DNA of 64,000 nucleotides from Ruminococcus sp. GTDB taxonomy: Bacteria > Bacillota > Clostridia > Oscillospirales > Acutalibacteraceae. The position numbers and the translations under genes were made by a program. Under the pieces are notes generated by a model. It did no database searches. It was not told the DNA's origin and was given only the letters and a program-made list of their open reading frames with translations. Location of the stretch: assembly GCA_017416065.1 (NCBI GenBank), contig JAFQDM010000018.1, positions 1-64,000 on the forward strand. Reading direction: 5' to 3'. Positions 1 through 64,000 of this stretch are shown piece after piece; the first letter of the stretch is position 1, and each line of letters opens with the position of its first letter.

Positions 1-1
1 G

Positions 2-1747
2 CGCGCCAACACAACAGGCGACGAGTGCCTATGGTATGCAACCTCTCCCTCTCAGACGGTAACCTACGCAAGCTGTCACGATAATCACACTCTCTACGAC
101 AGGCTTTCAGCCTCCGTTAAGGGCACCAACGCAGACTACGGAGTCAGATACTCTGACCTTATAGATATGAACAAGCTCTCTGCAGGTATCGTTATGACAT
201 CTCAGGGTATGCCCTTTATCCTTGCAGGAGAAGAGATGGCTCGCTCCAAGGGCGGCGAGGACAACAGCTACAGAAGCGATCTGAGCATTAATGCTATTGA
301 CTGGAATCTGCTCACGGAAAATCCCGACCTGGTTTCTTACTACAAGGGACTTATAGACATCCGCGAAGTATTTGCTCCCTTTACTGAGAGCACAAATAAA
401 TATATGGACTCCTACACCTTCTACGAGGAAACACAGGAGATACTTGACGTGGAATCCACAGCCACAGAGGACGAGTACATCACAGCTTGTGACTACGTGG
501 CGTTTACTGTGAAGAACGACGTGCAGGGTCAGTGGGACACAGCCCTTGTTATCTACAACGCATCTGCACAGAAAAAGACTGTGGAGATAAACACAGATGT
601 AACCGAGTGGACTGTTATTGCCAACGAATCAGGGGCAGGGCTCGATGCTCTTGCCACGGTCAGCGGCAACAGCTTTGAGGTTGCACCCTTTACCTGCTTT
701 GTGGCAGTTGATACGGAAAGCTTCTCTTCCTGCGGCTTTAAGTCAGAGGACGGCAAGGTCATCATCAAGCACGTAGACAAGGATACAGGGGACGTGCTTG
801 CCTCAAACGTTATCACAGGCAAGCCCGGCACAGGCTACAGCACTCAGGTCACACCCTTGAGCCTGCTGGAGTACGACTACGTAGACTTTGAGGGCGAGAC
901 CTCAGGAGTATTCTCCCGGGAGGATCAGGTTATCACCTGCAACTACGTGGCTTACAAGGCACCCTCACTCCTTGCGGCAGACGTGGACCAGAACGGCAGA
1001 GTTGCCATTGGCGATGCTACCACCATCCAGAAGTACATCGTTGGACTTGCAAGCTTTACGGACGAGATAATGACCCTTGCAGACGTGGACTACAGCGGTG
1101 CCGTGAACGTGAAGGATGCAACAATGCTCAGAAAAGACCTGGCAGGCTTTAAGGTAAGCACGGGAACACTCGTGACAAACTTCTATCAGCTGGACGAAGA
1201 GGGCAACAAGGTTGAGCTTGCTCCCTCCACCACCCAGACCCTCAGAGTGGGCGCTGAGTACAAGGCTACTCCCGTGAAGGCAACACTCCTTGACGTAAGC
1301 GAGGAGCTCTCCTCCGCCAATGCAAAGGGAATCCTGCCTGCAGGCACTACGGTGGTTGACTTTGTATATGTAGAGGCTACCACAGGCGTCAGAGTTAACG
1401 CTATCCATCTTGACCCTGCGGCAGAGTGGACTCCCAACCTTTGGGCATGGAGTGCATTGGGAAGCCTTTACTCCTCCTGGCCGGGTGCGGCTATGGAGAT
1501 GGGTGAGGACGGCTGGTACTTTGTAGATACCACCCTCCCCAGAAACGACTACTCCATCATCATCTCCAACAACGGTACTCCCCAGACTGCAGACTACACA
1601 GGCCTTGCAGGAGGAGAGATATGGGTGGTAATTGACGATTACAATATGGTAAACGGCGGCAACTTCCTCAAGATTTACGATGAGATGCCCGACGTGGAGG
1701 CTCTCAGAGCAGAGGCTCTTGCAACAGCTCCCACAGATGCCGAGTGA
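2..1747 (+). CDS. Type I pullulanase, 3' part, with dockerin and C-terminal starch-binding module (partial)
   Basis: The frame is open from base 2, so the 5' end lies outside the window. Early residues read YASCHDNHTLYDRL, the region IV of pullulanases (GH13_14) holding the third catalytic Asp. The later stretch GMPFILAGEEMARSKGG followed by NSYRSD and IDWN is also typical of alpha-1,6-debranching enzymes. Next come a beta-rich C domain, a MucBP-like segment (about 766-954, VIIKHVDKDTGDVLASN), a two-repeat dockerin (about 976-1158, DVDQNGRVAIGDATTIQKY and DVDYSGAVNVKDATMLRKD), and a terminal module with a SSWPG motif resembling CBM26 (about 1375-1690). The dockerin is internal. Expected role: extracellular debranching of starch or pullulan as amylosome cargo. 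The enzyme class is secure; naming of the accessory modules is inference from motifs. Confidence 0.9.
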   Translation, partial: RANTTGDECLWYATSPSQTVTYASCHDNHTLYDRLSASVKGTNADYGVRYSDLIDMNKLSAGIVMTSQGMPFILAGEEMARSKGGEDNSYRSDLSINAIDWNLLTENPDLVSYYKGLIDIREVFAPFTESTNKYMDSYTFYEETQEILDVESTATEDEYITACDYVAFTVKNDVQGQWDTALVIYNASAQKKTVEINTDVTEWTVIANESGAGLDALATVSGNSFEVAPFTCFVAVDTESFSSCGFKSEDGKVIIKHVDKDTGDVLASNVITGKPGTGYSTQVTPLSLLEYDYVDFEGETSGVFSREDQVITCNYVAYKAPSLLAADVDQNGRVAIGDATTIQKYIVGLASFTDEIMTLADVDYSGAVNVKDATMLRKDLAGFKVSTGTLVTNFYQLDEEGNKVELAPSTTQTLRVGAEYKATPVKATLLDVSEELSSANAKGILPAGTTVVDFVYVEATTGVRVNAIHLDPAAEWTPNLWAWSALGSLYSSWPGAAMEMGEDGWYFVDTTLPRNDYSIIISNNGTPQTADYTGLAGGEIWVVIDDYNMVNGGNFLKIYDEMPDVEALRAEALATAPTDAE

Positions 1748-1789
1748 TCAACAAAATAAACTAAACATATAATATAAAAAGATAAAAAG

Positions 1790-1825
1790 CGGTCGGAACA
1801 GTATAAAAGCTGTCCCGGCCGTTTT
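1790..1825 (+). terminator. Intrinsic terminator of the pullulanase gene
   Basis: The arms CGGTCGGAACAG (1790-1801) and CTGTCCCGGCCG (1810-1821) pair fully if G-U pairs are allowed, and TTTTC follows. It lies 43 bases after the stop codon. Confidence 0.75.
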
Positions 1826-1839
1826 CGCAGAAATAAGCT

Positions 1840-1965
1840 GTCACCGAAGGTGACTGATGGAGTTTGGCTCCTCCATGAGGAAATTCCCCCGATAGGGAAG
1901 GCACAAAAGGCTTCTCCTTGAGGAGAAGCTCCTGCGAAGCAGGTGATGAGGTGTAGAGCGCTCGG
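1840..1965. repeat. Palindromic intergenic repeat (short nested inverted repeats)
   Basis: The stretch is a chain of small palindromes: GTCACCGAAGGTGAC, GGAGTTTGGCTCC, GCTTCTCCTTGAGGAGAAGC, CCTGCGAAGCAGG and GAGCGCTCGGCGCTC, each joined by TGATGAGG-like words. A related element lies at 56270-56335. No coding potential is visible. Similar words are common in spacers of gut Firmicutes, but I cannot name the family. Confidence 0.6.
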
Positions 1966-2009
1966 CGCTCGTAAATGAGAAAAGTCGAGGGCTACGGTGC
2001 TCGGCGCTT

Positions 2010-2161
2010 CTTGGCACGCACTCTTTCAGCTCCGCTTCTCCTTAAAAATGTGGTTGCTCCCCAAATTTGCCTAAATGCAAATGTAAATATTATTTGCATT
2101 TTGTTCGGCAAATTATGCTGTCGCCACCCATTTTTAAGGGCTTCGCTGAGAGTGCGCTTCT
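2010..2161. repeat. Large imperfect inverted repeat (about 65 nt arms)
   Basis: The left arm (2014-2071) and the right arm (2104-2160) are imperfect reverse complements. Shared blocks are GCACTC, AGC, CTTAAAAATG and AATTTGCC. The centre (2072-2101) is itself a palindrome, AAATGCAAAT with ATTTGCATTT. The whole could fold into one long rod and looks like a non-coding MITE-type or processed hairpin element. Two overlapping open frames here have no ribosome site and are not called. Confidence 0.6.
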
Positions 2162-2168
2162 TACAAAG

Positions 2169-2200
2169 TAAAAAGCCCCTCGGAAAACCGAAGGGCTTTA
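2169..2200 (-). terminator. Terminator of rpmB
   Basis: AAGCCCCTCGG (2173-2183) pairs with CCGAAGGGCTT (2188-2198). On the minus strand the hairpin is followed by TTTTTAC. It lies 35 bases past the rpmB stop. Confidence 0.8.
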
Positions 2201-2234
2201 AATACCGTTTAAATTGCATTGAACAAAGAGCAGA

Positions 2235-2423
2235 TTAAACAGCTCTCTGAACCTTACCTGAACGTAAGCAACGGGTGCAAGCATAAACGTGCTTGGGTGT
2301 GCCGTTAACAACAGCCTTTACTCTCTGCACATTGGGCTTCCAAGTTCTGTTGGAGCGTCTGTGTGAGTGAGAAACCTTAATTCCGAACTTAACGTCTTTT
2401 CCGCAGAAATCACATTTTGCCAT
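2235..2423 (-). CDS. rpmB: 50S ribosomal protein L28
   Basis: This 62-residue protein begins MAKCDFCGKDVKFG and ends YACTRCLRSGKVQ. The CxxC pair near each end is the zinc-ribbon form of L28. The start is the ATG at 2423, which has AAGGAGGTG 5-7 bases upstream. An ATG 24 bases further out has no such site and would add an atypical N-terminus. L28 is part of the large ribosomal subunit. The gene is a single unit with its own promoter and terminator, divergent from the M50 operon. Confidence 0.97.
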   Translation of the reverse strand: MAKCDFCGKDVKFGIKVSHSHRRSNRTWKPNVQRVKAVVNGTPKHVYACTRCLRSGKVQRAV

Positions 2424-2462
2424 GCTTCTGCACCTCCTTAATGACATAGTAGCATTTGTAAC

Positions 2463-2497
2463 TCTGTTATCATAACAGAAAGTTCAGAAAAAAGCAA
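2463..2497 (-). promoter_or_regulatory. rpmB promoter with a perfect 17-bp palindrome over the -10
   Basis: On the minus strand TTGCTT (2492-2497), a 17-base spacer and TATGAT (2469-2474) form a sigma-A promoter. A perfect dyad TCTGTTAT-C-ATAACAGA (2463-2479) is centred on the -10 box, as an operator would be. The regulator is unknown. Confidence 0.6.
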
Positions 2498-2519
2498 GAG
2501 TTTTTTTGAAAAACTTTTC

Positions 2520-2548
2520 TTGTTTTTTTTGAGGACTTATTATATAAT
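2520..2548 (+). promoter_or_regulatory. Promoter of the M50/scpAB operon
   Basis: TTGTTT (2520-2525), 17 bases, TATAAT (2543-2548). It lies about 60 bases before the TTG start at 2611. Confidence 0.65.
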
Positions 2549-2610
2549 ATGATAGATGTATTGTTTATAATGGAAAAAGTATTGATTTTTGTAGGTCGGA
2601 GGAGAGCGTT

Positions 2611-3345
2611 TTGTATAGATTTTTGATTGATTTGCGCACATATGCAGGGAACATCCACGGAATGGTTGCACTTTTTACGGGTGTGCTTCTGGCGGTTGCT
2701 TTTTACGTGCTGCTTGTGGGTCCTTTGCACAACTGTGTGAAATATTCCGTTGCCCGAAAACATGGCGACATATCCTTCGTTGAGTACGGATACAACAGAT
2801 TGTCTCCCCGCGAGCATTTTCATCTTGTGGGGTTCATCACGGCTTTGCTGCTTAACATAAGTTTTACCCAGCCTGTGTACTTAGACGATGAGAACTTCAA
2901 AAAACCAAGGCAGAGCAGGGTGCTCATTGCGCTTTCTGGAATTGGTGTGTACGTGTTTATGTTCCTTGTTTCCGGAGTTGCCTACAGCATTTTAAAGGAT
3001 TTCTCCTTTTTCTCCATTCAGGCGGCAACAGTTGTGCCGGATAACGTGAGCTATTTTGCGTATGCTTACTATGCTGTTTACGTTGCGGTCTTCTATGTGT
3101 TCAGAATCAGCATCTGCACCATCTTTATGAATCTGATCCCTCTGGGTCCTCTTGATGCTGCAGATATACTCTATATGTTCCTGCCCGTAAACTGGCAGGA
3201 CGGACTCAGAAACAATGAATCTCTCATAAGCCTTCTGTTATTTATTGTTGTATTTCTCACCGTGGGTGCTCCCGACGGAGTATTCAACGTTGTGGGAAAT
3301 GAAGTGATGCTTGAGTTTTCAAATATGATAATGTCCTGGGTGTAA
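2611..3345 (+). CDS. Degenerate site-2-protease-like membrane protein (M50 paralogue without catalytic motif)
   Basis: The 244-residue membrane protein follows the plan of its downstream neighbour, an M50B protease: hydrophobic segments near residues 18-36, 70-86, 104-130, 150-175 and 207-222. Where HExxH should stand it reads GPLHNCVKYSVARKHGD, and where the third ligand sits (NMIPIPPLDG next door) it reads NLIPLGPLDAADILY. Only the Asp remains, so proteolysis is unlikely. The start is TTG at 2611 with GGAGGAG 7 bases upstream. A regulatory or chaperone-like pseudoprotease role is inference; it could also be a decaying duplicate. Confidence 0.7.
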   Translation: MYRFLIDLRTYAGNIHGMVALFTGVLLAVAFYVLLVGPLHNCVKYSVARKHGDISFVEYGYNRLSPREHFHLVGFITALLLNISFTQPVYLDDENFKKPRQSRVLIALSGIGVYVFMFLVSGVAYSILKDFSFFSIQAATVVPDNVSYFAYAYYAVYVAVFYVFRISICTIFMNLIPLGPLDAADILYMFLPVNWQDGLRNNESLISLLLFIVVFLTVGAPDGVFNVVGNEVMLEFSNMIMSWV

Positions 3346-3375
3346 GGTACAGTATTTTGGAGGTATTGATAAATA

Positions 3376-4041
3376 ATGCTTTTTGATCTGCTCAGAGGCA
3401 ATATGACCTTTGAATCCGCACTGGTGCATATTGCCGTAATTCTTCTTATGATATTCCTGATTCTTCCCGTGCACGAGTTTGCCCACGCAGGGGTGGCTTA
3501 TCTTTTGGGGGATAGGGGAATAAAGTACAGAGGCAGACTCTCACTCAATCCCTTGGCGCATATAGACATTGTAGGCTCGCTTATGATGCTTTTTATCGGC
3601 ATAGGCTGGGCAAAGCCCGTGCCCGTAAACCCCGGAGCCTTCAGAAAGCCCAAGCTCTATATGGGAATCACCGCCTTGGCGGGACCTGTGTCCAACATCC
3701 TTTGCGGTATGTTTGGCGGTCTGGTGCTTGCCGTGCTGCAAAACGTAGCATTCCTGTGGCTCTATACAACCGAGGCAGGCTACTTTGTATTTTTGTTCTT
3801 GTGGTATTACATCTCAATCAACGCAAGCCTTGCAGTTTTTAATATGATCCCCATTCCTCCTCTGGACGGAAGCAAGGTGCTGTTTATATTTTTGCCTGAC
3901 AGAATAGTCAATATGTTCTACAGATACCAGCAGTACTCCTTTATTCTGCTGATGGTGCTTGTTTATTCCAACGTTCTGGACGGAATTCTGAGCTTTTGCT
4001 CGGGCTTTGTGTTTGATCTTTGCACGTTCTTTGCTTTTTGA
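3376..4041 (+). CDS. Site-2 protease family zinc metalloprotease (M50B)
   Basis: The 221-residue polytopic protein has the zinc motif HEFAH in its first membrane segment (LPVHEFAHAGVAYLLGD) and the third-ligand motif NMIPIPPLDGSKVL in the last third. These proteases cut inside membranes and in Firmicutes process anti-sigma factors or sporulation regulators. It sits 30 bases after its degenerate paralogue and 40 before scpA, an arrangement common in Clostridia. The start is ATG 3376 with GGAGG 12 bases upstream. The substrate cannot be read from sequence. Confidence 0.92.
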   Translation: MLFDLLRGNMTFESALVHIAVILLMIFLILPVHEFAHAGVAYLLGDRGIKYRGRLSLNPLAHIDIVGSLMMLFIGIGWAKPVPVNPGAFRKPKLYMGITALAGPVSNILCGMFGGLVLAVLQNVAFLWLYTTEAGYFVFLFLWYYISINASLAVFNMIPIPPLDGSKVLFIFLPDRIVNMFYRYQQYSFILLMVLVYSNVLDGILSFCSGFVFDLCTFFAF

Positions 4042-4081
4042 TCCTGCAAAGGTATATGAGCTCTGAAAGGAGGGCAACAAA

Positions 4082-4804
4082 ATGGAAAATCAAAAGCAAT
4101 TGCAATACAAGTTGCCCGTGTTTGAGGGGCCTCTTGATCTTTTGTTACTGCTTATTTCAAAGAATAAAATTGATATTTACGATATAGAGATCTCCCTGCT
4201 TTTGGAGCAGTATATGGAGCAGATCAGCGCCATGCAGGAGGCGGATATGGACATTGCCTCTGACTTTCTTGAGATGGCGTCAAGGCTTGTGTACATCAAG
4301 TCCGTAATGCTTCTGCCCAAATACGAGGAAGAGGCAGAGCAGCTCAAAACAGAGCTCCAGGGTCAGCTTATTGAGTATCAGCTTTGCCGTGCAGTTGCCG
4401 CAAAGCTGGCTCCCATGGTAAGCTTTGACAAATTCTGCCGCGAGCCTTCTCCCGTGGAATATGACCTGACCTACAACAGGATCCACCCGCCTGTGGATAT
4501 TGCCAAGGCTTACATAGGTGCCGTGGGCAGGGGCAAGCGTAAGCTTCCTCCCAAGCGTGAGGCTTTCTCAGGCATTGTGGAGAAGAAGATAATCTCCGTA
4601 AGCTCCAGGATAATCCGCGTTATGCGTAATCTGTGGAGGAAGGATAACGTGCGCTACAGCGACCTGTTTGAGGCTTGCTCAGGCAAAAGCGACCTGGTTG
4701 CAACCTTTTTGGCGGTGCTGGAGCTTGTAAAGGGCAAGAGGGTTATTATTGACGGAGACGGAGATTCTGCTACCGTCAGAATGTTGGAGGACAACAGACG
4801 ATGA
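4082..4804 (+). CDS. scpA: Segregation and condensation protein A
   Basis: ScpA is the kleisin that bridges the two SMC heads in the chromosome condensation complex. The 240-residue product opens with the diagnostic N-terminus YKLPVFEGPLDLLLLLISKN, has a helical middle, and ends in the winged-helix part that binds SMC. A Shine-Dalgarno AGGAGGG precedes the ATG. The stop overlaps the start of scpB (ATGA), so the two are translationally coupled. Confidence 0.97.
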   Translation: MENQKQLQYKLPVFEGPLDLLLLLISKNKIDIYDIEISLLLEQYMEQISAMQEADMDIASDFLEMASRLVYIKSVMLLPKYEEEAEQLKTELQGQLIEYQLCRAVAAKLAPMVSFDKFCREPSPVEYDLTYNRIHPPVDIAKAYIGAVGRGKRKLPPKREAFSGIVEKKIISVSSRIIRVMRNLWRKDNVRYSDLFEACSGKSDLVATFLAVLELVKGKRVIIDGDGDSATVRMLEDNRR

Positions 4805-5484
4805 GTGAACTTAACATAAAAAATGCAATCGAAGCAATACTTTTTGCAAGCGGCACCTCTGTGCCTGTTTCCAGGGTCGCAACTGCTTTGGAGCTTACGG
4901 AAAAAGAGGCAAAAAAGCAGCTTGACTTACTTATGGATGAATACACAAAGGCTCAAAGAGGCATAACAATAATAAAGCTTCAGGATGCTTACCAGATGGT
5001 GTCCGTGGAGGAGTACGCTCCTCAGATACGAACGGTTATGGATCTGAGAAGAAACACACCCCTCTCTCAGGCGGCAATGGAGGTGCTGGCGGTAGTGGCC
5101 TACAACCAGCCCGTGACCAAGGCCTTCATTGAGCAGGTGCGCGGTGTGGATTGCTCAGGCGTTATCGGCAGCTTGACCGCCAAAGACCTTATTGAGGAAA
5201 AGGGCAGGCTTGAGCTCCCCGGCAGACCTCTTATTTACGGCACAACAGAGAATTTCCTGCGGTGCTTCAGCATTTCCGACCTTTCAGAGCTTCCGGAGAT
5301 TCCCTCCTCTGAGCCCGAAAAAACAGAGGACGGAGACACAGATGCAGACGATTCTCAGCTCAGCATCTTCAAGGGTGAGGAAAATGCTCAGACGAGCGTT
5401 GAAGACGGAGAGGACTCTGAGCAGGATGCAATGATTGCCGCTACCCCTTTGGAGATTATTGATGAAGCCACCAGGGAAGAGTAA
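4801..5484 (+). CDS. scpB: Segregation and condensation protein B
   Basis: ScpB binds the middle of ScpA and completes the SMC-ScpAB condensin. The 227-residue protein begins NIKNAIEAILFASGTSVPVSR and contains two winged-helix domains (residues 5-160, with EVLAVVAYNQPVTKAFIEQVRG). About 65 acidic, low-complexity residues follow (DGDTDADDSQ...), an extension beyond the folded core. The 4-base overlap with scpA indicates coupled synthesis. Confidence 0.96.
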   Translation: MSELNIKNAIEAILFASGTSVPVSRVATALELTEKEAKKQLDLLMDEYTKAQRGITIIKLQDAYQMVSVEEYAPQIRTVMDLRRNTPLSQAAMEVLAVVAYNQPVTKAFIEQVRGVDCSGVIGSLTAKDLIEEKGRLELPGRPLIYGTTENFLRCFSISDLSELPEIPSSEPEKTEDGDTDADDSQLSIFKGEENAQTSVEDGEDSEQDAMIAATPLEIIDEATREE

Positions 5485-5505
5485 TTTTAATCGGGGCGAA
5501 GTAAA

Positions 5506-6132
5506 TTGATCTACGTATTTTCGGCACTTCTGGCGCTTGCGGTACTTATCTGCGTGCTTCTGAACGTAAGCGTTACCCTGAAGGTGCAATATGATAAACA
5601 AAGCAACGTCTTCAGGTGCACGGCTCATTATTTGTTTCTGACCCATGTGCTGGCACCTAAAGAGGAAAAAAAGAAGAAAAAAAGTAAAAAGAAAAAAACA
5701 GATAAATCCCCAAAGAAAGAGGATAAAAAGACCTCCTTTGCAGACAGGATAAGGGAGACGGGACTTGTGGGCTTTATTGATGACATTAAGGATATAGTAA
5801 AGGGGGCCTGGGGGCTGATAGTCTGTGTGCTCAGGCGCTCGGTGCTTAAGGAGTTCACTCTGCATCTGAGTGTGGCGGGGGAGGATGCGGCAGATACCGC
5901 GGTGCTCTACGGCATGGCAAACGGAGTGCTTTACCCCATAATCACTCTGATACTTGAGAACGTGCGTGAGTATAAAGAGCTGGATGTGGAGATATCTCCC
6001 GACTTCTCAGAGGAGGCAGAGGCTGACTTTGAGTTCAGCGCACAGCTTAAGCTTAAGCCCGTGAGGTTTTTAAGCGCTGTTTTTGAAAGCAGAGAAGAAC
6101 TGGGCAGACTTGTTTCTGCAATCAGAAAATAA
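5506..6132 (+). CDS. DUF2953 domain membrane-anchored protein
   Basis: The 208-residue protein has an N-terminal membrane anchor (VFSALLALAVLICVLLNV), a very lysine-rich linker at residues 52-77 (KEEKKKKKSKKKK), and a C-terminal part matching the DUF2953 pattern found beside scpB and gerW in Clostridia. The family has no proven function; sporulation association is inferred from conserved context. The start is TTG 5506 with only a weak purine run (GGGGCGAA) upstream, so the exact N-terminus is less certain. Confidence 0.8.
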   Translation: MIYVFSALLALAVLICVLLNVSVTLKVQYDKQSNVFRCTAHYLFLTHVLAPKEEKKKKKSKKKKTDKSPKKEDKKTSFADRIRETGLVGFIDDIKDIVKGAWGLIVCVLRRSVLKEFTLHLSVAGEDAADTAVLYGMANGVLYPIITLILENVREYKELDVEISPDFSEEAEADFEFSAQLKLKPVRFLSAVFESREELGRLVSAIRK

Positions 6133-6186
6133 TTTGAATCTAAAGTACAGAATCACAGAATATATATCGTAAAAGGAGAATGTAAA

Positions 6187-6597
6187 ATGAGCGAACATCC
6201 CATTAACGGACTGATGGATACAACTCTGGACAAGATCAAGAGCATGGTGGATGTGAACACCATCATAGGCACGCCTATCACATCCCCTGACGGCACAACC
6301 ATTATCCCCGTTTCCAAGGTAAGCTACGGCTTTGCCTCAGGCGGCTCAGACATCCCTGCAAAAAAGGAAAGTCAGAAGACCGGCTTCGGCGGCGGCTCAG
6401 GCGCAGGCGTTACCATTAATCCCGTGGGCTTTCTTGCGGTTATGAAGGGCGACGTTAAGTTCATCCCCATCACCAAGTACGACGGACCCGCAGACCGCAT
6501 AGTGGGTATGGTGCCCGAACTTTTTGACAAGGTGAAGGGACTTTTTAATAAGGATAAAAAGTCTGTGGCAGAGATTGGTGACGACGAGCTCTTTTGA
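6187..6597 (+). CDS. gerW: GerW (YtfJ) family sporulation protein
   Basis: The 136-residue protein shows the family features: a start with SEHPINGLMDTTLDKIKSMVD, the motif GTTIIPVSKVSYGFASGG, a glycine-rich FGGGSGAG loop and INPVGFLAV. In Bacillus the homologue is a forespore protein needed for response of spores to L-alanine. Its place after scpAB and DUF2953 is the standard Firmicute order and supports a spore-forming host. An AAAGGAG site precedes the ATG. Confidence 0.95.
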   Translation: MSEHPINGLMDTTLDKIKSMVDVNTIIGTPITSPDGTTIIPVSKVSYGFASGGSDIPAKKESQKTGFGGGSGAGVTINPVGFLAVMKGDVKFIPITKYDGPADRIVGMVPELFDKVKGLFNKDKKSVAEIGDDELF

Positions 6598-6646
6598 TGA
6601 ATAACCTGCACTCCCCGATCATAAATTTGTATCGGGGTGTGTCTTT

Positions 6647-7768
6647 ATGAAACAAAGATTAGCTTTCTTTTTAATATTGCCGCTTCTGCTTGCGTGCACG
6701 GCTCACACAGCCAAAGCAGAGGCAGAAAAGCCGCAGATCTCTGCAGGTGCCTACGTGCTTTACTGTGCAGACAGCGGCGGGGTGCTGCTCTCTTCAAACG
6801 AGCACGAAAAAATGGGAATGGCAAGCACCACAAAGATAATGACCTCTCTGCTGTGCCTGGAGCAGGCATCGGCGGCAGACCGCAAGGTTACCTTCACAAG
6901 GGAGATGTGTGCCGAGGGCAGCTCTATGTACCTTAAAGCAGGGGATGTGGTGCGGCTCTCGGATTTAGCGGCAGGGATGATGACGGTGTCCGGCAACGAT
7001 GCGGCAAATGCGGCGGCAATTGCCATCGGCGGCACTCAGGAGAAATTTGCAAGCCTTATGAATCAGCGTGCAAAGCAGATCGGTATGGAGAATACAAACT
7101 TTGTGACTCCAAGCGGACTTTCTCACCCCGATCACTACTCCACAGCCTACGATATGGCTCTGCTTATGGACTATGCAATGGAGAATGAGGACTTTGCAGA
7201 GCTTACTGCAAAGAAAAGCGTCACGGTGGACTTTGTAAAGCCCAGGACCCACAGGGTTACATATAATAACCACAACCGCCTGCTGTCTATGTACGAGCAT
7301 TGCACAGGGGGCAAAACAGGCTATACTCAGAGCACAGGCAGGTGCCTTGTTACAAGTGCTGAGTACGAGGGGCTCAGGCTCATAGCCGTGACCCTCAACG
7401 ACAGAAACGACTGGCAGGACCATATAGCTCTTTATGAATACGGATTTGAGAATTTCACAGCCTTTTCGCCGAATGTTCAGGAGATCTACCGAGTGAGCGT
7501 GGCAGGGTCTGAACTTCAGAGCATCACCGCATACGCACCCTTTAAGAAGGTGTGCGCTTTGAAAAAGTCAGATGCAGAAAAGGTGCAGACAAAGGTGTTT
7601 TTGCCTGGGCTGGTGTATGCTCCCGTGTGCAAAGGCGACGTGCTTGGCAGGGTGGTGTGCACCCTTGAGGGAGAGGAGATACTCACCCTGGAGCTTATGG
7701 CAAAAGAAGATGCGCCCCATAAGTACAGCTTCTGGCTTATAAGGTTTTTCAGGGGGCTTTTTAAATAG
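6647..7768 (+). CDS. D-alanyl-D-alanine carboxypeptidase (S11, PBP5/DacF type)
   Basis: This enzyme removes the terminal D-Ala from peptidoglycan stem peptides. All three penicillin-binding motifs are present: S60-T-T-K63, S115-G-N117 and K223-T-G225. Residues 1-25 form a signal peptide; LLAC at 14-17 resembles a lipobox, so lipid anchoring is possible. The C-terminal end (FWLIRFFRGLF) is a likely amphipathic membrane anchor, as in PBP5. Position between gerW and rluB matches DacF/DacB loci of spore formers. Length, 373 aa, is normal. Confidence 0.95.
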   Translation: MKQRLAFFLILPLLLACTAHTAKAEAEKPQISAGAYVLYCADSGGVLLSSNEHEKMGMASTTKIMTSLLCLEQASAADRKVTFTREMCAEGSSMYLKAGDVVRLSDLAAGMMTVSGNDAANAAAIAIGGTQEKFASLMNQRAKQIGMENTNFVTPSGLSHPDHYSTAYDMALLMDYAMENEDFAELTAKKSVTVDFVKPRTHRVTYNNHNRLLSMYEHCTGGKTGYTQSTGRCLVTSAEYEGLRLIAVTLNDRNDWQDHIALYEYGFENFTAFSPNVQEIYRVSVAGSELQSITAYAPFKKVCALKKSDAEKVQTKVFLPGLVYAPVCKGDVLGRVVCTLEGEEILTLELMAKEDAPHKYSFWLIRFFRGLFK

Positions 7769-7823
7769 AAAATATGCAGATGTTGCTTTTCATATATCAT
7801 AAGAAACACAAGGAATGAAAAAT

Positions 7824-8582
7824 ATGGCTAATAATAAAAACTACGTCAGATTACAGAAGATGCTGGCTGACTGCGGAGTTGCCTCCAGGCGAAAGGCAGA
7901 GGAGCTCATCCGCGCAGGCTCCGTTAAGGTGAACGGAGTGGTGGCAGAGATCGGAGATAAGGTGAATCCCTTTAAAGACAAGGTGGTTGTAAACGGCAGA
8001 AAGGTTACGGGTAATGCCAAGCCCCGCCACCGTTATGTAATGCTCAACAAGCCCCGAGGCTACGTGACCACCATGAGTGACGAAAAGGGCAGAAAGTGCG
8101 TTGCAGAGCTTGTGGCGGATATTCCCGAGAGGGTATACCCCGTGGGCAGACTGGACAGAGACAGCGAGGGAATGCTCCTCTTTACCAACGACGGCGACTT
8201 TGCCAACAAGGTTATGCATCCAAAGAAGGATATATATAAGGTCTACCGTGTAACCGTGCGTCCTGCGGTCACAGAAGAAATGATTGAGGAATTTGAGACG
8301 GGTATGATGCTGGACGGCAGAAAGACCGCCCCTGCAGAGGTGAGGGTCATCTCAAGGCAGGAGGGCAGAGTTGTGCTGGAGATACTCCTGCGCGAGGGCA
8401 GAAACCGTCAGATCCGCAGAATGTGCGAGATGCTGGGGCTTGAGGTTGCAAGGCTCAGACGTACTGCAATAGGTCAGGTGAAGCTTGGTATGCTCAAAAA
8501 GGGAGATTGGAGAGATCTCACTCCCGAAGAGGTCAAGAAGCTTATGGCTGATCCCAATCCCTCAAGGCATATTCAGGGATAA
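7824..8582 (+). CDS. rluB: Pseudouridine synthase, RluB/RsuA family
   Basis: The enzyme isomerises a uridine in ribosomal RNA. It has an N-terminal S4 RNA-binding domain (residues 8-55, VRLQKMLADCGVASRRKAEELI) and the catalytic motif GRLD with Asp111. EGRNRQIRRMCE near the C-terminus is typical of RluB. I chose ATG 7824 because AAGGA lies 9 bases upstream; the earlier in-frame ATG at 7815 touches that site. Length 252 aa. RluB and RluE/F specificities cannot be separated by eye, but RluB is the usual protein in this locus. Confidence 0.92.
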   Translation: MANNKNYVRLQKMLADCGVASRRKAEELIRAGSVKVNGVVAEIGDKVNPFKDKVVVNGRKVTGNAKPRHRYVMLNKPRGYVTTMSDEKGRKCVAELVADIPERVYPVGRLDRDSEGMLLFTNDGDFANKVMHPKKDIYKVYRVTVRPAVTEEMIEEFETGMMLDGRKTAPAEVRVISRQEGRVVLEILLREGRNRQIRRMCEMLGLEVARLRRTAIGQVKLGMLKKGDWRDLTPEEVKKLMADPNPSRHIQG

Positions 8583-8607
8583 TACTATTTTTCAAGAGGT
8601 ACATAAT

Positions 8608-9009
8608 ATGTTTTCGATCTTACCCTGCAAGGATGCGGACAAGCTGAAGCTTTACCCTGAGGGGGCAACCTTGCTTATTTATACGGAAGACTTAGCAGAG
8701 CGCGGACACATAGCCTATATCCGCAACAGATCAGCGCTGGAGATCCTCTCTATGGACACAGGGGAGGAGTACGAAGCCGACGGCACCGTGGGCAAAGAGA
8801 TGTTTTTGCATGCAGACGCACTTATCCGTTCCGTGGGGGCCATTGCCCTGGGGGAAGGAGTGCTCACCCTTTGCAGTAAGCAGGAGGAGCTGGCTCCCTT
8901 GCTCCAAAAGTTCGGAGCTTTTCTTCACAACGGCTACCAAACCCTGTATCTGAGCAAGCTTTTCTCTAAGGGCTGCTCCGGTTGCTCAGGCTGCGGTCAG
9001 AGCAAATAA
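8608..9009 (+). CDS. Conserved hypothetical protein with C-terminal Cys-Gly tail
   Basis: The 133-residue soluble protein starts MFSILPCKDADKLKLYP; I recognise no domain. The middle (EGVLTLCSKQEELAPLLQKFGAFL) could be an acyl-carrier or GNAT-like fragment, but this is weak. The end, GCSGCSGCGQSK, has three cysteines spaced CxxCxxC and might bind a metal. AAGAGG lies 7 bases before the ATG. It follows rluB by 25 bases and is probably the last gene of the scp operon. Function unknown. Confidence 0.75.
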   Translation: MFSILPCKDADKLKLYPEGATLLIYTEDLAERGHIAYIRNRSALEILSMDTGEEYEADGTVGKEMFLHADALIRSVGAIALGEGVLTLCSKQEELAPLLQKFGAFLHNGYQTLYLSKLFSKGCSGCSGCGQSK

Positions 9010-9059
9010 CAAATTATTGTAAAAAATATAATATTTTTGATGTTTTTTATAACATTTAC

Positions 9060-9089
9060 TTGTAATTACGCAGGTGTTTAATGTATAAT
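9060..9089 (+). promoter_or_regulatory. Promoter of the carboxyltransferase operon
   Basis: TTGTAA (9060-9065), 18 bases, TATAAT (9084-9089), 42 bases before the ATG. An AT-rich palindrome around 9020-9042 may end the upstream operon. Confidence 0.55.
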
Positions 9090-9130
9090 TAAAAAAGATT
9101 AGTATCAAAAAGAGCCTTAGGAGGATTCTT

Positions 9131-10363
9131 ATGAGCAAATTAAATAAAAAGATCATTTCGGCGGACAAGCTGTTTGCCCGCTTGTTTGACGATGGAGTCT
9201 GCACCGAGCTTCTGCCTTTGGCAGAGTCTGCAGAGGTTTCTGCCGCTTGCGGTAAGGTTTGTAATCAGAACGTCTACGCTTTTGCGGCGGTTGAGGGAGA
9301 GTACGCAGGTGCCATGAGCACAGCTCAGGCTCGCAAGCTCTCAAAGCTTTACGCCATGGCGGCAAAGACAGGCTGTCCCGTGATCGGCTTCTATCAGGGA
9401 AGCACAGCCAAGGTAGCAGAGAAAAATATGCTTCTGGATGCTCTGGGCGATCTGCTTGCAAGCTCCTCCAGACTTTCCGGCGTAGTGCCTCAGATCTCCG
9501 TAGTGCTCGGGGACTGTGTGGGCACCACCGCCATGCTTGCAACAAGTGCTGATTTTGTTGTGATGACAAAGGATGCAAGGCTCTCCCTTACAACGGATTG
9601 TGAGTGCACAGGACAGGGCAAGGCCGCAGTTGTGACAGAGGGCTACTCTGAAGCAATTAACGCAGTAAAGGAACTGCTGGACTACATCCCTGCAAATAAC
9701 CTGAGTGCTTCTCCCGTGGCAGAGTATGCAGACGGAGACGTGTTTGATGCAGACAGCGAGTATAAGCTCTACACAGCAGGTGAGTGCACAGCCGCAGTAT
9801 CCTTTGCAAGAATTGCAGGCAAGGCTGTGGGTGTTGTGCGCACCAAGGGCTCAGAGATTGACAAAAAGGCCGCAAAGAAGATCGTATCCTTTGTGCGCTT
9901 CTGCGATGCTTTCTCCATTCCTGTTGTGACCTTTGTTGACGCAGAGAGCTTCTGCTGTCTTGATTGTGCCAACAAGGTGCTCAGCGCTTATGCGGAGGCT
10001 ACCACCGTAAAGCTCTCCGTAGTAAACGGCAACGCCACAGGCGCTGTTTATATGGCTTTGGCAGGCAAGGCAGGCAGAGCAGACGTGACCATTGGTATGC
10101 AGGGTGCAGTTATTTCTCCCATCAAGGCTCAGGCCGCCGCATACCTTGCGCTTGACGGCAAGCTCACAGGCTCAGTCAAGGAGCAGGATGCAAAGATAGC
10201 TCAGTACGTTGCAACGGAGCTCTGTGCAGAGAATGCGGCAAAGGCAGGCTACGTTGACGACGTAGCAGATGCTCAGACACTCAGAAATAAACTTATAAAT
10301 TATCTGGATGCTTTAAGCGGCAAGAGAGAGGCTTCTCTGCCCAAGAAGCATTCCACCATATAA
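9131..10363 (+). CDS. Acyl-CoA carboxyltransferase-like subunit (short PccB/MmdA/12S type)
   Basis: The 410-residue protein has the crotonase-like fold pattern of biotin-dependent carboxyltransferases: VVLGDCVGTTAMLATSADFVVM in the N half, and VVRTKGSEIDKKAAKKIVSFVRFCDAFSIPVVTFVD plus NGNATGAVYMALAGK in the C half. Both halves are present, but it is about 100 residues shorter than usual 12S/MmdA subunits, mainly at the N-terminus, and divergent. Strong AGGAGG site. The downstream genes encode a biotin carrier and a pyruvate-type carboxyltransferase. Likely role: moving CO2 between an acyl-CoA and biotin. The substrate is not readable. Confidence 0.8.
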   Translation: MSKLNKKIISADKLFARLFDDGVCTELLPLAESAEVSAACGKVCNQNVYAFAAVEGEYAGAMSTAQARKLSKLYAMAAKTGCPVIGFYQGSTAKVAEKNMLLDALGDLLASSSRLSGVVPQISVVLGDCVGTTAMLATSADFVVMTKDARLSLTTDCECTGQGKAAVVTEGYSEAINAVKELLDYIPANNLSASPVAEYADGDVFDADSEYKLYTAGECTAAVSFARIAGKAVGVVRTKGSEIDKKAAKKIVSFVRFCDAFSIPVVTFVDAESFCCLDCANKVLSAYAEATTVKLSVVNGNATGAVYMALAGKAGRADVTIGMQGAVISPIKAQAAAYLALDGKLTGSVKEQDAKIAQYVATELCAENAAKAGYVDDVADAQTLRNKLINYLDALSGKREASLPKKHSTI

Positions 10364-10378
10364 TCAGGAGGTCTCAAA

Positions 10379-10747
10379 ATGAAAAATCTTCGAATCACAG
10401 TTAACGGCGTATCATATGATGTACAGGTTGAGGAGCTTTCCGCAGGCGCTGCTCCCGCACCCGCACCTGCTCCTGCTCCCGCAGCAGCACCCGCAGCTGC
10501 ACCTGCAGCTCCCAAGGCAGCAAGCCCTGCCGGCGGCACAAAGGTAACAGCTCCCATGCCCGGCACTATCCTTTCTGTCAACGTTTCCGTTGGTCAGCAG
10601 GTTTCTGAGGGCCAGGCTCTCGTAATTCTTGAGGCTATGAAGATGGAAAATGAGATTCCTGCTCCTGCCGCAGGAAAAGTTGCATCCATAGAGGTTGAGA
10701 AGGGTGCCAACGTTGAGACAGGCGCTGTTCTCATCACATTGAACTAA
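10379..10747 (+). CDS. Biotin carboxyl carrier protein (1.3S/OadA C-terminal type)
   Basis: The 122-residue protein ends in a biotinyl domain (residues 55-122) with the motif EAMKME; Lys88 is the biotinylation site. Residues 24-50 are an Ala-Pro swinging linker. The N-terminal [19 protein letters not shown] is typical of carriers of decarboxylase/transcarboxylase systems rather than of fatty-acid AccB. Being encoded between the two carboxyltransferases fits a carrier shuttling carboxyl groups between them. Confidence 0.95.
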
Positions 10748-10757
10748 GGTGATCGGG

Positions 10758-12158
10758 ATGACAAAGAAGATTAAAATTACAGAGACGGGGCTTAGAGATG
10801 CCCACCAGTCTCTGCTTGCTACAAGAATGCCCACCTCTGATATGCTTCCCATATTGGAGAAGATGGACAAAATCGGCTTCTACTCCCTGGAGTGCTGGGG
10901 CGGAGCAACCTTTGACTCCTGCCTGCGCTTTCTGAATGAAGACCCCTGGGAGAGACTGCGCGTCATAAAAGACAAATGCAAGAACACAAAGCTTCAGATG
11001 CTGTTCCGCGGACAGAATATGCTGGGCTACCGCCACTATGCAGACGACGTGCTGGACTACTTTGTAGAGCGCTCCGTTGCAAACGGTATCGACATTCTGC
11101 GTATCTTTGATGCTTTAAACGACATCAAGAACTTAAAGAGCGCCATCAAGGCCGCAAAGCGTGAGGGAGCAGAGGTTCAGGTTGCCATCAGCTACACCAC
11201 GGGTCCCGTGTTCACAGACGAATACTACGTAGACTATGCAAAGCGCATTGCTGATGCAGGGGCAGACACCATCTGCATCAAGGATATGGCGGCTCTGCTC
11301 ACTCCTTACAAGACGGAATCCCTTGTTAAGGCTATCAAAAAGGAAGTTGACCTTCCTCTGCAGATCCACACACACTACACCTCAGGTCTTGCTTCCATGT
11401 GCCTCTTAAAGGGTGTTGAGGCAGGCGCTGATATGATAGATACAGCCATCAGCCCCCTGGCTTTGGGTACTTCACACGCTCCCACGGAGTCTATGGTTGC
11501 GGCGCTTCAGGGCTCAGAGTACGACACAGGTCTTGACCTTGTGGCTCTGTCTGAGATCCGCGAGTACTTTATGACTCTCAGAGAAAAGTACATCAAGTCC
11601 GGACTTATTGACCCCAAGATGCTTGCAACAGATGCAAACGCTCTCATCTACCAGGTGCCAGGCGGAATGCTCTCAAACCTGCTCTCTCAGCTTAAGCAGG
11701 CAGGCAAGGAAGATCAGCTTACAAAGGTGCTGGAGGAAGTTCCCCGCGTGCGCGAGGATGCAGGCTATCCTCCGCTGGTTACTCCCACATCTCAGATCGT
11801 GGGCACACAGGCAGTGTTCAACGTTATTGCAGGCGAGCGCTACAAGATGTGCACCAACGAGTTCAAGGATATGGTTGCAGGTAAATACGGCACAACTCCC
11901 GTTCCTGTATCAGCAGAGTTCAGAAAGAAGATCATCGGCGACGCAAAGCCCGTGACCTGCCGCCCTGCAGATCTGCTGGAGCCCGAGCTTGAGAAGCTCA
12001 AGGCAGAGGCCGCACAGTATGTTCAGCAGGAGGAGGACGTGCTCTCCTATGCAATGTTCCCCAAGGTATCCGTAGACTTCTTTGAGAAGCGCAGACAGGC
12101 TCAGCTGGGTCTTGACCCTCAGTACCTTGACAAAAACAAGGGAACCTATCCCGTATAA
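10758..12158 (+). CDS. Oxaloacetate decarboxylase alpha / transcarboxylase 5S-type carboxyltransferase
   Basis: The 466-residue protein has the TIM-barrel signature TGLRDAHQSLLATRM (Asp14), the presumed carboxylated Lys175 in CIKDMAALL, and metal ligands His204 and His206 in IHTH. It transfers CO2 between biotin and pyruvate/oxaloacetate. It lacks a C-terminal biotin domain, which is supplied by the separate upstream gene. ATG 10758 is preferred over GTG 10749, because the GTG lies inside the AAGGTG ribosome site. No oadB or oadG is nearby, so this is not an obvious sodium pump. Confidence 0.93.
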   Translation: MTKKIKITETGLRDAHQSLLATRMPTSDMLPILEKMDKIGFYSLECWGGATFDSCLRFLNEDPWERLRVIKDKCKNTKLQMLFRGQNMLGYRHYADDVLDYFVERSVANGIDILRIFDALNDIKNLKSAIKAAKREGAEVQVAISYTTGPVFTDEYYVDYAKRIADAGADTICIKDMAALLTPYKTESLVKAIKKEVDLPLQIHTHYTSGLASMCLLKGVEAGADMIDTAISPLALGTSHAPTESMVAALQGSEYDTGLDLVALSEIREYFMTLREKYIKSGLIDPKMLATDANALIYQVPGGMLSNLLSQLKQAGKEDQLTKVLEEVPRVREDAGYPPLVTPTSQIVGTQAVFNVIAGERYKMCTNEFKDMVAGKYGTTPVPVSAEFRKKIIGDAKPVTCRPADLLEPELEKLKAEAAQYVQQEEDVLSYAMFPKVSVDFFEKRRQAQLGLDPQYLDKNKGTYPV

Positions 12159-12183
12159 TTTAGATTCTTCAGACTTTTCGAGT

Positions 12184-12217
12184 CACACTCCCTTTTAGGG
12201 AGTGTGCTTCAGTTTTA
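12184..12217 (+). terminator. Terminator of the carboxyltransferase operon
   Basis: CACACTCCC (12184-12192) and GGGAGTGTG (12198-12206) form a perfect 9-bp stem, followed by a T-rich tail. Confidence 0.75.
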
Positions 12218-12305
12218 TTCGCCTGTGGCGAGTTGTATTGCTCTGCAGTGATATTATGCGTTGGCATAGTGATATTGTCCTGCGGACAGTTTATACGGCG
12301 AATAC
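12218..12305. repeat. Mini-hairpin repeat array, TGATATT type
   Basis: Small palindromes (CGCCTGTGGCG, CTGCAG, ATGCGTTGGCAT, GTCCTGCGGAC) are separated by the word AGTGATATT or a variant. Each unit pairs a fixed word with a variable 10-12 nt hairpin. Related arrays lie at 13063-13150 and 17552-17725. Confidence 0.6.
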
Positions 12306-12424
12306 AGTTTCCCTGCATACAACCTGAGTGTTTACAAAATAAAATGCATATGCTAAAATATAATTGTAGATAAGTAGATTCTTTTTCTTGTGTCAGCTTA
12401 CTTAGAGCAAGGAGTGGTTTTTCT

Positions 12425-12913
12425 GTGAAAAGATTGATGGTTCTTTTAATAGGTGCGTTATTGATTATTTCTGTTGCATTTACTTCCTCAGCCTATGAGG
12501 TGCCTGATAAAGAGGAACTTGTTATATCCGGCGTTGACGCTGTGAAGGATAAGGTTGCACAGTATATTAATATGTCTATGAATAAATATGACCACACGGG
12601 TGCCAAAAAAGTGTGCTACGACGGCATAATCAAGGATAAAGATTTTTATTCCTATGCTCAAAAAACGGCACAGCTTGAAAACAACAGATATAAAGCTTTT
12701 CCTGAACTGAAAATAGAGGAGCTTACTGTTGATATTGTGTATAAAAGCATCATGGCAGAAGATAACGGCTACATAGTTGAGGCTGAGGTTTATGAAACGA
12801 AAAAATACAAAGCCTTTGAAGATCCCGGCTATGTGTGCACAAACCACGTGATAACTGTAGAGAATATCAATGGTGAATTTTACATCGCGGATGACGTAAC
12901 AAATAATCCGTAG
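12425..12913 (+). CDS. Secreted hypothetical protein
   Basis: The 162-residue protein begins with a signal peptide (KRLMVLLIGALLIISVAFTSSAYE) and carries a lysine- and tyrosine-rich mature part. I recognise no family. The mature region may be a small alpha/beta fold of the SnoaL/NTF2 kind, ending NGEFYIADDVTNNP, but this is only an impression. The start is GTG 12425 with AAGGAG 10 bases upstream. No clear operon partner is seen. Confidence 0.75.
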   Translation: MKRLMVLLIGALLIISVAFTSSAYEVPDKEELVISGVDAVKDKVAQYINMSMNKYDHTGAKKVCYDGIIKDKDFYSYAQKTAQLENNRYKAFPELKIEELTVDIVYKSIMAEDNGYIVEAEVYETKKYKAFEDPGYVCTNHVITVENINGEFYIADDVTNNP

Positions 12914-13022
12914 ATTCAGCTCTGCGTAGTAAGAGGAAAGAAAACAGCTCGTTTGCCTTAGAGTGCATAACAGAGACGGATGAAAGAGATCTGATAAGAT
13001 CAAGATAACATACTGCAAAAGC

Positions 13023-13061
13023 AAAAGCCTTCTTCACGGATAATGTGAGGAAGGCTTTTTG
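13023..13061. terminator. Hairpin terminator downstream of the secreted protein
   Basis: AAAAGCCTTCTTCAC pairs with GTGAGGAAGGCTTTTT. T- and A-runs on both sides allow action in either direction. Confidence 0.7.
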
Positions 13062-13062
13062 T

Positions 13063-13150
13063 AATGATGTTTGTTCCTAAGGGACAAATGTTGCACCTGT
13101 GGTATGATGTTTCACCTTGTGAAATGATGTTTGCATTTGGCAAATAATTT
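13063..13150. repeat. Mini-hairpin repeat array, ATGATGTTT type
   Basis: Four units of about 20 bases start with ATGATGTTT or a variant. Each is followed by a different small palindrome: GTTCCTAAGGGAC, CACCTGTGGT, TTCACCTTGTGAA, TTGCATTTGGCAA. The layout is the same as at 12218 and 17552. Confidence 0.6.
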
Positions 13151-13158
13151 GGAGAGGG

Positions 13159-14319
13159 TCACACTTTGATGATGCCCCTGGTGAAATCTGCGCCGCAGGG
13201 GGAGGGGGACTTTTCAAACACAGTTCTCAGGTCTGTGGCTTTGATGTCTATGCTCAGTATCTCCGCCGCTGTTTCTGAAAGCTTTTCTTTGTCCTTTGCA
13301 ACGTTCAGCACAAGGGGCAGGGCGGATGATTTATTGAGTTCTTTGAGCAATTGCTCTGCACGAGAATTAAATCCCAGAACACGGATGTAGGGCACAGCCT
13401 GAGCGTGGTGCTCCTTTCTGATTCCAAGCAGAGCACAGGTGAGGATACGCCTTAAGCGGGAGTGGGTGTAGCGCTTGGTCTTTATTTCATCGAGGATCTT
13501 CTCAATGCTATTGTGAGTCTTTGCTGCTGAGAGTATACGATTCTCCAGCCCTTCGCTTACATCGGGAATTGCTTTTATATCTTCAATCTCAAACTTGCGG
13601 AGCATATAAAGCAGAGCCCTCTCTCCGTATTCGAGGAATGCAGGGTTGTTTTCCTCAAGATCTTTTGGAATAAACGCAGAGAAATCCTCCTCATTCTTTA
13701 TCATATCCCTGATTTTTGAGGCGCTTGCAATTGTGTCTGTGGTGTGTGTGCTGTGGTGGTCTACACCCGTGCGCTTTATTGTGCGCAGCTGAGTGTCTGA
13801 ATCTGTGAGGGCTTTAATATATTCTATTCCCAGGGTGTTGTTTGGGGAGGAGAGCACATCTGCAAGCTCTCTGCCGAACACATCCTCCACAGCTTTCTGT
13901 AGAGCCTTTGGGTAGTATTCGCCCTGAGCCATAAGGCTTTGGAGCTTTTCGTTGACTTCTGTACTGTTTGTTGCATCTGCGGCGGCTTTGAGCATCTGAA
14001 TATCTCCGCATTCAGAGCCGAAGTACACTCTGTCCACACAGCCTGCGGCCTTGATTATTTCGCATCCGCCCCGGGCAAACCTTTCTGCAGAGGCTACCGC
14101 CCACACACAGGGCAGCTCAATAACCAGGTCTGCGCCGTTTCTGAGGGCCTCTTTTGCTCTTGAAAATTTGGAGCAGACCGCCACGTCGCCCCTTTGGGTA
14201 AAGCTTCCGCTCATAACGGCGACTATTGCGTCACAGCCGTCTTCTCTCATTTTTGAGAGCATATATTTGTGGCCGTTGTGAAAGGGATTATATTCACAGA
14301 TAAGGGCTCCCGTTGGCAT
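13159..14319 (-). CDS. tmcAL: tRNA(Met) cytidine acetate ligase
   Basis: TmcAL activates acetate with ATP and forms N4-acetylcytidine at the wobble base of elongator tRNA-Met. The 386-residue protein opens ALICEYNPFHNGHKYML, with the nucleotidyltransferase motif HNGH at 14-17 and the following MSGSFTQRGD motif of the family. ISxxK-like ASASKIRDM appears later. It is divergent from acetate kinase, whose reaction shares acetate as reactant. Length is normal. Confidence 0.95.
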   Translation of the reverse strand: MPTGALICEYNPFHNGHKYMLSKMREDGCDAIVAVMSGSFTQRGDVAVCSKFSRAKEALRNGADLVIELPCVWAVASAERFARGGCEIIKAAGCVDRVYFGSECGDIQMLKAAADATNSTEVNEKLQSLMAQGEYYPKALQKAVEDVFGRELADVLSSPNNTLGIEYIKALTDSDTQLRTIKRTGVDHHSTHTTDTIASASKIRDMIKNEEDFSAFIPKDLEENNPAFLEYGERALLYMLRKFEIEDIKAIPDVSEGLENRILSAAKTHNSIEKILDEIKTKRYTHSRLRRILTCALLGIRKEHHAQAVPYIRVLGFNSRAEQLLKELNKSSALPLVLNVAKDKEKLSETAAEILSIDIKATDLRTVFEKSPSPCGADFTRGIIKV

Positions 14320-14345
14320 AAAAACTCACTCCTTGCAAAAAAGAC

Positions 14346-14374
14346 TTGAAACTTTTTACATATTGTACTATTAT
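14346..14374 (+). promoter_or_regulatory. ackA promoter
   Basis: TTGAAA (14346-14351), 17 bases, TATTAT (14369-14374), 46 bases before the ackA start. Confidence 0.55.
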
Positions 14375-14420
14375 ATTATAGGTTAAAATTACACTGAATT
14401 CAAGAAACGGAGGAAGATTT

Positions 14421-15629
14421 ATGAAAATTCTTGTAATCAACGCAGGCAGCTCTTCTCTTAAGTATCAGCTTATTGATATGGACAACGAGCAGATGCTTGC
14501 AAAGGGTAACTGCGAGCGTATAGGCCAGGCAGGCTCTTTCATCGGCCACAAAACAGCAGACGGCAGACAGATGAAAAAGGAGATAGAGATGCCCGACCAC
14601 ACAACTGCATTCCTGCAGGTTAAGGAGGCTCTCCTTGACAAAGAGGTTGGAGTTATCTCAGATCTTTCAGAGGTTGCCGCTATCGGCCACAGAATAGTTC
14701 AGGGCGGAGCTATCTTCAGCGAGTCCGTGCTGGTTGACGAGGAGGTTATCAAGGGTATTGAGAGCCTGATTCCTCTTGCACCTCTGCACAACTCAGGCCA
14801 CGTTCAGGCCATCAGAGGATGCCTGCAGGTATTCGGCGACAGCGTTCCCGAGGTTGTAGTTTTTGACACAGCGTTCCATTCCACAATGCCCCAGAAGGCA
14901 TTTATGTACGCTGTTCCTTATAAGTATTATGAAGATAATCAGGTTCGCCGCTACGGCTTCCACGGCACATCTCACCGCTATGTATCCGGCGAGATGGCAA
15001 AGCATATGGGCAAGGACATCAAGGACCTGAAGCTCATCACCTGCCACATCGGCAACGGCTCCTCCATCACAGCAGTTGACGGAGGCAAGGTTATAGACAC
15101 ATCCATGGGTCTTACTCCCCTTGACGGTTTCCTTATGGGTACCCGTTCAGGCAGCCTGGATCCTTCAGTTGTTACCTTTATTGCAGATTTAGAGGGTATG
15201 ACTCCCTCTCAGATGAGCAATATGCTCAACAAAGAAAGCGGACTGCTGGGCATCTCCGGAGTTTCTTCCGATGACCGTGACGTTTCTGCTGCAGAGGAAG
15301 CAGGCAACGAGCGTGCACGCCTTGCACACGAGATGCTCTACTACCAGATCGCTAAGTACATCGGCAGCTACATGGTAGCTCTCGGCGGCTGTGACGGAAT
15401 CGTTTTCTGTGCAGGACTGGGCGAGAATCAGCCCCAGCTCCGTCAGCAGGTATGCGAGTACCTGAAGTTTGCAGGAGTTAAGATCGACGCAGAGGTTAAC
15501 GCTGCAACCCGCGGCAAGACCGGCAGGATCTCCACAGCAGACTCTGCAATCGACGTTTGGGTTATCGAGACCAACGAGGAGCTTGTTATCGCAAGAGATA
15601 CAAAGGCTCTGGTTGAGAAGAACGCATAA
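14421..15629 (+). CDS. ackA: Acetate kinase
   Basis: AckA converts acetyl phosphate and ADP to acetate and ATP, a main energy step of fermentation. The 402-residue protein begins KILVINAGSSSLKYQLID (Asn7) and has FDTAFHSTMP, RRYGFHGTSHRYVS and the C-terminal ETNEELVIARDT that mark the family. AACGGAGGAAG precedes the ATG. No phosphotransacetylase gene is next to it. A shared hairpin (15670-15694) ends the gene. Confidence 0.98.
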   Translation: MKILVINAGSSSLKYQLIDMDNEQMLAKGNCERIGQAGSFIGHKTADGRQMKKEIEMPDHTTAFLQVKEALLDKEVGVISDLSEVAAIGHRIVQGGAIFSESVLVDEEVIKGIESLIPLAPLHNSGHVQAIRGCLQVFGDSVPEVVVFDTAFHSTMPQKAFMYAVPYKYYEDNQVRRYGFHGTSHRYVSGEMAKHMGKDIKDLKLITCHIGNGSSITAVDGGKVIDTSMGLTPLDGFLMGTRSGSLDPSVVTFIADLEGMTPSQMSNMLNKESGLLGISGVSSDDRDVSAAEEAGNERARLAHEMLYYQIAKYIGSYMVALGGCDGIVFCAGLGENQPQLRQQVCEYLKFAGVKIDAEVNAATRGKTGRISTADSAIDVWVIETNEELVIARDTKALVEKNA

Positions 15630-15668
15630 TTTAAAATTGATATAATTTTAAGTTGATACAAAAAGAAT

Positions 15669-15698
15669 GGGGCGGTGCCGAGTTTGCACCGCCCTTAT
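15669..15698. terminator. Bidirectional hairpin between ackA and the DUF378 gene
   Basis: GGGCGGTGC (15670-15678) and GCACCGCCC (15686-15694) form a perfect 9-bp stem. The minus-strand side is followed by ATTCTTTTTG, the plus side by a weaker TTATCT. Confidence 0.7.
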
Positions 15699-15712
15699 CT
15701 ATTGTAAATTTA

Positions 15713-15949
15713 TCAGATTCCGTCCCCTGTAAGCTCGCCGCGGTCGGGTGTTCTGGTGACTGCGTGTTCTCTGAAAAGGAACGTAATGCACCAAAGGGCA
15801 CACAGACCCACAAGGGCATAAATGATTCTGGAAACAACGGCAGTCTGACCGCCGAAGATCCACGCCACAATATCAAACTGAAACAGACCGATGCTGCCCC
15901 AATTGATACCGCCTACAATGAGCAGTGTCAAAGCTATTTTGTCGAGCAT
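15713..15949 (-). CDS. DUF378 family small membrane protein
   Basis: The 78-residue protein reads MLDKIALTLLIVGGINWGSIGLFQFDIV with a second membrane segment (IIYALVGLCALWCITFLF). GGINWG is the hallmark of DUF378 (YuzA-like) proteins, whose function is unknown. A GGAGG site precedes the ATG. Confidence 0.88.
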   Translation of the reverse strand: MLDKIALTLLIVGGINWGSIGLFQFDIVAWIFGGQTAVVSRIIYALVGLCALWCITFLFREHAVTRTPDRGELTGDGI

Positions 15950-16023
15950 ATAAAAACCTCCTGTTTTGTATTTGCTCTAATAGTCTTCACGTAATCTGCT
16001 CAGAATATACACGAATTTATTAA

Positions 16024-16404
16024 TTATAAAATTTTGATCAAAGCTAAGATAAGCGTCACAACTCCGAATAGGAGCAGTACTAAAGAGAAGCATCTTACTA
16101 TCTTTACGGATTTTTTCATTTTGAATTTTTGTATGAGGTTTTCTGTGGGAGTGGGGAGGAGCAGGGTGATAAGCCCCACAGACAGTCCGCCCACAGCCAT
16201 CATAAGAAGTCCTGCGTAGCTGTGCAGAGGAGCCACAAAGATTCCGATTGCAATCAGAAAGGTTCCCAGAATGTTCACGGCAGAAAGCAGCTTCTGCAGC
16301 TTAGTCCGCAGCGAAAAATACGCCGTATATTTTTCCTCGCACTCCTTTGAGCAGTACATTTCCTGATAGCTTATCTCCTTGGCGCAGTAGCCGCATTGTT
16401 TCAT
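16024..16404 (-). CDS. Zinc-ribbon membrane protein, hypothetical
   Basis: The 126-residue protein has two close cysteine pairs at the N-terminus (CGYC and CSKEC, residues 4-20) likely to bind zinc, followed by three hydrophobic segments (about residues 42-58, 65-84, 105-123). Start ATG 16404 with AGGAGATG upstream. No specific family is recognised. It and the DUF378 gene are on the same strand, 74 bases apart. Confidence 0.75.
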   Translation of the reverse strand: MKQCGYCAKEISYQEMYCSKECEEKYTAYFSLRTKLQKLLSAVNILGTFLIAIGIFVAPLHSYAGLLMMAVGGLSVGLITLLLPTPTENLIQKFKMKKSVKIVRCFSLVLLLFGVVTLILALIKIL

Positions 16405-16521
16405 TTTAGGTCATCTCCTTTGGATTTCATTAAAGTATATCACAGTATTGTTGCTTTTTCAATTAAAAGAGCACATTTTTTAATCTTTTTATGTACAGGT
16501 ATACAAGATTTGACCCGATGC

Positions 16522-16550
16522 TTTACTCAAAAATTCTTTTATAGTATAAT
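16522..16550 (+). promoter_or_regulatory. Promoter of the dockerin gene at 16585
   Basis: TTTACT (16522-16527), 17 bases, TATAAT (16545-16550), 35 bases upstream of the ATG. Confidence 0.55.
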
Positions 16551-16584
16551 AACAAAAGCTAAATAAAACGGAGGGATCTAAGCA

Positions 16585-17466
16585 ATGATAAAACGAGTAG
16601 CGGCTTTGGTTATGTGTGTTCTGATGCTTTTGGTATCTGCAACCTTTACTGCCTTTGCAGAGGATAAAGCGTTCAGCCTTGACTATATGGTAAGCCAGTC
16701 TTCCACAGGTGAGGGCTATGTTGTTCTGGAATACGATGCTCAGAGGTTCACTCTTGAAGAGGCAGACTGCGTAGAGAATATTCCTGCAGGTGCAGATGTG
16801 AAGGTAACCATCAAGGCAGATGTGGGAAGTGCCATCACCGCAGTTGTATACAACGGTGCGCCCATGTCCTTCGGCAATGCATCCGCAGAGCTTAATATGA
16901 CTATTGAAAACTACAGTTCAAACAATTCGCTGAAGATCACATACACCACCATGTTTTTTGACTGCTCCATCACCTGCGTGGGAGGCGGCAGTGCTTTCTT
17001 TGTAACAGATGAGGGTAAGGCTGATTTTCTCTCTGTACCCATTGGCGGCGGAGTAGAGTTTGAGGCTGTGGCCCAGGCAGGCTCACAGATCGAATCCATC
17101 TCAGTAAACGGGGAGGAGATCGACCTGGAAGCCTACGGCAAAAACGAGACCAATAAAATGGAGAAATTCGTAAACGGGATCTCAGATATTTCCGTGGATA
17201 CACAGATCGTGGTCGTGTTCTCAGGGGGCTCAGGGGATGAGGGAAATACCCAGGAGAGCCCGGTGGGCGACACTAACCTTGACGGCAGGGTGAACGTTCA
17301 GGATGCAACCCTTATCCAGAAGGCTGTTGCAGGACTTGTAAGCTTGGATGCAAAGCAGAATGCGGTTGCAGACGTTGACGCAGACCAAAAACTGACCGTT
17401 AAGGATGCAACGACTATTCAGAAGTACACGGCAGGCATCATCACAGAGTTTCCTGCCGGCAAATAA
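16585..17466 (+). CDS. Secreted dockerin-bearing protein of unknown function
   Basis: The 293-residue protein has a signal peptide (residues 1-25, ending TAFAED), about 190 residues of beta-rich sequence without a recognised enzyme motif, a short Gly/Ser linker and a two-repeat dockerin (GDTNLDGRVNVQDATLIQK and DVDADQKLTVKDATTIQKY). The N-terminal part holds two similar strands around AVVYNGAPM and SISVNGEEIDLE, as in bacterial beta-sandwich repeats. It is probably a non-catalytic cargo of the cohesin system; carbohydrate or cell-surface binding is possible. AGCGGAGGG precedes the ATG. Confidence 0.85.
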   Translation: MIKRVAALVMCVLMLLVSATFTAFAEDKAFSLDYMVSQSSTGEGYVVLEYDAQRFTLEEADCVENIPAGADVKVTIKADVGSAITAVVYNGAPMSFGNASAELNMTIENYSSNNSLKITYTTMFFDCSITCVGGGSAFFVTDEGKADFLSVPIGGGVEFEAVAQAGSQIESISVNGEEIDLEAYGKNETNKMEKFVNGISDISVDTQIVVVFSGGSGDEGNTQESPVGDTNLDGRVNVQDATLIQKAVAGLVSLDAKQNAVADVDADQKLTVKDATTIQKYTAGIITEFPAGK

Positions 17467-17498
17467 ACGGTAAGAATATGCACCTTGGAGACACTTCT

Positions 17499-17551
17499 TT
17501 CGGCACAGCTGCATAGGGCAGTGTTTTAGAAATGTACCGAGCTGTGCCGAA
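17499..17551. repeat. Inverted repeat downstream of the dockerin gene
   Basis: TTCGGCACAGCT (17499-17510) and AGCTGTGCCGAA (17540-17551) are perfect 12-bp reverse complements around a 29-base loop. No T-run follows, so it is not a clean terminator. Confidence 0.6.
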
Positions 17552-17725
17552 ACTAAGTTTGCCCTTGAGGGCAAGTGAAGTTGCAAACACGCAGTGAAGT
17601 TACTTCGTAGTGAAGTTTGCTTCGCAAGTGTTTTGAAGCAAACTTAACTTCACTTTTGCCTAAAATGCTAAAACTTCACTGTCATTTATGACAACTTCAC
17701 TTCAGACCGCAGGTTTGAAGCTTCA
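17552..17725. repeat. Mini-hairpin repeat array, TGAAGTT type
   Basis: The word (G)TGAAGTT and its complement AACTTCAC recur at irregular spacing and flank tiny palindromes such as ACTTCGTAGT, TTGCTTCGCAA, TTGCCCTTGAGGGCAA and GTCATTTATGAC. The left half carries the word directly, the right half inverted, so the array is also a large inverted repeat around 17630. It is non-coding. Confidence 0.65.
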
Positions 17726-17734
17726 CAAAAAGAT

Positions 17735-17781
17735 ACCACCTGAAAAAGAATTCTTCGTTCTTTATCGGGTGGTTTTGTTTT
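17735..17781 (+). terminator. Hairpin with T-run before the amylase promoter
   Basis: ACCACC (17735-17740) pairs with GGTGGT (17768-17773). An inner AAAGAA/TTCTTT stem extends it, and TTTGTTTT follows. It insulates the amylase from upstream transcription. The rest of 17782-17960 shows nothing but AT-rich sequence. Confidence 0.55.
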
Positions 17782-17963
17782 ATGCTTTAAAAAGTAGGGT
17801 ATTTGTACGGCAAATCCCTTTGATTTATATAAATACTTGTCACCTTTCGGAGTGTCTATCTTTTTATTGCTGTGGTTTATTTATGGTTTTACAGTGGCAT
17901 TTTTTATCTTTTGGTGGTTTTTAACCTTTTAACGAAAATGCTCAGGATTATGGCAAAAAACTG

Positions 17964-17992
17964 TTGTTTTTTTGGAAAATATATTGTATAAT
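17964..17992 (+). promoter_or_regulatory. Alpha-amylase promoter
   Basis: TTGTTT (17964-17969), 17 bases, TATAAT (17987-17992), giving a leader of about 90 bases. No catabolite-repression site was recognised. Confidence 0.65.
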
Positions 17993-18088
17993 ACAATCGT
18001 ATGATGTGGCGGTATATATTGCCGTCGCTTGTGTGTGCGGTTTTCTGCACAGACGGGTACAAAATATTTTTTAATGGAGGCTTTTCTG

Positions 18089-20506
18089 ATGAAAGCAAAA
18101 AGATTACTTAGCGTAGTTCTTGCGGTAACAGTAGTCCTTTCTTGCGTAATGTGCCTTGCATTTGCTCCCACTGCTTCTGCAGCAAGCGAGTACAACACAT
18201 ATGCAAAGTTCCAGGAATCTATCAAACCCGAGAACAACTACGGTCTTGCCGACACAGTAAACGAAGGTAAGATCCTCCAGGCTTGGAACTGGTCCTATGA
18301 GAACGCAATCGCTCTTATGGAGACAGTTGCAAAGCAGGGCTTCACAACAATCCAGATTTCTCCTCCCAATGAGCTCAAGATGCCTACAAAGGGTGTTGCA
18401 GTTTGTGCAGAGCCCGCAGAGGACGGCATTGCTCCCAACGGTTGGTGGATGTTCTACCAGCCTGCAGGCTTCCAGCTCAACGAGTCTGAGGACAACGCTC
18501 TTGGTACAAAGGCACAGTTCGTAAAAATGTGCGAAGAGGCTAAGAAGTACGGCGTTAAGATCCTTGTTGACGCAGTTATCAACCACATGGGTACAGATGA
18601 CGATCACATCGGACTTTATGAGAACGACTCCGTAGATCCCATGGCTCACGTTAACTCCAGAGCAGCTGAGTTCGAGCCCGAGCTCCTTGCAGCAAAGGCT
18701 TTCCACAGCCCCTGGAAGGACATGACCTACGTTGAGAACATGAATCAGGCTATGAGACTCTATGATGCAGAGGGCAAGCCCATTCCTCAGCTTGACGGCA
18801 ATGGCAACCCCATCAAGAACGCTCAGGGCTACATCCAGTACCAGACAGGCGGCAACGCTACTGAGTACGACATCGAGGAGTCCCTCACACAGCACTGCAC
18901 ATCCGGTCTTCCCGACCTTGCAACAGAGACAGAGCTGGTTCAGACCACAATCTACGATTACCTGAAGGAGCTCATCGACGCAGGTGCAGACGGCTTCCGT
19001 TTTGACGCTGCAAAGCATATCGAGACAGTTCACGACACATACTTCCCCTCTGATTTCTGGGAGAACACACTCCAGAAGCTCAGAGCAGAGAATCCTGACA
19101 AGGAGATCTTCGCATACGGTGAGATCCTCAACAAGTGCGGCGACGGCAGACCCTTCTCTGAGTACACAGAGCTTATGGACGTTACTGACTCCTCTTCCTT
19201 CTGGGGCATCAAGGATGCTGTTTGTAACAGAGGTAACGGCGGTAACCCCCTTCCCAAGTATCCCAACACTAACTTCACAAAAGAGAACGTAATCCAGTGG
19301 AATGAGTCCCACGATACATACATCGACGGCGGCACATCCTACTTCACAATCGAGCAGAGAAACAAGATCTGGGCTCTTACAGCAGCTCGTGAGGCTATCA
19401 CAGGCGTATACTTTGCTCGTCCTATCGATGAGCCCGGCAACGGCCGTGCAGAGATCGAGCCCAAGCTCTACAACGTAATGCTTGGTGAGGCTAACCTCAC
19501 ATCCTGGACACTCCCCGAGGTTGCAGCTGTTAACCAGTTCGACAACTTCTTCGGCGATGCAGAGGAGTTCACCTCCAAGCCCAGCAAGACAGCTATCATC
19601 ACTCGTATCGGCGATGCAGGCGTTGGTGCTACAGTTGTTAACCTTGAGGGTACAACAAGAGAGCTTGACGTTAAGGCAAGCAAGCTGCCCGCAGGTACAT
19701 ACACAGATGCTATCACAGGCAACACATTCGTTGCAGCTGACGGCAGACTCACAGGTTCCATCGGCGAGACAGGTATCGCAGTTCTTTACTACTCTGACGA
19801 TGTAGCTCCCGTACTTCCTGACGAGGGCACAATCACAGATCCCTGGCTGCTCGACGTTTCTACAGGCGAGTATCCCGTAGTAGAGGGCTACAACACAGTT
19901 GTATTCTCCACAAAGTGGGGCAGCGCAAGCATGTATTGCTGGAGCGACACAGACGGCGAGCTCAACGGCTGGCCCGGCACAGCTATGAAGTGGGCTCTTG
20001 AGAATGAGTACGGCGAGCAGCAGTTCGTTGCATACATTCCCGTTGAGTACAACCACTACATCATCAACAACGACGGTCAGGGCGAGCAGACCATCGACCT
20101 TGACATCAGCGAGAGCGTTGGTATGTATATGGCTGAGAAGGACGGTTCCGGTAAGTTCACAATCGGTACATGGCAGCCCAATTTCTACAACTGGGCACCT
20201 CCCACAACTCCCGGCACACAGCCCACAACTCCCGCAACTCAGCCCACCACAGCTGAGCCCACCACAGCAGAGCCTTCTACAGCTCCCACAGAGCCTGCAG
20301 CACTGCTTGGCGACGTTGACGGCAACGATTCCATCAACGTTAAGGACGCAACTGCTATCCAGAAGTTCGTAGCAGGAATGGAAGTTCCTTCCTTCAACGA
20401 GGCTGCAGCAGATGCTGACGAAAGCGGCTCCATCAACGTTAAGGACGCAACTGCTATCCAGAAGTGGGTTGCAGGTATCCTTACAGAGAGCAACATCGGC
20501 AAATAA
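18089..20506 (+). CDS. Secreted alpha-amylase (GH13) with starch-binding module and dockerin
   Basis: The 805-residue enzyme cuts internal alpha-1,4 bonds of starch. After a signal peptide (1-31, ending TASA) come the four GH13 regions: DAVINH (161-166), GFRFDAAKH with nucleophile Asp306, FAYGEI with acid Glu345, and ESHD with Asp409. A beta C-domain follows, then a module with LNGWPGTAMKW resembling CBM26, a Pro-Thr linker, and a two-repeat C-terminal dockerin (GDVDGNDSINVKDATAIQK; DADESGSINVKDATAIQKW). ATG 18089 has GGAGG upstream; the frame continues further 5' but without signal peptide or ribosome site. Expected amylosome cargo. Confidence 0.96.
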   Translation: MKAKRLLSVVLAVTVVLSCVMCLAFAPTASAASEYNTYAKFQESIKPENNYGLADTVNEGKILQAWNWSYENAIALMETVAKQGFTTIQISPPNELKMPTKGVAVCAEPAEDGIAPNGWWMFYQPAGFQLNESEDNALGTKAQFVKMCEEAKKYGVKILVDAVINHMGTDDDHIGLYENDSVDPMAHVNSRAAEFEPELLAAKAFHSPWKDMTYVENMNQAMRLYDAEGKPIPQLDGNGNPIKNAQGYIQYQTGGNATEYDIEESLTQHCTSGLPDLATETELVQTTIYDYLKELIDAGADGFRFDAAKHIETVHDTYFPSDFWENTLQKLRAENPDKEIFAYGEILNKCGDGRPFSEYTELMDVTDSSSFWGIKDAVCNRGNGGNPLPKYPNTNFTKENVIQWNESHDTYIDGGTSYFTIEQRNKIWALTAAREAITGVYFARPIDEPGNGRAEIEPKLYNVMLGEANLTSWTLPEVAAVNQFDNFFGDAEEFTSKPSKTAIITRIGDAGVGATVVNLEGTTRELDVKASKLPAGTYTDAITGNTFVAADGRLTGSIGETGIAVLYYSDDVAPVLPDEGTITDPWLLDVSTGEYPVVEGYNTVVFSTKWGSASMYCWSDTDGELNGWPGTAMKWALENEYGEQQFVAYIPVEYNHYIINNDGQGEQTIDLDISESVGMYMAEKDGSGKFTIGTWQPNFYNWAPPTTPGTQPTTPATQPTTAEPTTAEPSTAPTEPAALLGDVDGNDSINVKDATAIQKFVAGMEVPSFNEAAADADESGSINVKDATAIQKWVAGILTESNIGK

Positions 20507-20542
20507 TTTCTGAAATTTACCAAACTGCATTTCAGATGAATT

Positions 20543-20575
20543 TCACCCTCGGGTTTTCCCGGGGGTGATTTTTTG
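20543..20575 (+). terminator. Amylase terminator
   Basis: CACCCTCGGG (20544-20553), loop TTTT, CCCGGGGGTG (20558-20567), then ATTTTTTG. It is strong. Confidence 0.9.
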
Positions 20576-20608
20576 CTTTTTTTGAACTAAATATATTCAG
20601 AAAAATTA

Positions 20609-20637
20609 TTGACAATAACTGTTTGATATAGTAATAT
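20609..20637 (+). promoter_or_regulatory. Promoter of the membrane protein gene at 20684
   Basis: TTGACA (20609-20614), 17 bases, TAATAT (20632-20637). Confidence 0.65.
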
Positions 20638-20683
20638 TTGTATATGTGAAAACCCTCATTTTTTTGTAAAGGGGGCAACTTCT

Positions 20684-21121
20684 GTGAAGAAAAATTACGG
20701 AATCTATTTTTTTGCAGGCGGTTTGCTGTTGGTTACTATACAGTTGCTTATTTTTGTGTTCGGGTATCTGAATTCCGACCCTTATTCAGTTGAGCAGATC
20801 ATCTACGTTGCGCAGGAAAGCTCCTTGGGTGATTTTTTGTCTGAGTATTGGGCAGGAATCATCGGCACCGTGCTGCTTTTGGTTTTGTTTGTCAGAAGGC
20901 TCAGCAAAGGACCCGAGGCAATGATGGTACTGGTTGGTGCTTTGCTTTGGGTGATCCAGTTGCTCAGCTTACATAGTGCAGAGCAGCCTCTTGGCGGTTT
21001 CATTGCACAGTATTTTGTTGGAATTGCAGGTATTGTGGGGGTTGCAGTTGCAGGCTTTTTTGATGCTTATCTTATCAAAAGCGCAGCTCCTCTTGAAAAT
21101 GACGACACCTACAATAACTGA
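20684..21121 (+). CDS. Hypothetical polytopic membrane protein
   Basis: The 145-residue protein has about four hydrophobic segments (residues 7-28, 55-70, 80-96, 105-128) and an acidic C-terminal tail. No family is recognised. The start is GTG 20684 with AAAGGGGGC about 7 bases upstream. It stands alone between its own promoter and terminator. Confidence 0.7.
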   Translation: MKKNYGIYFFAGGLLLVTIQLLIFVFGYLNSDPYSVEQIIYVAQESSLGDFLSEYWAGIIGTVLLLVLFVRRLSKGPEAMMVLVGALLWVIQLLSLHSAEQPLGGFIAQYFVGIAGIVGVAVAGFFDAYLIKSAAPLENDDTYNN

Positions 21122-21149
21122 CATAAATTTAATTTATAGCATTTAGTTT

Positions 21150-21182
21150 GACCTGGCTGTGCTTTGCAGTCAGGTCTTTTAT
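21150..21182 (+). terminator. Terminator of the membrane protein gene
   Basis: GACCTGGCTG (21150-21159) pairs with CAGTCAGGTC (21167-21176), followed by TTTTATTA. Confidence 0.8.
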
Positions 21183-21216
21183 TATGATACTGTAACCATT
21201 CTTAAAAAATAGTAAC

Positions 21217-21244
21217 TTGTATTTGCTAAATATTGTGGTATAAT
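21217..21244 (+). promoter_or_regulatory. nrdR promoter
   Basis: TTGTAT (21217-21222), 16 bases, TATAAT (21239-21244), 44 bases before the start. Confidence 0.55.
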
Positions 21245-21287
21245 TTCTGTATAGAATAATAGATACAATATATGGAGTGTAATGTTT

Positions 21288-21746
21288 ATGAAATGTCCTT
21301 TTTGCGGTTATGAAGAAAGCAAGGTTATAGATTCCCGTCCTGCAGACGACGGCGAGCGCATTCGTCGCCGCAGAGAATGCCTGAGCTGTTCCAAGAGATT
21401 CACTACCCATGAGGTTATTGAAACTGTGCCCATAGTTGTTGTCAAGAGAGATAAATCCCGTGAGGTCTTTAACAGAAGCAAGCTTATGGCAGGTTTTCTG
21501 CGTGCTTGCGAGAAGCGCCCCATCTCTATGGAGCAGGTGGAGGGTATGATAGATACCATTGAGTCAAAGCTTCAGAGTGGGTACGACAGAGAGGTTACCT
21601 CTCAGCACATTGGAGAGCTTGTTATGGAGCTGCTCAAGGAAGTTGACAAGGTGGCCTACATACGCTTTGCATCTGTTTACAAGAACTTTGAGGATGCAGA
21701 CACCTTTATGGAGGAGCTTGACAGACTTCGCAAGAATCAGGCCTGA
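21288..21746 (+). CDS. nrdR: Transcriptional repressor NrdR
   Basis: NrdR senses ATP/dATP and represses ribonucleotide reductase genes. The 152-residue protein has the N-terminal zinc ribbon MKCPFCGYEESKVIDSRP with Cys3, Cys6, Cys31 and Cys34, followed by the ATP-cone domain (PIVVVKRDKSREVFNRSKL). I start it at ATG 21288, the conserved MKCPFC, which has GGAGTG 9 bases upstream; an ATG two codons earlier is less likely. No nrd gene lies in the window. Confidence 0.96.
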   Translation: MKCPFCGYEESKVIDSRPADDGERIRRRRECLSCSKRFTTHEVIETVPIVVVKRDKSREVFNRSKLMAGFLRACEKRPISMEQVEGMIDTIESKLQSGYDREVTSQHIGELVMELLKEVDKVAYIRFASVYKNFEDADTFMEELDRLRKNQA

Positions 21747-21807
21747 TAATCAGCCTTGTTTATAAAATGAATATGTATTCCTTCTGAGCTTAAGGAATTG
21801 AGTAATG

Positions 21808-21842
21808 CTGCCTCTGCCGACCTACAGAGGCAGTATTTTTTT
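21808..21842 (+). terminator. nrdR terminator
   Basis: CTGCCTCTG (21808-21816) and CAGAGGCAG (21825-21833) form a perfect stem followed by TATTTTTTTG. Confidence 0.85.
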
Positions 21843-21860
21843 GCTTTTTATTGCTTTAAT

Positions 21861-21898
21861 AAAAATAAACGCCTGCGGACTAAAAAGCCTGCAGGCGT
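21861..21898 (-). terminator. Terminator of the zinc-ribbon protein gene (copy 1 of a reused sequence)
   Basis: On the minus strand ACGCCTGC and GCAGGCGT pair around a 14-base loop, followed by TTTATTTTT. About 30 bases are almost identical to the hairpin at 23481-23515. Confidence 0.8.
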
Positions 21899-21913
21899 TG
21901 TGCTCTATTTGGA

Positions 21914-23227
21914 TTAATATGTGCTGACCTCCTGCAGTTTTTCGTTCACTCTGTTCATAACTGCCAGATAGTATGTAAGCTCTTTATCGTTCATTTCCTC
22001 TGAATCCCACTTCTCAAAGGCTTCGGCAAACTCTGCATAGTCTGCAATGTAGTCTGCGTAATCAGTGATGAGGGTCAGGTCTGTGCCGTCAGATTCGTAG
22101 TACTTCTTCATAAAAGCTACGTATTCATTCATAAACTCCTCGTATTCGTCCATTGCGTTTTTAAAGGATACTCGCATTCCGTCTATCATATCTTCATTAG
22201 GAGCTTCTGTCACTTTTTCTGTTTGAGGCTCTGCTTCTTCGGTTTCTTCCTCTGTCTGGGCTTCTGTTTCTGTGACCTCGGGTGTTTCCTCATTGGGTGC
22301 ATAGAGGCTTATATTCATTGTTTCAGATTCCGGGGAGTAGGTAACAGACAGGTTGTAACCCTCAGCATTATATGCATAAAAGTATTCGGAGCCTTTTGAA
22401 TAATCAACGTCGAAGCCGTTATCCATGCAGGCATTGGCGTATGCTGAAAAGTCCTCTTTTGCAGTGTTGCCTATGACAACGTAGAAGCTGTCTGAATCGT
22501 CCCACTCTATATTTCCCAGGTCAGATTCAGGGGCAGGGAGCAGTTCTGCCAAATCGCTGAAGGGCCATTGAATCTCTGAGAGCTCAACGCTTGCCTTTGT
22601 CTGCTCGGGCACCTTAACCGTGCTTTTGGCTTTAGGCTTTGCATTGTACAAGGGGAAGTATGGGATTATCAGAATTATTGCCAGAATTCCGGCAATAAGA
22701 CCCATACCCTTTATTTTCTCTTTTATTACCTTAATTCCGCAAAGGTAAGAGAAGATGCTGAGCCCCAGCATAAGGATCGCAAGAATTCCCGAGAGAATTC
22801 TGCCGTCGCTGAAGCTTACTGCGCAGAAAAGTGCGCTGATAACCGCAAGAATTATAAGAACCTTGCTGAACACACCCTTCTTGAACTTGCGGATCTCTTC
22901 TGCTTGTCTGTCTTCTGCTCGGGTTTCTTTTTCCATTTCCATTTTTTCTCTTTCAAGCTGTTGCTTGCCCATTTCAATCTCTTTGTTAGCATTCTGCTTG
23001 ATTCTCTCTACGGCAACAGCATCGCTTTGCGCAATGAGCTCCTGAGAGCCGCAATAGGGGCAGGAGAGAATGGTATGTTCTGAATCGACAGTCATTGTGC
23101 CGCCGCAATCCTTGCATTTCATTTTCAGAGTTTGTGCCGAGGGAATTTCTGCAACCTTGCCTCCACATTCACTGCAGAACTTTGTGCCGTTTGGGTATTC
23201 TTGACCGCATTTTTGACATTTAAACAT
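21914..23227 (-). CDS. Zinc-ribbon membrane protein with extracellular DUF6591-like region
   Basis: The 437-residue protein begins with two zinc ribbons (CQKCGQEY...CSECGG, and CKDCGG...CPYCGS), then a charged coiled-coil (residues 78-115), and hydrophobic segments near residues 120-180. Outside the membrane it carries a region with WPFSDLAELLPAPESDLGNIEW followed by a Glu/Thr-rich linker and a helical C-terminal bundle. The middle region resembles DUF6591, from memory. ATG 23227 has AAGGAGGA upstream. A long structured leader with a terminator precedes it. A membrane sensor or envelope factor is only a guess. Confidence 0.8.
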   Translation of the reverse strand: MFKCQKCGQEYPNGTKFCSECGGKVAEIPSAQTLKMKCKDCGGTMTVDSEHTILSCPYCGSQELIAQSDAVAVERIKQNANKEIEMGKQQLEREKMEMEKETRAEDRQAEEIRKFKKGVFSKVLIILAVISALFCAVSFSDGRILSGILAILMLGLSIFSYLCGIKVIKEKIKGMGLIAGILAIILIIPYFPLYNAKPKAKSTVKVPEQTKASVELSEIQWPFSDLAELLPAPESDLGNIEWDDSDSFYVVIGNTAKEDFSAYANACMDNGFDVDYSKGSEYFYAYNAEGYNLSVTYSPESETMNISLYAPNEETPEVTETEAQTEEETEEAEPQTEKVTEAPNEDMIDGMRVSFKNAMDEYEEFMNEYVAFMKKYYESDGTDLTLITDYADYIADYAEFAEAFEKWDSEEMNDKELTYYLAVMNRVNEKLQEVSTY

Positions 23228-23240
23228 AATAGTCCTCCTT

Positions 23241-23416
23241 AAAATAAAAAAGTGCGCAGCCGAGGCCACGCACTGAAAAATACATAGCCCCATTTGCTGC
23301 GACACAAACTCACAAACTCCGACTCAGGAAAGTATGCGAAAAAGAGCCTGCATTTTTACCGTAATAAAAATACAAACTTTCCCTTGTCGGATACAAGAAT
23401 ATTGAGTTTATGTCGC
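23241..23416 (-). ncRNA. Candidate structured leader RNA with terminator abutting the ribosome site
   Basis: Read on the minus strand, the transcript would start with GCGACATAAACTC (23416-23404), which pairs over 13 bases with GAGTTTGTGTCGC (23311-23299). Inside, CCGAC...GGAAAGT (23390-23376) pairs with ACTTTCC...GTCGG (23333-23319), and a 10-bp apical stem TGTATTTTTA/TAAAAATGCA closes the rod. A terminator hairpin GTGCG...CGCAC (23273-23252) with TTTTTTATTTT ends just before AAGGAGGA of the next gene. It fits a transcription-attenuating leader or a free small RNA (6S-like rods are one alternative). No known riboswitch class was recognised. Confidence 0.6.
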
Positions 23417-23422
23417 AAAAAT

Positions 23423-23452
23423 ATTATATCACACATTTGTTTATTTAAGCAA
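23423..23452 (-). promoter_or_regulatory. Promoter of the structured leader
   Basis: On the minus strand TTGCTT (23447-23452), 18 bases, TATAAT (23423-23428). Initiation 7 bases downstream would fall exactly at the first base of the leader rod. Confidence 0.6.
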
Positions 23453-23480
23453 TAGTGCTGTGGAATTTTTCTGCTTGCGT

Positions 23481-23515
23481 AAAAAAACACCTGCGGACTA
23501 AAAAGCCTGCAGGCG
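23481..23515 (-). terminator. iscU terminator (copy 2 of a reused sequence)
   Basis: CGCCTGC and GCAGGTG pair on the minus strand, followed by seven T. The loop TTTTTAGTCC is identical to that at 21861-21898. Confidence 0.8.
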
Positions 23516-23544
23516 TTGTGCTTTGCATATTAAGCTCGTAAGAA

Positions 23545-23985
23545 TTACAGGTCGCAGCCGCAGCCGTGGTCGTGGTCGCACTCCTTGATAACTCCTACAA
23601 TGGGAGTAGGGTCAACCCCAAGCCTTGTGTAGTAGTCTGAAAGTGCAGCCTTGATTGCCTGCTCTGCAAGCACGGAGCAGTGAACCTTGACGGGGGGAAG
23701 TCCGTCAAGAGCCTCCATAACTGCTTTGTTTGTAAGCTTCAGAGCCTCGTCAATGGTCTTGCCCTTAATGAGCTCTGTTGCCATGGAGCTGGTGGCGATT
23801 GCCGCACCGCAACCAAAGGTCTTGAACTTGCAATCTGTGATCACATTGCCCTCAACCTTGATGTACATTCTCATAATATCTCCGCATTTGGAGTTGCCAA
23901 CCTCGCCGATACCGTCTGCATCGGGAATCTCGCCAACGTTGCGGGGATTTGCAAAATGGTCCATTACCTTTTCTGAATATGCCAT
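23545..23985 (-). CDS. iscU: Iron-sulfur cluster scaffold protein IscU/NifU-like
   Basis: IscU assembles Fe-S clusters from sulfur delivered by the cysteine desulfurase encoded just upstream. The 146-residue protein has the three cluster cysteines Cys34 (in SKCGD, with Asp36), Cys59 (FGCGAAIA) and Cys103 (VHCSVLAEQA), and starts MAYSEKVMDHFANPRNVG. The C-terminal CDHDHGCGCDL is an extra His/Cys-rich tail typical of the clostridial form. GGAGGT precedes the ATG. Confidence 0.97.
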   Translation of the reverse strand: MAYSEKVMDHFANPRNVGEIPDADGIGEVGNSKCGDIMRMYIKVEGNVITDCKFKTFGCGAAIATSSMATELIKGKTIDEALKLTNKAVMEALDGLPPVKVHCSVLAEQAIKAALSDYYTRLGVDPTPIVGVIKECDHDHGCGCDL

Positions 23986-24021
23986 TTTTTATATACCTCC
24001 TGCTATTATTGATTATTCACT

Positions 24022-25194
24022 TTATTCACTCTTTATTTTGTCCCAAAGGGGAGAGAAACTGCGCAGATAGCTGACTGTTTCGGGAATCACCTTCAGAAGA
24101 TAGTCGATCTCTTCCTCTGTGTTGTCATCGCTGAAGGAAAGTCGAAGGCTTCCGTGAGCTATCTCGTGAGGAAGACCCAGGGAAAGAAGCACGTGGCTGG
24201 GGTCAAGGCTTCCTGAGGTGCAGGCAGAGCCTGAAGAGGCGCTTACTCCTGCCAGGTCCAGCTTTAAGAGCAGGCTCTCGCCCTCAATACCCTCAAAGCA
24301 CATATTAACATTGCCGGGGAGACGGGAGTCTCTGTCGCCGTTGAGGCGGCTTTTCTCTATATTCAGCAAGCCGTCAATAAGGCGGTTGCGCATTTTTGTG
24401 AGCCTTTCTCTGCGCTCGTCCATGGTGGAGACAGCAAGCTCCAGAGCCTTTGCAAGCCCTACGATGCCTGCCACGTTCTCTGTGCCGGCGCGCTTTGAGC
24501 GCTCCTGAGCTCCGCCGTCAATCAGATTTGCAATGCGCACTCCGCGGCGAACGTACAAAGCACCGCAGCCCTTGGGACCGTGGAATTTGTGGCCTGTGAG
24601 GGAGAGGAGGTCTATACATTCCTCCTCCACGTTGATGGGCACGTTGCCCATAGCCTGAACTGCGTCTGTGTGGAAGAGCACCCCTGCCTCGCGGCATATT
24701 CTGCCGATCTCTGCAATTGGCTGGATTGTGCCTATTTCATTGTTGGCATACATAACAGTGACCAGAGCCGTTGTGTCTTTGATGGCGGACTTAACGTCCT
24801 CAGGCTTTACTATTCCGTTCTCGTAAACGTCAAGGTAGGTAACCTCAAAGCCTTCCTTTGCAAGTCCCTCGCAAACGTGGAGCACTGCGTGATGCTCAAA
24901 CCTGGTGGTGATGATGTGGTTTTTGCCCTTGAGCTTCAGCATTTTGCAAACACCCTTGATTGCCCAGTTGTCTGCCTCTGAGCCGCCTGAGGTGAAGTAG
25001 ATCTCGTTGGCGTTTTTGGCGCCGATAAGCTCTGCAATCTCAGCTCTTGCAGCCTCAACTGCATCCTTAGCCTTTGCACCTATGCGGTAAAGGCTGGAAG
25101 GATTGCCGAACACCTCCGTAAGATACGGAGTCATAGCCTCCAGAACCTTGGGTGACAATGCTGTTGTGGCGGCATTGTCTGCGTAAATCTGCAT
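24022..25194 (-). CDS. iscS: Cysteine desulfurase (IscS/NifS)
   Basis: This PLP enzyme takes sulfur from cysteine as a persulfide for Fe-S cluster assembly. The 390-residue protein opens [19 protein letters not shown], has the PLP lysine Lys203 in [12 protein letters not shown], and the active-site Cys325 in [11 protein letters not shown]. It is transcribed with iscU (36-base gap). No iscR-type regulator lies upstream. AAGGAGA precedes the ATG. Confidence 0.97.
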
Positions 25195-25267
25195 ATATGA
25201 TTCTCCTTATTATTAAAGTGGATTTATATTGAAGATCTCCGTTTTATGGAGATCCGTTGACCTTTTG

Positions 25268-25705
25268 CTACATAAACCGCTGTGATTGTGCAACCGCCAA
25301 TTTGTCGCACCGTTCATTCTCAGGATGACCTGCGTGACCCCGCACCCAGACGATGCTTACCTTGTGGGTGTCGTAAAGCTTCAGAAGCTTTTCCCACAGA
25401 TCGGGGTTGAGGGCAGGATCCTTTTTGTTGCGCATCCAGCCGTTTTTCTGCCAATTCTTTGCCCAGCCCCGCTCCAGAGCGTTGCACACGTACTGAGAGT
25501 CGGAGTAGAGGGTTACCTCACAGGGCTCCTTTAAAAGCTCAAGGGCGCTGATGACAGCCATGAGCTCCATACGGTTGTTTGTGGTGTTTGCTTCTCCGCC
25601 GGATATCTCTTTCTCCGTGCCTTTGTATCTGAGGATTGCTCCCCAGCCGCCGGGCCCGGGATTACCTGAGCAGGCGCCGTCGGTAAAGATCTCAACTTGC
25701 TTCAA
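25268..25705 (-). CDS. rnhA: Ribonuclease HI
   Basis: RNase HI cuts the RNA strand of RNA-DNA hybrids. The four metal-binding acids are present: Asp9 ([16 protein letters not shown]), Glu47 (NNRMELMA), Asp69 (YSDSQYV) and Asp134 (NERCDKLA). I prefer TTG 25705, which gives the usual [10 protein letters not shown] start and places AAGGTG 6 bases upstream. A GTG at 25714 would lie inside that ribosome site. Length 145 aa. It may be cotranscribed with iscS-iscU, 73 bases downstream. Confidence 0.95.
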
Positions 25706-25714
25706 AGCGTTCAC

Positions 25715-25800
25715 CTTCTTTCTGTAAATAAAAGGCGATTTATCACAGCTTAGTTAGCCTGTGCTAACAAGTATGATAAATACCACTCTTTATTATACCA
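25715..25800 (-). promoter_or_regulatory. rnhA promoter box and hairpin leader
   Basis: A TATAAT lies on the minus strand at 25792-25797. The short leader folds TTTATCA...TGATAAA around GTTAGC-ACAG-GCTAAC. No T-run follows. The function is unknown. From 25801 to 25955 I see only AT-rich spacer. Confidence 0.4.
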
Positions 25801-25955
25801 CCAAAATCTGCGTTTGCAACCTTTATTTTTCCTCAGCCTGGGTGTAATTTATGATGTTTTAAGGGTGGATTCTTAAAGTTTTACTTTTGTGCAAGGAGAT
25901 TTGTATATACCGCAGACTAATTTGGGAGAATAATCCTTAAAGATGTTCATTTGCC

Positions 25956-25984
25956 TTGACATGGATTTACATAAAAGTTATAAT
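25956..25984 (+). promoter_or_regulatory. rnj promoter (full consensus)
   Basis: TTGACA (25956-25961), exactly 17 bases, TATAAT (25979-25984). It matches sigma-A consensus at all 12 positions. Confidence 0.85.
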
Positions 25985-25990
25985 AAATTA

Positions 25991-26142
25991 TGTATATTAT
26001 ATTAGGATAATATGCCTTGATTGAGAAAACTCAAGGTCAATTGCACATAAATTACTACATAGTCCACGGCTTGCAGATGACAAGTATCGGTATCGGAAAC
26101 CGATATATCTGCAACTGACCGGGATTGAAAGCAAAAGAAATA
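25991..26142 (+). promoter_or_regulatory. Structured 5' leader of rnj
   Basis: The 160-base leader contains CCTTGATTGAG/CTCAAGG (about 26013-26034). It also contains a nested hairpin with outer TTGCAGAT/ATCTGCAA (26071-26078 with 26107-26114) and inner ATCGG/CCGAT capped by a GAAA loop. It could be an autoregulatory cleavage target of RNase J; this is inference. Confidence 0.45.
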
Positions 26143-26154
26143 CGGAGGTAAATT

Positions 26155-28035
26155 GTGAGTAAAGAAAAAAACGCTTTAACTCAAAACAAAAAGCAGAGTA
26201 CATCTGCAACAACACAAAAGAAAAGTAATTACAAAAAACCTGCTCAGAATAAAAATGCAAAAAAGACCGCACCTGCAACGGAGAAAAAGCCGAACGGCAC
26301 AAAGGGCGGCTACAAAAAGCAGTATAAGGCATCAGGCAGATACTCTGCAAAGAAGAAGGCACCTGCTCTGCCTCAGTTTCCTCCCGTGCGCGTGGCGTTT
26401 CTGGGCGGACTTAACGAGATAGGCAAGAATATGACACTCTTTGAGTGTATGGGAGATATGGTGCTGCTTGACTGCGGTATGGCATTTCCTGACGGAGAGA
26501 TGCTGGGTGTTGACCTGGTTATCCCTGATTTTACCTATGTGGAAGAGAACAAGGATAAAATAAAGGGCATTGTTATTACCCATGCCCACGAGGACCACAT
26601 AGGCGGTCTGCCTTATCTGCTCTCAAAGGTTAATGCTCCCATATATTCCTCTGACCTTACCTGCGGACTCATTGAGAATAAGCTCAAGGAGCACAGCCTG
26701 CCAAAGCCCACAGAGTTTGTAACTGTAAAGCCCGGTCAGAAGATAAAGCTTGGCTGTATGGAGATAGAGTTCATACACGTTAACCACTCCATTCCTGCGG
26801 CTATGGCTGTGGCTCTGCATACTCCTGCAGGCACCATTATCCACACAGGTGACTTCAAGGTTGACTACACTCCCACCTGGGGAGAGAGCATAGACCTCTC
26901 TGCCTTTGCAAGGCTGGGGGACAAGGGCGTGCTGTGCCTGATGGCAGACAGCACCAACGCTTCCCGCCCGGGAAGTACTCCCACAGAGCAGACTGTGTCC
27001 GAAAGCTTTGACAGCCTCTTTAAAAAGGCTATGAACAAACGAATTATAATTGCAACCTTTGCTTCTAACGTAGGCAGGGTGCAGTCCATTATTAATTGCG
27101 CCAAGAAGTACGGCAGAAAGGTTGCCTTCTCAGGCAGGAGCATGGTCAACTATATGTCTGTTGCCTCTGAGCTTGGGTATCTGGAGATTCCCGAGGGCAT
27201 CCTCATTGATATTGATATGCTCTCAAGATTCAGCCCAGAGCAGGTGGTGCTCATAACTACGGGCAGTCAGGGTGAGCCTATGTCTGCTCTTTCCAGAATG
27301 GCGTACTCAGACCACCGCAAGGTTTCTGTGGGTGAGGGGGATTGCATCATTATCTCTGCAAATCCCATCCCCGGCAACGAGCGCACCGTGGGCAACGTTG
27401 TGGATGAGCTCCTCAAGCGAGGCTGTGAGGTTATCTACGAATCTATGTACGAGGTTCATGTTTCCGGTCACGCCTGCCAGGAGGAGCTGAAGATAATCCA
27501 TTGCCTCACAAAGCCCAAGTATTTTATTCCCGTGCACGGTGAGCAGAAGCACTTGAGAAAAAGCCGTGACCTGGCAGTTTCCATGGGTATGCCCAAGGAA
27601 AACGTATACATCGGTGACGTAGGAAGCTGTGTTGAGCTTCACAGAGATTATATGAAAGAGGCAGAGCCCGTGCAGGCAGGCAAGGTGTTTGTAGACGGTC
27701 TGGGTGTGGGCGATGTGGGAAGCATCGTTCTTCGGGACAGACGTCACCTTGCTCAGGACGGACTTATCATTATTGTTGCATCTCTTGACGTGTACGACGG
27801 ACACGTTATAAGCGGTCCCGACATTGTTTCCCGCGGATTTGTTTACGTTAAAGAGAGCGAATCTCTTATGGATGAGATCAAGCAGATCGCTCTGGATGTG
27901 CTGGAGGATTGTGCTGACAGAAACATCCACGAGTGGGGTACCATAAAGAACAGGATCAAGGAAGGAGTCTCAAAGCATATCAGCAGCAAGACCCGTCGTT
28001 ATCCTATGATCCTGCCTATATTGATGGAGGTCTGA
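26155..28035 (+). CDS. rnj: Ribonuclease J
   Basis: RNase J is a metallo-beta-lactamase nuclease with 5'-exo and endo activity, central to RNA decay in Firmicutes. The zinc motif THAHEDHIGG has His143, His145, Asp147 and His148. The later GSQGEPMSALSRMA and VHVSGHACQEELK motifs are typical. Residues 1-75 form an unusual Lys/Thr/Asn/Gln-rich basic tail absent from classic RNase J1. GTG 26155 follows CGGAGGTA. It heads a stretch of gdpP, rplI and dnaB, though transcription may restart. Confidence 0.96.
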   Translation: MSKEKNALTQNKKQSTSATTQKKSNYKKPAQNKNAKKTAPATEKKPNGTKGGYKKQYKASGRYSAKKKAPALPQFPPVRVAFLGGLNEIGKNMTLFECMGDMVLLDCGMAFPDGEMLGVDLVIPDFTYVEENKDKIKGIVITHAHEDHIGGLPYLLSKVNAPIYSSDLTCGLIENKLKEHSLPKPTEFVTVKPGQKIKLGCMEIEFIHVNHSIPAAMAVALHTPAGTIIHTGDFKVDYTPTWGESIDLSAFARLGDKGVLCLMADSTNASRPGSTPTEQTVSESFDSLFKKAMNKRIIIATFASNVGRVQSIINCAKKYGRKVAFSGRSMVNYMSVASELGYLEIPEGILIDIDMLSRFSPEQVVLITTGSQGEPMSALSRMAYSDHRKVSVGEGDCIIISANPIPGNERTVGNVVDELLKRGCEVIYESMYEVHVSGHACQEELKIIHCLTKPKYFIPVHGEQKHLRKSRDLAVSMGMPKENVYIGDVGSCVELHRDYMKEAEPVQAGKVFVDGLGVGDVGSIVLRDRRHLAQDGLIIIVASLDVYDGHVISGPDIVSRGFVYVKESESLMDEIKQIALDVLEDCADRNIHEWGTIKNRIKEGVSKHISSKTRRYPMILPILMEV

Positions 28036-28083
28036 TGAAGACCTTGCGGCAGGAGGCTTAAGCCCTGCCTTGGAGGAATGAGT

Positions 28084-30024
28084 ATGAAGAAAAAAGCGTG
28101 GCATATTATCCCCTTTGTCATCTTGTTTTCGGCAGTTACGGCAATCTTTGCGCTTATATCACTCAGCTTCAGCACCACTCTGTTTTTTATTGAGCTGTTC
28201 ATAGCTCTGGCAGGGGTAGCGGGCTCGCTTGTGGTGTATCTGTACTTTACAAAGTACGTGAGGGACACGGTGAAGAGTGCTGTTGCAGGCACCCGCGGTG
28301 TTAACAAGACTTACCTTGAGCGCTTTGGTTTTCCCGTTGCGGTCGTAGGAGAGGACAACGAGGTGTTGTGGTACAATTCTGCATTCGGTGCAGCTCTGTG
28401 CAAAGAGGCAGACCTGCAGGGAATGGCAGTGACATCCCTTATATCCCGCCACAGCGTGGAGCAGCTCTGCGGCAGCAAGGGCGGCAACGTTGAGATCGGT
28501 GAGCGCAAGTTCACTGTATATGCAAATCCTCTCGACAAAGGCTACGTGCTCTACTTCTTTGACGACACACACCTGAAGAACATAGAGCACGAGTACTACG
28601 AGTCAAGGCAGTCCGTTGCTATGGTAGTGCTTGACAACGACGATGCCTTTGACGATGATGACGAGGATGAAATAAACCGAATAACCTCCCAGGTGGAGTC
28701 TGCGCTTAACAAGTGGGCGGCAGAGAACAACGGCCTTTACCGCAGACTTGGCAGAACCAGATATATGATGCTCTTTGAAGAAAGAGACTTAAGACGCATT
28801 ACAGAGAATAAGTTTGATATTCTCGCAAGAATAAGAGAGATAAGATCCGGCGACACAGGTGCCACCATCTCCATCGGTGTGGGCAGAGGTGAGCAGACCC
28901 TGCGCAAAAGCCAGACTGCCGCAAAGCGAGCCCTTGAGATGGCTCTGGGCAGAGGCGGTGACCAGGTTGCAGTGCTTACAAACGGAGAATACCAATTCTT
29001 CGGCGGAAAATCCACGGGCATAGAGCGCTACAGCAAGGTGCGCGTGAGGGTTATTGCAAAGTCTATTATTGAAGCGGTGCAGGAGGCAGACAAGGTTATT
29101 ATTATGGGACACAAGTTCTCTGACCTTGACTGCATAGGCTCTGCCGTAGGACTCTACGGCGGAATCACCGCATCCCTGAAAAAGGATACATACATTGCCG
29201 TTGACTACGAGACCTCAATGGCAAAGGGGCTCATAGATGCCTACAAGACCCACTGCGGAATGGGAGTTTTTCTTTCTCCCAAGGAGGCGGCTTCCCTTGC
29301 AACGGACAAGACCCTGCTTATTGTAGTGGATACACAGTCAGAGGCCAGGGTCGAGAGCAAGGAGCTCCTTGAAAAATGTCAGCAGATAATTGTGATCGAC
29401 CACCACAGAATGAGCGTTGACCATTTAAAGAACACCCTTGTGTTCTACCATGAGCCCAACGCTTCCTCCGCCTCTGAAATGTGCGTGGAGCTGCTGGACA
29501 GCTTCCCCGACGTCAACCTTAAAAAGCCTGAGGCAGAGGCTTTGCTTTCGGGAATTATTCTGGACACGAAGAACTTTGTTATTAATTCAGGCGCCCGCAC
29601 CTTTGAGGCGGCGGCTTACCTTAAAAAGCACGGAGCAGATACCGTATCCGTCAGACAGCTTTTTGCAGATTCCATTGAGATCTACAAAAACAAGTACAGC
29701 CTTGTTTCCACAGCAAGGATCTACAAAAAGTGTGCAATTGTGATCGCTCAGGAGGAAATGAAGGACATCCGCCTTATTGCCTCCAAGGCGGCAGACGAGC
29801 TGCTGGGGCTTAAGGGAGTAAACGCCTCCTTCGTAATGTTCAGAACAGAGGACGGCACGGTGAATATTTCTGCCAGAAGCTACGGCAAGCGGAACGTGCA
29901 GGTGATAATGGAAAAGCTGGGCGGCGGAGGTCACCACTCCATGGCGGCGGCTCAGATAAAGGATATCTCCTTTGAAAACGCAATGAGAAAGCTTGTGGAA
30001 GCCATCGACAGCGAGGCACAATAA
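28084..30024 (+). CDS. gdpP: Cyclic-di-AMP phosphodiesterase GdpP (YybT)
   Basis: GdpP degrades cyclic di-AMP, a regulator of potassium and wall homeostasis. The 646-residue protein has two N-terminal membrane helices (residues 6-55), a PAS-like part (about 75-160), a degenerate GGDEF (about 170-300), and the DHH/DHHA1 phosphodiesterase with GHKFSDLDCIGSAVG and VIDHHRMS. ATG 28084 has GGAGGA 6 bases upstream; the ATG at 28078 touches that site. Order gdpP-rplI-dnaB is conserved in Firmicutes. Confidence 0.96.
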   Translation: MKKKAWHIIPFVILFSAVTAIFALISLSFSTTLFFIELFIALAGVAGSLVVYLYFTKYVRDTVKSAVAGTRGVNKTYLERFGFPVAVVGEDNEVLWYNSAFGAALCKEADLQGMAVTSLISRHSVEQLCGSKGGNVEIGERKFTVYANPLDKGYVLYFFDDTHLKNIEHEYYESRQSVAMVVLDNDDAFDDDDEDEINRITSQVESALNKWAAENNGLYRRLGRTRYMMLFEERDLRRITENKFDILARIREIRSGDTGATISIGVGRGEQTLRKSQTAAKRALEMALGRGGDQVAVLTNGEYQFFGGKSTGIERYSKVRVRVIAKSIIEAVQEADKVIIMGHKFSDLDCIGSAVGLYGGITASLKKDTYIAVDYETSMAKGLIDAYKTHCGMGVFLSPKEAASLATDKTLLIVVDTQSEARVESKELLEKCQQIIVIDHHRMSVDHLKNTLVFYHEPNASSASEMCVELLDSFPDVNLKKPEAEALLSGIILDTKNFVINSGARTFEAAAYLKKHGADTVSVRQLFADSIEIYKNKYSLVSTARIYKKCAIVIAQEEMKDIRLIASKAADELLGLKGVNASFVMFRTEDGTVNISARSYGKRNVQVIMEKLGGGGHHSMAAAQIKDISFENAMRKLVEAIDSEAQ

Positions 30025-30063
30025 GCTTCACAGATACAGATTCTACAGAAAAGAGGAATATAT

Positions 30064-30507
30064 ATGAAATTAGTATTATTACAGGACGTTAAGTCCTTAG
30101 GCAAAAAGGGTCAGCTTGTAAACGCTTCTGACGGCTATGCAAGAAACTTCCTTATCCCCAAGGGACTTGCAAAGGAAGCAAACGCACAGGCTATGAACGA
30201 GTACAAAAACGCAGAGAACTCCAAAAAGTACAAGCACGACCAGGAGGTTGCCGCTGCAGAAAGCGCAAAGGCTGTGCTTGACGGCAAAACTCTGGAGATC
30301 AAGACCAAAGCAGGAAAAAGCGGTAAGCTCTTTGGTGCAGTTACTACCAAGGATGTATCCCTTAACATCAAATCTCAGATGGGACTTGATATTGACAAGC
30401 ACAAGATCTCTATGAACGACATCAAGGATCTGGGCACATATACGGCTAAGATCAAGCTCTTCACAGGTATTGCGGCAGAGCTTACGGTTGTGGTTTCCGA
30501 GGCTTGA
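30064..30507 (+). CDS. rplI: 50S ribosomal protein L9
   Basis: L9 is a two-domain protein of the large subunit. The 147-residue product starts [29 protein letters not shown], its family hallmark. A long connecting helix (about 40-75) and a C-terminal domain follow. AAAAGAGGA precedes the ATG, 39 bases after gdpP. Confidence 0.98.
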
Positions 30508-30542
30508 TTTTTTAACTCACTTACAAAATAGGAGAATTTGTT

Positions 30543-31913
30543 ATGGCTTTTGAAACTCCTAAAATTCAATACGACGGCCTGAGCCTTCCATACAGCTCAG
30601 AGGCAGAGCAGGCTGTGCTGGGTGCTATTATTTTTGAGCCTGATTGCATCGGCAGAGTAGCAGAGATCCTGCCCTCATCGGATTTCTTTCACCTGGCGCT
30701 TCACAGACTGATCTACAGCACAATGCTTTCCATGTTCACTCACGGCAGAAGCATTGACTTTGTAACGGTTTACGAGGAATTGCGTCACGAGAAGGAGTTT
30801 GACCCTACAGAGGGCAAGACCTACCTTGTGTCCCTTGTTGACAACTGTCCCTCCACCTCAAACGTGGAGATATACGCAAAGCTTGTCAGGGATAAATACG
30901 ACATCCGTCAGCTTATCTACGCAGGAAGACAGATCATAGACACGGCTACTGCAGGCGAGCACGAGTCAGATATGCTTGTGGACAATGCAGAGCAGCTTAT
31001 TTTTGATATACGCAGGGGCAAGAATATTCAGGGACTTCAGCGTCTTGACGAGATCATCCTCCAGACCTTTGACAGGCTGGATGCACTCAACAAGGACGAT
31101 CCTGCAATGAAGCCTATCTCCACCGGTATCCGCGACCTTGACAAGGTTATTACGGGTCTTAACCGTTCAGATCTTATCCTGCTTGCGGCCCGACCCGGTA
31201 TGGGTAAGACCAGCTTTGCGCTGAATATTGCAAAGAGCGTTGCAGGTCAGCAGAGGGCCACCGTTGCATTCTTCTCTCTGGAAATGTCCAAGGAGCAGCT
31301 TGCTTCCCGTCTGCTTTCTACAGAAGCTCTTGTTGAGGGTACAAAGCTGCGCACCGGCAAGCTTGATGACAACGAGTGGCAGAGGATCATTGCAGGCGGA
31401 GATATCCTCTCAAAAATGGATATGTACCTTGACGACACACCGGGCATCACCGTGCCTGCCATGAAGGCAAAGCTCAGGCGGCTTCGCAAGCTGGACCTGG
31501 TGGTCATCGACTACCTGCAGCTTATGTCCTCGGGCAGACGCTCCGACGGCAACCGTGTGCAGGAGATCTCAGAGATCACAAGAAATCTCAAGATCATGGC
31601 TAAGGAGCTGAACGTTCCCGTAATCTGCCTTTCTCAGCTTTCCCGAGCCAGCGAACAGCGTACAGATCACCGTCCTCAGCTTTCAGACCTGAGAGATTCG
31701 GGTTCTATCGAGCAGGATGCTGATATAGTTCTTTTCCTTTACCGCGAGGGCTACTACTCAAAGGAGGGCACACCCGAGGCATCTCCCACCGCAGACCAGA
31801 ACTCTGCAGAGTGCCTTGTAGCCAAGAACCGTCACGGCGAGGCTCGCTCAGTCAAGCTCCATTGGCAGGGTCAGTTTATGCGCTTTACTGCTGTGGAGGA
31901 AGGTCGTGAATAA
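30543..31913 (+). CDS. dnaB: Replicative DNA helicase DnaB
   Basis: DnaB unwinds DNA at the replication fork. The 456-residue protein has the N-terminal helical domain (SSEAEQAVLGAIIFEP), a RecA-type motor with Walker A ARPGMGKTSFALN, Walker B LVVIDYLQLM, and LSQLSRASEQR. No intein is present. Its last codons overlap the GTG start of tilS by 8 bases. Confidence 0.98.
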   Translation: MAFETPKIQYDGLSLPYSSEAEQAVLGAIIFEPDCIGRVAEILPSSDFFHLALHRLIYSTMLSMFTHGRSIDFVTVYEELRHEKEFDPTEGKTYLVSLVDNCPSTSNVEIYAKLVRDKYDIRQLIYAGRQIIDTATAGEHESDMLVDNAEQLIFDIRRGKNIQGLQRLDEIILQTFDRLDALNKDDPAMKPISTGIRDLDKVITGLNRSDLILLAARPGMGKTSFALNIAKSVAGQQRATVAFFSLEMSKEQLASRLLSTEALVEGTKLRTGKLDDNEWQRIIAGGDILSKMDMYLDDTPGITVPAMKAKLRRLRKLDLVVIDYLQLMSSGRRSDGNRVQEISEITRNLKIMAKELNVPVICLSQLSRASEQRTDHRPQLSDLRDSGSIEQDADIVLFLYREGYYSKEGTPEASPTADQNSAECLVAKNRHGEARSVKLHWQGQFMRFTAVEEGRE

Positions 31914-33252
31914 CACAGTCCTGCAGACCCTGACACGCAAATGCGGAGTAAAGGACGGGGACGTGATTATTGTTGCTCTCTCAGGTGGTGCAGATTCCGT
32001 CACTCTGCTGCATACTCTTCTGAGCTTAAAGGGTCAGTTGCCGCATCTGCATATTATGGCGGCTCACGTAAACCACAAGCTCAGGGGAGAAGAGTCAGAA
32101 AGGGATATGGAGTTTGTAGCTGCCCTTTGCAAAGAGAGAAATATTGAGCTTTTCATCCTTGAGGAGGATGTGGCTTTGCTTGCAAAAGAGCGCAAGCAGA
32201 GCATTGAGCTTTGTGCAAGAGAGGTAAGGTACGGATTCTTTGAGGAATTATCTCAGAAATTCGGTGCTTATATTGCCACGGCGCATACCCTCTCTGATTC
32301 ACAGGAGACCATGCTCTATAATATGGCGCGTGGGGCTTCTCTTCACGGACTATGCTCCATTCCGTATAAAAGGGGACGTATAATCCGTCCGCTACTGGAT
32401 GTTTCCAGAGAGCAGGTTGAGCAGTATTGTGCAAATGAAAACCTTGCCTTTGTGCAGGACAGCACAAATTTCTGCGAGGATGTGTGCAAGAGAAACAAGA
32501 TAAGAATGTCCGTTCTGCCTCCCCTTCGGTCTCTCAATGAGGGATTCCACGGTAATTTCCGCAGATTGAGGGAGGACCTTCTGAACGTGGATGATTTTAT
32601 GCTGCAGACAGCCGCAAAGGCCGCAAAGGAGTGCAGGTGCAGCTTTGGCTACAGCGCAGAGAAGCTTCTTCTTTTGCACCGTGCAGTGCTGGACTATGCG
32701 CTGATGCATATTATAACGGATTCAGGCGCCATAGCAGAAAACAGACACATTGCCCTTTGCAGAGATATCCTTGCAAGCGGCGGTGCGGTTATGCTGCCAA
32801 AGGGGGCGCAGGCAATCTGCAGTCAGGGAGTGTTCAGAATCTCTCTGCCTGCAAAGGAGTGTGCTGAATTTGAGCTTACACTTGCACATGGACTCAGCTT
32901 TTGCTTTGGGGACAGAGTGTACAAAACTCAACTTCTCACCAAAGAGGAAATAATTAACAGAAAGTTAGCAAGTTTATGTATTGCTTGTGATAAAATAGAT
33001 GGTGCGGTTATCCGCACAAGGCAGGAGGGAGATACCTTTACACTCCAAAAAAGAGGTATCACCAAACCCCTGCGAAAACTTCAGAACGAACTAAAGATCC
33101 CTGCTGAACTGAGAAATACTGCCCTTGTGGCAGCTTTGGGCAGTACGGTGCTTTGGGCAGAGCATATAGGGGTATCTGCTCAGGGTGCGGTGTCGGCAGA
33201 TACCGCACAGGGTATATTTATAGAAATTAAGGATGTGGAGAATTATGCATAA
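31906..33252 (+). CDS. tilS: tRNA(Ile)-lysidine synthase
   Basis: TilS converts the wobble cytidine of tRNA-Ile(CAU) to lysidine, so it reads AUA. The ATP-pyrophosphatase motif ALSGGADSVTLLH is near residue 26, and the family's HVNHKLRGEESERD follows. The 448 residues include the C-terminal TilS domain. GTG 31906 overlaps dnaB, and the end overlaps hpt. Coupling tilS-hpt-ftsH is the standard Firmicute order. Confidence 0.96.
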   Translation: MNNTVLQTLTRKCGVKDGDVIIVALSGGADSVTLLHTLLSLKGQLPHLHIMAAHVNHKLRGEESERDMEFVAALCKERNIELFILEEDVALLAKERKQSIELCAREVRYGFFEELSQKFGAYIATAHTLSDSQETMLYNMARGASLHGLCSIPYKRGRIIRPLLDVSREQVEQYCANENLAFVQDSTNFCEDVCKRNKIRMSVLPPLRSLNEGFHGNFRRLREDLLNVDDFMLQTAAKAAKECRCSFGYSAEKLLLLHRAVLDYALMHIITDSGAIAENRHIALCRDILASGGAVMLPKGAQAICSQGVFRISLPAKECAEFELTLAHGLSFCFGDRVYKTQLLTKEEIINRKLASLCIACDKIDGAVIRTRQEGDTFTLQKRGITKPLRKLQNELKIPAELRNTALVAALGSTVLWAEHIGVSAQGAVSADTAQGIFIEIKDVENYA

Positions 33253-33781
33253 GGATTGTGAGCGCATACTGTTTACTCAGGAAGAGATACACCAAATGGT
33301 CTGCTCCCTTGCAAAGAGGATCAACGAGGATTATAAGGGTAAAAACCTGATCCTGATCGGACTTTTAAAGGGCAGTATTATGTTTATGTCAGACCTTATG
33401 AAGGAGATAGAGCTTGACTGCAAGATAGACTTCATCTGTGCTTCCAGCTACGGCTCAGGCTCCACCTCCTCAGGCAGAGTTAATATTGTAAAGGACGTTT
33501 CCCAGCCCCTTGACGGTCTGGACGTGCTTATTGTTGAGGATATTATTGACAGCGGTAACACCCTGAACTTCATCACAAAATACTTTAAGGCAAAGAATGC
33601 GGAAAGCGTAAAGATATGTACCCTCCTCAGCAAGCCTGACAGAAGGGTAGTAGATATTCCCGTAGACTACATAGGGGTAGAGGTTCCCGACGAATTCGTT
33701 GTGGGCTACGGTCTTGATTTTGATGAAAATTACAGAAATCTTCCGTATATTGGCATACTGAAGCCCTCTGTTTATTCATAA
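33245..33781 (+). CDS. hpt: Hypoxanthine phosphoribosyltransferase
   Basis: Hpt salvages hypoxanthine and guanine with PRPP. The 178-residue protein has the PRPP-binding motif IVEDIIDSGNTLNF and the GLLKGSIMFMSDL loop. ATG 33245 overlaps the tilS stop and gives the normal start MHKDCERIL; an ATG 12 bases earlier would add MWRI. The gene precedes ftsH by 41 bases. Confidence 0.96.
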   Translation: MHKDCERILFTQEEIHQMVCSLAKRINEDYKGKNLILIGLLKGSIMFMSDLMKEIELDCKIDFICASSYGSGSTSSGRVNIVKDVSQPLDGLDVLIVEDIIDSGNTLNFITKYFKAKNAESVKICTLLSKPDRRVVDIPVDYIGVEVPDEFVVGYGLDFDENYRNLPYIGILKPSVYS

Positions 33782-33822
33782 TGACAGCTTTTCTTAACAT
33801 ACTACACTAAGGAGTGAATGAT

Positions 33823-35820
33823 TTGCAGAAAAAACAATCAGGCAAAAAATTATTGATCTATTTGGGAATTCCCATCCTTGTTATTCTGTTTGTTTCTCTT
33901 GCATTTAGCATGGGAAGCGAGAAGAAGGCATACAAATACTCAGACATCCTGGGCTTCTTTGAAGACGGCCAGGTTGAGAGCTTTGTGGTAGATGCAGGCA
34001 CGGGTGACCTTAAAATGCAGGTGAAGGATGAGGCGATCGCCAAATTCAATGCCTCCAAAAAGGACAACGAAAAAACCGAAGCCACCACCCCTGCAACGGA
34101 AATCGTTAAGCCTTCTGCTGACAAAAAGGATGACGACGGACTGACGGAGGTCAAGTATACCCTTGCAAGTATAGATATGTTCTATATGGATATTGCAGAG
34201 TACATTGAGGAATATAACGCCACTCACGACAAGCCCCTTGAGTACGACTACACCCCCGCAAAGGATAATTCCTTTATCCTTGACCTTGTACCCGTAATTC
34301 TCCTTGTTGTTGTGGGAGTTGTGTTCTGGGTGCTCATTATGAAGAAGATGGGCGGCGGAATGGGTGGCAAAGAGTTCCAGTTCGGCAAGGCTAAGTTTAA
34401 GGATACAAACGACGAAAAGCGCAAGACCACCTTTGAGGACGTGGCAGGTGCTGACGAAGAGAAAGAGGAGCTTGAGGAGATAGTGGAATTCCTCAAGAAT
34501 CCCGGTAAATATAACGATTTAGGAGCAAAGATCCCCAAGGGTGTGCTTCTTGTGGGCCCTCCAGGAACAGGTAAGACCCTGCTTGCCCGCGCTGTTGCAG
34601 GCGAGGCAGGAGTACCCTTCTTCTCCATCTCCGGCTCTGATTTTGTAGAGATGTTCGTGGGTGTTGGTGCCTCCCGTGTGCGTGACCTTTTTGAGCACGC
34701 AAAGAAGCACTCACCCTGTATCATATTTATTGACGAGATCGATGCAGTGGGCAGACAGAGAGGAACGGGCCTTGGCGGCGGACACGACGAGCGCGAGCAG
34801 ACCTTGAACCAGATGCTGGTAGAGATGGACGGCTTTGGCGCAAACGAGGGTGTTATTGTTATTGCAGCCACAAACCGACCCGATATTCTGGATCCTGCGC
34901 TCCTTCGTCCCGGCAGATTTGACAGACAGGTAACCGTTGGTTATCCTGATATTTTAGGCCGAGAGGCTATACTCAAGGTCCACGCAAGAAAGAAGCCCCT
35001 GGCTCCTGACGTGCGCCTTAAGACCATCGCAAAGACCACCGCAGGCTTTACGGGTGCAGACCTTGCAAACCTGCTCAACGAGGCAGCCCTCCTTGCTGCA
35101 AGACGCGGCAAAAAGGCCATCACCATGCAGGAGGTTGAGGAGGCCACAATTAAGGTTGTGGTGGGTACTGAGAAAAAGTCCAAGGTTATGTCTGAAAACG
35201 AGAAGAAGCTCACAGCATATCACGAGGCAGGTCACGCAGTTGCAACCTTTGCCTGCGAGACTCAGGACCCTGTGCATCAGATATCCATCATCCCCACGGG
35301 TATGGCAGGAGGCTACACAATGCATCTGCCCTCTGAGGATAAATCCTACCAGTCCAAAAAGGGTATGGAGGAGGATATCGTGGTGCTTCTGGGCGGTCGT
35401 GTGGCAGAGGCTCTGGTGCTTGGAGATATCTCCACAGGTGCCTCCAACGATATTGAGCGCGCAACCTCCACAGCCCGTGCCATGGTAACCAAGTACGGTA
35501 TGTCTGATGCTTTGGGTTGCATCAACTACGCATCAGGCGGCACAGAGGTGTTCATCGGCAGAGATATGGGTCAGGTGAAGGACTACTCTGACGAAACTGC
35601 GGCTAAGATCGACGCAGAGATCCACCGCATTGTGTCCGAGGGATACACTAAGTGTGAGAAGATCCTCTCCTCCAATATGGATAAGCTCCATCAGGTATCT
35701 GCTTACCTTATGAAGCACGAGAAAATGTCCGGCGAGGATTTTGCCGCAATGATGAACGGCACTTTCTCAGAGCCTGCAGAGGTTCCCGAGGAAGAGGAAG
35801 CAGACCTTTCTGAAGAATAA
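33823..35820 (+). CDS. ftsH: ATP-dependent zinc metalloprotease FtsH
   Basis: FtsH is a membrane-bound AAA+ protease for quality control. The 665 residues show two membrane helices flanking an outside domain (about 8-165), Walker A GPPGTGKT, Walker [12 protein letters not shown], the second region of homology ([19 protein letters not shown]) and the zinc motif HEAGH. I chose TTG 33823 with AAGGAG 8 bases upstream; GTG 33814 lies inside that ribosome site. The C-terminus is acidic. Confidence 0.97.
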
Positions 35821-35830
35821 TACTAACCTG

Positions 35831-35868
35831 AGGCGGAGGGCGGCAGCTTTCCGCCTTGATTTGTGATT
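35831..35868 (+). terminator. Weak hairpin after ftsH
   Basis: GGCGGA and TCCGCC pair in this GC-rich stretch, and TTGATTTGTGATTTTT follows. It is a possible terminator before uvrA. Confidence 0.45.
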
Positions 35869-35902
35869 TTTGGTGTATGAAAAATGAGAGGAGTGAAATT
35901 GT

Positions 35903-38722
35903 ATGAACGAAAAATATCTTTCCGTCAGAGGTGCAAGAGAGCACAATCTGAAGGAGGTTGACGTGGATATTCCCAGAGACAAGCTGGTTGTTATGACGGG
36001 TCTCTCAGGCTCAGGCAAATCTTCTTTGGCCTTTGATACCATCTACGCTGAGGGTCAGCGCAGGTACGTTGAGTCCTTGTCTTCTTATGCCAGAATGTTT
36101 TTGGGTCAGATGGACAAGCCCGACGTAGACTCCATAGAGGGGCTTTCTCCTGCAATCTCCATAGATCAGAAGACCACCTCCAAGAATCCCCGTTCAACCG
36201 TGGGCACGGTTACGGAGATATACGACTACCTTCGTCTTCTTTACGCAAGGCTTGGCGTGCCTCACTGTCCTGTTTGCGGCAGAGAGATAAAGCAGCAGAC
36301 CGTAGACCAGATAGTGGACAGGGTGCTGGCTTTGCCTGAGGGCAAGCGGATCCAGGTTATGGCGCCTGTGGTCAGAGCCCGCAAGGGTGAGCACGTAAAA
36401 GAGCTGGATTCTGCCCGTAAGGGCGGCTTTGCAAGGGTCAGGGTGGACAATATAATCTACGACCTGAGCGAGGATATAGTTCTTGAAAAGAATAAAAAAC
36501 ACAGCATTGAGATCATAGTTGACCGACTTGTTATCAAGGAGAGCATTCGCTCCAGGCTTTCTGACAGCGTGGAGACTGCCTCCAAGCTTGCAGGCGGACT
36601 TATTGTTGTGGCGGTTGAGGGGGAGGAGGATATCCTCTTTTCTCAGAGCTACGCCTGCCCCGAGCACGGCGCAAGCATAGACGAGCTTTCTCCCAGAATG
36701 TTCTCATTTAATGCGCCTCAGGGTGCGTGCCCCAAGTGCACGGGTCTTGGCGTTTTTATGCGCATTGACCCGGACAAGGTAATTCCCGACAGGGAGAAAT
36801 CCGTGGCTCAGGGGGGCATCAAGGCAGGCGGCTGGGCCATGGAGGGCAACACCATTGCCGCCATGTATTACACAGGCCTTGCAGAGCACTACGGCTTCTC
36901 TCTGGATACTCCCATCAAGGACCTGCCTTCAGAGATAGTTGATATACTTCTTTACGGCACAAAGGGAGAGAAGATCCGCCTGGTGAGAAACGGACTTTAC
37001 GCAGGGGGTGAGTATTACGCTCCTTTTGAGGGTGTGATAAATAACCTTGAACGTCGCTTCAGCCAGACCTCCAGCAACTGGGTAAAAGAAGAGATAGAGG
37101 CATATATGTCTGCAATTCCCTGCGATGAATGTGCAGGCAGAAGACTTTCCAAAATGTCCCTTGCGGTAACCGTTGACGGACTGAATATTGCAGAATTCTG
37201 CGATATGTCCGTTTCAAAGGCACTTGAGTTTATGAACAGCCACGAGCTTTCAGAACGGCAGATGCTCATTGGCGGCGCCATTGTTAAGGAAATCAGGGAA
37301 AGGCTTGGATTTTTGCAGAGTGTGGGACTGGGTTACCTGACCCTTTCCCGCAGTGCAGGCACCCTCTCAGGCGGAGAAAGCCAGAGGATCCGCCTTGCAA
37401 CCCAGATAGGCAGCTCACTTGTGGGTGTGCTCTATATTCTTGACGAGCCCAGTATTGGTCTGCATCAGAGAGATAACGAGAAGCTCCTTGGTACCCTCAA
37501 GCACCTGCGTGACCTGGGTAATACGGTTATTGTGGTTGAGCACGACACAGACACCATGCTGGCGGCAGATCACATCATTGATATTGGTCCCGGAGCAGGT
37601 GTGCACGGAGGTCAGATAGTGGCAACGGGTACCGTGCAGGATATTATGAAATGCGAAAAATCCATAACGGGCAAATACTTAAGCGGCGAGCTTGCGGTAG
37701 AGGTGCCCAAAAAGCGCAGAAAGGGCAACGGCAAGCACCTGAGGGTGGTTGGTGCCTCTCAGAATAACCTTAAGAACATCAACGTCAAAATTCCCCTTGG
37801 AGAATTTGTGTGTGTCACCGGTGTTTCGGGCTCAGGCAAATCCTCACTTGTAAACGAGATACTTTACAAAAGGCTTGCCCGTGAATTAAACGGTGCAAAG
37901 ACTACCCCCGGCAAGCACAAGGCTCTGGAGGGAATAGAGCATCTGGATAAGATAATCAGCATAGACCAGAGTCCCATCGGAAGAACTCCCCGTTCAAACC
38001 CTGCAACCTACACGGGAATGTTTACGGATATCAGAGATCTTTTTGCCAAGACTCAGGAGGCAAAGCTGAGAGGCTTTGGCTCAGGGCGATTCTCTTTTAA
38101 CGTTAAGGGTGGCAGGTGCGAGGCCTGCGAAGGCGGCGGAATCGTTAAGATAGAGATGCACTTCCTGCCTGACGTGTATGTGCCCTGCGATGTTTGCAAG
38201 GGCAGAAGATATAACAGAGAGACCCTTGAGGTCAAGTACAAGGGCAGATCCATTCACGATGTGCTGGAGATGACGGTGGAGGAGGGGCTTGAGTTCTTCT
38301 CAAGCATTCCTAAGATCTACCGCAAGCTGCAGACTCTCTACGACGTAGGCCTGGGCTATATCAAGATCGGCCAGCCTGCAACCACACTCTCAGGCGGTGA
38401 GGCACAGAGGGTAAAGCTTGCAACTGAGCTTTCCAAACGCTCCACGGGCAAGACGGTGTACATCCTTGATGAGCCCACCACAGGTCTGCACTCTGCAGAC
38501 GTGCACAGGCTCATTGACGTGCTTCAGCAGCTTGTGGACAAGGGCAACAGCGTGATAGTGATCGAGCACAACCTTGATCTTATCAAGACTGCAGATCACA
38601 TCATAGACTTAGGTCCCGAGGGCGGCGACGGCGGCGGAGAGATACTTGCCGAGGGTACCCCCGAGAAGATTGCAAAGTGCGAGAATTCCTACACGGGAAT
38701 GTTCCTGAAGGGTCTCCTTTGA
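35903..38722 (+). CDS. uvrA: Excinuclease ABC subunit A
   Basis: UvrA recognises DNA damage in nucleotide excision repair. The 939-residue protein has two ABC ATPase halves: Walker [15 protein letters not shown] and [13 protein letters not shown], and two [17 protein letters not shown] signatures. It also has the zinc modules CPVCGREI and CEACEGGG...[10 protein letters not shown]. Length is typical. No uvrB or uvrC is in the window. AGGAGTG precedes the ATG. Confidence 0.98.
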
Positions 38723-38765
38723 GAGTAAAAAAGCAGAGAAAAAATAAATATTTCAACTTTTTTCG

Positions 38766-38804
38766 GAGAAATTGCATTGTTTTATGCAATTTCTCTTTCT
38801 TTTT
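38766..38804 (+). terminator. uvrA terminator
   Basis: GAGAAATTGCAT (38766-38777) pairs with ATGCAATTTCTC (38784-38795), followed by TTTCTTTTT. Confidence 0.85.
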
Positions 38805-38829
38805 GGGGCAAGGGTGGGAGGTGTAATCT

Positions 38830-40995
38830 ATGATTACAATTCTGAATGGAAAACTTACCATTCCCGAAAGCGAAAGATTCATCGGATTTGCAGGGGATAA
38901 TCTTGCGCGCACAATTGAATTTCTTCTTTGCGGTCAAAAGGAAGCAGACCGCATCTACCGTCTCTACCTTACCTTTGACGACGGTACCGTTAATCATTTT
39001 GTGCTGCCTTCTGCCGTTACCAAAGACGGAGTACTCCTTACCTGGGATGTTCAGAAGGGACACATCTTCAAAAGCGGCAACGTTCGCGCTCAGATCAAGG
39101 CTTTCTCCGGTACCGGAGTTGTGTATCACACAAGGCCTGACACGTTCATTGTCGGAAACAGCGCCGAGTTTTCCGACTTTTTCGGCACGGAAAATTCAGA
39201 GTTTCTTGAGTATGAGGAAATGCTCAATAACCTGAAGGCTCAGGTGCAGGAGATATGCACCCTGGCACCTTACATAGGTGAAAACGGCAATTGGTATATC
39301 TACGATGCAACCAAGGGTGAATACGTCGACAGCGGACGCTCTTCCTATGCAGAGGGTCAGACCATAACGGTGGACCAGACCTACTCACCCAAAAGCGAGA
39401 ATCCTCAAAGCGGCAAGGCTGTGGCTCAGGCTGTGGCAGGGGTGAAGCTTTCCGAGGGCTCGGTGGAGCTTAAGCATTTTTCAGATGAACTGCTTATCCC
39501 CGAAGACAAGCTTGAGGGAATCTATTGGGAAAATGAGAATATGCTCTCCGTTATGTCCTATGAATTTCTGGATGAGCTGATGCAGGCAGAATGCGACAAA
39601 ACAGGCGGCTGGAGCAAGACCGTCTTCCGCCTCGGATTTATTAGCTCCTTCCCTCAGTACAGCCTTGTGGGCTCAGATGAGTACATAGGAATTACGGATA
39701 CGGTTTCAGACAAGCTGTTGCTTATTAACATTGCCAAGGGAGAGCTGTATACCTACAAAAAGGGAAGCGGTACAATTGTGAAAACCACCTCTTCTTCAGA
39801 GCTTTCCGAAGGCTGTGTGGAGCTTAAGCATTTCTCAGAAGAGCTGCTTATCCCCGAAGATAAGCTGGAGGGCATTTATTGGGAGAATGAGAATATGCTC
39901 TCCGTTATGTCTTATGAATTGCTCAATGGGCTGATGCAGGCAGAGTGCGACAAAACAGGCGGCTGGAGCAAGACCGTCTTCCGCCTCAGATTCATAAGTG
40001 CCTTTCCTCAGTACAGCCTTGTGGGTTCGGATGAGTACATTGGAATCACGGACACGGTCTCAGACAACCTTTTGCTTATTAACCTTGTAAGCGGTGAGCT
40101 TTTCACTTACAAAAAGGGCAGCTCCTCCATAGAAATATCCGCATCATCAGGCGCACAGGTGGACCTTGACTACAACCCCGACAGCGAAAATGCTCAGAGT
40201 GGAATTGCGGTGGCTCAGGCGCTGGAAAACGCAGAGGCTAAAATAGCGGAAGGCTCAGTGGAGCTTAAGCATTTTTCAGAAGAACTGCTTATCCCCGAAG
40301 ATAAGCTTGAGGGCATCTATTGGGAGAATAAGAATATGCTCTCCGTTATGTCCTTTGAGCTCTTAGACGGATTGTTGCAGACAGAATGTGACGAAACGGG
40401 AGGCTGGAGCAAAACCATCTTCCGCCTTAAGTTTATCTCCGCATTTCCTTATTACGACATTTTGGGTTCAGATGAGTATATAGGAATTACGGATACGGTA
40501 TCAGACAATCTTTTGCTTATTAACCTTGTAAGCGGTGAGCTTTTCACCTATGTAAAGGGCAGCAGCTGTATTCTGAGAGCAGGTGCAGAGGCTGAGGCGG
40601 ACAAGACCTTTGTAAATGCAGGCACCTTTGCAAGTTACTCTGAGCTTGACAGCTATGATTTCGAAGCAGGCAAGCTGTACTTTTTTGAATTAAACGGTTA
40701 CTTCCCGAATAATATTGTCAATATCTCCAACCCGAGCAATCAGATCAAAGGGTATTTTACCGGTATGTATAATTCGAGTTTGAAGCAACTCTGGTTCAGA
40801 ATACCATATAGTGATTCTACAACCTATTACCTTCACAATATTGGTAACGAGTCAATTGCCACTCACGTTTCTCACACCGATGAATATAACTCGGATAACG
40901 GAAACCAGCCCATTTCGGGCAAGGGAGTTGCACAGGCGCTTTCTCCCATATACAGTATGCTGAGTGGAGTGGAACAGCTCCTTGCAGGAATATAA
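38830..40995 (+). CDS. Phage tail/baseplate-like protein with three internal repeats
   Basis: The 721-residue protein starts with a beta-sandwich (residues 1-115, LNGKLTIPESERFIGFAGDN, RLYLTFDDGTVNHFVLP) like phage upper-baseplate proteins. A short coil follows, then three copies of a 110-residue repeat (nt 39457-39786, 39811-40140, 40252-40581). Separating and closing stretches read NPQSGKAVAQAV, ENAQSGIAVAQAL and GNQPISGKGVAQAL, a motif common in tail fibres of Firmicute phages. It probably sits at a tail tip and binds a surface ligand. No other virion gene precedes it. GGGAGGTG site before the ATG. Confidence 0.75.
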   Translation: MITILNGKLTIPESERFIGFAGDNLARTIEFLLCGQKEADRIYRLYLTFDDGTVNHFVLPSAVTKDGVLLTWDVQKGHIFKSGNVRAQIKAFSGTGVVYHTRPDTFIVGNSAEFSDFFGTENSEFLEYEEMLNNLKAQVQEICTLAPYIGENGNWYIYDATKGEYVDSGRSSYAEGQTITVDQTYSPKSENPQSGKAVAQAVAGVKLSEGSVELKHFSDELLIPEDKLEGIYWENENMLSVMSYEFLDELMQAECDKTGGWSKTVFRLGFISSFPQYSLVGSDEYIGITDTVSDKLLLINIAKGELYTYKKGSGTIVKTTSSSELSEGCVELKHFSEELLIPEDKLEGIYWENENMLSVMSYELLNGLMQAECDKTGGWSKTVFRLRFISAFPQYSLVGSDEYIGITDTVSDNLLLINLVSGELFTYKKGSSSIEISASSGAQVDLDYNPDSENAQSGIAVAQALENAEAKIAEGSVELKHFSEELLIPEDKLEGIYWENKNMLSVMSFELLDGLLQTECDETGGWSKTIFRLKFISAFPYYDILGSDEYIGITDTVSDNLLLINLVSGELFTYVKGSSCILRAGAEAEADKTFVNAGTFASYSELDSYDFEAGKLYFFELNGYFPNNIVNISNPSNQIKGYFTGMYNSSLKQLWFRIPYSDSTTYYLHNIGNESIATHVSHTDEYNSDNGNQPISGKGVAQALSPIYSMLSGVEQLLAGI

Positions 40996-41007
40996 GGGGG
41001 TGGTTTT

Positions 41008-41493
41008 GTGAGCATTGCAAATGAGATAAGCAGGATCAAAAATGCAAAGGAAGTTATAAGGTCAGCAGTTGAAAAGCGAGGTGTCACACTGGAGGACAGT
41101 GTGCTTGTGGATTCTTATGCGGCGGTGATAGAAAGCGCTCCGTATGCTGTAAAGGGCTCCTTTACTCCCGAGGCGGACACTCAGGTGTTTTCCATCAGCG
41201 GTCTGCCCTTTGCTCCAAAGTCGATATATTTGGTGAGCAACGAGCTGTACAGCGCAGGGGTGGAAAACGGAGTAATTCTTCTCACAAACGGAGACGGCCT
41301 CAGGGGCAGTTGTGTATCCTACGCAGACGGAACCAGATTGACCTCCTTTATATCAGAGAATTCCTCTTTGGATGTATGGAGTGCAGACGGCTACGAGATC
41401 GACCTCTCAAAATCATCCTCGACAATTTCAGGCTGGGCATTCAAGGCAGGCTACACTTATGAATATTATATAACGGGAGGATTTTCAGAGTGA
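41008..41493 (+). CDS. Phage tail-associated protein, hypothetical
   Basis: The 161-residue protein begins SIANEISRIKNAKEVIRSAVEKRGV and LVDSYAAVIESA, an N-terminal helical pattern frequent in short tail proteins of Firmicute prophages. A beta-rich part follows (FSISGLPFAPKSIYLVS). GTG 41008 has AAGGGGGTGG upstream, overlapping the previous stop. Its end overlaps the next small gene by four bases (GTGA), so the cassette is translationally coupled. Exact role unknown. Confidence 0.7.
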   Translation: MSIANEISRIKNAKEVIRSAVEKRGVTLEDSVLVDSYAAVIESAPYAVKGSFTPEADTQVFSISGLPFAPKSIYLVSNELYSAGVENGVILLTNGDGLRGSCVSYADGTRLTSFISENSSLDVWSADGYEIDLSKSSSTISGWAFKAGYTYEYYITGGFSE

Positions 41494-41657
41494 TCTACTA
41501 CGCAAAAGACAACAAACTGTTTTGTACTGAGGTGGCGGTCTCAGACCAAAGCTTTACTCAGATTACGCAGGAAGAATACACCGCGCGGCTGAGTATCGCT
41601 GTGAGATCCCGCGAAAAAGGAACTCCCGTTACAGATTCCCACCTGTGGGAAGACTGA
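41490..41657 (+). CDS. Small phage-cassette protein (55 aa)
   Basis: GTG at 41490 overlaps the preceding stop and is read through to TGA 41657. The product VIYYAKDNKLFCTEVAVSD...SHLWED is 55 residues. GGAGG lies about 8 bases upstream. It resembles small uncharacterised ORFs placed just before lysins in tail/lysis regions. No function can be assigned. Confidence 0.65.
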   Translation: MIYYAKDNKLFCTEVAVSDQSFTQITQEEYTARLSIAVRSREKGTPVTDSHLWED

Positions 41658-41670
41658 AAGGAGGGATAAA

Positions 41671-42630
41671 ATGGCAGAAATAAAATGTATTGACGTTTCC
41701 GAATGGCAGGGAAAGGTGGACTTCAAAAAGGTGAAAGCCGCAGGCTACTCCCATGCGATTCTGCGTGCAGGGTTTGGTCGATCAAGCTCTCAGGTGGATG
41801 CAGAGTTTGAGCGTAACTACAAGAACGCTAAGGCGGCAGGAGTAAAGCTGGGCGTCTATTGGTACGCCTACGCGGTGGATAAGGCAGATGCCGTAAAAGA
41901 GGCGAAGGCGTGCCTTGAGGTAATAAAAGGTAAGGTGCTGGAGCTTCCCGTGTTCTACGATATGGAAGAAAGCTCTATGAAAAGCCTGGGCAAAACAGCC
42001 CTTACCGCCATGGCGACCGCTTTTTGTGAAGAGATCAAAAAGGGCGGATTTGCCTGCGGTGTTTACGGCAATCCCGACTGGTTTACAAACTATCTTGATT
42101 ATAAAACCCTCAGATCAAAATATCCCATCTGGCTTGCACAGTATTACAAAGAAGCTCAGCTTGAGTGCGACGTCTGGCAGTATACCTCAGAGGGTAAGGT
42201 GAACGGCATCTCAGGCAATGTAGACCTTAATATCATCTACAACGAGGAGATCATCCAAGAGGAAAAGACCGCAAAGCCGAAAGGTCCTGCTCCTAATGCA
42301 GAGCTTAAAACGGGCGATGGGGGAATTGGAGTGCTGTGCTTTAAGTACCTTGTGCAGATTGCAGATGATATGGGTCTGCTTCAGTACGGAATGACCCTTG
42401 GAAACAATAAGTATTCCAAAGGTACACAAAACGCGGTGAAGGCTCTGCAAACGCAGATGGGACTTAAATCTACGGGTACGGCAGATGAAAGCTTTGTCAA
42501 TAAGCTATACAAGCTCATAACCGAGAACTACCCTCTTGCAGGGGATGCAAACGGTGACGGCAAGGTGGATGTAAGGGATGCAACAGAGATACAGAAGCTG
42601 GTTGCAGGAATTGAGGCGGCAGATGAATAA
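41671..42630 (+). CDS. GH25 lysozyme (endolysin) with peptidoglycan-binding domain and single dockerin repeat
   Basis: The 319-residue lysozyme hydrolyses peptidoglycan. The GH25 barrel (residues 1-195) has IDVSEWQG with Asp8 and VFYDMEE with Asp97 and Glu99. Residues 210-285 resemble a peptidoglycan-binding domain (GVLCFKYLVQIADDMG...TQNAVKALQTQMGL). The C-terminus (about 287-319) is one dockerin F-hand repeat, GDANGDGKVDVRDATEIQK, where normal dockerins have two. There is no signal peptide, so export would rely on the holin encoded next. AAAGGAGGG precedes the ATG. Confidence 0.92.
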   Translation: MAEIKCIDVSEWQGKVDFKKVKAAGYSHAILRAGFGRSSSQVDAEFERNYKNAKAAGVKLGVYWYAYAVDKADAVKEAKACLEVIKGKVLELPVFYDMEESSMKSLGKTALTAMATAFCEEIKKGGFACGVYGNPDWFTNYLDYKTLRSKYPIWLAQYYKEAQLECDVWQYTSEGKVNGISGNVDLNIIYNEEIIQEEKTAKPKGPAPNAELKTGDGGIGVLCFKYLVQIADDMGLLQYGMTLGNNKYSKGTQNAVKALQTQMGLKSTGTADESFVNKLYKLITENYPLAGDANGDGKVDVRDATEIQKLVAGIEAADE

Positions 42631-43117
42631 ATTTATTTTGGCATTTGGCGAAAACTACTCAACCCTGAAGATATATGTTACTTCAGCTATTGCGGCTGCA
42701 GGAGGCTTTGTTGCAAAGGCCTTGGGGGGAATAGACCCCCTGCTTACTACCCTTGTGACTCTTATCATCCTTGACTACGTGACGGGATTTATAAGAGCCA
42801 TCTACAAAAAGGAGCTCTCAAGCTCCAAAGGCTTCAGAGGAATTATTAAGAAGGTTTTTATCCTGCTTACTGTGGGGCTTTCCGTAAGCCTGCAGAACGT
42901 GGTCCCTCAGGGAATACCCCTCAGAGAGATCACCGTGCTGTTTTTTATCTCAAACGAGGGGATATCTATCCTTGAGAACACGGCAGGAATAATCCCACTT
43001 CCCAAAAAACTGCGCTCAGTGCTTGCGCTTATAGAGGAAAAGTCGCAAGAGCTCTCAGAGAATGAGGCAGAAAACTCCGATATCGAATCATCGAAGCAGG
43101 CAGAAGAACAGGGATAA
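42623..43117 (+). CDS. Holin, toxin-secretion/phage-lysis family
   Basis: The 164-residue protein has three to four hydrophobic segments with the family motif LDYVTGFIRAIYKKELSSSKGFRGIIKK, and an acidic C-terminal tail (ENEAENSDIESSKQAEEQ). Such holins make pores that let lysins cross the membrane; the TcdE group also serves toxin release. ATG 42623 overlaps the lysozyme stop by 8 bases, so coupling is tight. An earlier in-frame ATG at 42578 lacks a ribosome site. Confidence 0.88.
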   Translation: MNKFILAFGENYSTLKIYVTSAIAAAGGFVAKALGGIDPLLTTLVTLIILDYVTGFIRAIYKKELSSSKGFRGIIKKVFILLTVGLSVSLQNVVPQGIPLREITVLFFISNEGISILENTAGIIPLPKKLRSVLALIEEKSQELSENEAENSDIESSKQAEEQG

Positions 43118-43146
43118 AACGTGATAATTAACTGACTTAAATAAAG

Positions 43147-43190
43147 AATGGCAGTTTCCGCATATGGGGACTGCCATTCCTTGATTTTTG
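43147..43190 (+). terminator. Terminator of the phage cassette
   Basis: AATGGCAGT (43147-43155) pairs with ACTGCCATT (43170-43178), followed by CCTTGATTTTTG. The tail also holds the thyX -35 box. Confidence 0.75.
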
Positions 43191-43209
43191 TGTAATAGTG
43201 TGATATAAT
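43181..43209 (+). promoter_or_regulatory. thyX promoter
   Basis: TTGATT (43181-43186), 17 bases, TATAAT (43204-43209). The -35 overlaps the tail of the upstream terminator. Confidence 0.65.
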
Positions 43210-43281
43210 GCATCTAATAATGGATAAGTGTGTAAATTCAAGGATAGCATATATATAAACCCACAAGAAGGAGAGATATCT

Positions 43282-44082
43282 ATGGCAATCAAGGTAACGC
43301 TTCTGGCGCATACACCGTCGCCCGAGGAGTTGGTGGCGGCTGCGGCAAAGCTCTGCTATTCCCCCTCAGATATAAGCAATATCAGAGACGGACTTAACGA
43401 GGAGAAAACAGCATCTTTCATCAAGATGCTTGCAGAAATAGGCCACGCAAGCCCCACAGAGCACGCAAGCTTTACCTTTGGAGTGGAGGGAATCTCCCGT
43501 GCATGCTCACATCAGCTTGTGCGTCATCGTATTGCCTCCTACAGCCAGCAGTCCCAAAGATACGTAGACGGCAACAGCTTTGAGTTTGTAACCCCTCCCG
43601 AGATCGAGGACGACCCTCATTGCTTGGAGGTCTACGGCAACGTTATTGAGCTTCAGAAAAAGGCATATGCAGAGATCCGGGATGCTTTGGTTGTAAAATA
43701 CATCCGTCAGGTGTCTGACAAAGAATACAAAGGCACAGATGCGCAGATCATTGCCGCATTCAAGGAAGAGGACAAGGGGCAGTGCTCCGCTTTCATCAAG
43801 AAGGCAAACGAGGATGCACGCTACATTCTTCCCAATGCCTGCACAACCAAGATAGTCTGCACCTTCAACGTGCGCAGTCTGGAGAATTTCTTTGCTCACC
43901 GCTGCTGCAACCGTGCTCAGTGGGAAATACGTGAGGTTGCATCTCAGATGCTTATGCTGTGCAAGGAGGTTGCTCCCAATATGTTTGCAAACAGCGGTCC
44001 CTCCTGTATGCGCGGTAAATGTCCCGAGGGCAATATGTCCTGCGGAAGAATGAAGGAAGTCAGAGAAAAGTATGGAAAATAA
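43282..44082 (+). CDS. thyX: FAD-dependent thymidylate synthase
   Basis: ThyX makes dTMP from dUMP with methylene-THF and FAD. The 266-residue protein has the signature RHRIASYSQQSQR (Arg81-Arg93, RHRxxSxxxxSxR). ATG 43282 has AAGGAGAG upstream; the frame runs further 5' without a good start. It overlaps tmk by 11 bases, which places dTMP and dTDP synthesis in one operon. Confidence 0.97.
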   Translation: MAIKVTLLAHTPSPEELVAAAAKLCYSPSDISNIRDGLNEEKTASFIKMLAEIGHASPTEHASFTFGVEGISRACSHQLVRHRIASYSQQSQRYVDGNSFEFVTPPEIEDDPHCLEVYGNVIELQKKAYAEIRDALVVKYIRQVSDKEYKGTDAQIIAAFKEEDKGQCSAFIKKANEDARYILPNACTTKIVCTFNVRSLENFFAHRCCNRAQWEIREVASQMLMLCKEVAPNMFANSGPSCMRGKCPEGNMSCGRMKEVREKYGK

Positions 44083-44761
44083 TCAGAGCAAAAAAGGACG
44101 CATAATAGTTATAGAGGGTCTGGACGGCTCAGGCAAGGCAACTCAGTCAAAGCTTCTTATGGAGAAGCTTCAGGAGAAATATACTGTAAAGAAGCTGTCT
44201 TTTCCTGACTACGAAAGCCCTGCTTCTCAGCCTGTGCAGATGTATTTAAACGGAGAGTTCGGCAGCGATGCAGGCTGTGTGAACCCCTATGCCGCCGCAT
44301 CATTTTACGCGGTGGACAGGGTTGCAAGCTACCTTAAAAGCTGGAGGAAGGACTACGAGGAGGGAGTGCTGTTCGTTCTGGACAGATACACCACCTCAAA
44401 TATGGTATATATGACCTCAAAGCTTCCAAAAGAGGGCTGGGATTCCTTCCTTTCCTGGCTTTCTCACTATGAATACGATCTTCTGGGTCTGCCCAGGCCC
44501 GACGGAGTTATTTACCTTGATATGCCCACGGAGGTTTCTCAGAAGCTTATGAGTGGCAGATATCACAGCGACGAGTCAAAGAAGGATCTGCACGAAAAAG
44601 ACGTGGAGTTCCTTAATGCTTGCAGAGAGAGCGCTCTCTATGCGGCAAAGGCTCAGAGCTGGCAGGTCATCCCCTGCAGTGAGCAGGGTGCTCCCAGGAG
44701 CATTGAGGCAATCGCTTCGGATGTATACTCAACAGCATGCAAGCTTTTGGGCTTAGAATAA
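44072..44761 (+). CDS. tmk: Thymidylate kinase
   Basis: This enzyme phosphorylates dTMP to dTDP. The P-loop reads EGLDGSGKATQSKLL, and the DR motif is in VLDRYTTSNMVY. At 229 residues it matches the longer clostridial variant. The start lies inside thyX, so synthesis is coupled to the enzyme supplying its substrate. Confidence 0.95.
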   Translation: MENNQSKKGRIIVIEGLDGSGKATQSKLLMEKLQEKYTVKKLSFPDYESPASQPVQMYLNGEFGSDAGCVNPYAAASFYAVDRVASYLKSWRKDYEEGVLFVLDRYTTSNMVYMTSKLPKEGWDSFLSWLSHYEYDLLGLPRPDGVIYLDMPTEVSQKLMSGRYHSDESKKDLHEKDVEFLNACRESALYAAKAQSWQVIPCSEQGAPRSIEAIASDVYSTACKLLGLE

Positions 44762-44772
44762 GGAGAATTACT

Positions 44773-45324
44773 ATGTTTTATTGTTTTTTGGCACCCGGAT
44801 TTGAAGAAATAGAGGCAATCACCACCGTGGATATGCTTCGCCGTGCAGGGATTCAGATGAAGACCGTGGCAGTAACCGACGATTCTTTGCTTGTGTGCGG
44901 TGCTCACGGTGTAGAAATAAAGGCAGACCTGCACATAAGCGATGCTGCTGTAGACCAAAACCTTGAGGGAGTGTTCCTCCCGGGAGGTATGCCCGGCACC
45001 ACAAACCTTGATTCTTCCCAAAAGGTGCGTGAGCTTGTAAGCTTCTGTGCACAGGAGGGCAGATATGTATTTGCCATTTGTGCCGCACCAATGGTTTTGG
45101 GCAGGATGGGTCTCCTTTGCGGCAAAAAGGCAACCTGCTACCCGGGCTTTGAAGAGGAGCTGAAGGGTGCAGAGCTGGTAAATCTTCCTGCAGTGGCAGA
45201 CGGCAGGTTCATCACGGGTAAGGGCCCCGGTGCAACGGTGGATTTTGCATCCCTTATCATTACTGAACTCAAGGGAGCAGAGGCTTCAAAGGCCCTGCGT
45301 GATGCTATGCAGTGCCATGAGTAA
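44773..45324 (+). CDS. DJ-1/PfpI family protein
   Basis: The 183-residue protein has the flavodoxin-like start MFYCFLAPGFEEIEAITTVD and the nucleophile elbow FAICAAP with Cys103. The DJ-1/YajL group has been linked to deglycase and redox-protective roles; the physiological reaction is disputed. ATG 44773 follows AAGGAG by 7 bases. The stop overlaps the next start. Confidence 0.92.
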   Translation: MFYCFLAPGFEEIEAITTVDMLRRAGIQMKTVAVTDDSLLVCGAHGVEIKADLHISDAAVDQNLEGVFLPGGMPGTTNLDSSQKVRELVSFCAQEGRYVFAICAAPMVLGRMGLLCGKKATCYPGFEEELKGAELVNLPAVADGRFITGKGPGATVDFASLIITELKGAEASKALRDAMQCHE

Positions 45325-45898
45325 GGCTAAAGAAGAGAAGGTAATGCTCAGAGCGCATTACAAGGATATGAGGGAGAAGATGACTGCACAGTACAAGCGC
45401 AGTCTTGATATTGAAATAGCAAGCCGTTTTTTGTGCACCTATGAGTATATGCAGGCAAAGACCCTGCTTGTGTATGTGTCCAGAGCCACAGAAGTGGATA
45501 CCTTCGGCATAATCAATGCGGCTTTTGCAAACGGTAAGAGGGTAGCCGTGCCCAAGTGTGAGGGGCAGGGAATAATGAACTTTTACCTTATAAACAGCAC
45601 GGATGACCTGCAAAAGGGCTATGCAGGCATTCCTGAGCCGGATGTAAGCAGATGCACAAAGCTTTCGGATTTTTCGGATTCTGTCTGCATTGTGCCCGGG
45701 CTCAGCTTTGACCCCGAGGGCTACCGCGTAGGCTTTGGCGGCGGATACTACGACCGCTTCCTTGCAAGCTACGAGGGGATCTCCGCAGGACTTTGCTACA
45801 CAAGCTTTGTCAAGTGGGATCTGCCCCGTGAGGAGCACGACGTACCCGTTTCAATTCTTGTAACGGACAGGTTTGCCCGTCATACTTCAGAAAAATAA
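45317..45898 (+). CDS. 5-formyltetrahydrofolate cyclo-ligase family protein
   Basis: The enzyme recycles 5-formyl-THF to 5,10-methenyl-THF with ATP. The 193-residue protein has YVSRATEVDTFGII and the family motif LSFDPEGYRVGFGGGYYDRFL. ATG 45317 overlaps the DJ-1 stop (ATGAGTAA); an internal ATG at 45344 is possible. Its presence with thyX, which consumes methylene-THF, supports a folate/thymidylate operon. Confidence 0.94.
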   Translation: MSKAKEEKVMLRAHYKDMREKMTAQYKRSLDIEIASRFLCTYEYMQAKTLLVYVSRATEVDTFGIINAAFANGKRVAVPKCEGQGIMNFYLINSTDDLQKGYAGIPEPDVSRCTKLSDFSDSVCIVPGLSFDPEGYRVGFGGGYYDRFLASYEGISAGLCYTSFVKWDLPREEHDVPVSILVTDRFARHTSEK

Positions 45899-45926
45899 TA
45901 TTAAACATACCTATGGGGGTGTTGAT

Positions 45927-47282
45927 ATGAGTGAAAATACAGATAAAAGAGATTCAATGAGCCAGGAGGAGGTAGAGCGCTACCGCCGTCAGCGGGTTGA
46001 GCAGTTCAGACTCAGAATAGAGGACGAGGCAGAAAAGCCCAAGGCAGAGCCTGTCTCTGATTTTACGGATGAGATAACCTCCTTCAGCGATGAAACCACA
46101 AAGGCGCAGATCGAGCGTGCCTCCAAAAAGGAGCTCAGAAGGCAGAAAAAGGAAGAGAAGAAGGTACAGAGGATCAAGGCAGGCAGAAACAAAAAGGTGT
46201 TCAGAATTGCCTGGATCGTTATGGTGATAGTTCTCTCTGTGGTGATCTCTCATTTCCTGGTTTCAGGCAGTAACGATTTTCTTGCCATCAAGCGGACAGA
46301 CGAGACCCTTGCCACCATCAGGATAGAAGCAGGGGATACCCCTGCCAGAATAGGTGAAAAGCTTGCAGACAAGGGAGTTATTGACTCCAAAGCTTTCTTT
46401 ACCCTGTTTGCAAACATCACGGGCAAGGTGGATGACGTTGAGCCCGGAGTGTATCACATTCCCTGCAACAAGGATTACCTTGGAATCCTCAACCACCTGC
46501 AGTTTACGGGCAACCGCCAGACCACAATAACCCTGCAGATCACAGAGGGCACCAATGTGCAGGAGCTTGCAGATATTCTGTACGAGGCGGGAGTTACCTA
46601 CGACAAAGAGGAGTTCCTCCGCCTTTGCAACAGCGATGAGTTTGACGAGGAATTCTACTTTATAGATGCCATCGAGGATGACCCAAAGCGAGTTTACAAG
46701 CTGGAGGGCTACCTTTTCCCCGATACCTACGAGTTTTACGTTGACGAGGCTCCCGATATTACCATCAGACGCTTCCTCAATAACTTTGAGGCAAGATTCT
46801 TTGAGGATGAGTATCAGGTTGACGGCTACGAGACCACAATGACCATCAACGGACTCATTCACGATGAGGGCAAGTACACCATTGACGAGTACGTGAACAT
46901 TGCTTCCATAGTATTGGGCGAATCTGCAAACGAAGAGGATATGTACAACGTATCCTCCGTAATCCACAACCGTCTGGATTTTGGCGCAGAGTACGATATC
47001 CACTCCCTGGGAATGGACTCAACCGCCTTCTATCCCTACAAAAACATTGACGCTGTACCAAAGGATATCCGCGACACCTTTGTAAGCGATTACGATACCT
47101 ACAATAACGAGGGGCTGCCCCCCTCTGCAATCTGTTCACCCTCTGCAGAGGCGCTCATTGCAACCCTTGTTCCCGCGGATACAAACTATCTCTACTTCTG
47201 CCACAGCGCTTCAGGCGATGCTTACTATGCAGAAACCTATGGTGAACATCTTACAAATCTTTCCAAAGCAGGACTTAACTGA
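45927..47282 (+). CDS. mltG: Endolytic murein transglycosylase MltG
   Basis: MltG cuts nascent glycan strands and terminates their elongation. The 451-residue protein has a charged cytoplasmic N-terminus (about 1-92), one membrane helix (VFRIAWIVMVIVLSVVISHFL), a LysM-like region, and the YceG domain with LEGYLFPDTYEFY and IASIVLGESANEED, whose Glu is the likely catalytic acid. ATG 45927 is preceded by a GGGGGTG site. The stop overlaps the next ATG by one base. Confidence 0.95.
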   Translation: MSENTDKRDSMSQEEVERYRRQRVEQFRLRIEDEAEKPKAEPVSDFTDEITSFSDETTKAQIERASKKELRRQKKEEKKVQRIKAGRNKKVFRIAWIVMVIVLSVVISHFLVSGSNDFLAIKRTDETLATIRIEAGDTPARIGEKLADKGVIDSKAFFTLFANITGKVDDVEPGVYHIPCNKDYLGILNHLQFTGNRQTTITLQITEGTNVQELADILYEAGVTYDKEEFLRLCNSDEFDEEFYFIDAIEDDPKRVYKLEGYLFPDTYEFYVDEAPDITIRRFLNNFEARFFEDEYQVDGYETTMTINGLIHDEGKYTIDEYVNIASIVLGESANEEDMYNVSSVIHNRLDFGAEYDIHSLGMDSTAFYPYKNIDAVPKDIRDTFVSDYDTYNNEGLPPSAICSPSAEALIATLVPADTNYLYFCHSASGDAYYAETYGEHLTNLSKAGLN

Positions 47283-48523
47283 TGACAAATGATTTGATTT
47301 TAAAACCGGAGATACTTGCTCCTGCAGGCGACCCCGAGGCCTTGTCTGCCGCCTTGAGATTCGGCGCAGATGCGGTCTACGTAGGTGCTCAGCAGTTTGG
47401 AATGAGGACCTCTCCCAAAAATTTTGACGAGGTAACTCTGCCCATGGCTGTGCAGGAGGCACACGCCTTGGGCAAGAAATTGTATCTTACCTGCAACGTG
47501 CTCCCCCGTGAGCCACAGGTCTCTCAGCTGCCGGATTTCCTCAGCTTTGCACAGAGCGCAGGAGTAGATGCCCTGATAATTGCAGATATCGGAGTTTTTG
47601 AGCTTGCAAAGAAGTACGCACCAAATACAGCTCTCCACGTTTCCACCCAAGCAGGAATCGTCAACAGCGAGACCGCCAAGGCTTTTTATAATATGGGAGC
47701 AGAGCGTGTTGTGCTTGCAAGGGAGCTCAGCTTTGAGGAGATTGCGCAGATACGTGCAAAGATCCCCAAAGAGCTTGAGATAGAGTGCTTTGTTCACGGT
47801 GCAATGTGTGTGAGCTTCTCAGGCCGTTGTCTTATCTCTGAGTATTTAACAGGCAGAGACCCTAACCGTGGAGACTGTGCTCAGCCTTGCCGATGGAAGT
47901 ACCACCTTTACGAAGAAAACCGCGAGGGCAACTTCTATCCTGCGGTTGAGGCCGACGGAGGCACTTACCTCTACAACTCAAGGGATATGTGTATGATAGA
48001 CTACATTCCGCAGCTTGTGAAGGCAGGCATCAGCAGCTTCAAGATCGAGGGCAGAGCCAAAACCGCATACTACAGTGCGGTTGCCACCAACGCTTACAGG
48101 CAGGCTTTGGATGCGTATTTTGAGGGTGGACTCAAAGAGGATTACAAAACCTCACCCCTTATTAAAGAAGAGCTTGAAAAGATAAGCCACAGGGAGTACA
48201 GCACAGGCTTCTACCTGGGCACCACTCCCGGTCAGACCACCTCCAACGGAGGCTACATACGCCGTTACGACCTTGTGGCTTTGTGTGAGGAGGAGCGTGA
48301 CTTCGGCGGTATCATCACTCAGCGCAACAAGTTCTATCTGGGTGATGAGGTAGACATTCTGCCTCCTTCAGGCATACCCTTTACTGTTACAGCCCAAAAG
48401 CTTGTGAATGAGTACGGGGAAGAGGTTGACTCCACACCCCATCCCATGCAGCGACTGGAGCTTCATTGCGAAAGAAGCATCCCGCAAGGCTCCTTCCTGC
48501 GAGTGAGAAAAAAGCAATCATAA
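47282..48523 (+). CDS. U32 family protein (tRNA/rRNA hydroxylation type)
   Basis: The 413-residue protein starts PEILAPAGDPEALSAALRFGADAVYVGA and has the U32 signature ECFVHGAMCVSFSGRCLIS and GDCAQPCRW. Members were first called peptidases, but YrrO/TrhP and RlhA act in RNA hydroxylation. The conserved cysteines (in CVSFSGRC and GDCAQPC) may bind an Fe-S cluster. Start TGATG-overlaps mltG. Confidence 0.92.
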   Translation: MTNDLILKPEILAPAGDPEALSAALRFGADAVYVGAQQFGMRTSPKNFDEVTLPMAVQEAHALGKKLYLTCNVLPREPQVSQLPDFLSFAQSAGVDALIIADIGVFELAKKYAPNTALHVSTQAGIVNSETAKAFYNMGAERVVLARELSFEEIAQIRAKIPKELEIECFVHGAMCVSFSGRCLISEYLTGRDPNRGDCAQPCRWKYHLYEENREGNFYPAVEADGGTYLYNSRDMCMIDYIPQLVKAGISSFKIEGRAKTAYYSAVATNAYRQALDAYFEGGLKEDYKTSPLIKEELEKISHREYSTGFYLGTTPGQTTSNGGYIRRYDLVALCEEERDFGGIITQRNKFYLGDEVDILPPSGIPFTVTAQKLVNEYGEEVDSTPHPMQRLELHCERSIPQGSFLRVRKKQS

Positions 48524-48547
48524 TATTATCATAGTATATTTGCAGCT

Positions 48548-48582
48548 AATCGCTTCTGTTTTCTTACAGGAGCGATTTTTTT
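48548..48582 (+). terminator. Terminator of the thyX-U32 operon
   Basis: AATCGCTTCTGT (48548-48559) pairs with ACAGGAGCGATT (48566-48577), then a T-run. Confidence 0.85.
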
Positions 48583-48715
48583 GCGAAAAGTCCTCAACAA
48601 AATCACTAAAAAATATGTACAATTGTGAAAACGTATGGTACAATATGATTGGATTGTTATGCAAGTAAATATTGCTGAATAAATCAAAAATATATTAATA
48701 AAGGAGTAATTTAAT

Positions 48716-49864
48716 ATGGCAAACAGATTTGTCCTCAACGAAACAAGCTATCACGGCAAAGGTGCAATACAGGAGATCGCAAATGAGATCAAGGCAAGAG
48801 CCTTTAAAAAGGTTCTTGTATGTTCAGACCCCGACCTTATCAAATTCGGCGTTACAGCCAAGGTTACGGATATACTTGACGATGCTCAGATCCCATATGA
48901 GATCTTCTGTGATATTAAGCCCAATCCCACCATTGAAAACGTACAGGCAGGAGTTGAGGCTTTTAAGGCAAGCGGTGCAGATTGCATAGTTGCCATTGGC
49001 GGAGGCTCCTCAATGGATACCGCCAAGGCCGTTGGCATAATAATTGAAAATCCCGAGTTTTCCGATGTGCGCTCCTTAGAGGGAGTGGCTCCCACCAAGC
49101 GCAAGTGCACACCCATCATTGCAGTGCCCACCACAGCAGGCACCGCCGCAGAGGTCACCATCAATTACGTTATCACCGATGCACAGAACAACCGCAAGAT
49201 GGTTTGCGTAGACGTTCACGATATCCCTGTTGTGGCAGTTGTTGACCCTGATATGATGTCTACAATGCCCAAAGGCCTCACCGCCGCCACGGGTATGGAT
49301 GCGCTCACTCACGCAATTGAGGGCTACATTACCAAGGGTGCCTGGGAGATGAGCGATATGTTCCATCTTAAGGCTATTGAGATCATTGCAAAGAGTCTCA
49401 GAGGTGCTGTGGAGAATACAGACGAGGGCAGAGAGGGAATGGCTCTGGGTCAGTACATTGCAGGTATGGGCTTTTCCAACGTAGGTCTTGGAATCGTTCA
49501 CTCTATGGCACATCCTCTGGGAGCACTTTACGACACACCCCACGGAGTTGCAAATGCAATCATCCTGCCTACGGTTATGGAGTACAACGCACCAATGACG
49601 GGGGAGAAATACAGAAATATTGCTAAGGCTATGGGAGTAGAAGGTACGGAAGCTCTGACCATAGAGGAGGCAAGAGCCGCCGCGGTAGATGCAGTCAGGA
49701 AGCTCTCTGCAGACGTAGGAATCCCTGCAGACCTTAAGGATATAGTAAAGACTGAGGACATCGACTTCCTTTCTCAGTCAGCATATGACGATGCCTGCCG
49801 TCCGGGCAATCCCCGTGACACAAGTGTAGAGGAGATAAAGGAGCTTTATCTTAAGCTTATGTAA
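48716..49864 (+). CDS. fucO: Iron-containing alcohol dehydrogenase, FucO (lactaldehyde reductase) type
   Basis: The enzyme reduces an aldehyde such as lactaldehyde with NADH. The 382-residue protein has the nucleotide loop GGGSSMD (95-101) and all four iron ligands: Asp195, His199, His262 and His276, at almost the same numbers as E. coli FucO. The substrate may instead be acetaldehyde or another aldehyde. AAAGGAG precedes the ATG. It lies upstream of the scaffoldin gene by 51 bases; functional linkage is not implied. Confidence 0.9.
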   Translation: MANRFVLNETSYHGKGAIQEIANEIKARAFKKVLVCSDPDLIKFGVTAKVTDILDDAQIPYEIFCDIKPNPTIENVQAGVEAFKASGADCIVAIGGGSSMDTAKAVGIIIENPEFSDVRSLEGVAPTKRKCTPIIAVPTTAGTAAEVTINYVITDAQNNRKMVCVDVHDIPVVAVVDPDMMSTMPKGLTAATGMDALTHAIEGYITKGAWEMSDMFHLKAIEIIAKSLRGAVENTDEGREGMALGQYIAGMGFSNVGLGIVHSMAHPLGALYDTPHGVANAIILPTVMEYNAPMTGEKYRNIAKAMGVEGTEALTIEEARAAAVDAVRKLSADVGIPADLKDIVKTEDIDFLSQSAYDDACRPGNPRDTSVEEIKELYLKLM

Positions 49865-49915
49865 AGCAAATTTTAGCCTGTATTAATTATCTTAGATCCA
49901 CAAGGAGATGTTTTT

Positions 49916-51148
49916 ATGTCTTTTAAAAGAATACTTTGTGTTTTCCTGACTTCCCTTATGGTACTCTCTGCGTTAACGCTGAATACTTTTGCTGCAGAGA
50001 AGAGCACTGATGAGCAGGAAAAGGCTCACATCACATACCAGGGCGGTTCCTACGAAGCCTGTGTGGGCGACACCGTAATATACACCGTTGAGCTTTACGC
50101 TCAGGAGCTTTTTGAGAATATCCAGGCAACTCTTTATTTTGATTACGAGGGCTTGGAGTTTCGGGATGTTTCTGCCTATTATCCCTCTATGCCCAATCTG
50201 GAGGGTACCAGCTGTGTTCTGAACACAGAGTATGCTGACGGAGTTATCAAGTTCAACGCAAGCCTTATCCGAGGCATAGATTTCAGAGAAGAAAAGGTCC
50301 TGCTTAACCTGGGCTTCAAGGTTAAAGAAGCAGGAAGCTGGGACATCAGACTACAGATGGAGTTTATGACTGTTTTGGGTAATACGGGCAACTACTTCTT
50401 CAAAAACGAGCCTCAGATAACCGAGGGCATCGGCTTTGATTACAGCATTACCCCTGCAGATCTGGAGAATCCTCCCACCCCTCAGGCTCAGATCTGCGTT
50501 GACGACGTAACATACAGAGCCAACGTAGGAGATGTTCTGGTTTATACGGTCAAGCTTTCTGCTCGGGAGCTTTTTGAGAACATTCAGGGCTCTGTGTATT
50601 TTGACAGCGATGTTCTGGAGATTACGGATATCTCCGAGCTTTTCCCCGTTATGCCGAATCTTCAGGATTCCAACGCCGTGTTCAATCCCGTATATGAGGA
50701 CGGAGTTTCCAGGTTCAACGCCAGCAATATACAAGGCATAGATTTCAGTCAGGAGCAGATATTGCTCAACCTTGGCTTCTGCGTTAAAAAAGCAGGCTAC
50801 TCAAAGATAGAAACGAAGTTTGAATTTATGACCATTCTGGGCGGAGAAGACCACTATTTCTTTAAGGGTGAAGCCGTGCAGACAAAGGGTATCAATATTG
50901 CAGAGCTCCTTGCTCCGTATCACATCCCCGAAATCCTGGGAGATGCGGACGGAAACGGTAAGTTGAATGTTAAGGATGCAACCACTTTGCAAAAGTACAT
51001 TGCAAGTATAATCACTCTTACGGAAAAAGCCCTCAGTCTTGCAGACGTAAACGGTGACGGCAAGGTGAACGTTCGTGATGCCACAACCATTCAGAAGGTC
51101 CTTGTAGGACTCATTCCTGCAGATAAAGTGGGGCAGATAGTAGGCTGA
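49916..51148 (+). CDS. Putative scaffoldin: two cohesin-like modules and C-terminal dockerin
   Basis: The 410-residue protein has a signal peptide (1-27, ending NTFAAE). Two tandem modules follow of about 140 residues (nt about 50020-50450 and 50485-50920). Both show the cohesin pattern GDTVIYTVELYAQELFENIQATLYFDY / GDVLVYTVKLSARELFENIQGSVYFDS, then FNAS..GIDF..E..LLNLGF.VK. A two-repeat dockerin ends it (GDADGNGKLNVKDATTLQK; DVNGDGKVNVRDATTIQK). Its neighbours are starch-binding dockerin proteins. Role inferred: adaptor joining dockerin cargo to another scaffold. Cohesin assignment is from pattern only. Confidence 0.78.
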   Translation: MSFKRILCVFLTSLMVLSALTLNTFAAEKSTDEQEKAHITYQGGSYEACVGDTVIYTVELYAQELFENIQATLYFDYEGLEFRDVSAYYPSMPNLEGTSCVLNTEYADGVIKFNASLIRGIDFREEKVLLNLGFKVKEAGSWDIRLQMEFMTVLGNTGNYFFKNEPQITEGIGFDYSITPADLENPPTPQAQICVDDVTYRANVGDVLVYTVKLSARELFENIQGSVYFDSDVLEITDISELFPVMPNLQDSNAVFNPVYEDGVSRFNASNIQGIDFSQEQILLNLGFCVKKAGYSKIETKFEFMTILGGEDHYFFKGEAVQTKGINIAELLAPYHIPEILGDADGNGKLNVKDATTLQKYIASIITLTEKALSLADVNGDGKVNVRDATTIQKVLVGLIPADKVGQIVG

Positions 51149-51208
51149 GTTTAATTGTTCTTGTCAATTGAATTCTTTTTACTGAAATATTGCAAAGGAG
51201 ATGTTTTT

Positions 51209-53194
51209 ATGAACACAAAGAAGATATTATGTATGCTGATTGCGTTTTTGATGATGCTTTCAGCTTTTTCGGCAAGTGCCTTTGCAGGTGTTTCCCCGAA
51301 TGCTTCCGAGGCTTCTTCTACTGCGGACGAAAGCTTTCCTTCTACCTTTGATGAAGATATTGCAAGCTCAGACGAGGAGCCTCGGCGCCTTTTGGGAGAT
51401 GCAGACTCAAACGATGCTGTGAACGTAAAGGATGCAACCCTTATCCGCAAATTCATTGCAGACCTGAGCACTCTTGATGAGATCTCTCAGCTTTATGCAG
51501 ACGTAGACAGAAATGAAGCTGTAAACATCAAGGATGCCACGGTTATACAGAAATACGTGGCAGGTATAAGCGTTAAAGAAGCCGTAGGTTACCCCTTTGA
51601 TGCTGACCCTGAAACCTACCGTTACTACTTCTATATGCCCTATAATTGGCTCAATGAATCTACAGCCACCACAGGCAACACAGCAGGAATCTACTGGTGG
51701 GATGGCACAAACAGCCATACCTCTTGGCCGGGAAGTCCTGCAAAGAAGAGCGACATTGAGGGTGTATACTACTACGATGTTCCCAAGGATGTTACCACTA
51801 TTATATGGAATAACTTTGTGGATGGCGGTGCAGACAGCGAACAGCCTGAATATTATAAAGCAAGGCAGACCCGAAACATTCCCACAGAGTACTATGATCC
51901 TATGGAGAGCGAGTTTTATCCCGAAGGCACTAAAAACTTTGACGGTATGATTTATGTGATAGATTCCTCGCTTAATCCTGTCAGCGACTATGGTCAGAAG
52001 TACACCGCATCAGGCGAGTGGTTCTATTATTACGGCAATGGCGAGTACGGCACCGCACCTGTAAAAGGAGAAAGCAAAGTCCTCACAGGGGATACGTTTG
52101 ACTACTCCTCACTTCTCCTTGACAATAATTCCTCCGACACATACAGATATTTCTTCTATATGCCCGAGGATTGGCTCAATGAGTCAACTGCCACCACAGG
52201 CAACACAGCAGGAATATATTGGTGGGAGGGCACAGGTTATCACGAATCTTGGCCGGGTGTCCCTGCTATGAAGGCAGATGTAGAGGGAGTGTATTATTAC
52301 GATGTGCCGATAGATGTGACGACCATTATGTGGGATAATTACTTCGACAGCGGTGCAGATCCATCAGCTCCATACTATAACGATTCTCATATGACTAGAA
52401 ATATAGGAACAGAGTTCTATTACCCGGGTGAGAGTGAGTTTTATCCCGAAGGGCTTGAGAATTATGACGGAATGATCTATGTAATTGATCCCACAATAAT
52501 TCCGATTAATGATTATACCAGACCTGTAGGATGCGGTGAGTGGTTCTATTACTACGGAGGTGGCGAGTACGGCACCGCACCTGTAAAAGGAGAAAGCAAA
52601 GTCCTCACAGGGGATACATTCGACTATAACTCACTTCTCCTTGACAATAATCCCCCCGACACATATAGATACTACTTCTATATGCCTCCCGAGTGGCTCA
52701 ACGATTCAACTGCCACCACAGGCAACACAGCAGGAATCTACTGGTGGGAGGGCACAAACGCCCAGGAGAGATACCCCGGACTTAAAGCTCAGAAAACTGA
52801 TGTGGAGGGAATTTTCTATTATGATGTTCCCACAGATGTGCCGAGCATTATCTGGAACAATTTCTTTGATGGGGGAGATGACATTACTGAGCCCTGTTAT
52901 ACTGACGCTATCCCCACGAGAGAGATAAAAACAGACGGATACGCCCCGGGACAGAGCGAATACTATCCCGAAGGGCTTGAGAGCTTTGACGAGATGATTT
53001 ATGTAACGAATTTTATAGATTATGATTACAATGACTATAGCGGAAAGCTTCAGCTCGGCGGCGAGTGGTTCTATTACTACGGAGGTGGCGAGTACGGCAC
53101 CGCACCCGTAAGGGGAGAGAGCGAGATCCTCACAGACTATGCTCTGAACATAGGTTATTTTATTTCTGACAACGAAATCGGTCCTTATACCTAA
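51209..53194 (+). CDS. Secreted dockerin protein with three starch-binding-like modules
   Basis: The 661-residue protein has a signal peptide (1-27), an acidic linker, an N-terminal two-repeat dockerin (GDADSNDAVNVKDATLIRK; DVDRNEAVNIKDATVIQK), and three 174-residue repeats starting at nt 51617, 52142 and 52664. Each repeat carries YRYYFYMP..WLN, GIYWW.G, WPG or YPG, YYYDVP.DV..I.W.N and GEWFYYYG.GEYGTAPV. The aromatic-rich WPG pattern resembles CBM26-type starch-binding modules. No catalytic motif is seen. ATG 51209 has AAAGGAGATG upstream, as in the scaffoldin gene. Likely anchors the complex to starch. Confidence 0.82.
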   Translation: MNTKKILCMLIAFLMMLSAFSASAFAGVSPNASEASSTADESFPSTFDEDIASSDEEPRRLLGDADSNDAVNVKDATLIRKFIADLSTLDEISQLYADVDRNEAVNIKDATVIQKYVAGISVKEAVGYPFDADPETYRYYFYMPYNWLNESTATTGNTAGIYWWDGTNSHTSWPGSPAKKSDIEGVYYYDVPKDVTTIIWNNFVDGGADSEQPEYYKARQTRNIPTEYYDPMESEFYPEGTKNFDGMIYVIDSSLNPVSDYGQKYTASGEWFYYYGNGEYGTAPVKGESKVLTGDTFDYSSLLLDNNSSDTYRYFFYMPEDWLNESTATTGNTAGIYWWEGTGYHESWPGVPAMKADVEGVYYYDVPIDVTTIMWDNYFDSGADPSAPYYNDSHMTRNIGTEFYYPGESEFYPEGLENYDGMIYVIDPTIIPINDYTRPVGCGEWFYYYGGGEYGTAPVKGESKVLTGDTFDYNSLLLDNNPPDTYRYYFYMPPEWLNDSTATTGNTAGIYWWEGTNAQERYPGLKAQKTDVEGIFYYDVPTDVPSIIWNNFFDGGDDITEPCYTDAIPTREIKTDGYAPGQSEYYPEGLESFDEMIYVTNFIDYDYNDYSGKLQLGGEWFYYYGGGEYGTAPVRGESEILTDYALNIGYFISDNEIGPYT

Positions 53195-53217
53195 GTGGGC
53201 TCAGGCAAATAATGCAG

Positions 53218-53252
53218 AGAACGGCAGTCTTCGTAGATTGCCGTTCTTTTAT
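53218..53252 (+). terminator. Terminator of the three-module protein gene
   Basis: AGAACGGCA (53218-53226) pairs with TGCCGTTCT (53239-53247), followed by TTTAT. Confidence 0.8.
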
Positions 53253-53289
53253 ATGTAGACTGCTCCTCTTAAACAATCCTCTGCAGCTC

Positions 53290-53318
53290 TTGACAATTTG
53301 TGTGCAAAAATATATAAT
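53290..53318 (+). promoter_or_regulatory. alaS T-box promoter (full consensus)
   Basis: TTGACA (53290-53295), 17 bases, TATAAT (53313-53318). Confidence 0.85.
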
Positions 53319-53324
53319 AATTAA

Positions 53325-53575
53325 AGATATGAAAAAGGCAATGACGGGACGAGATACTTTTCACCCTTTCTTCAGAGAGAGCACCCATTTGGCTGCAAGG
53401 TGCTTGCAAGGTTTGGTATCAGCCACCCCTGAGCCCTGTGCGAGGAGCACAGCGTATGGTCTGCGTTAAAGATTTCGAGTGGGCGGATAAGCTTTCTTAT
53501 TCGTCAATCAGGGTGGTACCGCAGGAATTTACTCTTGTCCCTTTTGGGGCAGGAGTTTTATTTTTTATAAAACAG
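53325..53575 (+). promoter_or_regulatory. T-box leader controlling alaS
   Basis: The leader carries the T-box sequence GGGTGGTACCGCAGG (53511-53525), whose bulge pairs with uncharged tRNA ends. An upstream Stem I region follows AGAGAG (53375-53382), and a terminator (ACTCTTGTCCC with GGGGCAGGAGT, 53531-53556, then TTTTATTTTTT) closes it. Uncharged tRNA-Ala should favour the antiterminator and switch alaS on. I did not fix the specifier codon; alanine is inferred from the downstream gene. Confidence 0.93.
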
Positions 53576-53613
53576 TTTATAAAATCAAAGTATATTTTGA
53601 AAGGATGGTTTAT

Positions 53614-56244
53614 ATGCAGTGGACAGGTCTTAACGAACTTCGTGAGATGTTCCTGTCATTTATGGAGAGCAAGGGATGCCTCCGTCTTCAGAGCTTCCCC
53701 CTTATCCCCAAGGATGACAACAGCCTTTTGCTTATCAACAGCGGAATGGCTCCCATGAAAAAGTATTTTACAGGTGAGGTCACACCCCCAAAGACAAGGG
53801 TTACCACCTGCCAGAAGTGTATCCGTACTCCCGATATCGAGCGAGTAGGCATCACAGCACGTCACGGCACGTATTTTGAGATGCTGGGCAACTTCTCTTT
53901 TGGTGATTACTTCAAGATCGAGGCAACTGCCTGGGCTTGGGAGTTCTTCACAGAAGTGCTCAAGATGCCCAAAGAGCTCCTCTATGTTTCTATCTACGAG
54001 GAGGACGACGAGGCTTACGACATCTGGACACAGAAGGTTGGAGTTGATCCCTCTCATATGGTTCGTATGGGCAAAGAGGACAACTTCTGGGAGCATGGCT
54101 CAGGTCCCTGCGGTCCCTGCTCAGAGATCTACTTTGACAGAGGAGAGGAGAAGGGCTGCGGCTCTCCCGATTGCAAGGTTGGTTGCGAGTGCGACCGCTT
54201 TGTTGAGGTATGGAACCTGGTGTTCACTCAGTTTGAAAGCGACGGCAAGGGCAACTACACACCCCTTGACCATCCCAATATTGACACAGGTATGGGTCTT
54301 GAACGCCTTGCATGCGTAATGCAGGGAGTAGATAACCTGTTCCTCGTTGACACGGTTCAGAATATTATGAAGCACATCTCCTCAGTTGTAGGAGTTGAAT
54401 ACGGCAAAGACGACAAGAGCGATATTTCTCTGCGTGTTATCACAGACCACATCCGTTCCACCACCTTTATGATAGGCGACGGAGTTATGCCCTCCAATGA
54501 GGGCAGAGGCTACGTGCTCAGAAGACTTCTCCGCCGTGCCGCACGTCACGGCAGACTCTTAGGCTACAACAAGCCCTTCCTTTATGAGATCTGCTCCACG
54601 GTTATCAAGGAGAACGAGTCCGCATACCCCGAGCTCAGAGAAAAAGAGGATTTCATCACAAAGCTTATCCGTGTTGAAGAGGAAAACTTTGCCAAGACCA
54701 TCGAGCAGGGCTTTGCTATGCTGGATGCAATCATCACAGCAGGCGACGTTAAGGTGCTCTCCGGTGAGGATACCTTCAAGCTCAACGACACCTTCGGCTT
54801 CCCTGTTGACCTTACAAAGGAGATCCTGGCAGAAAAAGGCATCGGCGTAGATACAGACCGTTTCTATGAGCTCCTGGCTGAGCAGAAGAAGCGCTCCCGC
54901 GATGCAAGAAAGAACGCAGGTGCAGATGCCTGGGTTTCTGACAGCGTAGACCTGGCAGATATTGAGGCTACAGAGTTCGTAGGCTATACAGACTACGAGT
55001 GCGATACAAAGATCAAGGCTATCATCGTAAACGGAGAGAGAGAAACAGCCGCAGGCGAAGGCGACAAAGCGGTGGTAGTACTCTCCAAGACTCCCTTCTA
55101 CGCAGAAAGCGGCGGTCAGGTTGGCGACACAGGTGTTATCACCATCGGCAACACAGAGTTTGAGGTTACAAACACAACCAAGGATCACGCAGGCATCTTC
55201 CTGCATACAGGTGTGGTGAGAAAAGGCAGCTTTGCTGTTGAAGACTGTGCAGTGGCTTCCATCAATGCAGACCGCAGACAGTCCATTATGCGCAACCACA
55301 CGGCGGCTCACCTGCTTCAGGCAGCCCTCCGCAAGGTGCTCGGCAGCCACATTGAGCAGGCAGGCCAGTATGTTTCCGATGCTTCCTGCAGATTTGACTT
55401 CACTCACTTCTCAGCACTCACAGCTCAGGAACTTCTGGACGTAGAGGCTCTGGTTAATGCAGATATTCTGAATGCACTTGAGGTTATGACAAAAGAGATG
55501 CCCATTGACGAGGCAAAGAAGCTGGGAGCCATGGCTCTCTTTGGCGAGAAATACGGCGACGTAGTCCGCGTTGTAAAGGCAGGCGACAGCTCCATAGAGC
55601 TTTGCGGAGGTACCCACGTGGACAATACTGCAAAGCTGGGTCTTTTCAAGATCCGTTCAGAGTCCTCCGTTGCCGCAGGCGTGCGCCGTATCGAGGCGTT
55701 CACAGGCAAGGGTGTGCTTCAGTTTATTGACAGCACCCTGGCTCTTGTGGGCAAGAGTGCTCAGGCTCTTAAGCTGAATTCCCCTCTTGAGCTTGCAAAC
55801 GGATGCGAGAAGGTTTCAGAGGAGCTCAAGGCTAAGGACAAGAAGATCGCAGAGCTGGAGGCGGAGATCGCAAAGCTTAAGATAGGCTCTATCTTTGACG
55901 GTGCACAGGATATTGAGGGAGTTAAGGTCATCACCACCCGTATGGACGGCGCAGATGCAGATATGCTCAAGAATATGTGCTCTATGGTGACAGATAAAGA
56001 ATCCTGCGCAGTTGTGCTTATTGCAAGCGTTAACGGCGAGAAGCTGACCCTTTGCTGTGCATGCGGCAAGGATGCCATCGCAAAGGGACTCAAAGCAGGC
56101 AACATCGTTAAGGCGGCGGCTCAGGTTACAGGCGGCAACGGCGGCGGTAAGCCTGATATGGCAATGGCAGGCGGTAAGGATATTTCCAAGGTGCAGGATG
56201 CACTTGCAGTTGTGGTTGACACAGTCCGCGCAACCCTTGCATAA
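53614..56244 (+). CDS. alaS: Alanyl-tRNA synthetase
   Basis: AlaRS charges tRNA-Ala and edits Ser/Gly errors. The 876-residue enzyme starts MQWTGLNELREMFLSFMESKG, has the class II core (ARHGTYFEMLGNFSFGDYFK), the editing motif NHTAAHLLQAAL, CGGTHV with its metal ligand, and a C-Ala domain with GGNGGGKPDMAMAGG. ATG 53614 is chosen because AAGGA lies 8 bases upstream; the ATG at 53605 overlaps that site. Confidence 0.98.
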   Translation: MQWTGLNELREMFLSFMESKGCLRLQSFPLIPKDDNSLLLINSGMAPMKKYFTGEVTPPKTRVTTCQKCIRTPDIERVGITARHGTYFEMLGNFSFGDYFKIEATAWAWEFFTEVLKMPKELLYVSIYEEDDEAYDIWTQKVGVDPSHMVRMGKEDNFWEHGSGPCGPCSEIYFDRGEEKGCGSPDCKVGCECDRFVEVWNLVFTQFESDGKGNYTPLDHPNIDTGMGLERLACVMQGVDNLFLVDTVQNIMKHISSVVGVEYGKDDKSDISLRVITDHIRSTTFMIGDGVMPSNEGRGYVLRRLLRRAARHGRLLGYNKPFLYEICSTVIKENESAYPELREKEDFITKLIRVEEENFAKTIEQGFAMLDAIITAGDVKVLSGEDTFKLNDTFGFPVDLTKEILAEKGIGVDTDRFYELLAEQKKRSRDARKNAGADAWVSDSVDLADIEATEFVGYTDYECDTKIKAIIVNGERETAAGEGDKAVVVLSKTPFYAESGGQVGDTGVITIGNTEFEVTNTTKDHAGIFLHTGVVRKGSFAVEDCAVASINADRRQSIMRNHTAAHLLQAALRKVLGSHIEQAGQYVSDASCRFDFTHFSALTAQELLDVEALVNADILNALEVMTKEMPIDEAKKLGAMALFGEKYGDVVRVVKAGDSSIELCGGTHVDNTAKLGLFKIRSESSVAAGVRRIEAFTGKGVLQFIDSTLALVGKSAQALKLNSPLELANGCEKVSEELKAKDKKIAELEAEIAKLKIGSIFDGAQDIEGVKVITTRMDGADADMLKNMCSMVTDKESCAVVLIASVNGEKLTLCCACGKDAIAKGLKAGNIVKAAAQVTGGNGGGKPDMAMAGGKDISKVQDALAVVVDTVRATLA

Positions 56245-56261
56245 TTTTAAGCATTTCCTTT

Positions 56262-56338
56262 GAGAAGAAAGCTCCTGAGCCCCTTTGTGTAAAAGGGGGG
56301 AAGATTGCCAATGGCAATCAAGAGGGGTTGTTAATAAA
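56262..56338. repeat. Palindromic intergenic repeat
   Basis: Short inverted repeats CCCCTTTGTGTAAAAGGGG and GATTGCCAATGGCAATC are followed by AGAGGGGTTGTT. This resembles the spacer element at 1840-1965. Confidence 0.5.
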
Positions 56339-56344
56339 AAACAC

Positions 56345-56381
56345 AGCCAAGGATGATTTTATACCATCCTTGGCTTTTTTT
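56345..56381 (+). terminator. alaS terminator
   Basis: AGCCAAGGATG (56345-56355) pairs perfectly with CATCCTTGGCT (56365-56375), followed by seven T. Confidence 0.9.
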
Positions 56382-56382
56382 A

Positions 56383-56411
56383 TTGACACCGAAAGTCGCA
56401 GTTGCTATACT
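56383..56411 (+). promoter_or_regulatory. Promoter of the two-module dockerin gene
   Basis: TTGACA (56383-56388), 17 bases, TATACT (56406-56411). It lies directly behind the alaS terminator. Confidence 0.7.
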
Positions 56412-56458
56412 TAAATTATGGGAATCGAAGTGGAATTTTTAATAAGGAGTTGTTTTTT

Positions 56459-57778
56459 ATGGCAAAAAAATTACTGTCTGCAATTCTAACGGTTCTGCTT
56501 GTTGTGTCTGCTTTTGGCGCAACGTCCGTCTTTGCAAATGATGAAACGGAGATTTTAACTCCAAAGACGGAGCAAAATACCCTTCCTCAGGTAGCCGAGG
56601 GCTGTAATCGCTATTTTTTCTATCTCCCAAAATCCTGGCAGAATGAATACACACAGACCGCAGGTATCTATTGGTTCGAAGGCACAGGGGCTCACGATAG
56701 CTTTCCCGGAGTGGAGGCAATCAAGGCTGATGCCGAGGGCGTTTATTATTACGATGTTCCAAAGGATGTAGAAGGCGTAATCTGGAATAATTTCTTCGAC
56801 GGCGGTGAGGACAGAACAACCGAAGAATACTATGCAACTAAGGCTACTGATGGTGCATATATGTACCCCTATGAAAAGGGTGAACACGAGCTGTACCCTG
56901 ACGGAATCTGCGACTATAACAATATGATTTTTATTGTTGACTTTAGCCGTTGCGGTTGTTTGCACTGGGATTACCGTACAAACGGCGGTGAATGGTATTA
57001 TTACTACGGCAACGGCGAATACGGCACAACCCCCGAACGCGGAGAGGTAGTATATACAGACCGTTCCATAGGAGAGTATTGTCCTCATCAGCAACCCGAA
57101 ACTCCGGATAATGACAAATTCGGTCTTCCTGAGGTGGCAGAGGGTTGCAACCGATATTTCTTCCATTTGCCCGATTCCTGGCTCAATGAGTACTCAGACA
57201 CCGCAGGAATATATTGGTGGGAGGGTACAGGTGCACAGGTTGCCTGGCCGGGGCTTAAGGCACACAAGGCAGATGCCGAAAACGTGTATTACTACGATGT
57301 GCCTGCAGACGTAAGTCAGATAATATGGAATAATTACATACATTTCAGTCCCGATCAGGTGGTTGGTCCTGAGTACGGTGCAACCTGCAAAACTGAATCT
57401 GTCAGTCTTGATGGGGGAGCGTACAACGGTATGATTTTTGTTATTACCGTACAGTATGACGTCGTTTCTAATCTGGGCTCTATTTATGCTGGCGAGTGGA
57501 GAGAGTACTACGGCAACGGAGAGTTTGAAATGGGCTACCCCTACGTACCTCCGGAGGATCTGTATCCGATAGGTGACGTAAACGGTGACAAGGCAGTGAA
57601 CATCAAGGATGCAACTCATATTCAGAAATTCATTTCAGGGCTTGATGTACCAAAGGTGAATAATGTGCTGGGCGATGTGGACAACTCCGCAGATATTACC
57701 GTGAAGGATGCCACCGCCATTCAGAAGTTTATTGCAGGAATATATACGGGCTATCCCATAGGGCAGTACCTATCATAA
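56459..57778 (+). CDS. Secreted dockerin protein with two starch-binding-like modules
   Basis: The 439-residue protein has a signal peptide (1-24, ending SVFAND), two modules homologous to those of the protein at 51209 (about nt 56610-57050 and 57150-57540; NRYFFYLPKSWQNEY, GIYWWEGTGAQVAWPGLKA, YYYDVPADVSQIIWNN), and a C-terminal two-repeat dockerin (GDVNGDKAVNIKDATHIQK; GDVDNSADITVKDATAIQK). Dockerin position is the reverse of that protein, where it is N-terminal. No catalytic site is seen. AAGGAG precedes ATG 56459. Confidence 0.82.
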   Translation: MAKKLLSAILTVLLVVSAFGATSVFANDETEILTPKTEQNTLPQVAEGCNRYFFYLPKSWQNEYTQTAGIYWFEGTGAHDSFPGVEAIKADAEGVYYYDVPKDVEGVIWNNFFDGGEDRTTEEYYATKATDGAYMYPYEKGEHELYPDGICDYNNMIFIVDFSRCGCLHWDYRTNGGEWYYYYGNGEYGTTPERGEVVYTDRSIGEYCPHQQPETPDNDKFGLPEVAEGCNRYFFHLPDSWLNEYSDTAGIYWWEGTGAQVAWPGLKAHKADAENVYYYDVPADVSQIIWNNYIHFSPDQVVGPEYGATCKTESVSLDGGAYNGMIFVITVQYDVVSNLGSIYAGEWREYYGNGEFEMGYPYVPPEDLYPIGDVNGDKAVNIKDATHIQKFISGLDVPKVNNVLGDVDNSADITVKDATAIQKFIAGIYTGYPIGQYLS

Positions 57779-57785
57779 AAAACAA

Positions 57786-57830
57786 AACCGCTTTTCTTCA
57801 CTTTTTGTGGTGAGGAAAGCGGTTTTTTAT
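57786..57830. terminator. Bidirectional terminator between the dockerin gene and folT
   Basis: AACCGCTTTTCTTCAC pairs with GTGAGGAAAGCGGTT. The hairpin is flanked by T- and A-runs on both sides, between converging genes. Confidence 0.88.
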
Positions 57831-57842
57831 TATTATAAAGAG

Positions 57843-58397
57843 TTATTTGATTTTAAGCTTTGGAATCTTACAAAGTACCTTTGAGAAAAAGTAGATGAGC
57901 ACAGCTTCGATGGGTATGGCCACCAGGGTCTTGAGTCCTCTCAGCCCTGCCATAAGCAGGAACGCTTTCTGGTACTGTATAAGAAGCCACAAGGAGCCCA
58001 GAGCTACCTCGACGAGAATTCCGATGAAAACCTCGCTTATTACAATGTTTAAAAGCAGACGCTTTGGCTTGTAGAGGAAGATTCCGTAGATAAGTCCCAC
58101 AAGTATTCCGCTTACTGTCCAGCCCGGGAAGTAGTACCCCATGGGAGCAATCAGAAAGCTGAGTATATCTCCCATACCTCCCACTATCATTCCTGCCACG
58201 GGTCCGCACAGCATAGCGGCCATGGCTACAGGCAAAAAGCCAAAGCCGATCTTAATGTCGGGGGATATGGCAAGGGTAAGGTTGGAGAAATACCCTATCA
58301 CCACCCTAAGGGCTAAAAGCATGGCACATATGGCCATATTCTGAACCTTTGCGAGCTCCTTTGCGGAGTCTTTGAATTTAGCAAACAGAATGTTCAA
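57843..58397 (-). CDS. folT: ECF transporter S component for folate
   Basis: FolT is the substrate-binding membrane subunit of an energy-coupling factor importer; the shared ATPase/T module must be encoded elsewhere. The 184-residue protein has about six hydrophobic segments and the S-component pattern VQNMAICAMLLALRVVIGYF, KIGFGFLPVAMAAMLCGPVAG. TTG 58397 follows GAGGT by about 6 bases. The THF riboswitch upstream strongly supports the folate assignment. Confidence 0.92.
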   Translation of the reverse strand: MNILFAKFKDSAKELAKVQNMAICAMLLALRVVIGYFSNLTLAISPDIKIGFGFLPVAMAAMLCGPVAGMIVGGMGDILSFLIAPMGYYFPGWTVSGILVGLIYGIFLYKPKRLLLNIVISEVFIGILVEVALGSLWLLIQYQKAFLLMAGLRGLKTLVAIPIEAVLIYFFSKVLCKIPKLKIK

Positions 58398-58429
58398 AAC
58401 AATACCTCATTTCTGCTGCCGTTTACAAG

Positions 58430-58460
58430 AAAAAAGGACAGAACCACAGAGGCTCTGTCC
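58430..58460 (-). terminator. Terminator of the THF riboswitch
   Basis: On the minus strand GGACAGAGCC...GGTTCTGTCC is followed by TTTTTTC. It lies between the riboswitch and folT. Confidence 0.88.
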
Positions 58461-58473
58461 CGTTACTTCCAAT

Positions 58474-58600
58474 AAACAGCGGGATGCGAAGTCTGTACCG
58501 TGTGACGTATCCGTCAGCTTCGTCCTGCGAACAACTCCCCGTTTCGCAGGCACTAAAGGCAAGGCTTACAGCCTGCCAACGCACAGCTTCTACTCTGTAC
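58474..58600 (-). promoter_or_regulatory. THF riboswitch
   Basis: On the minus strand the conserved words appear in order: ACAGAGTAGAAG, TGCGTT, ACGGGGAGTTG, GGACGAAGC, ACGGT and TTCGCATCCCGCTGT, matching the tetrahydrofolate aptamer consensus from memory. ACAG and CTGT close the outer stem. Folate binding should favour the downstream terminator and shut off folT. Confidence 0.88.
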
Positions 58601-58605
58601 CCACT

Positions 58606-58633
58606 ATTATATCACTATGTTTCGTTTTGTCAA
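58606..58633 (-). promoter_or_regulatory. folT promoter
   Basis: On the minus strand TTGACA (58628-58633), 16 bases, TATAAT (58606-58611). The -35 sits at the end of ribU. Confidence 0.75.
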
Positions 58634-59254
58634 TCAATAATTGCTGATACCCTTGATAAGTATGCTCAAAGGCTTGTAGATAAAGGCTGTGACAGCCGAG
58701 ACGATAAGTGCCTTGATAAGGTTAAAGGGCAATACGCACACAAGGCAGAAGTCAAACATACTGTCAACAAAGGGGAAGATAGCGCTTCCCATCTGAATGA
58801 TTGCTTCAACAGGCATAGAGAAAAGGCTTGCATAAAGGGGAATCATAATGAAAGCGTTGATGAAGGTTGCAAGCACAGCCATGGAAAGTCCGCCTGTAAT
58901 AAGACCCACAATAGCTCTCTTTTTTGTTTTCTTCTGCTTGTAGATGATAGAAGCAGGAATAATGAAAATACATCCCAGAACAAAGTTTGACAGCTCGCCC
59001 ACACCCATGGTGTTGGTGGTGATGAGCTTTACAAGTACCTTCACAAGCTCAATTATTATGCCTGCCACAGGACCCATGGAGAATGCACCTATAAGGGCAG
59101 GAAGCTCCGAAAAATCAAATTTGTAGAAAGGCGGAGCAATAAATGGCAGGGGAATCTCCAGCTCAATGAGTATGACCGCACAGGCCGCAAGCATTGCACA
59201 GCTGACCATAGTGCGTGTGTTGAGCAGGGGATTTTTTTTCTTTGTTTCACTCAT
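58634..59254 (-). CDS. ribU: ECF transporter S component for riboflavin
   Basis: RibU is the riboflavin-binding subunit of an ECF importer. The 206-residue protein has the RibU motif FYKFDFSELPALIGAFSMGPVAG followed by a long helix (IIIELVKVLVKLI). ATG 59254 has GGAGG 8 bases upstream; the frame extends further but without a ribosome site. An FMN riboswitch lies in its leader, so the substrate call is strong. Confidence 0.94.
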   Translation of the reverse strand: MSETKKKNPLLNTRTMVSCAMLAACAVILIELEIPLPFIAPPFYKFDFSELPALIGAFSMGPVAGIIIELVKVLVKLITTNTMGVGELSNFVLGCIFIIPASIIYKQKKTKKRAIVGLITGGLSMAVLATFINAFIMIPLYASLFSMPVEAIIQMGSAIFPFVDSMFDFCLVCVLPFNLIKALIVSAVTAFIYKPLSILIKGISNY

Positions 59255-59275
59255 AATCAAAACCTCCGTAAAGAC

Positions 59276-59301
59276 AAAAATCCCCACAAAATCTGTGGGG
59301 A
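59276..59301 (-). terminator. Terminator of the FMN riboswitch
   Basis: On the minus strand TCCCCACAGATTTTGTGGGGA is followed by TTTTTG, 9 bases before the ribU ribosome site. Confidence 0.88.
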
Positions 59302-59327
59302 GGCTTAATGCTTGTAAATAACAGGAA

Positions 59328-59450
59328 AGAAGAACCCTTTCTTATCCGGACTGTAACCGTCGGCACAGGATTTGCACCTGTTCAACAGAACTGATCTGCT
59401 TGCGGGCTTTACCGCCGGTGGGGAGTTTCACCCCGCCTCAAAGATTTCTT
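59328..59450 (-). promoter_or_regulatory. FMN riboswitch (RFN element)
   Basis: On the minus strand the RFN words appear in order: GGCGGGGTGAAACTCCCC, ACCGGCGGTAAAGCCCGC, CAGGTGCAAATCCTG, GCCGACGGTTACAGTCCGGAT and AAGAAAGGGTTC. FMN binding should favour the terminator and repress ribU. Confidence 0.96.
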
Positions 59451-59456
59451 GCTATT

Positions 59457-59485
59457 ATATTATTACTATATAGAATTTTTGTCAA
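59457..59485 (-). promoter_or_regulatory. ribU promoter
   Basis: On the minus strand TTGACA (59480-59485), 17 bases, TAATAT (59457-59462). Confidence 0.7.
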
Positions 59486-59519
59486 CAATTATGTCTTAAC
59501 TGTAATAATTGCACAGTAT

Positions 59520-60368
59520 TCAGCGGCAGGGCTTGTTAAGCTCCAGCCTTATTATCTCGTGGTGGGGAATCCTTTGTTCCTCAGGGGGAAGCTCCATATA
59601 ATTCCCAAAGGGAATTTTCAGGTATTCATCGTACCCCTTCATTGCAAGAAAGCTTCTGCCCTCAAACTCCACCTCTGTTGTGCCTGAGTAGATCAGCTCT
59701 CTGGGATAGACCTTTTTCATAAAATAAAAGCCTGCGCAGAATTCCGCCACGTTTTCGCTTTCTTCAAAATTATAGCGAGTCATTCGCTTTTCTGCAAATC
59801 TCCAGATCTTGTATCTTGTTTTGCGATTTCTGAATATTCCCAGAAGCACACGGCTTCCGAATGCAAGGAGCCCGCCCTGATTCTTTGGCACCATTTGTGC
59901 GCGGAAGAGGGAATAAACCATAACCCAGAAGTACTGCATATACCGTGCAAGCTTCTTTTCGGCAAGTCCGTCAATGGGGAAGATGTCAAGGGGGATTCCG
60001 TGGGGAATATCCATATCCTCCTGGTAGTCCTTCACCATGGTGTGGTCTGTGTCCGTAAGCACGGCAAATATATTGCCGGAGAAGCTGTTTGCATCAGAAT
60101 CATCCAAAAGCACAAACCGCTGTGAGGGATTTTCTTTTCTGTAAAGCTCCAGGAATTTTTCGTAGTCGGGTCTGGGCATAAGCACGTCTGTGTCGTCATC
60201 CCAGGGGATGAAGCCTTTGTGCCTTACAGCACCAATAAGGCAGCCCCCGCAAAGATAGTAGGTAAGCCCGTGCTTGCGGCAGAAGCTGTCAAAGAATGTA
60301 AGCCCCTCCAGCTCGCAAAGCTGAAGCTCACGAAGCTCCTTGGGGGATAGTTTCAGTTTATCAGCCAT
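59520..60368 (-). CDS. LicD family phosphotransferase
   Basis: LicD proteins transfer phosphocholine or similar groups onto surface glycans. The 282-residue protein has LTYYLCGGCLIGAVRHKGFIPWDDD, with DDDTD as the metal-binding acid cluster, typical of the family. It follows a glycosyltransferase gene by 38 bases and is likely the last of the operon starting at 63682. The donor and acceptor cannot be told. Confidence 0.92.
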   Translation of the reverse strand: MADKLKLSPKELRELQLCELEGLTFFDSFCRKHGLTYYLCGGCLIGAVRHKGFIPWDDDTDVLMPRPDYEKFLELYRKENPSQRFVLLDDSDANSFSGNIFAVLTDTDHTMVKDYQEDMDIPHGIPLDIFPIDGLAEKKLARYMQYFWVMVYSLFRAQMVPKNQGGLLAFGSRVLLGIFRNRKTRYKIWRFAEKRMTRYNFEESENVAEFCAGFYFMKKVYPRELIYSGTTEVEFEGRSFLAMKGYDEYLKIPFGNYMELPPEEQRIPHHEIIRLELNKPCR

Positions 60369-60406
60369 ATTATCACCGATAGTATATGAGTATATGTAGT
60401 TTAAGC

Positions 60407-61477
60407 TCAGTTTTCCCTGTCTGCTCTGTTTTTGAGCATTATCTGACGAACTTCCTCAATTCTCTTATAGGGAATATCCTTGAGCTTGTGCTTCCAGAAG
60501 GGCATCTTTACAAGTCCCACAAAGGTTCCTATTCCGTATGCAAGGTGCAGAATGGGGAAGATAAAGGGAAGTACCAAAAACTGGGGCTTGACCTTTTTGG
60601 TCATAAAGCAGCCCACTGTGTTTGTAAAGTCAAACATACCGTAAGCAAGTCCCAGGAACATCAAGGGATATGCATAACCCAGGCAAGCGGCAACCGTAAA
60701 GGCTATGAGAGCCATCAAAAATACAAAGGGTGCAAAGTGGAAGTAAGAAAGACAGCCTCTGCAAACACCAAAGGTAAGACCTATCCAGTATCCGTTGCCG
60801 TATTTTTGCTTTATCATACGTCTGAGTGAGTTTCTTGTGTGCTGAAAGGAGATAATGTCAGGGCAGCTGCACATTTTGTAGCCTGCTTCGCGAATGCGGT
60901 AGTGCAGCTCGTTGTCCTCAGTTCTGCCGAGGCTTTCGTTAAAGCCGCCCACCTTCTCAAAAACCTCTCGTCTGTATGCAGCGTGGAACAGAGAATCGTG
61001 GTATTCCTTTTTCTCTGTGGGGCGTCTGTACTCGGCAATGGAGCTGCCGAAGAGAGATTCCTCAGCTGCAAGGAGAGTCAGCTTCCAGGAGGTCTCGTTG
61101 TCAACAATGTTGGGTCTGCCGCCGCCTACTATGTCCTCTCCCTCCTCAAGATTATCCACACATTTGCGGATAAAGTCGCGGGGGATCTGGGCGTGAGCGT
61201 CTATGCGGATGATAACATCTCCCGTTGAAACGCAAAGAGCACAGTTCCAGGCGCTTGCCTGGTTGTATTTTTCATTCGTTGTAATGATAACCTGCTTAAA
61301 GTTATACTGTGTGTTTTTGAAATCCTCCATCATGGCACGGGTGTTGTCTGTGGAGTTGCTGTCTACCAGCACAACCTCTATCTTATCGTGAGGGTATGTC
61401 TGGGATGCGATATTGCGGAAAAGTCCGTTGAGAACGTTTTCTTCGTTGTATGCAATTACACAAAGTGAAACTAACAT
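60407..61477 (-). CDS. Glycosyltransferase family 2 with C-terminal membrane segments (ExoA-like)
   Basis: The 356-residue protein begins MLVSLCVIAYNEENVLNGLF and has the GT2 acid motif DVIIRIDAHAQIP. HNFIP-type EDNELHYRIREAG and the conserved QHTRNSLRRM follow. Three or four hydrophobic segments (about 236-335) anchor it. It should extend a surface polysaccharide from an activated sugar. The start overlaps closely with the stop of the upstream membrane-protein gene (3-base gap). Confidence 0.92.
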   Translation of the reverse strand: MLVSLCVIAYNEENVLNGLFRNIASQTYPHDKIEVVLVDSNSTDNTRAMMEDFKNTQYNFKQVIITTNEKYNQASAWNCALCVSTGDVIIRIDAHAQIPRDFIRKCVDNLEEGEDIVGGGRPNIVDNETSWKLTLLAAEESLFGSSIAEYRRPTEKKEYHDSLFHAAYRREVFEKVGGFNESLGRTEDNELHYRIREAGYKMCSCPDIISFQHTRNSLRRMIKQKYGNGYWIGLTFGVCRGCLSYFHFAPFVFLMALIAFTVAACLGYAYPLMFLGLAYGMFDFTNTVGCFMTKKVKPQFLVLPFIFPILHLAYGIGTFVGLVKMPFWKHKLKDIPYKRIEEVRQIMLKNRADREN

Positions 61478-61480
61478 AAT

Positions 61481-62290
61481 TTACTCATCCTCATTCTGCT
61501 TCGATTGCAGCTTTATTATCCATTTGGCAGATACCGCATAGCTTGTCATAACGTAAGGAATTACAAAAAGCAAGGGGATGACCGCCAGGCAGAGAACAAG
61601 AAAAGGCAGGTACCGGAGCAAGATCCTGTGCACGCTTTTCTCGTATCCGCGCATAAACTGCTCTGAGATCCACAGAGCATTCTTTGCAGGAATGTTGTCT
61701 ATATCGACTATCAGATACATAGTCAGGAATTTACCTGCATTCACAAAGCTGAAAAAGTAAATTCCGCCTAAGATCATAGCGTAACTTACAGCATACCACA
61801 ATATGTTGTAAAAATCAAGTTTATCTTTCTCTGCGGCTTCTGCAGAGGCTGTAATGAAAATAAGGATACCGGGCAGAAAGCAGATGACTGCCTGCCAGAA
61901 ATGGCTCAGAGCTATTCTGAGCATACTTTTAAGCGTGCTCACGTATCTTCCTCTTGCCATATAATGAAAAACCTCATAAAAGCCGGCGCTTTCATTCTTT
62001 GCCATGGTGTAATAAAACCTTACTGCACCCAAAAAAACGGGCAGGGCAAGCACAAGTACACCGATGGTGAAAAATGCAAATAATGCATAGTATAAGGGCA
62101 AGGAATCCGCAATTACGGTTATCTCCATCGTTTCAAAAATAAGGTTCAGTGCGTCTGTCAGCATTGCTGAAAGGTAAATGCAGGTCATAACCACAACCCC
62201 AAGCACTGTGGTAACGCCCACGGCAGTAGGCAGGTTACCCTTTGCAAGGAGCTCCTTTGCCTGCTTGTTTATGATTTTTTCAGCTTTCAT
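61481..62290 (-). CDS. Integral membrane protein, hypothetical
   Basis: The 269-residue protein shows about six hydrophobic segments, beginning LPTAVGVTTVLGVVVMTCIYL and ending FLVLCLAVIPLLFVIPYVMTSYAV. The arrangement is DUF975-like, but I am not sure. AAAGGAATC precedes the ATG. It sits between a dipeptidase and the glycosyltransferase and is probably cotranscribed with both. Function unknown. Confidence 0.75.
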   Translation of the reverse strand: MKAEKIINKQAKELLAKGNLPTAVGVTTVLGVVVMTCIYLSAMLTDALNLIFETMEITVIADSLPLYYALFAFFTIGVLVLALPVFLGAVRFYYTMAKNESAGFYEVFHYMARGRYVSTLKSMLRIALSHFWQAVICFLPGILIFITASAEAAEKDKLDFYNILWYAVSYAMILGGIYFFSFVNAGKFLTMYLIVDIDNIPAKNALWISEQFMRGYEKSVHRILLRYLPFLVLCLAVIPLLFVIPYVMTSYAVSAKWIIKLQSKQNEDE

Positions 62291-62320
62291 AGTGTGATTC
62301 CTTTCGGATACAAGCGTAGT

Positions 62321-63682
62321 TTATTCTGCAGTAAACATTCTGTACATTGCCTCAAGGCATATCTGAGCGTGCTTCCAGAAGTTTTCCTCGTTAATTCCTT
62401 CGTTGGAGTTGTGGAGCCTTGCATCCTCACCGGGGAAGACAGGTCCGAAGGCTACTCCGTTGCCCCCCAGCTTTCTGGCGTATGTGCCTCCGCCTGTGGA
62501 GTACATAAGCGGCTCTTCTCCCATAATTTCGCGGTATGAATCCTTAAGGATACCGATAACGGGCTTGGAGTCGTCAAGACACAGGGGCAGAGTGTGTGAG
62601 AGGATCTTAACTTCTACGTCCTCGTGCTCTGCGGCCTTCTTGACTCTGCGGATGAGCTCCTTGCCGCCGAAGGTAACGGGGTAGCGGATGTCTATTGTAG
62701 CCTTTGCTTCCTTTTCGTCTATGCTGATGGTGGAAAGGCACAGAGTAAGCTCGCCCGACTGGGAATCGCGCATCTTCATTCCCATGGAGGTGCCGTCATT
62801 TTCAAGCCTGATGTTGGTAGAAATAAAGGAGCACAGCTTGCCTAAGGACTCCAGGTTGAAGTTGGAGGCAAGCAGGTCTATCAGGTGCAGGATTGCATTG
62901 TGGCCGAGGTGAGGTTCACAGGCGTGGGCGGCCTTTCCCTTATGGATTATCATAAGCCCGTCTATGTTGTATTTAAACTCAAACTCGCCCTCTCTTGCAT
63001 CTGCAAGGCGCATAAGCTGGTTGTCGTCATTCTCCGTGCAGTTAAGCAGAGCATAGGCAAAGTCAGGCACTGCGTTTGTGGCTGTGCCGCCCTTAAGCTG
63101 AGTCAGCAGGTGGCAGTCCTGGTTTTTGGAGCTTATCTCAAGATGCAGAATACCCTTTTCAGCCGCACAGATTCCGTAGCCCGAATCAGGGGTAAAAGAC
63201 ATATCGGGCATTGCTTCCTTTGAAAAGTAAGCCACCACGTCTGTCATGCCCACCTCTTCGTCTGTGCCGAAGATGGCGCGCAGGGTGTTTTTACCTTCTA
63301 CTCCTGCATCCTTGAGTGCCTTCAGACAGTACAGAGTCAGCAGAGCACAGCCCTTGTCGTCTGCAACTCCGCGTCCTATGAGCCTGCCGTCCTTTTTAGT
63401 CAGGGCAAAGGGCTCGCAATCCCAGTTGTCCCCGGCAGGTACAACGTCAAGGTGGGTGAGGGTTGCGCAGAGCTTGCCCTTATCTCCAAGCTGTACGTGG
63501 CCTGCTTTGTTGTCAATATTCTTTGTCAGAAGTCCAAAGCTTTCTGCCTTTTTAAGCATCCAGTTAAGGGCTTCTTTGCACTTTTTTGGATCCTCCGAGT
63601 ACACGGAGCGAATCTTAAGCAGTTCGTCCAGATCCTTCAGTATTTCTTCTTTGTAGTCAAGTATTTTTTCTCCGAAACTCAT
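62321..63682 (-). CDS. pepV: Dipeptidase PepV/Sapep (M20 family)
   Basis: The enzyme is a metal-dependent dipeptidase. The 453-residue protein has the M20 ligands His77 and Asp79 in THLDVVPAGDNWDCEPF, GRGVADDKG at 103-111, and GTDEEVG with the catalytic Glu142/ligand Glu143. Late HACEPHLGHNA and STGGGTYARKL fit Sapep. GGAGGCAAAT precedes the ATG. It heads the minus-strand operon ending with licD. Confidence 0.95.
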   Translation of the reverse strand: MSFGEKILDYKEEILKDLDELLKIRSVYSEDPKKCKEALNWMLKKAESFGLLTKNIDNKAGHVQLGDKGKLCATLTHLDVVPAGDNWDCEPFALTKKDGRLIGRGVADDKGCALLTLYCLKALKDAGVEGKNTLRAIFGTDEEVGMTDVVAYFSKEAMPDMSFTPDSGYGICAAEKGILHLEISSKNQDCHLLTQLKGGTATNAVPDFAYALLNCTENDDNQLMRLADAREGEFEFKYNIDGLMIIHKGKAAHACEPHLGHNAILHLIDLLASNFNLESLGKLCSFISTNIRLENDGTSMGMKMRDSQSGELTLCLSTISIDEKEAKATIDIRYPVTFGGKELIRRVKKAAEHEDVEVKILSHTLPLCLDDSKPVIGILKDSYREIMGEEPLMYSTGGGTYARKLGGNGVAFGPVFPGEDARLHNSNEGINEENFWKHAQICLEAMYRMFTAE

Positions 63683-63798
63683 ATTTGCCTCCGTTTTTGT
63701 GTCAAAATATCTTTACCAATGAATTTCTTTAGTATATAATACTCTATAGTATAACACATATCTTTACAAAATGCACCATTTATTTTTTGAGGTATATT

Positions 63799-64000
63799 AT
63801 GAGTAATTTTTTTGCAATGCTTTACAGAATGAGGTACATCGACCGCTGGGGACTTATGAACAACACAAAGGTAGAAAACATCAGCGAGCACAGCCTGGAC
63901 GTGGCGGTGCTTTCTCATGCATTGGTCACCATCTCCAACAAGCGCTTCGGCACAAAGCTCAATGCGGACCGTGCGGCGGTAATGGGAGTTTTTCACGATG
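63799..64000 (+). CDS. HD-domain 5'-deoxynucleotidase YfbR-like (partial, 3' end outside)
   Basis: An ATG at 63799 opens a frame to the window end. It encodes SNFFAMLYRMRYIDRWGLMNN then ENISEHSLDVAVLSHAL and MGVFHD, where EHS and HD belong to the HD phosphohydrolase site. YfbR-type enzymes dephosphorylate deoxynucleoside monophosphates. The gene is divergent from pepV. About 67 residues are visible. Confidence 0.85.
   Translation, partial: MSNFFAMLYRMRYIDRWGLMNNTKVENISEHSLDVAVLSHALVTISNKRFGTKLNADRAAVMGVFHD

Follow-up and report, generated by a model that had tools for sequence, protein, structure and literature searches.

Within the window (the whole 64,000-nucleotide stretch of Ruminococcus sp. 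DNA that was analysed, from a gut bacterium that shares its genus with R. bromii), we found two neighboring genes on the + strand that both encode dockerin proteins. Gene A (49916..51148, +) starts at an ATG and encodes a 410 aa protein in which Pfam matches give the order Coh-Coh-Doc, making it a candidate non-catalytic adaptor scaffoldin. Gene B (51209..53194, +) encodes 661 aa with an N-terminal dockerin and three CBM26-related modules; its open reading frame as listed begins at a TTG at 51155, and the ATG at 51209 stands after a ribosome site. The ribosome site and start codon of gene A (49902..49918, +) form the 17-mer AAGGAGATGTTTTTATG, and the same 17-mer spans the ribosome site and start codon of gene B (51195..51211, +). 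The earlier note had called these two sites almost identical; all 17 bases are the same, and no further copy of the 17-mer occurs in the window when 2 mismatches are allowed (chance expectation, 0.03). The gap from gene A to gene B is 60 bases and holds no terminator-like site, and the two genes may be co-expressed. No promoter-like site with 9/12 matches was found from 49042 to the gene A start. Between gene B and alaS there is a promoter-like site with 12/12 matches (53290-53318) and a T-box leader, which at 81.7 bits falls short of the gathering score (93) and is absent from a gathering-threshold RNA scan; because these two features intervene, we rejected a single operon of gene B and alaS. 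Of 32 loci examined in relatives, 26 lack the A+B pair and have its flanking genes close together; the remaining 6 are uninformative.

The earlier note had read gene A as two tandem cohesin-like modules plus a dockerin of its own, and both Pfam and family HMMs recover this build. Cohesin 1 (residues 37-181; 50024..50458, +) was delimited with the family HMM, with its best Pfam stretch at residues 45-141, and cohesin 2 (residues 191-335; 50486..50920, +) is 50% identical to it. In the HMM search of both modules against cohesin families that the earlier note had proposed, the whole protein matches Pfam Cohesin (PF00963) in two stretches with 35.6 bits, against a cut-off of 24.1. Module 2 scored singly reaches 20.3 bits, and neither module appears in the Pfam scan of the entire genome; thus, the above-cut-off score needs both copies. 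Across the module family, Pfam Cohesin is found in 24 of 31 members (E<=0.001), and 12 of the 13 PDB matches of the family profile (E<=0.1) are named cohesin, scaffoldin or R. bromii Amy4; the top match is 7urp, which is named 'Ribonucleases G and E'. Cohesins are characterized by a nine-stranded jelly-roll fold and calcium-dependent dockerin binding. Support for the cohesin identity of the modules comes from Pfam together with a family profile that matches solved cohesins. The low single-module Pfam scores, together with genus proteins that have tandem cohesin-like modules and no detected dockerin (L184, L056), could instead indicate that the gene A modules are cohesin-fold domains that have lost dockerin binding and are used in adhesion or direct glycan binding. 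We consider this very improbable: the genome encodes about 60 further dockerins and gene A still has one of its own, both copies retain the PNL, FNAS, MT and YF motifs that are common to much of the family, and proteins of the genus repeatedly combine such modules with a dockerin.

We found no significant Pfam match to a catalytic domain in gene A; at E<=1, the matches are to cohesin, dockerin and EF-hand families, plus an insignificant match to Glyco_transf_8 (E 0.14). Cohesins and a dockerin are thus joined in one non-catalytic chain, as in an adaptor scaffoldin. By eye, the N-terminus has a basic start followed by the hydrophobic stretch MSFKRILCVFLTSLMVLSALTLNTFAA, and the protein may be secreted; no cell-wall anchor of its own was seen.

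The dockerin of gene A (residues 341-394; 50936..51100, +) matches PF00404 (Dockerin_1) with 41.7 bits (45.7 in the genome scan). Both of its repeats carry the recognition residues that are common in this genome, where these residues are near-uniform across dockerins, and they equal those of most cargo dockerins. By its recognition residues, the gene A dockerin is not of a class separate from cargo dockerins; a distinct class of adaptor dockerins is common in cellulosomes and is no requirement. In the dockerin tree, adaptor dockerins are scattered, so that a clade of their own is unsupported, though a one-clade arrangement is not rejected (p 0.099). Because the gene A dockerin resembles cargo dockerins, any hierarchy of cargo, adaptor and anchor would be invisible in sequence, and adaptors might chain. 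The near-uniform residues also speak against a gene A protein devoted to carrying the enzymes of the window.

Among the 62 dockerin open reading frames that we surveyed in the genome, 14 contain CBM26 and 4 contain an alpha-amylase domain (E<=1e-5). LRR_5 is present in as many as CBM26 (14/62), so the cargo need not be starch enzymes; dockerins are further present on single peptidases, on esterases and on a beta-lactamase-fold protein. These counts, and the near uniformity of the dockerins, would fit a complex that is mainly non-starch, in which gene A gathers dockerin proteins with LRR, peptidase or other domains and lies next to gene B by chance. That reading seems to us improbable, since the nearest relative of gene A fuses the same set of cohesins and dockerin to four CBM26 modules and the 17-base ribosome site is common to genes A and B and found nowhere else in the window. 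The earlier note's suggestion of an amylosome setting is supported by the CBM26 and alpha-amylase counts and by a near-identical R. bromii Amy16 in the genus of this genome. Dockerin-bearing GH13 and CBM26 proteins are found together with cohesin scaffoldins in the genus of R. bromii, as expected of an amylosome.

In gene B, the dockerin (51392..51559, +) matches PF00404 with 28.3 bits (32.8 in the genome scan) and is followed by three starch-binding-like modules of ~170 aa each: module 1 (51608..52126, +), module 2 (52133..52648, +), which is 72% identical to module 1, and module 3 (52655..53173, +), which is 58% identical to it. Residues 478-648 are 67% identical to the module of the SBD-Coh scaffoldin of the same genome. 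The earlier note had described three starch-binding-like modules behind an N-terminal dockerin, and this arrangement stands; Pfam CBM26 membership at the curated cut-off does not, as PF16738 gives no match in gene B even at E<=1. PF16738 is found in 6 of 30 members of the module family (best 8.4e-5), and in an hhalign comparison the family profile, which covers module 1, matches CBM26 copies with 95.5% probability (E 1.4e-8 for one comparison) over 90 columns, while 20/20 column shuffles remain at or below 1.1% and cohesin and Sas20d1-like controls at or below 0.4%. These sequence comparisons support homology of the gene B modules to CBM26 over the sandwich, and we call them CBM26-related only. 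The search for gene B covered 59 genomes. Its module also fronts the SBD-Coh scaffoldin in many relatives, including the R. bromii-like genome. Because of this placement, and because its profile has no PDB match at E<=1, the module is a clear target for starch-binding work.

The earlier note's dockerin amylase, pullulanase and two-module protein are all present in the same window by Pfam and module HMM, the first two as possible cargo. The amylase (18029..20506, +) has Pfam matches to Alpha-amylase (53.1 bits), CBM26 (30.5 bits) and Dockerin (28.7 bits). The pullulanase (2..1747, +) is cut by the window edge, leaving a C-terminal part with MucBP, CBM26 and dockerin by Pfam, and its match to NCBIfam pulA_typeI is partial (88 bits), below the whole-protein cut-off. 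The two-module dockerin protein, downstream of alaS, belongs to the module family of gene B (module HMM 165 and 99 bits); its open reading frame is 56402-57778 with a likely start at 56459 from the ribosome site (56459..57778, +), and it reaches 24.5 bits for Pfam CBM26 against a cut-off of 28.1. The window had been credited with seven dockerins; six are over the Pfam cut-off, and a seventh is obtained only by counting a GH25 protein's half dockerin (42538-42606).

The genome is about 85% complete, so that further scaffoldins may be missing. In it, the family profile gives 11 cohesin matches. These include a second Coh-Coh-Doc protein elsewhere (Cohesin 54.8 bits; L048) and, at another locus (L047), three strong-cohesin proteins with sorting-like tails (by eye, a TG-containing motif, a hydrophobic stretch and RKK at the end), one of which carries the module of gene B. 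With three sortase matches over cut-off in the genome, the tailed proteins are putative wall-anchoring scaffoldins of an amylosome. In the tree, the two gene A cohesins group with each other (100/96) and separately from those of the tailed scaffoldins, although deep forks are weak. A search with the double-cohesin region covered 161 genomes of the genus and gave matches at E<=1e-8 in 39 of them. Near-full-length matches were found only in G105 and G130, at 39-40% identity and at another locus; these closest relatives have the architectures CBM26x4-Cohx3-Doc and Cohx3-Doc, respectively, and Pfam (E<=0.01) lists no cohesin in either. Two further genomes (G049, G022) match parts of the region at 26-29% identity. 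A scan of named genomes with gene A found three loci, all in ruminant-gut assemblies and all matching the dockerin only, and thus gave no gene A orthologue.

The separate pairing of the gene A cohesins and the lack of a visible anchor in gene A are compatible with a linker that stays cell-free, tying dockerin proteins together on the granule or in solution without ever docking onto an anchored scaffoldin. Cell-free amylosomes have been proposed for R. bromii Sca3 and Sca4 (PMC5814915). We regard this as rather unlikely for gene A, whose dockerin, being borne by a scaffoldin, is of the kind that usually hooks onto another cohesin. As it has the recognition residues found in most of the genome's dockerins, any anchored cohesin that accepts cargo would be expected to accept gene A as well.

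Taken together, the sequence data make it likely that gene A encodes a bivalent adaptor scaffoldin, non-catalytic and secreted, that belongs to an amylosome. Gene B is likely to be a triple starch binder attached through its dockerin, and the two products probably plug into the same starch-digesting machine. Each gene A cohesin would hold one dockerin-bearing protein, such as an amylase, a pullulanase or a starch binder like gene B, and the gene A dockerin would attach the adaptor with its cargo to a cohesin on a further scaffoldin. One candidate is the putatively wall-anchored protein of this genome that combines a starch module with a cohesin. Gene B would bring several granule contacts to whichever cohesin takes its dockerin. 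Cellulosomes follow a strict hierarchy of cargo, adaptor and anchor with separate cohesin-dockerin types. Because adaptor and cargo dockerins share recognition residues here, a bivalent adaptor might sit in the cohesin of another adaptor, and we tentatively raise the possibility, against which we lean, of a self-propagating amylosome with a single recognition class, in which adaptors seated in one another would build branching trees with no set size, their ends closed off by enzymes and triple starch binders. Starch targeting would then have moved between the fused form of the CBM26x4-Cohx3-Doc relative and the split form of gene A plus gene B. The near-uniform dockerins raise the question of whether one recognition class serves everything in an amylosome; if so, its assembly rule would be unlike that of cellulosomes. 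For the co-folding of cohesins with dockerins, a published workflow reports an F1 of 0.87 on R. bromii (PMC12997984). A purely structural Coh-Coh-Doc adaptor, for its part, would show that relatives of the keystone starch degrader R. bromii build larger complexes, as cellulosome makers do, and the A+B pair is small enough for in vitro work.

Connectors (adaptor scaffoldins) are familiar from other machines of this type. ScaA of Ruminococcus flavefaciens, like gene A, has a short cohesin array and a C-terminal dockerin that hooks onto an anchoring scaffoldin; unlike gene A, it belongs to a cellulosome with other cohesin and dockerin types. Among the matches listed in the open-licence literature that we searched, we found no report of an amylosome adaptor scaffoldin. 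R. bromii Sas20 resembles gene B in having a dockerin, several starch-binding domains and no enzyme, and its first domain, Sas20d1, has a CBM26-like sandwich by structure; the dockerin is C-terminal in Sas20 and N-terminal in gene B (PMC9112005, as excerpted). Gene B and its module profile have no match at E<=1 among the Sas20 entries of the PDB, where sequence tests are insensitive, and the profile gives 0.2% against a putative Sas20d1-like protein (G099, L181 5426-6538), beside alaS and identified by position and published description only, a weak test given that the CBM26 profile reaches only 0.4% there. Homology of gene B to Sas20 is thus without sequence support in these weak tests, and the two may still share a fold. 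For R. bromii, the excerpted text describes five scaffoldins, of which only the amylase Amy4 is noted there with both cohesin and dockerin; in the rumen strain YE282, Amy4 (Sca1) has two cohesins and a dockerin (PMC5814915). Like gene A, it comes from this genus and unites cohesin(s) with a dockerin in a single chain, which is secreted in Amy4 and putatively so in gene A. Amy4, however, is an amylase that contains GH13 and CBM26, whereas neither a catalytic nor a starch-binding domain was matched in gene A. Sca2 and Sca5 are amylosome cohesin scaffoldins, as the tailed proteins found here putatively are; in contrast to gene A, they are described with a C-terminal sortase signal, and the available excerpts describe no dockerin for them (PMC5814915, PMC9112005). 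The non-catalytic cSca1 and cSca2 of Limousia pullorum ET540 share with gene A tandem cohesins and a C-terminal dockerin, although they have five and three cohesins and belong to a mucin-degrading system of another genus; in the excerpted account, they are predicted to bind their own dockerins, cargo and a wall anchor (PMC12997984).

Gene A (49916-51148, forward strand) encodes a 410-residue protein that starts with a hydrophobic N-terminus, continues with two cohesins of about 145 residues each and, after a short linker, ends in a dockerin. The earlier note had read it as two tandem cohesin-like modules with a dockerin of their own, and Pfam bears this out: Cohesin matches two stretches at 35.6 bits (cut-off 24.1) and Dockerin_1 scores 41.7 bits. 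Gene B, on the same strand, begins with an ATG at 51209 after a 60-base gap and encodes a dockerin followed by three modules. The ribosome sites, described as almost identical, are fully so: the 17 bases from Shine-Dalgarno sequence to start codon are the same in both genes, no further site in the window matches them at ≤2 mismatches (chance expectation 0.03), and the exact 17-mer has no other occurrence in the scanned stretches of the own genome.

On its own, the second cohesin of gene A scores 20.3 bits in Pfam, under the cut-off, and a PF00963 scan of the own genome found 8 cohesins elsewhere, with neither gene A module among them. A single-sequence search with gene A returned mainly dockerins and calmodulins, and its one cohesin hit was not significant (E 0.53). 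We built a family HMM from eight own-genome cohesin copies, including both of gene A, and it recovers the same modules in many relatives. From 52 copies with ≥60 bits we aligned 31; Pfam Cohesin matches 24 of these 31 at E ≤ 0.001, and a PDB search with the 31-row profile gives 13 different sequences at E ≤ 0.1. Twelve of these are named cohesin, scaffoldin or Amy4 (an R. bromii amylase), and the remaining one, the top match 7urp, is labelled 'Ribonucleases G and E'. Both the Pfam and the family-profile searches support cohesin identity, and the gene A modules are well-supported predicted cohesins. In the tree they are sister branches (support 100/96), and gene A therefore looks like a tandem cohesin duplication inside its own lineage; less well supported (89/88) is the placement beside them of cohesins from dockerin proteins of two relatives, G116 and G113.

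When we searched the 161 genomes of the genus comparison set with the double-cohesin region, 39 matched at E ≤ 1e-8. Near-complete coverage at 39-40% identity was found only in G105 (40%) and G130 (39%), and matches in G049 (29%) and G022 (26%) were partial. With full-length gene A as the query, two proteins of the relative G056 share 28-30% identity with it over the dockerin and the two cohesins. The G105 gene encodes four CBM26 modules, three cohesins and a dockerin, and the G130 gene three cohesins and a dockerin; these cohesin calls rest on similarity to own-genome copies (111-152 bits) because Pfam lists no cohesins in either protein at E ≤ 0.01. Judged by eye, both genes lie near a glutamine-synthetase-like gene, not beside alaS, and in G105 a glycyl-tRNA-synthetase-like gene stands between the two. 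The own genome has a second protein of two cohesins and a dockerin, on contig C36. In a protein of G113 (4401-5984 of stretch L129), Pfam places one cohesin in residues 36-164 (61.5 bits), and a second follows the dockerin; by its predicted modules this is another bivalent adaptor layout. On short contigs of G056, two proteins with C-terminal dockerins carry five cohesins (L054, 2714-5701) and at least three (L055, 3132-4706); these dockerins are of another type, with NIFDAT in place of NVKDAT.

The gene order in the window is peptidase U32, iron alcohol dehydrogenase, gene A, gene B and alaS. The dehydrogenase gene (48716-49864) ends 51 bases upstream of gene A and scores above the NCBIfam lactaldehyde reductase cut-off; ahead of alaS lie a promoter-like site (53290, 12/12 matches) and a T-box leader (53332-53545; 81.7 bits, short of the gathering score, 93). 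We compared the alaS loci of 32 relatives of the genus (29 + 3 from two sets) over ≤1.5 kb upstream, shorter at contig ends. In 26 of the 32, a U32 gene lies within the examined distance, and therefore the pair has no room there; the other 6 lack a U32 match and are hence barely informative. In none of the 32 relatives did the examined stretch between U32 and alaS yield anything similar to gene A, gene B or the dehydrogenase, apart from dockerin matches in G028, which come from an opposite-strand dockerin gene. Downstream of alaS in the own genome, G028 and G020, there are dockerin proteins bearing gene B's module, and the matched passages of one paper report that in R. bromii a surface protein like Sas20d1, a domain of the starch-binding protein Sas20, adjoins an alanine-tRNA ligase (PMC9112005). 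The alaS spot seems to collect such genes.

In a single-sequence search, gene B's dockerin and first module align to the corresponding parts of R. bromii amylase Amy16, its dockerin and its CBM26 (45.4 bits). We aligned 30 copies of the module (score ≥90 bits, length ≥120 residues). A PDB search with the resulting 30-row profile was empty at E ≤ 1, and Pfam CBM26 matches 6 of the 30 members weakly. Compared with a CBM26 profile (four copies from G105, the window's amylase and pullulanase, and six from the own-genome stretch L047 chosen by pattern), the module profile matches over 90 columns with 95.5% probability (E 1.4e-8), as against maxima of 1.1% in 20 column shuffles and 0.4% with a cohesin profile. 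It gives 0.2% with a putative Sas20d1-like protein, a weak test of kinship in which the CBM26 profile itself gets just 0.4%. The match and its controls thus indicate that the module is CBM26-related, with about 60 additional residues. Of the earlier reading, an N-terminal dockerin with three starch-binding-like modules, the layout holds, and starch-binding identity stands only as CBM26-related.

The own genome spans 1.86 Mb in 36 contigs at about 85% completeness, and the family profile finds 11 cohesin matches in it: five clustered on C23, a pair on C36, the gene A pair, and single matches on C10 and C22; Pfam gives one more on C14 (27.5 bits). In the C23 cluster of five cohesin proteins (L047, 10390-16220), three have strong cohesins and sorting-like tails, and one tailed protein (14712-16220) has gene B's module ahead of its cohesin. 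Such a protein in R. bromii-like G099 (L182, 3850-5487) is fronted by this module too. Clusters resembling that on C23 are present in several relatives, including G099 (L182). Three sortase matches exceed the cut-off. Dockerin_1 has 65 matches at E ≤ 1, and we counted Pfam families at E ≤ 1e-5 in 62 dockerin ORFs, including ones truncated at contig ends. The proposed amylosome setting is upheld by cohesin scaffoldins together with dockerin ORFs that carry CBM26 (14 of the 62) or alpha-amylase (4 of the 62); the 25 Pfam families shown, out of 28, include no cellulase family. LRR_5 is found in 14 ORFs, which are BspA-type and equal the CBM26 carriers in number. In the window, a GH25 lysozyme-like protein has half a dockerin, just the first repeat, and a holin-family gene comes next (41671-43117); the two may form a lysis pair of phage type that carries the remains of a dockerin.

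We counted residues in 60 aligned own-genome dockerins, leaving out three stretches (the GH25 half dockerin, a degenerate dockerin and a second stretch that overlapped), at places that we take from general dockerin biology to be those of recognition. The pattern [VI]-[KR]-D-A-T...Q-K is nearly uniform (both repeats 35/60, first 46/60, second 43/60). Gene A's dockerin matches it in both repeats, gene B's departs in the first (R for Q), and the pullulanase dockerin has it in neither. In a dockerin tree that includes two relatives' adaptors and rests on few columns, the four adaptor dockerins are dispersed (4 changes, same as shuffles), and a single adaptor clade is not rejected (p 0.099). Neither the recognition residues nor the tree point to a distinct class of adaptor dockerins, and therefore cargo and adaptor may bind to the same cohesins.

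A stretch of 65 residues from the dockerin of R. bromii Amy16 (PDB 9qf9) is found at E ≤ 1e-18 in 3 of 161 genomes, G099 (95% identity), G032 (86%) and G034 (81%), the own genome not being one of them; therefore the window apparently stems from the genus of R. bromii, outside the Amy16-bearing species cluster. 'Ruminococcus_E' rumen assemblies bearing cohesins, dockerins and GH13 are already listed in the matched part of PMC9763041. In the matched passages on R. bromii, five scaffoldins are described and only Amy4 is noted with cohesin and dockerin together (PMC5814915, PMC9112005), with two cohesins in strain YE282 (PMC5814915). Among the literature matches listed, we found no adaptor scaffoldin in an amylosome, and gene A has an adaptor layout of a familiar sort that is apparently undescribed for amylosomes.

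The architecture and setting of an adaptor are present in this genome, and we infer each binding step. Most probably, gene A would load two dockerin proteins to give one loaded adaptor, which would dock onto a cohesin of an anchored scaffoldin or of another adaptor. Docking would multiply sites close to the wall and bring enzymes together with multivalent binders, gene B for example. The closest published model, in the passages matched, is the Limousia mucinolysomes, where the predicted binding partners of multi-cohesin-dockerin scaffoldins are a wall anchor and the scaffoldins' own dockerins (PMC12997984).
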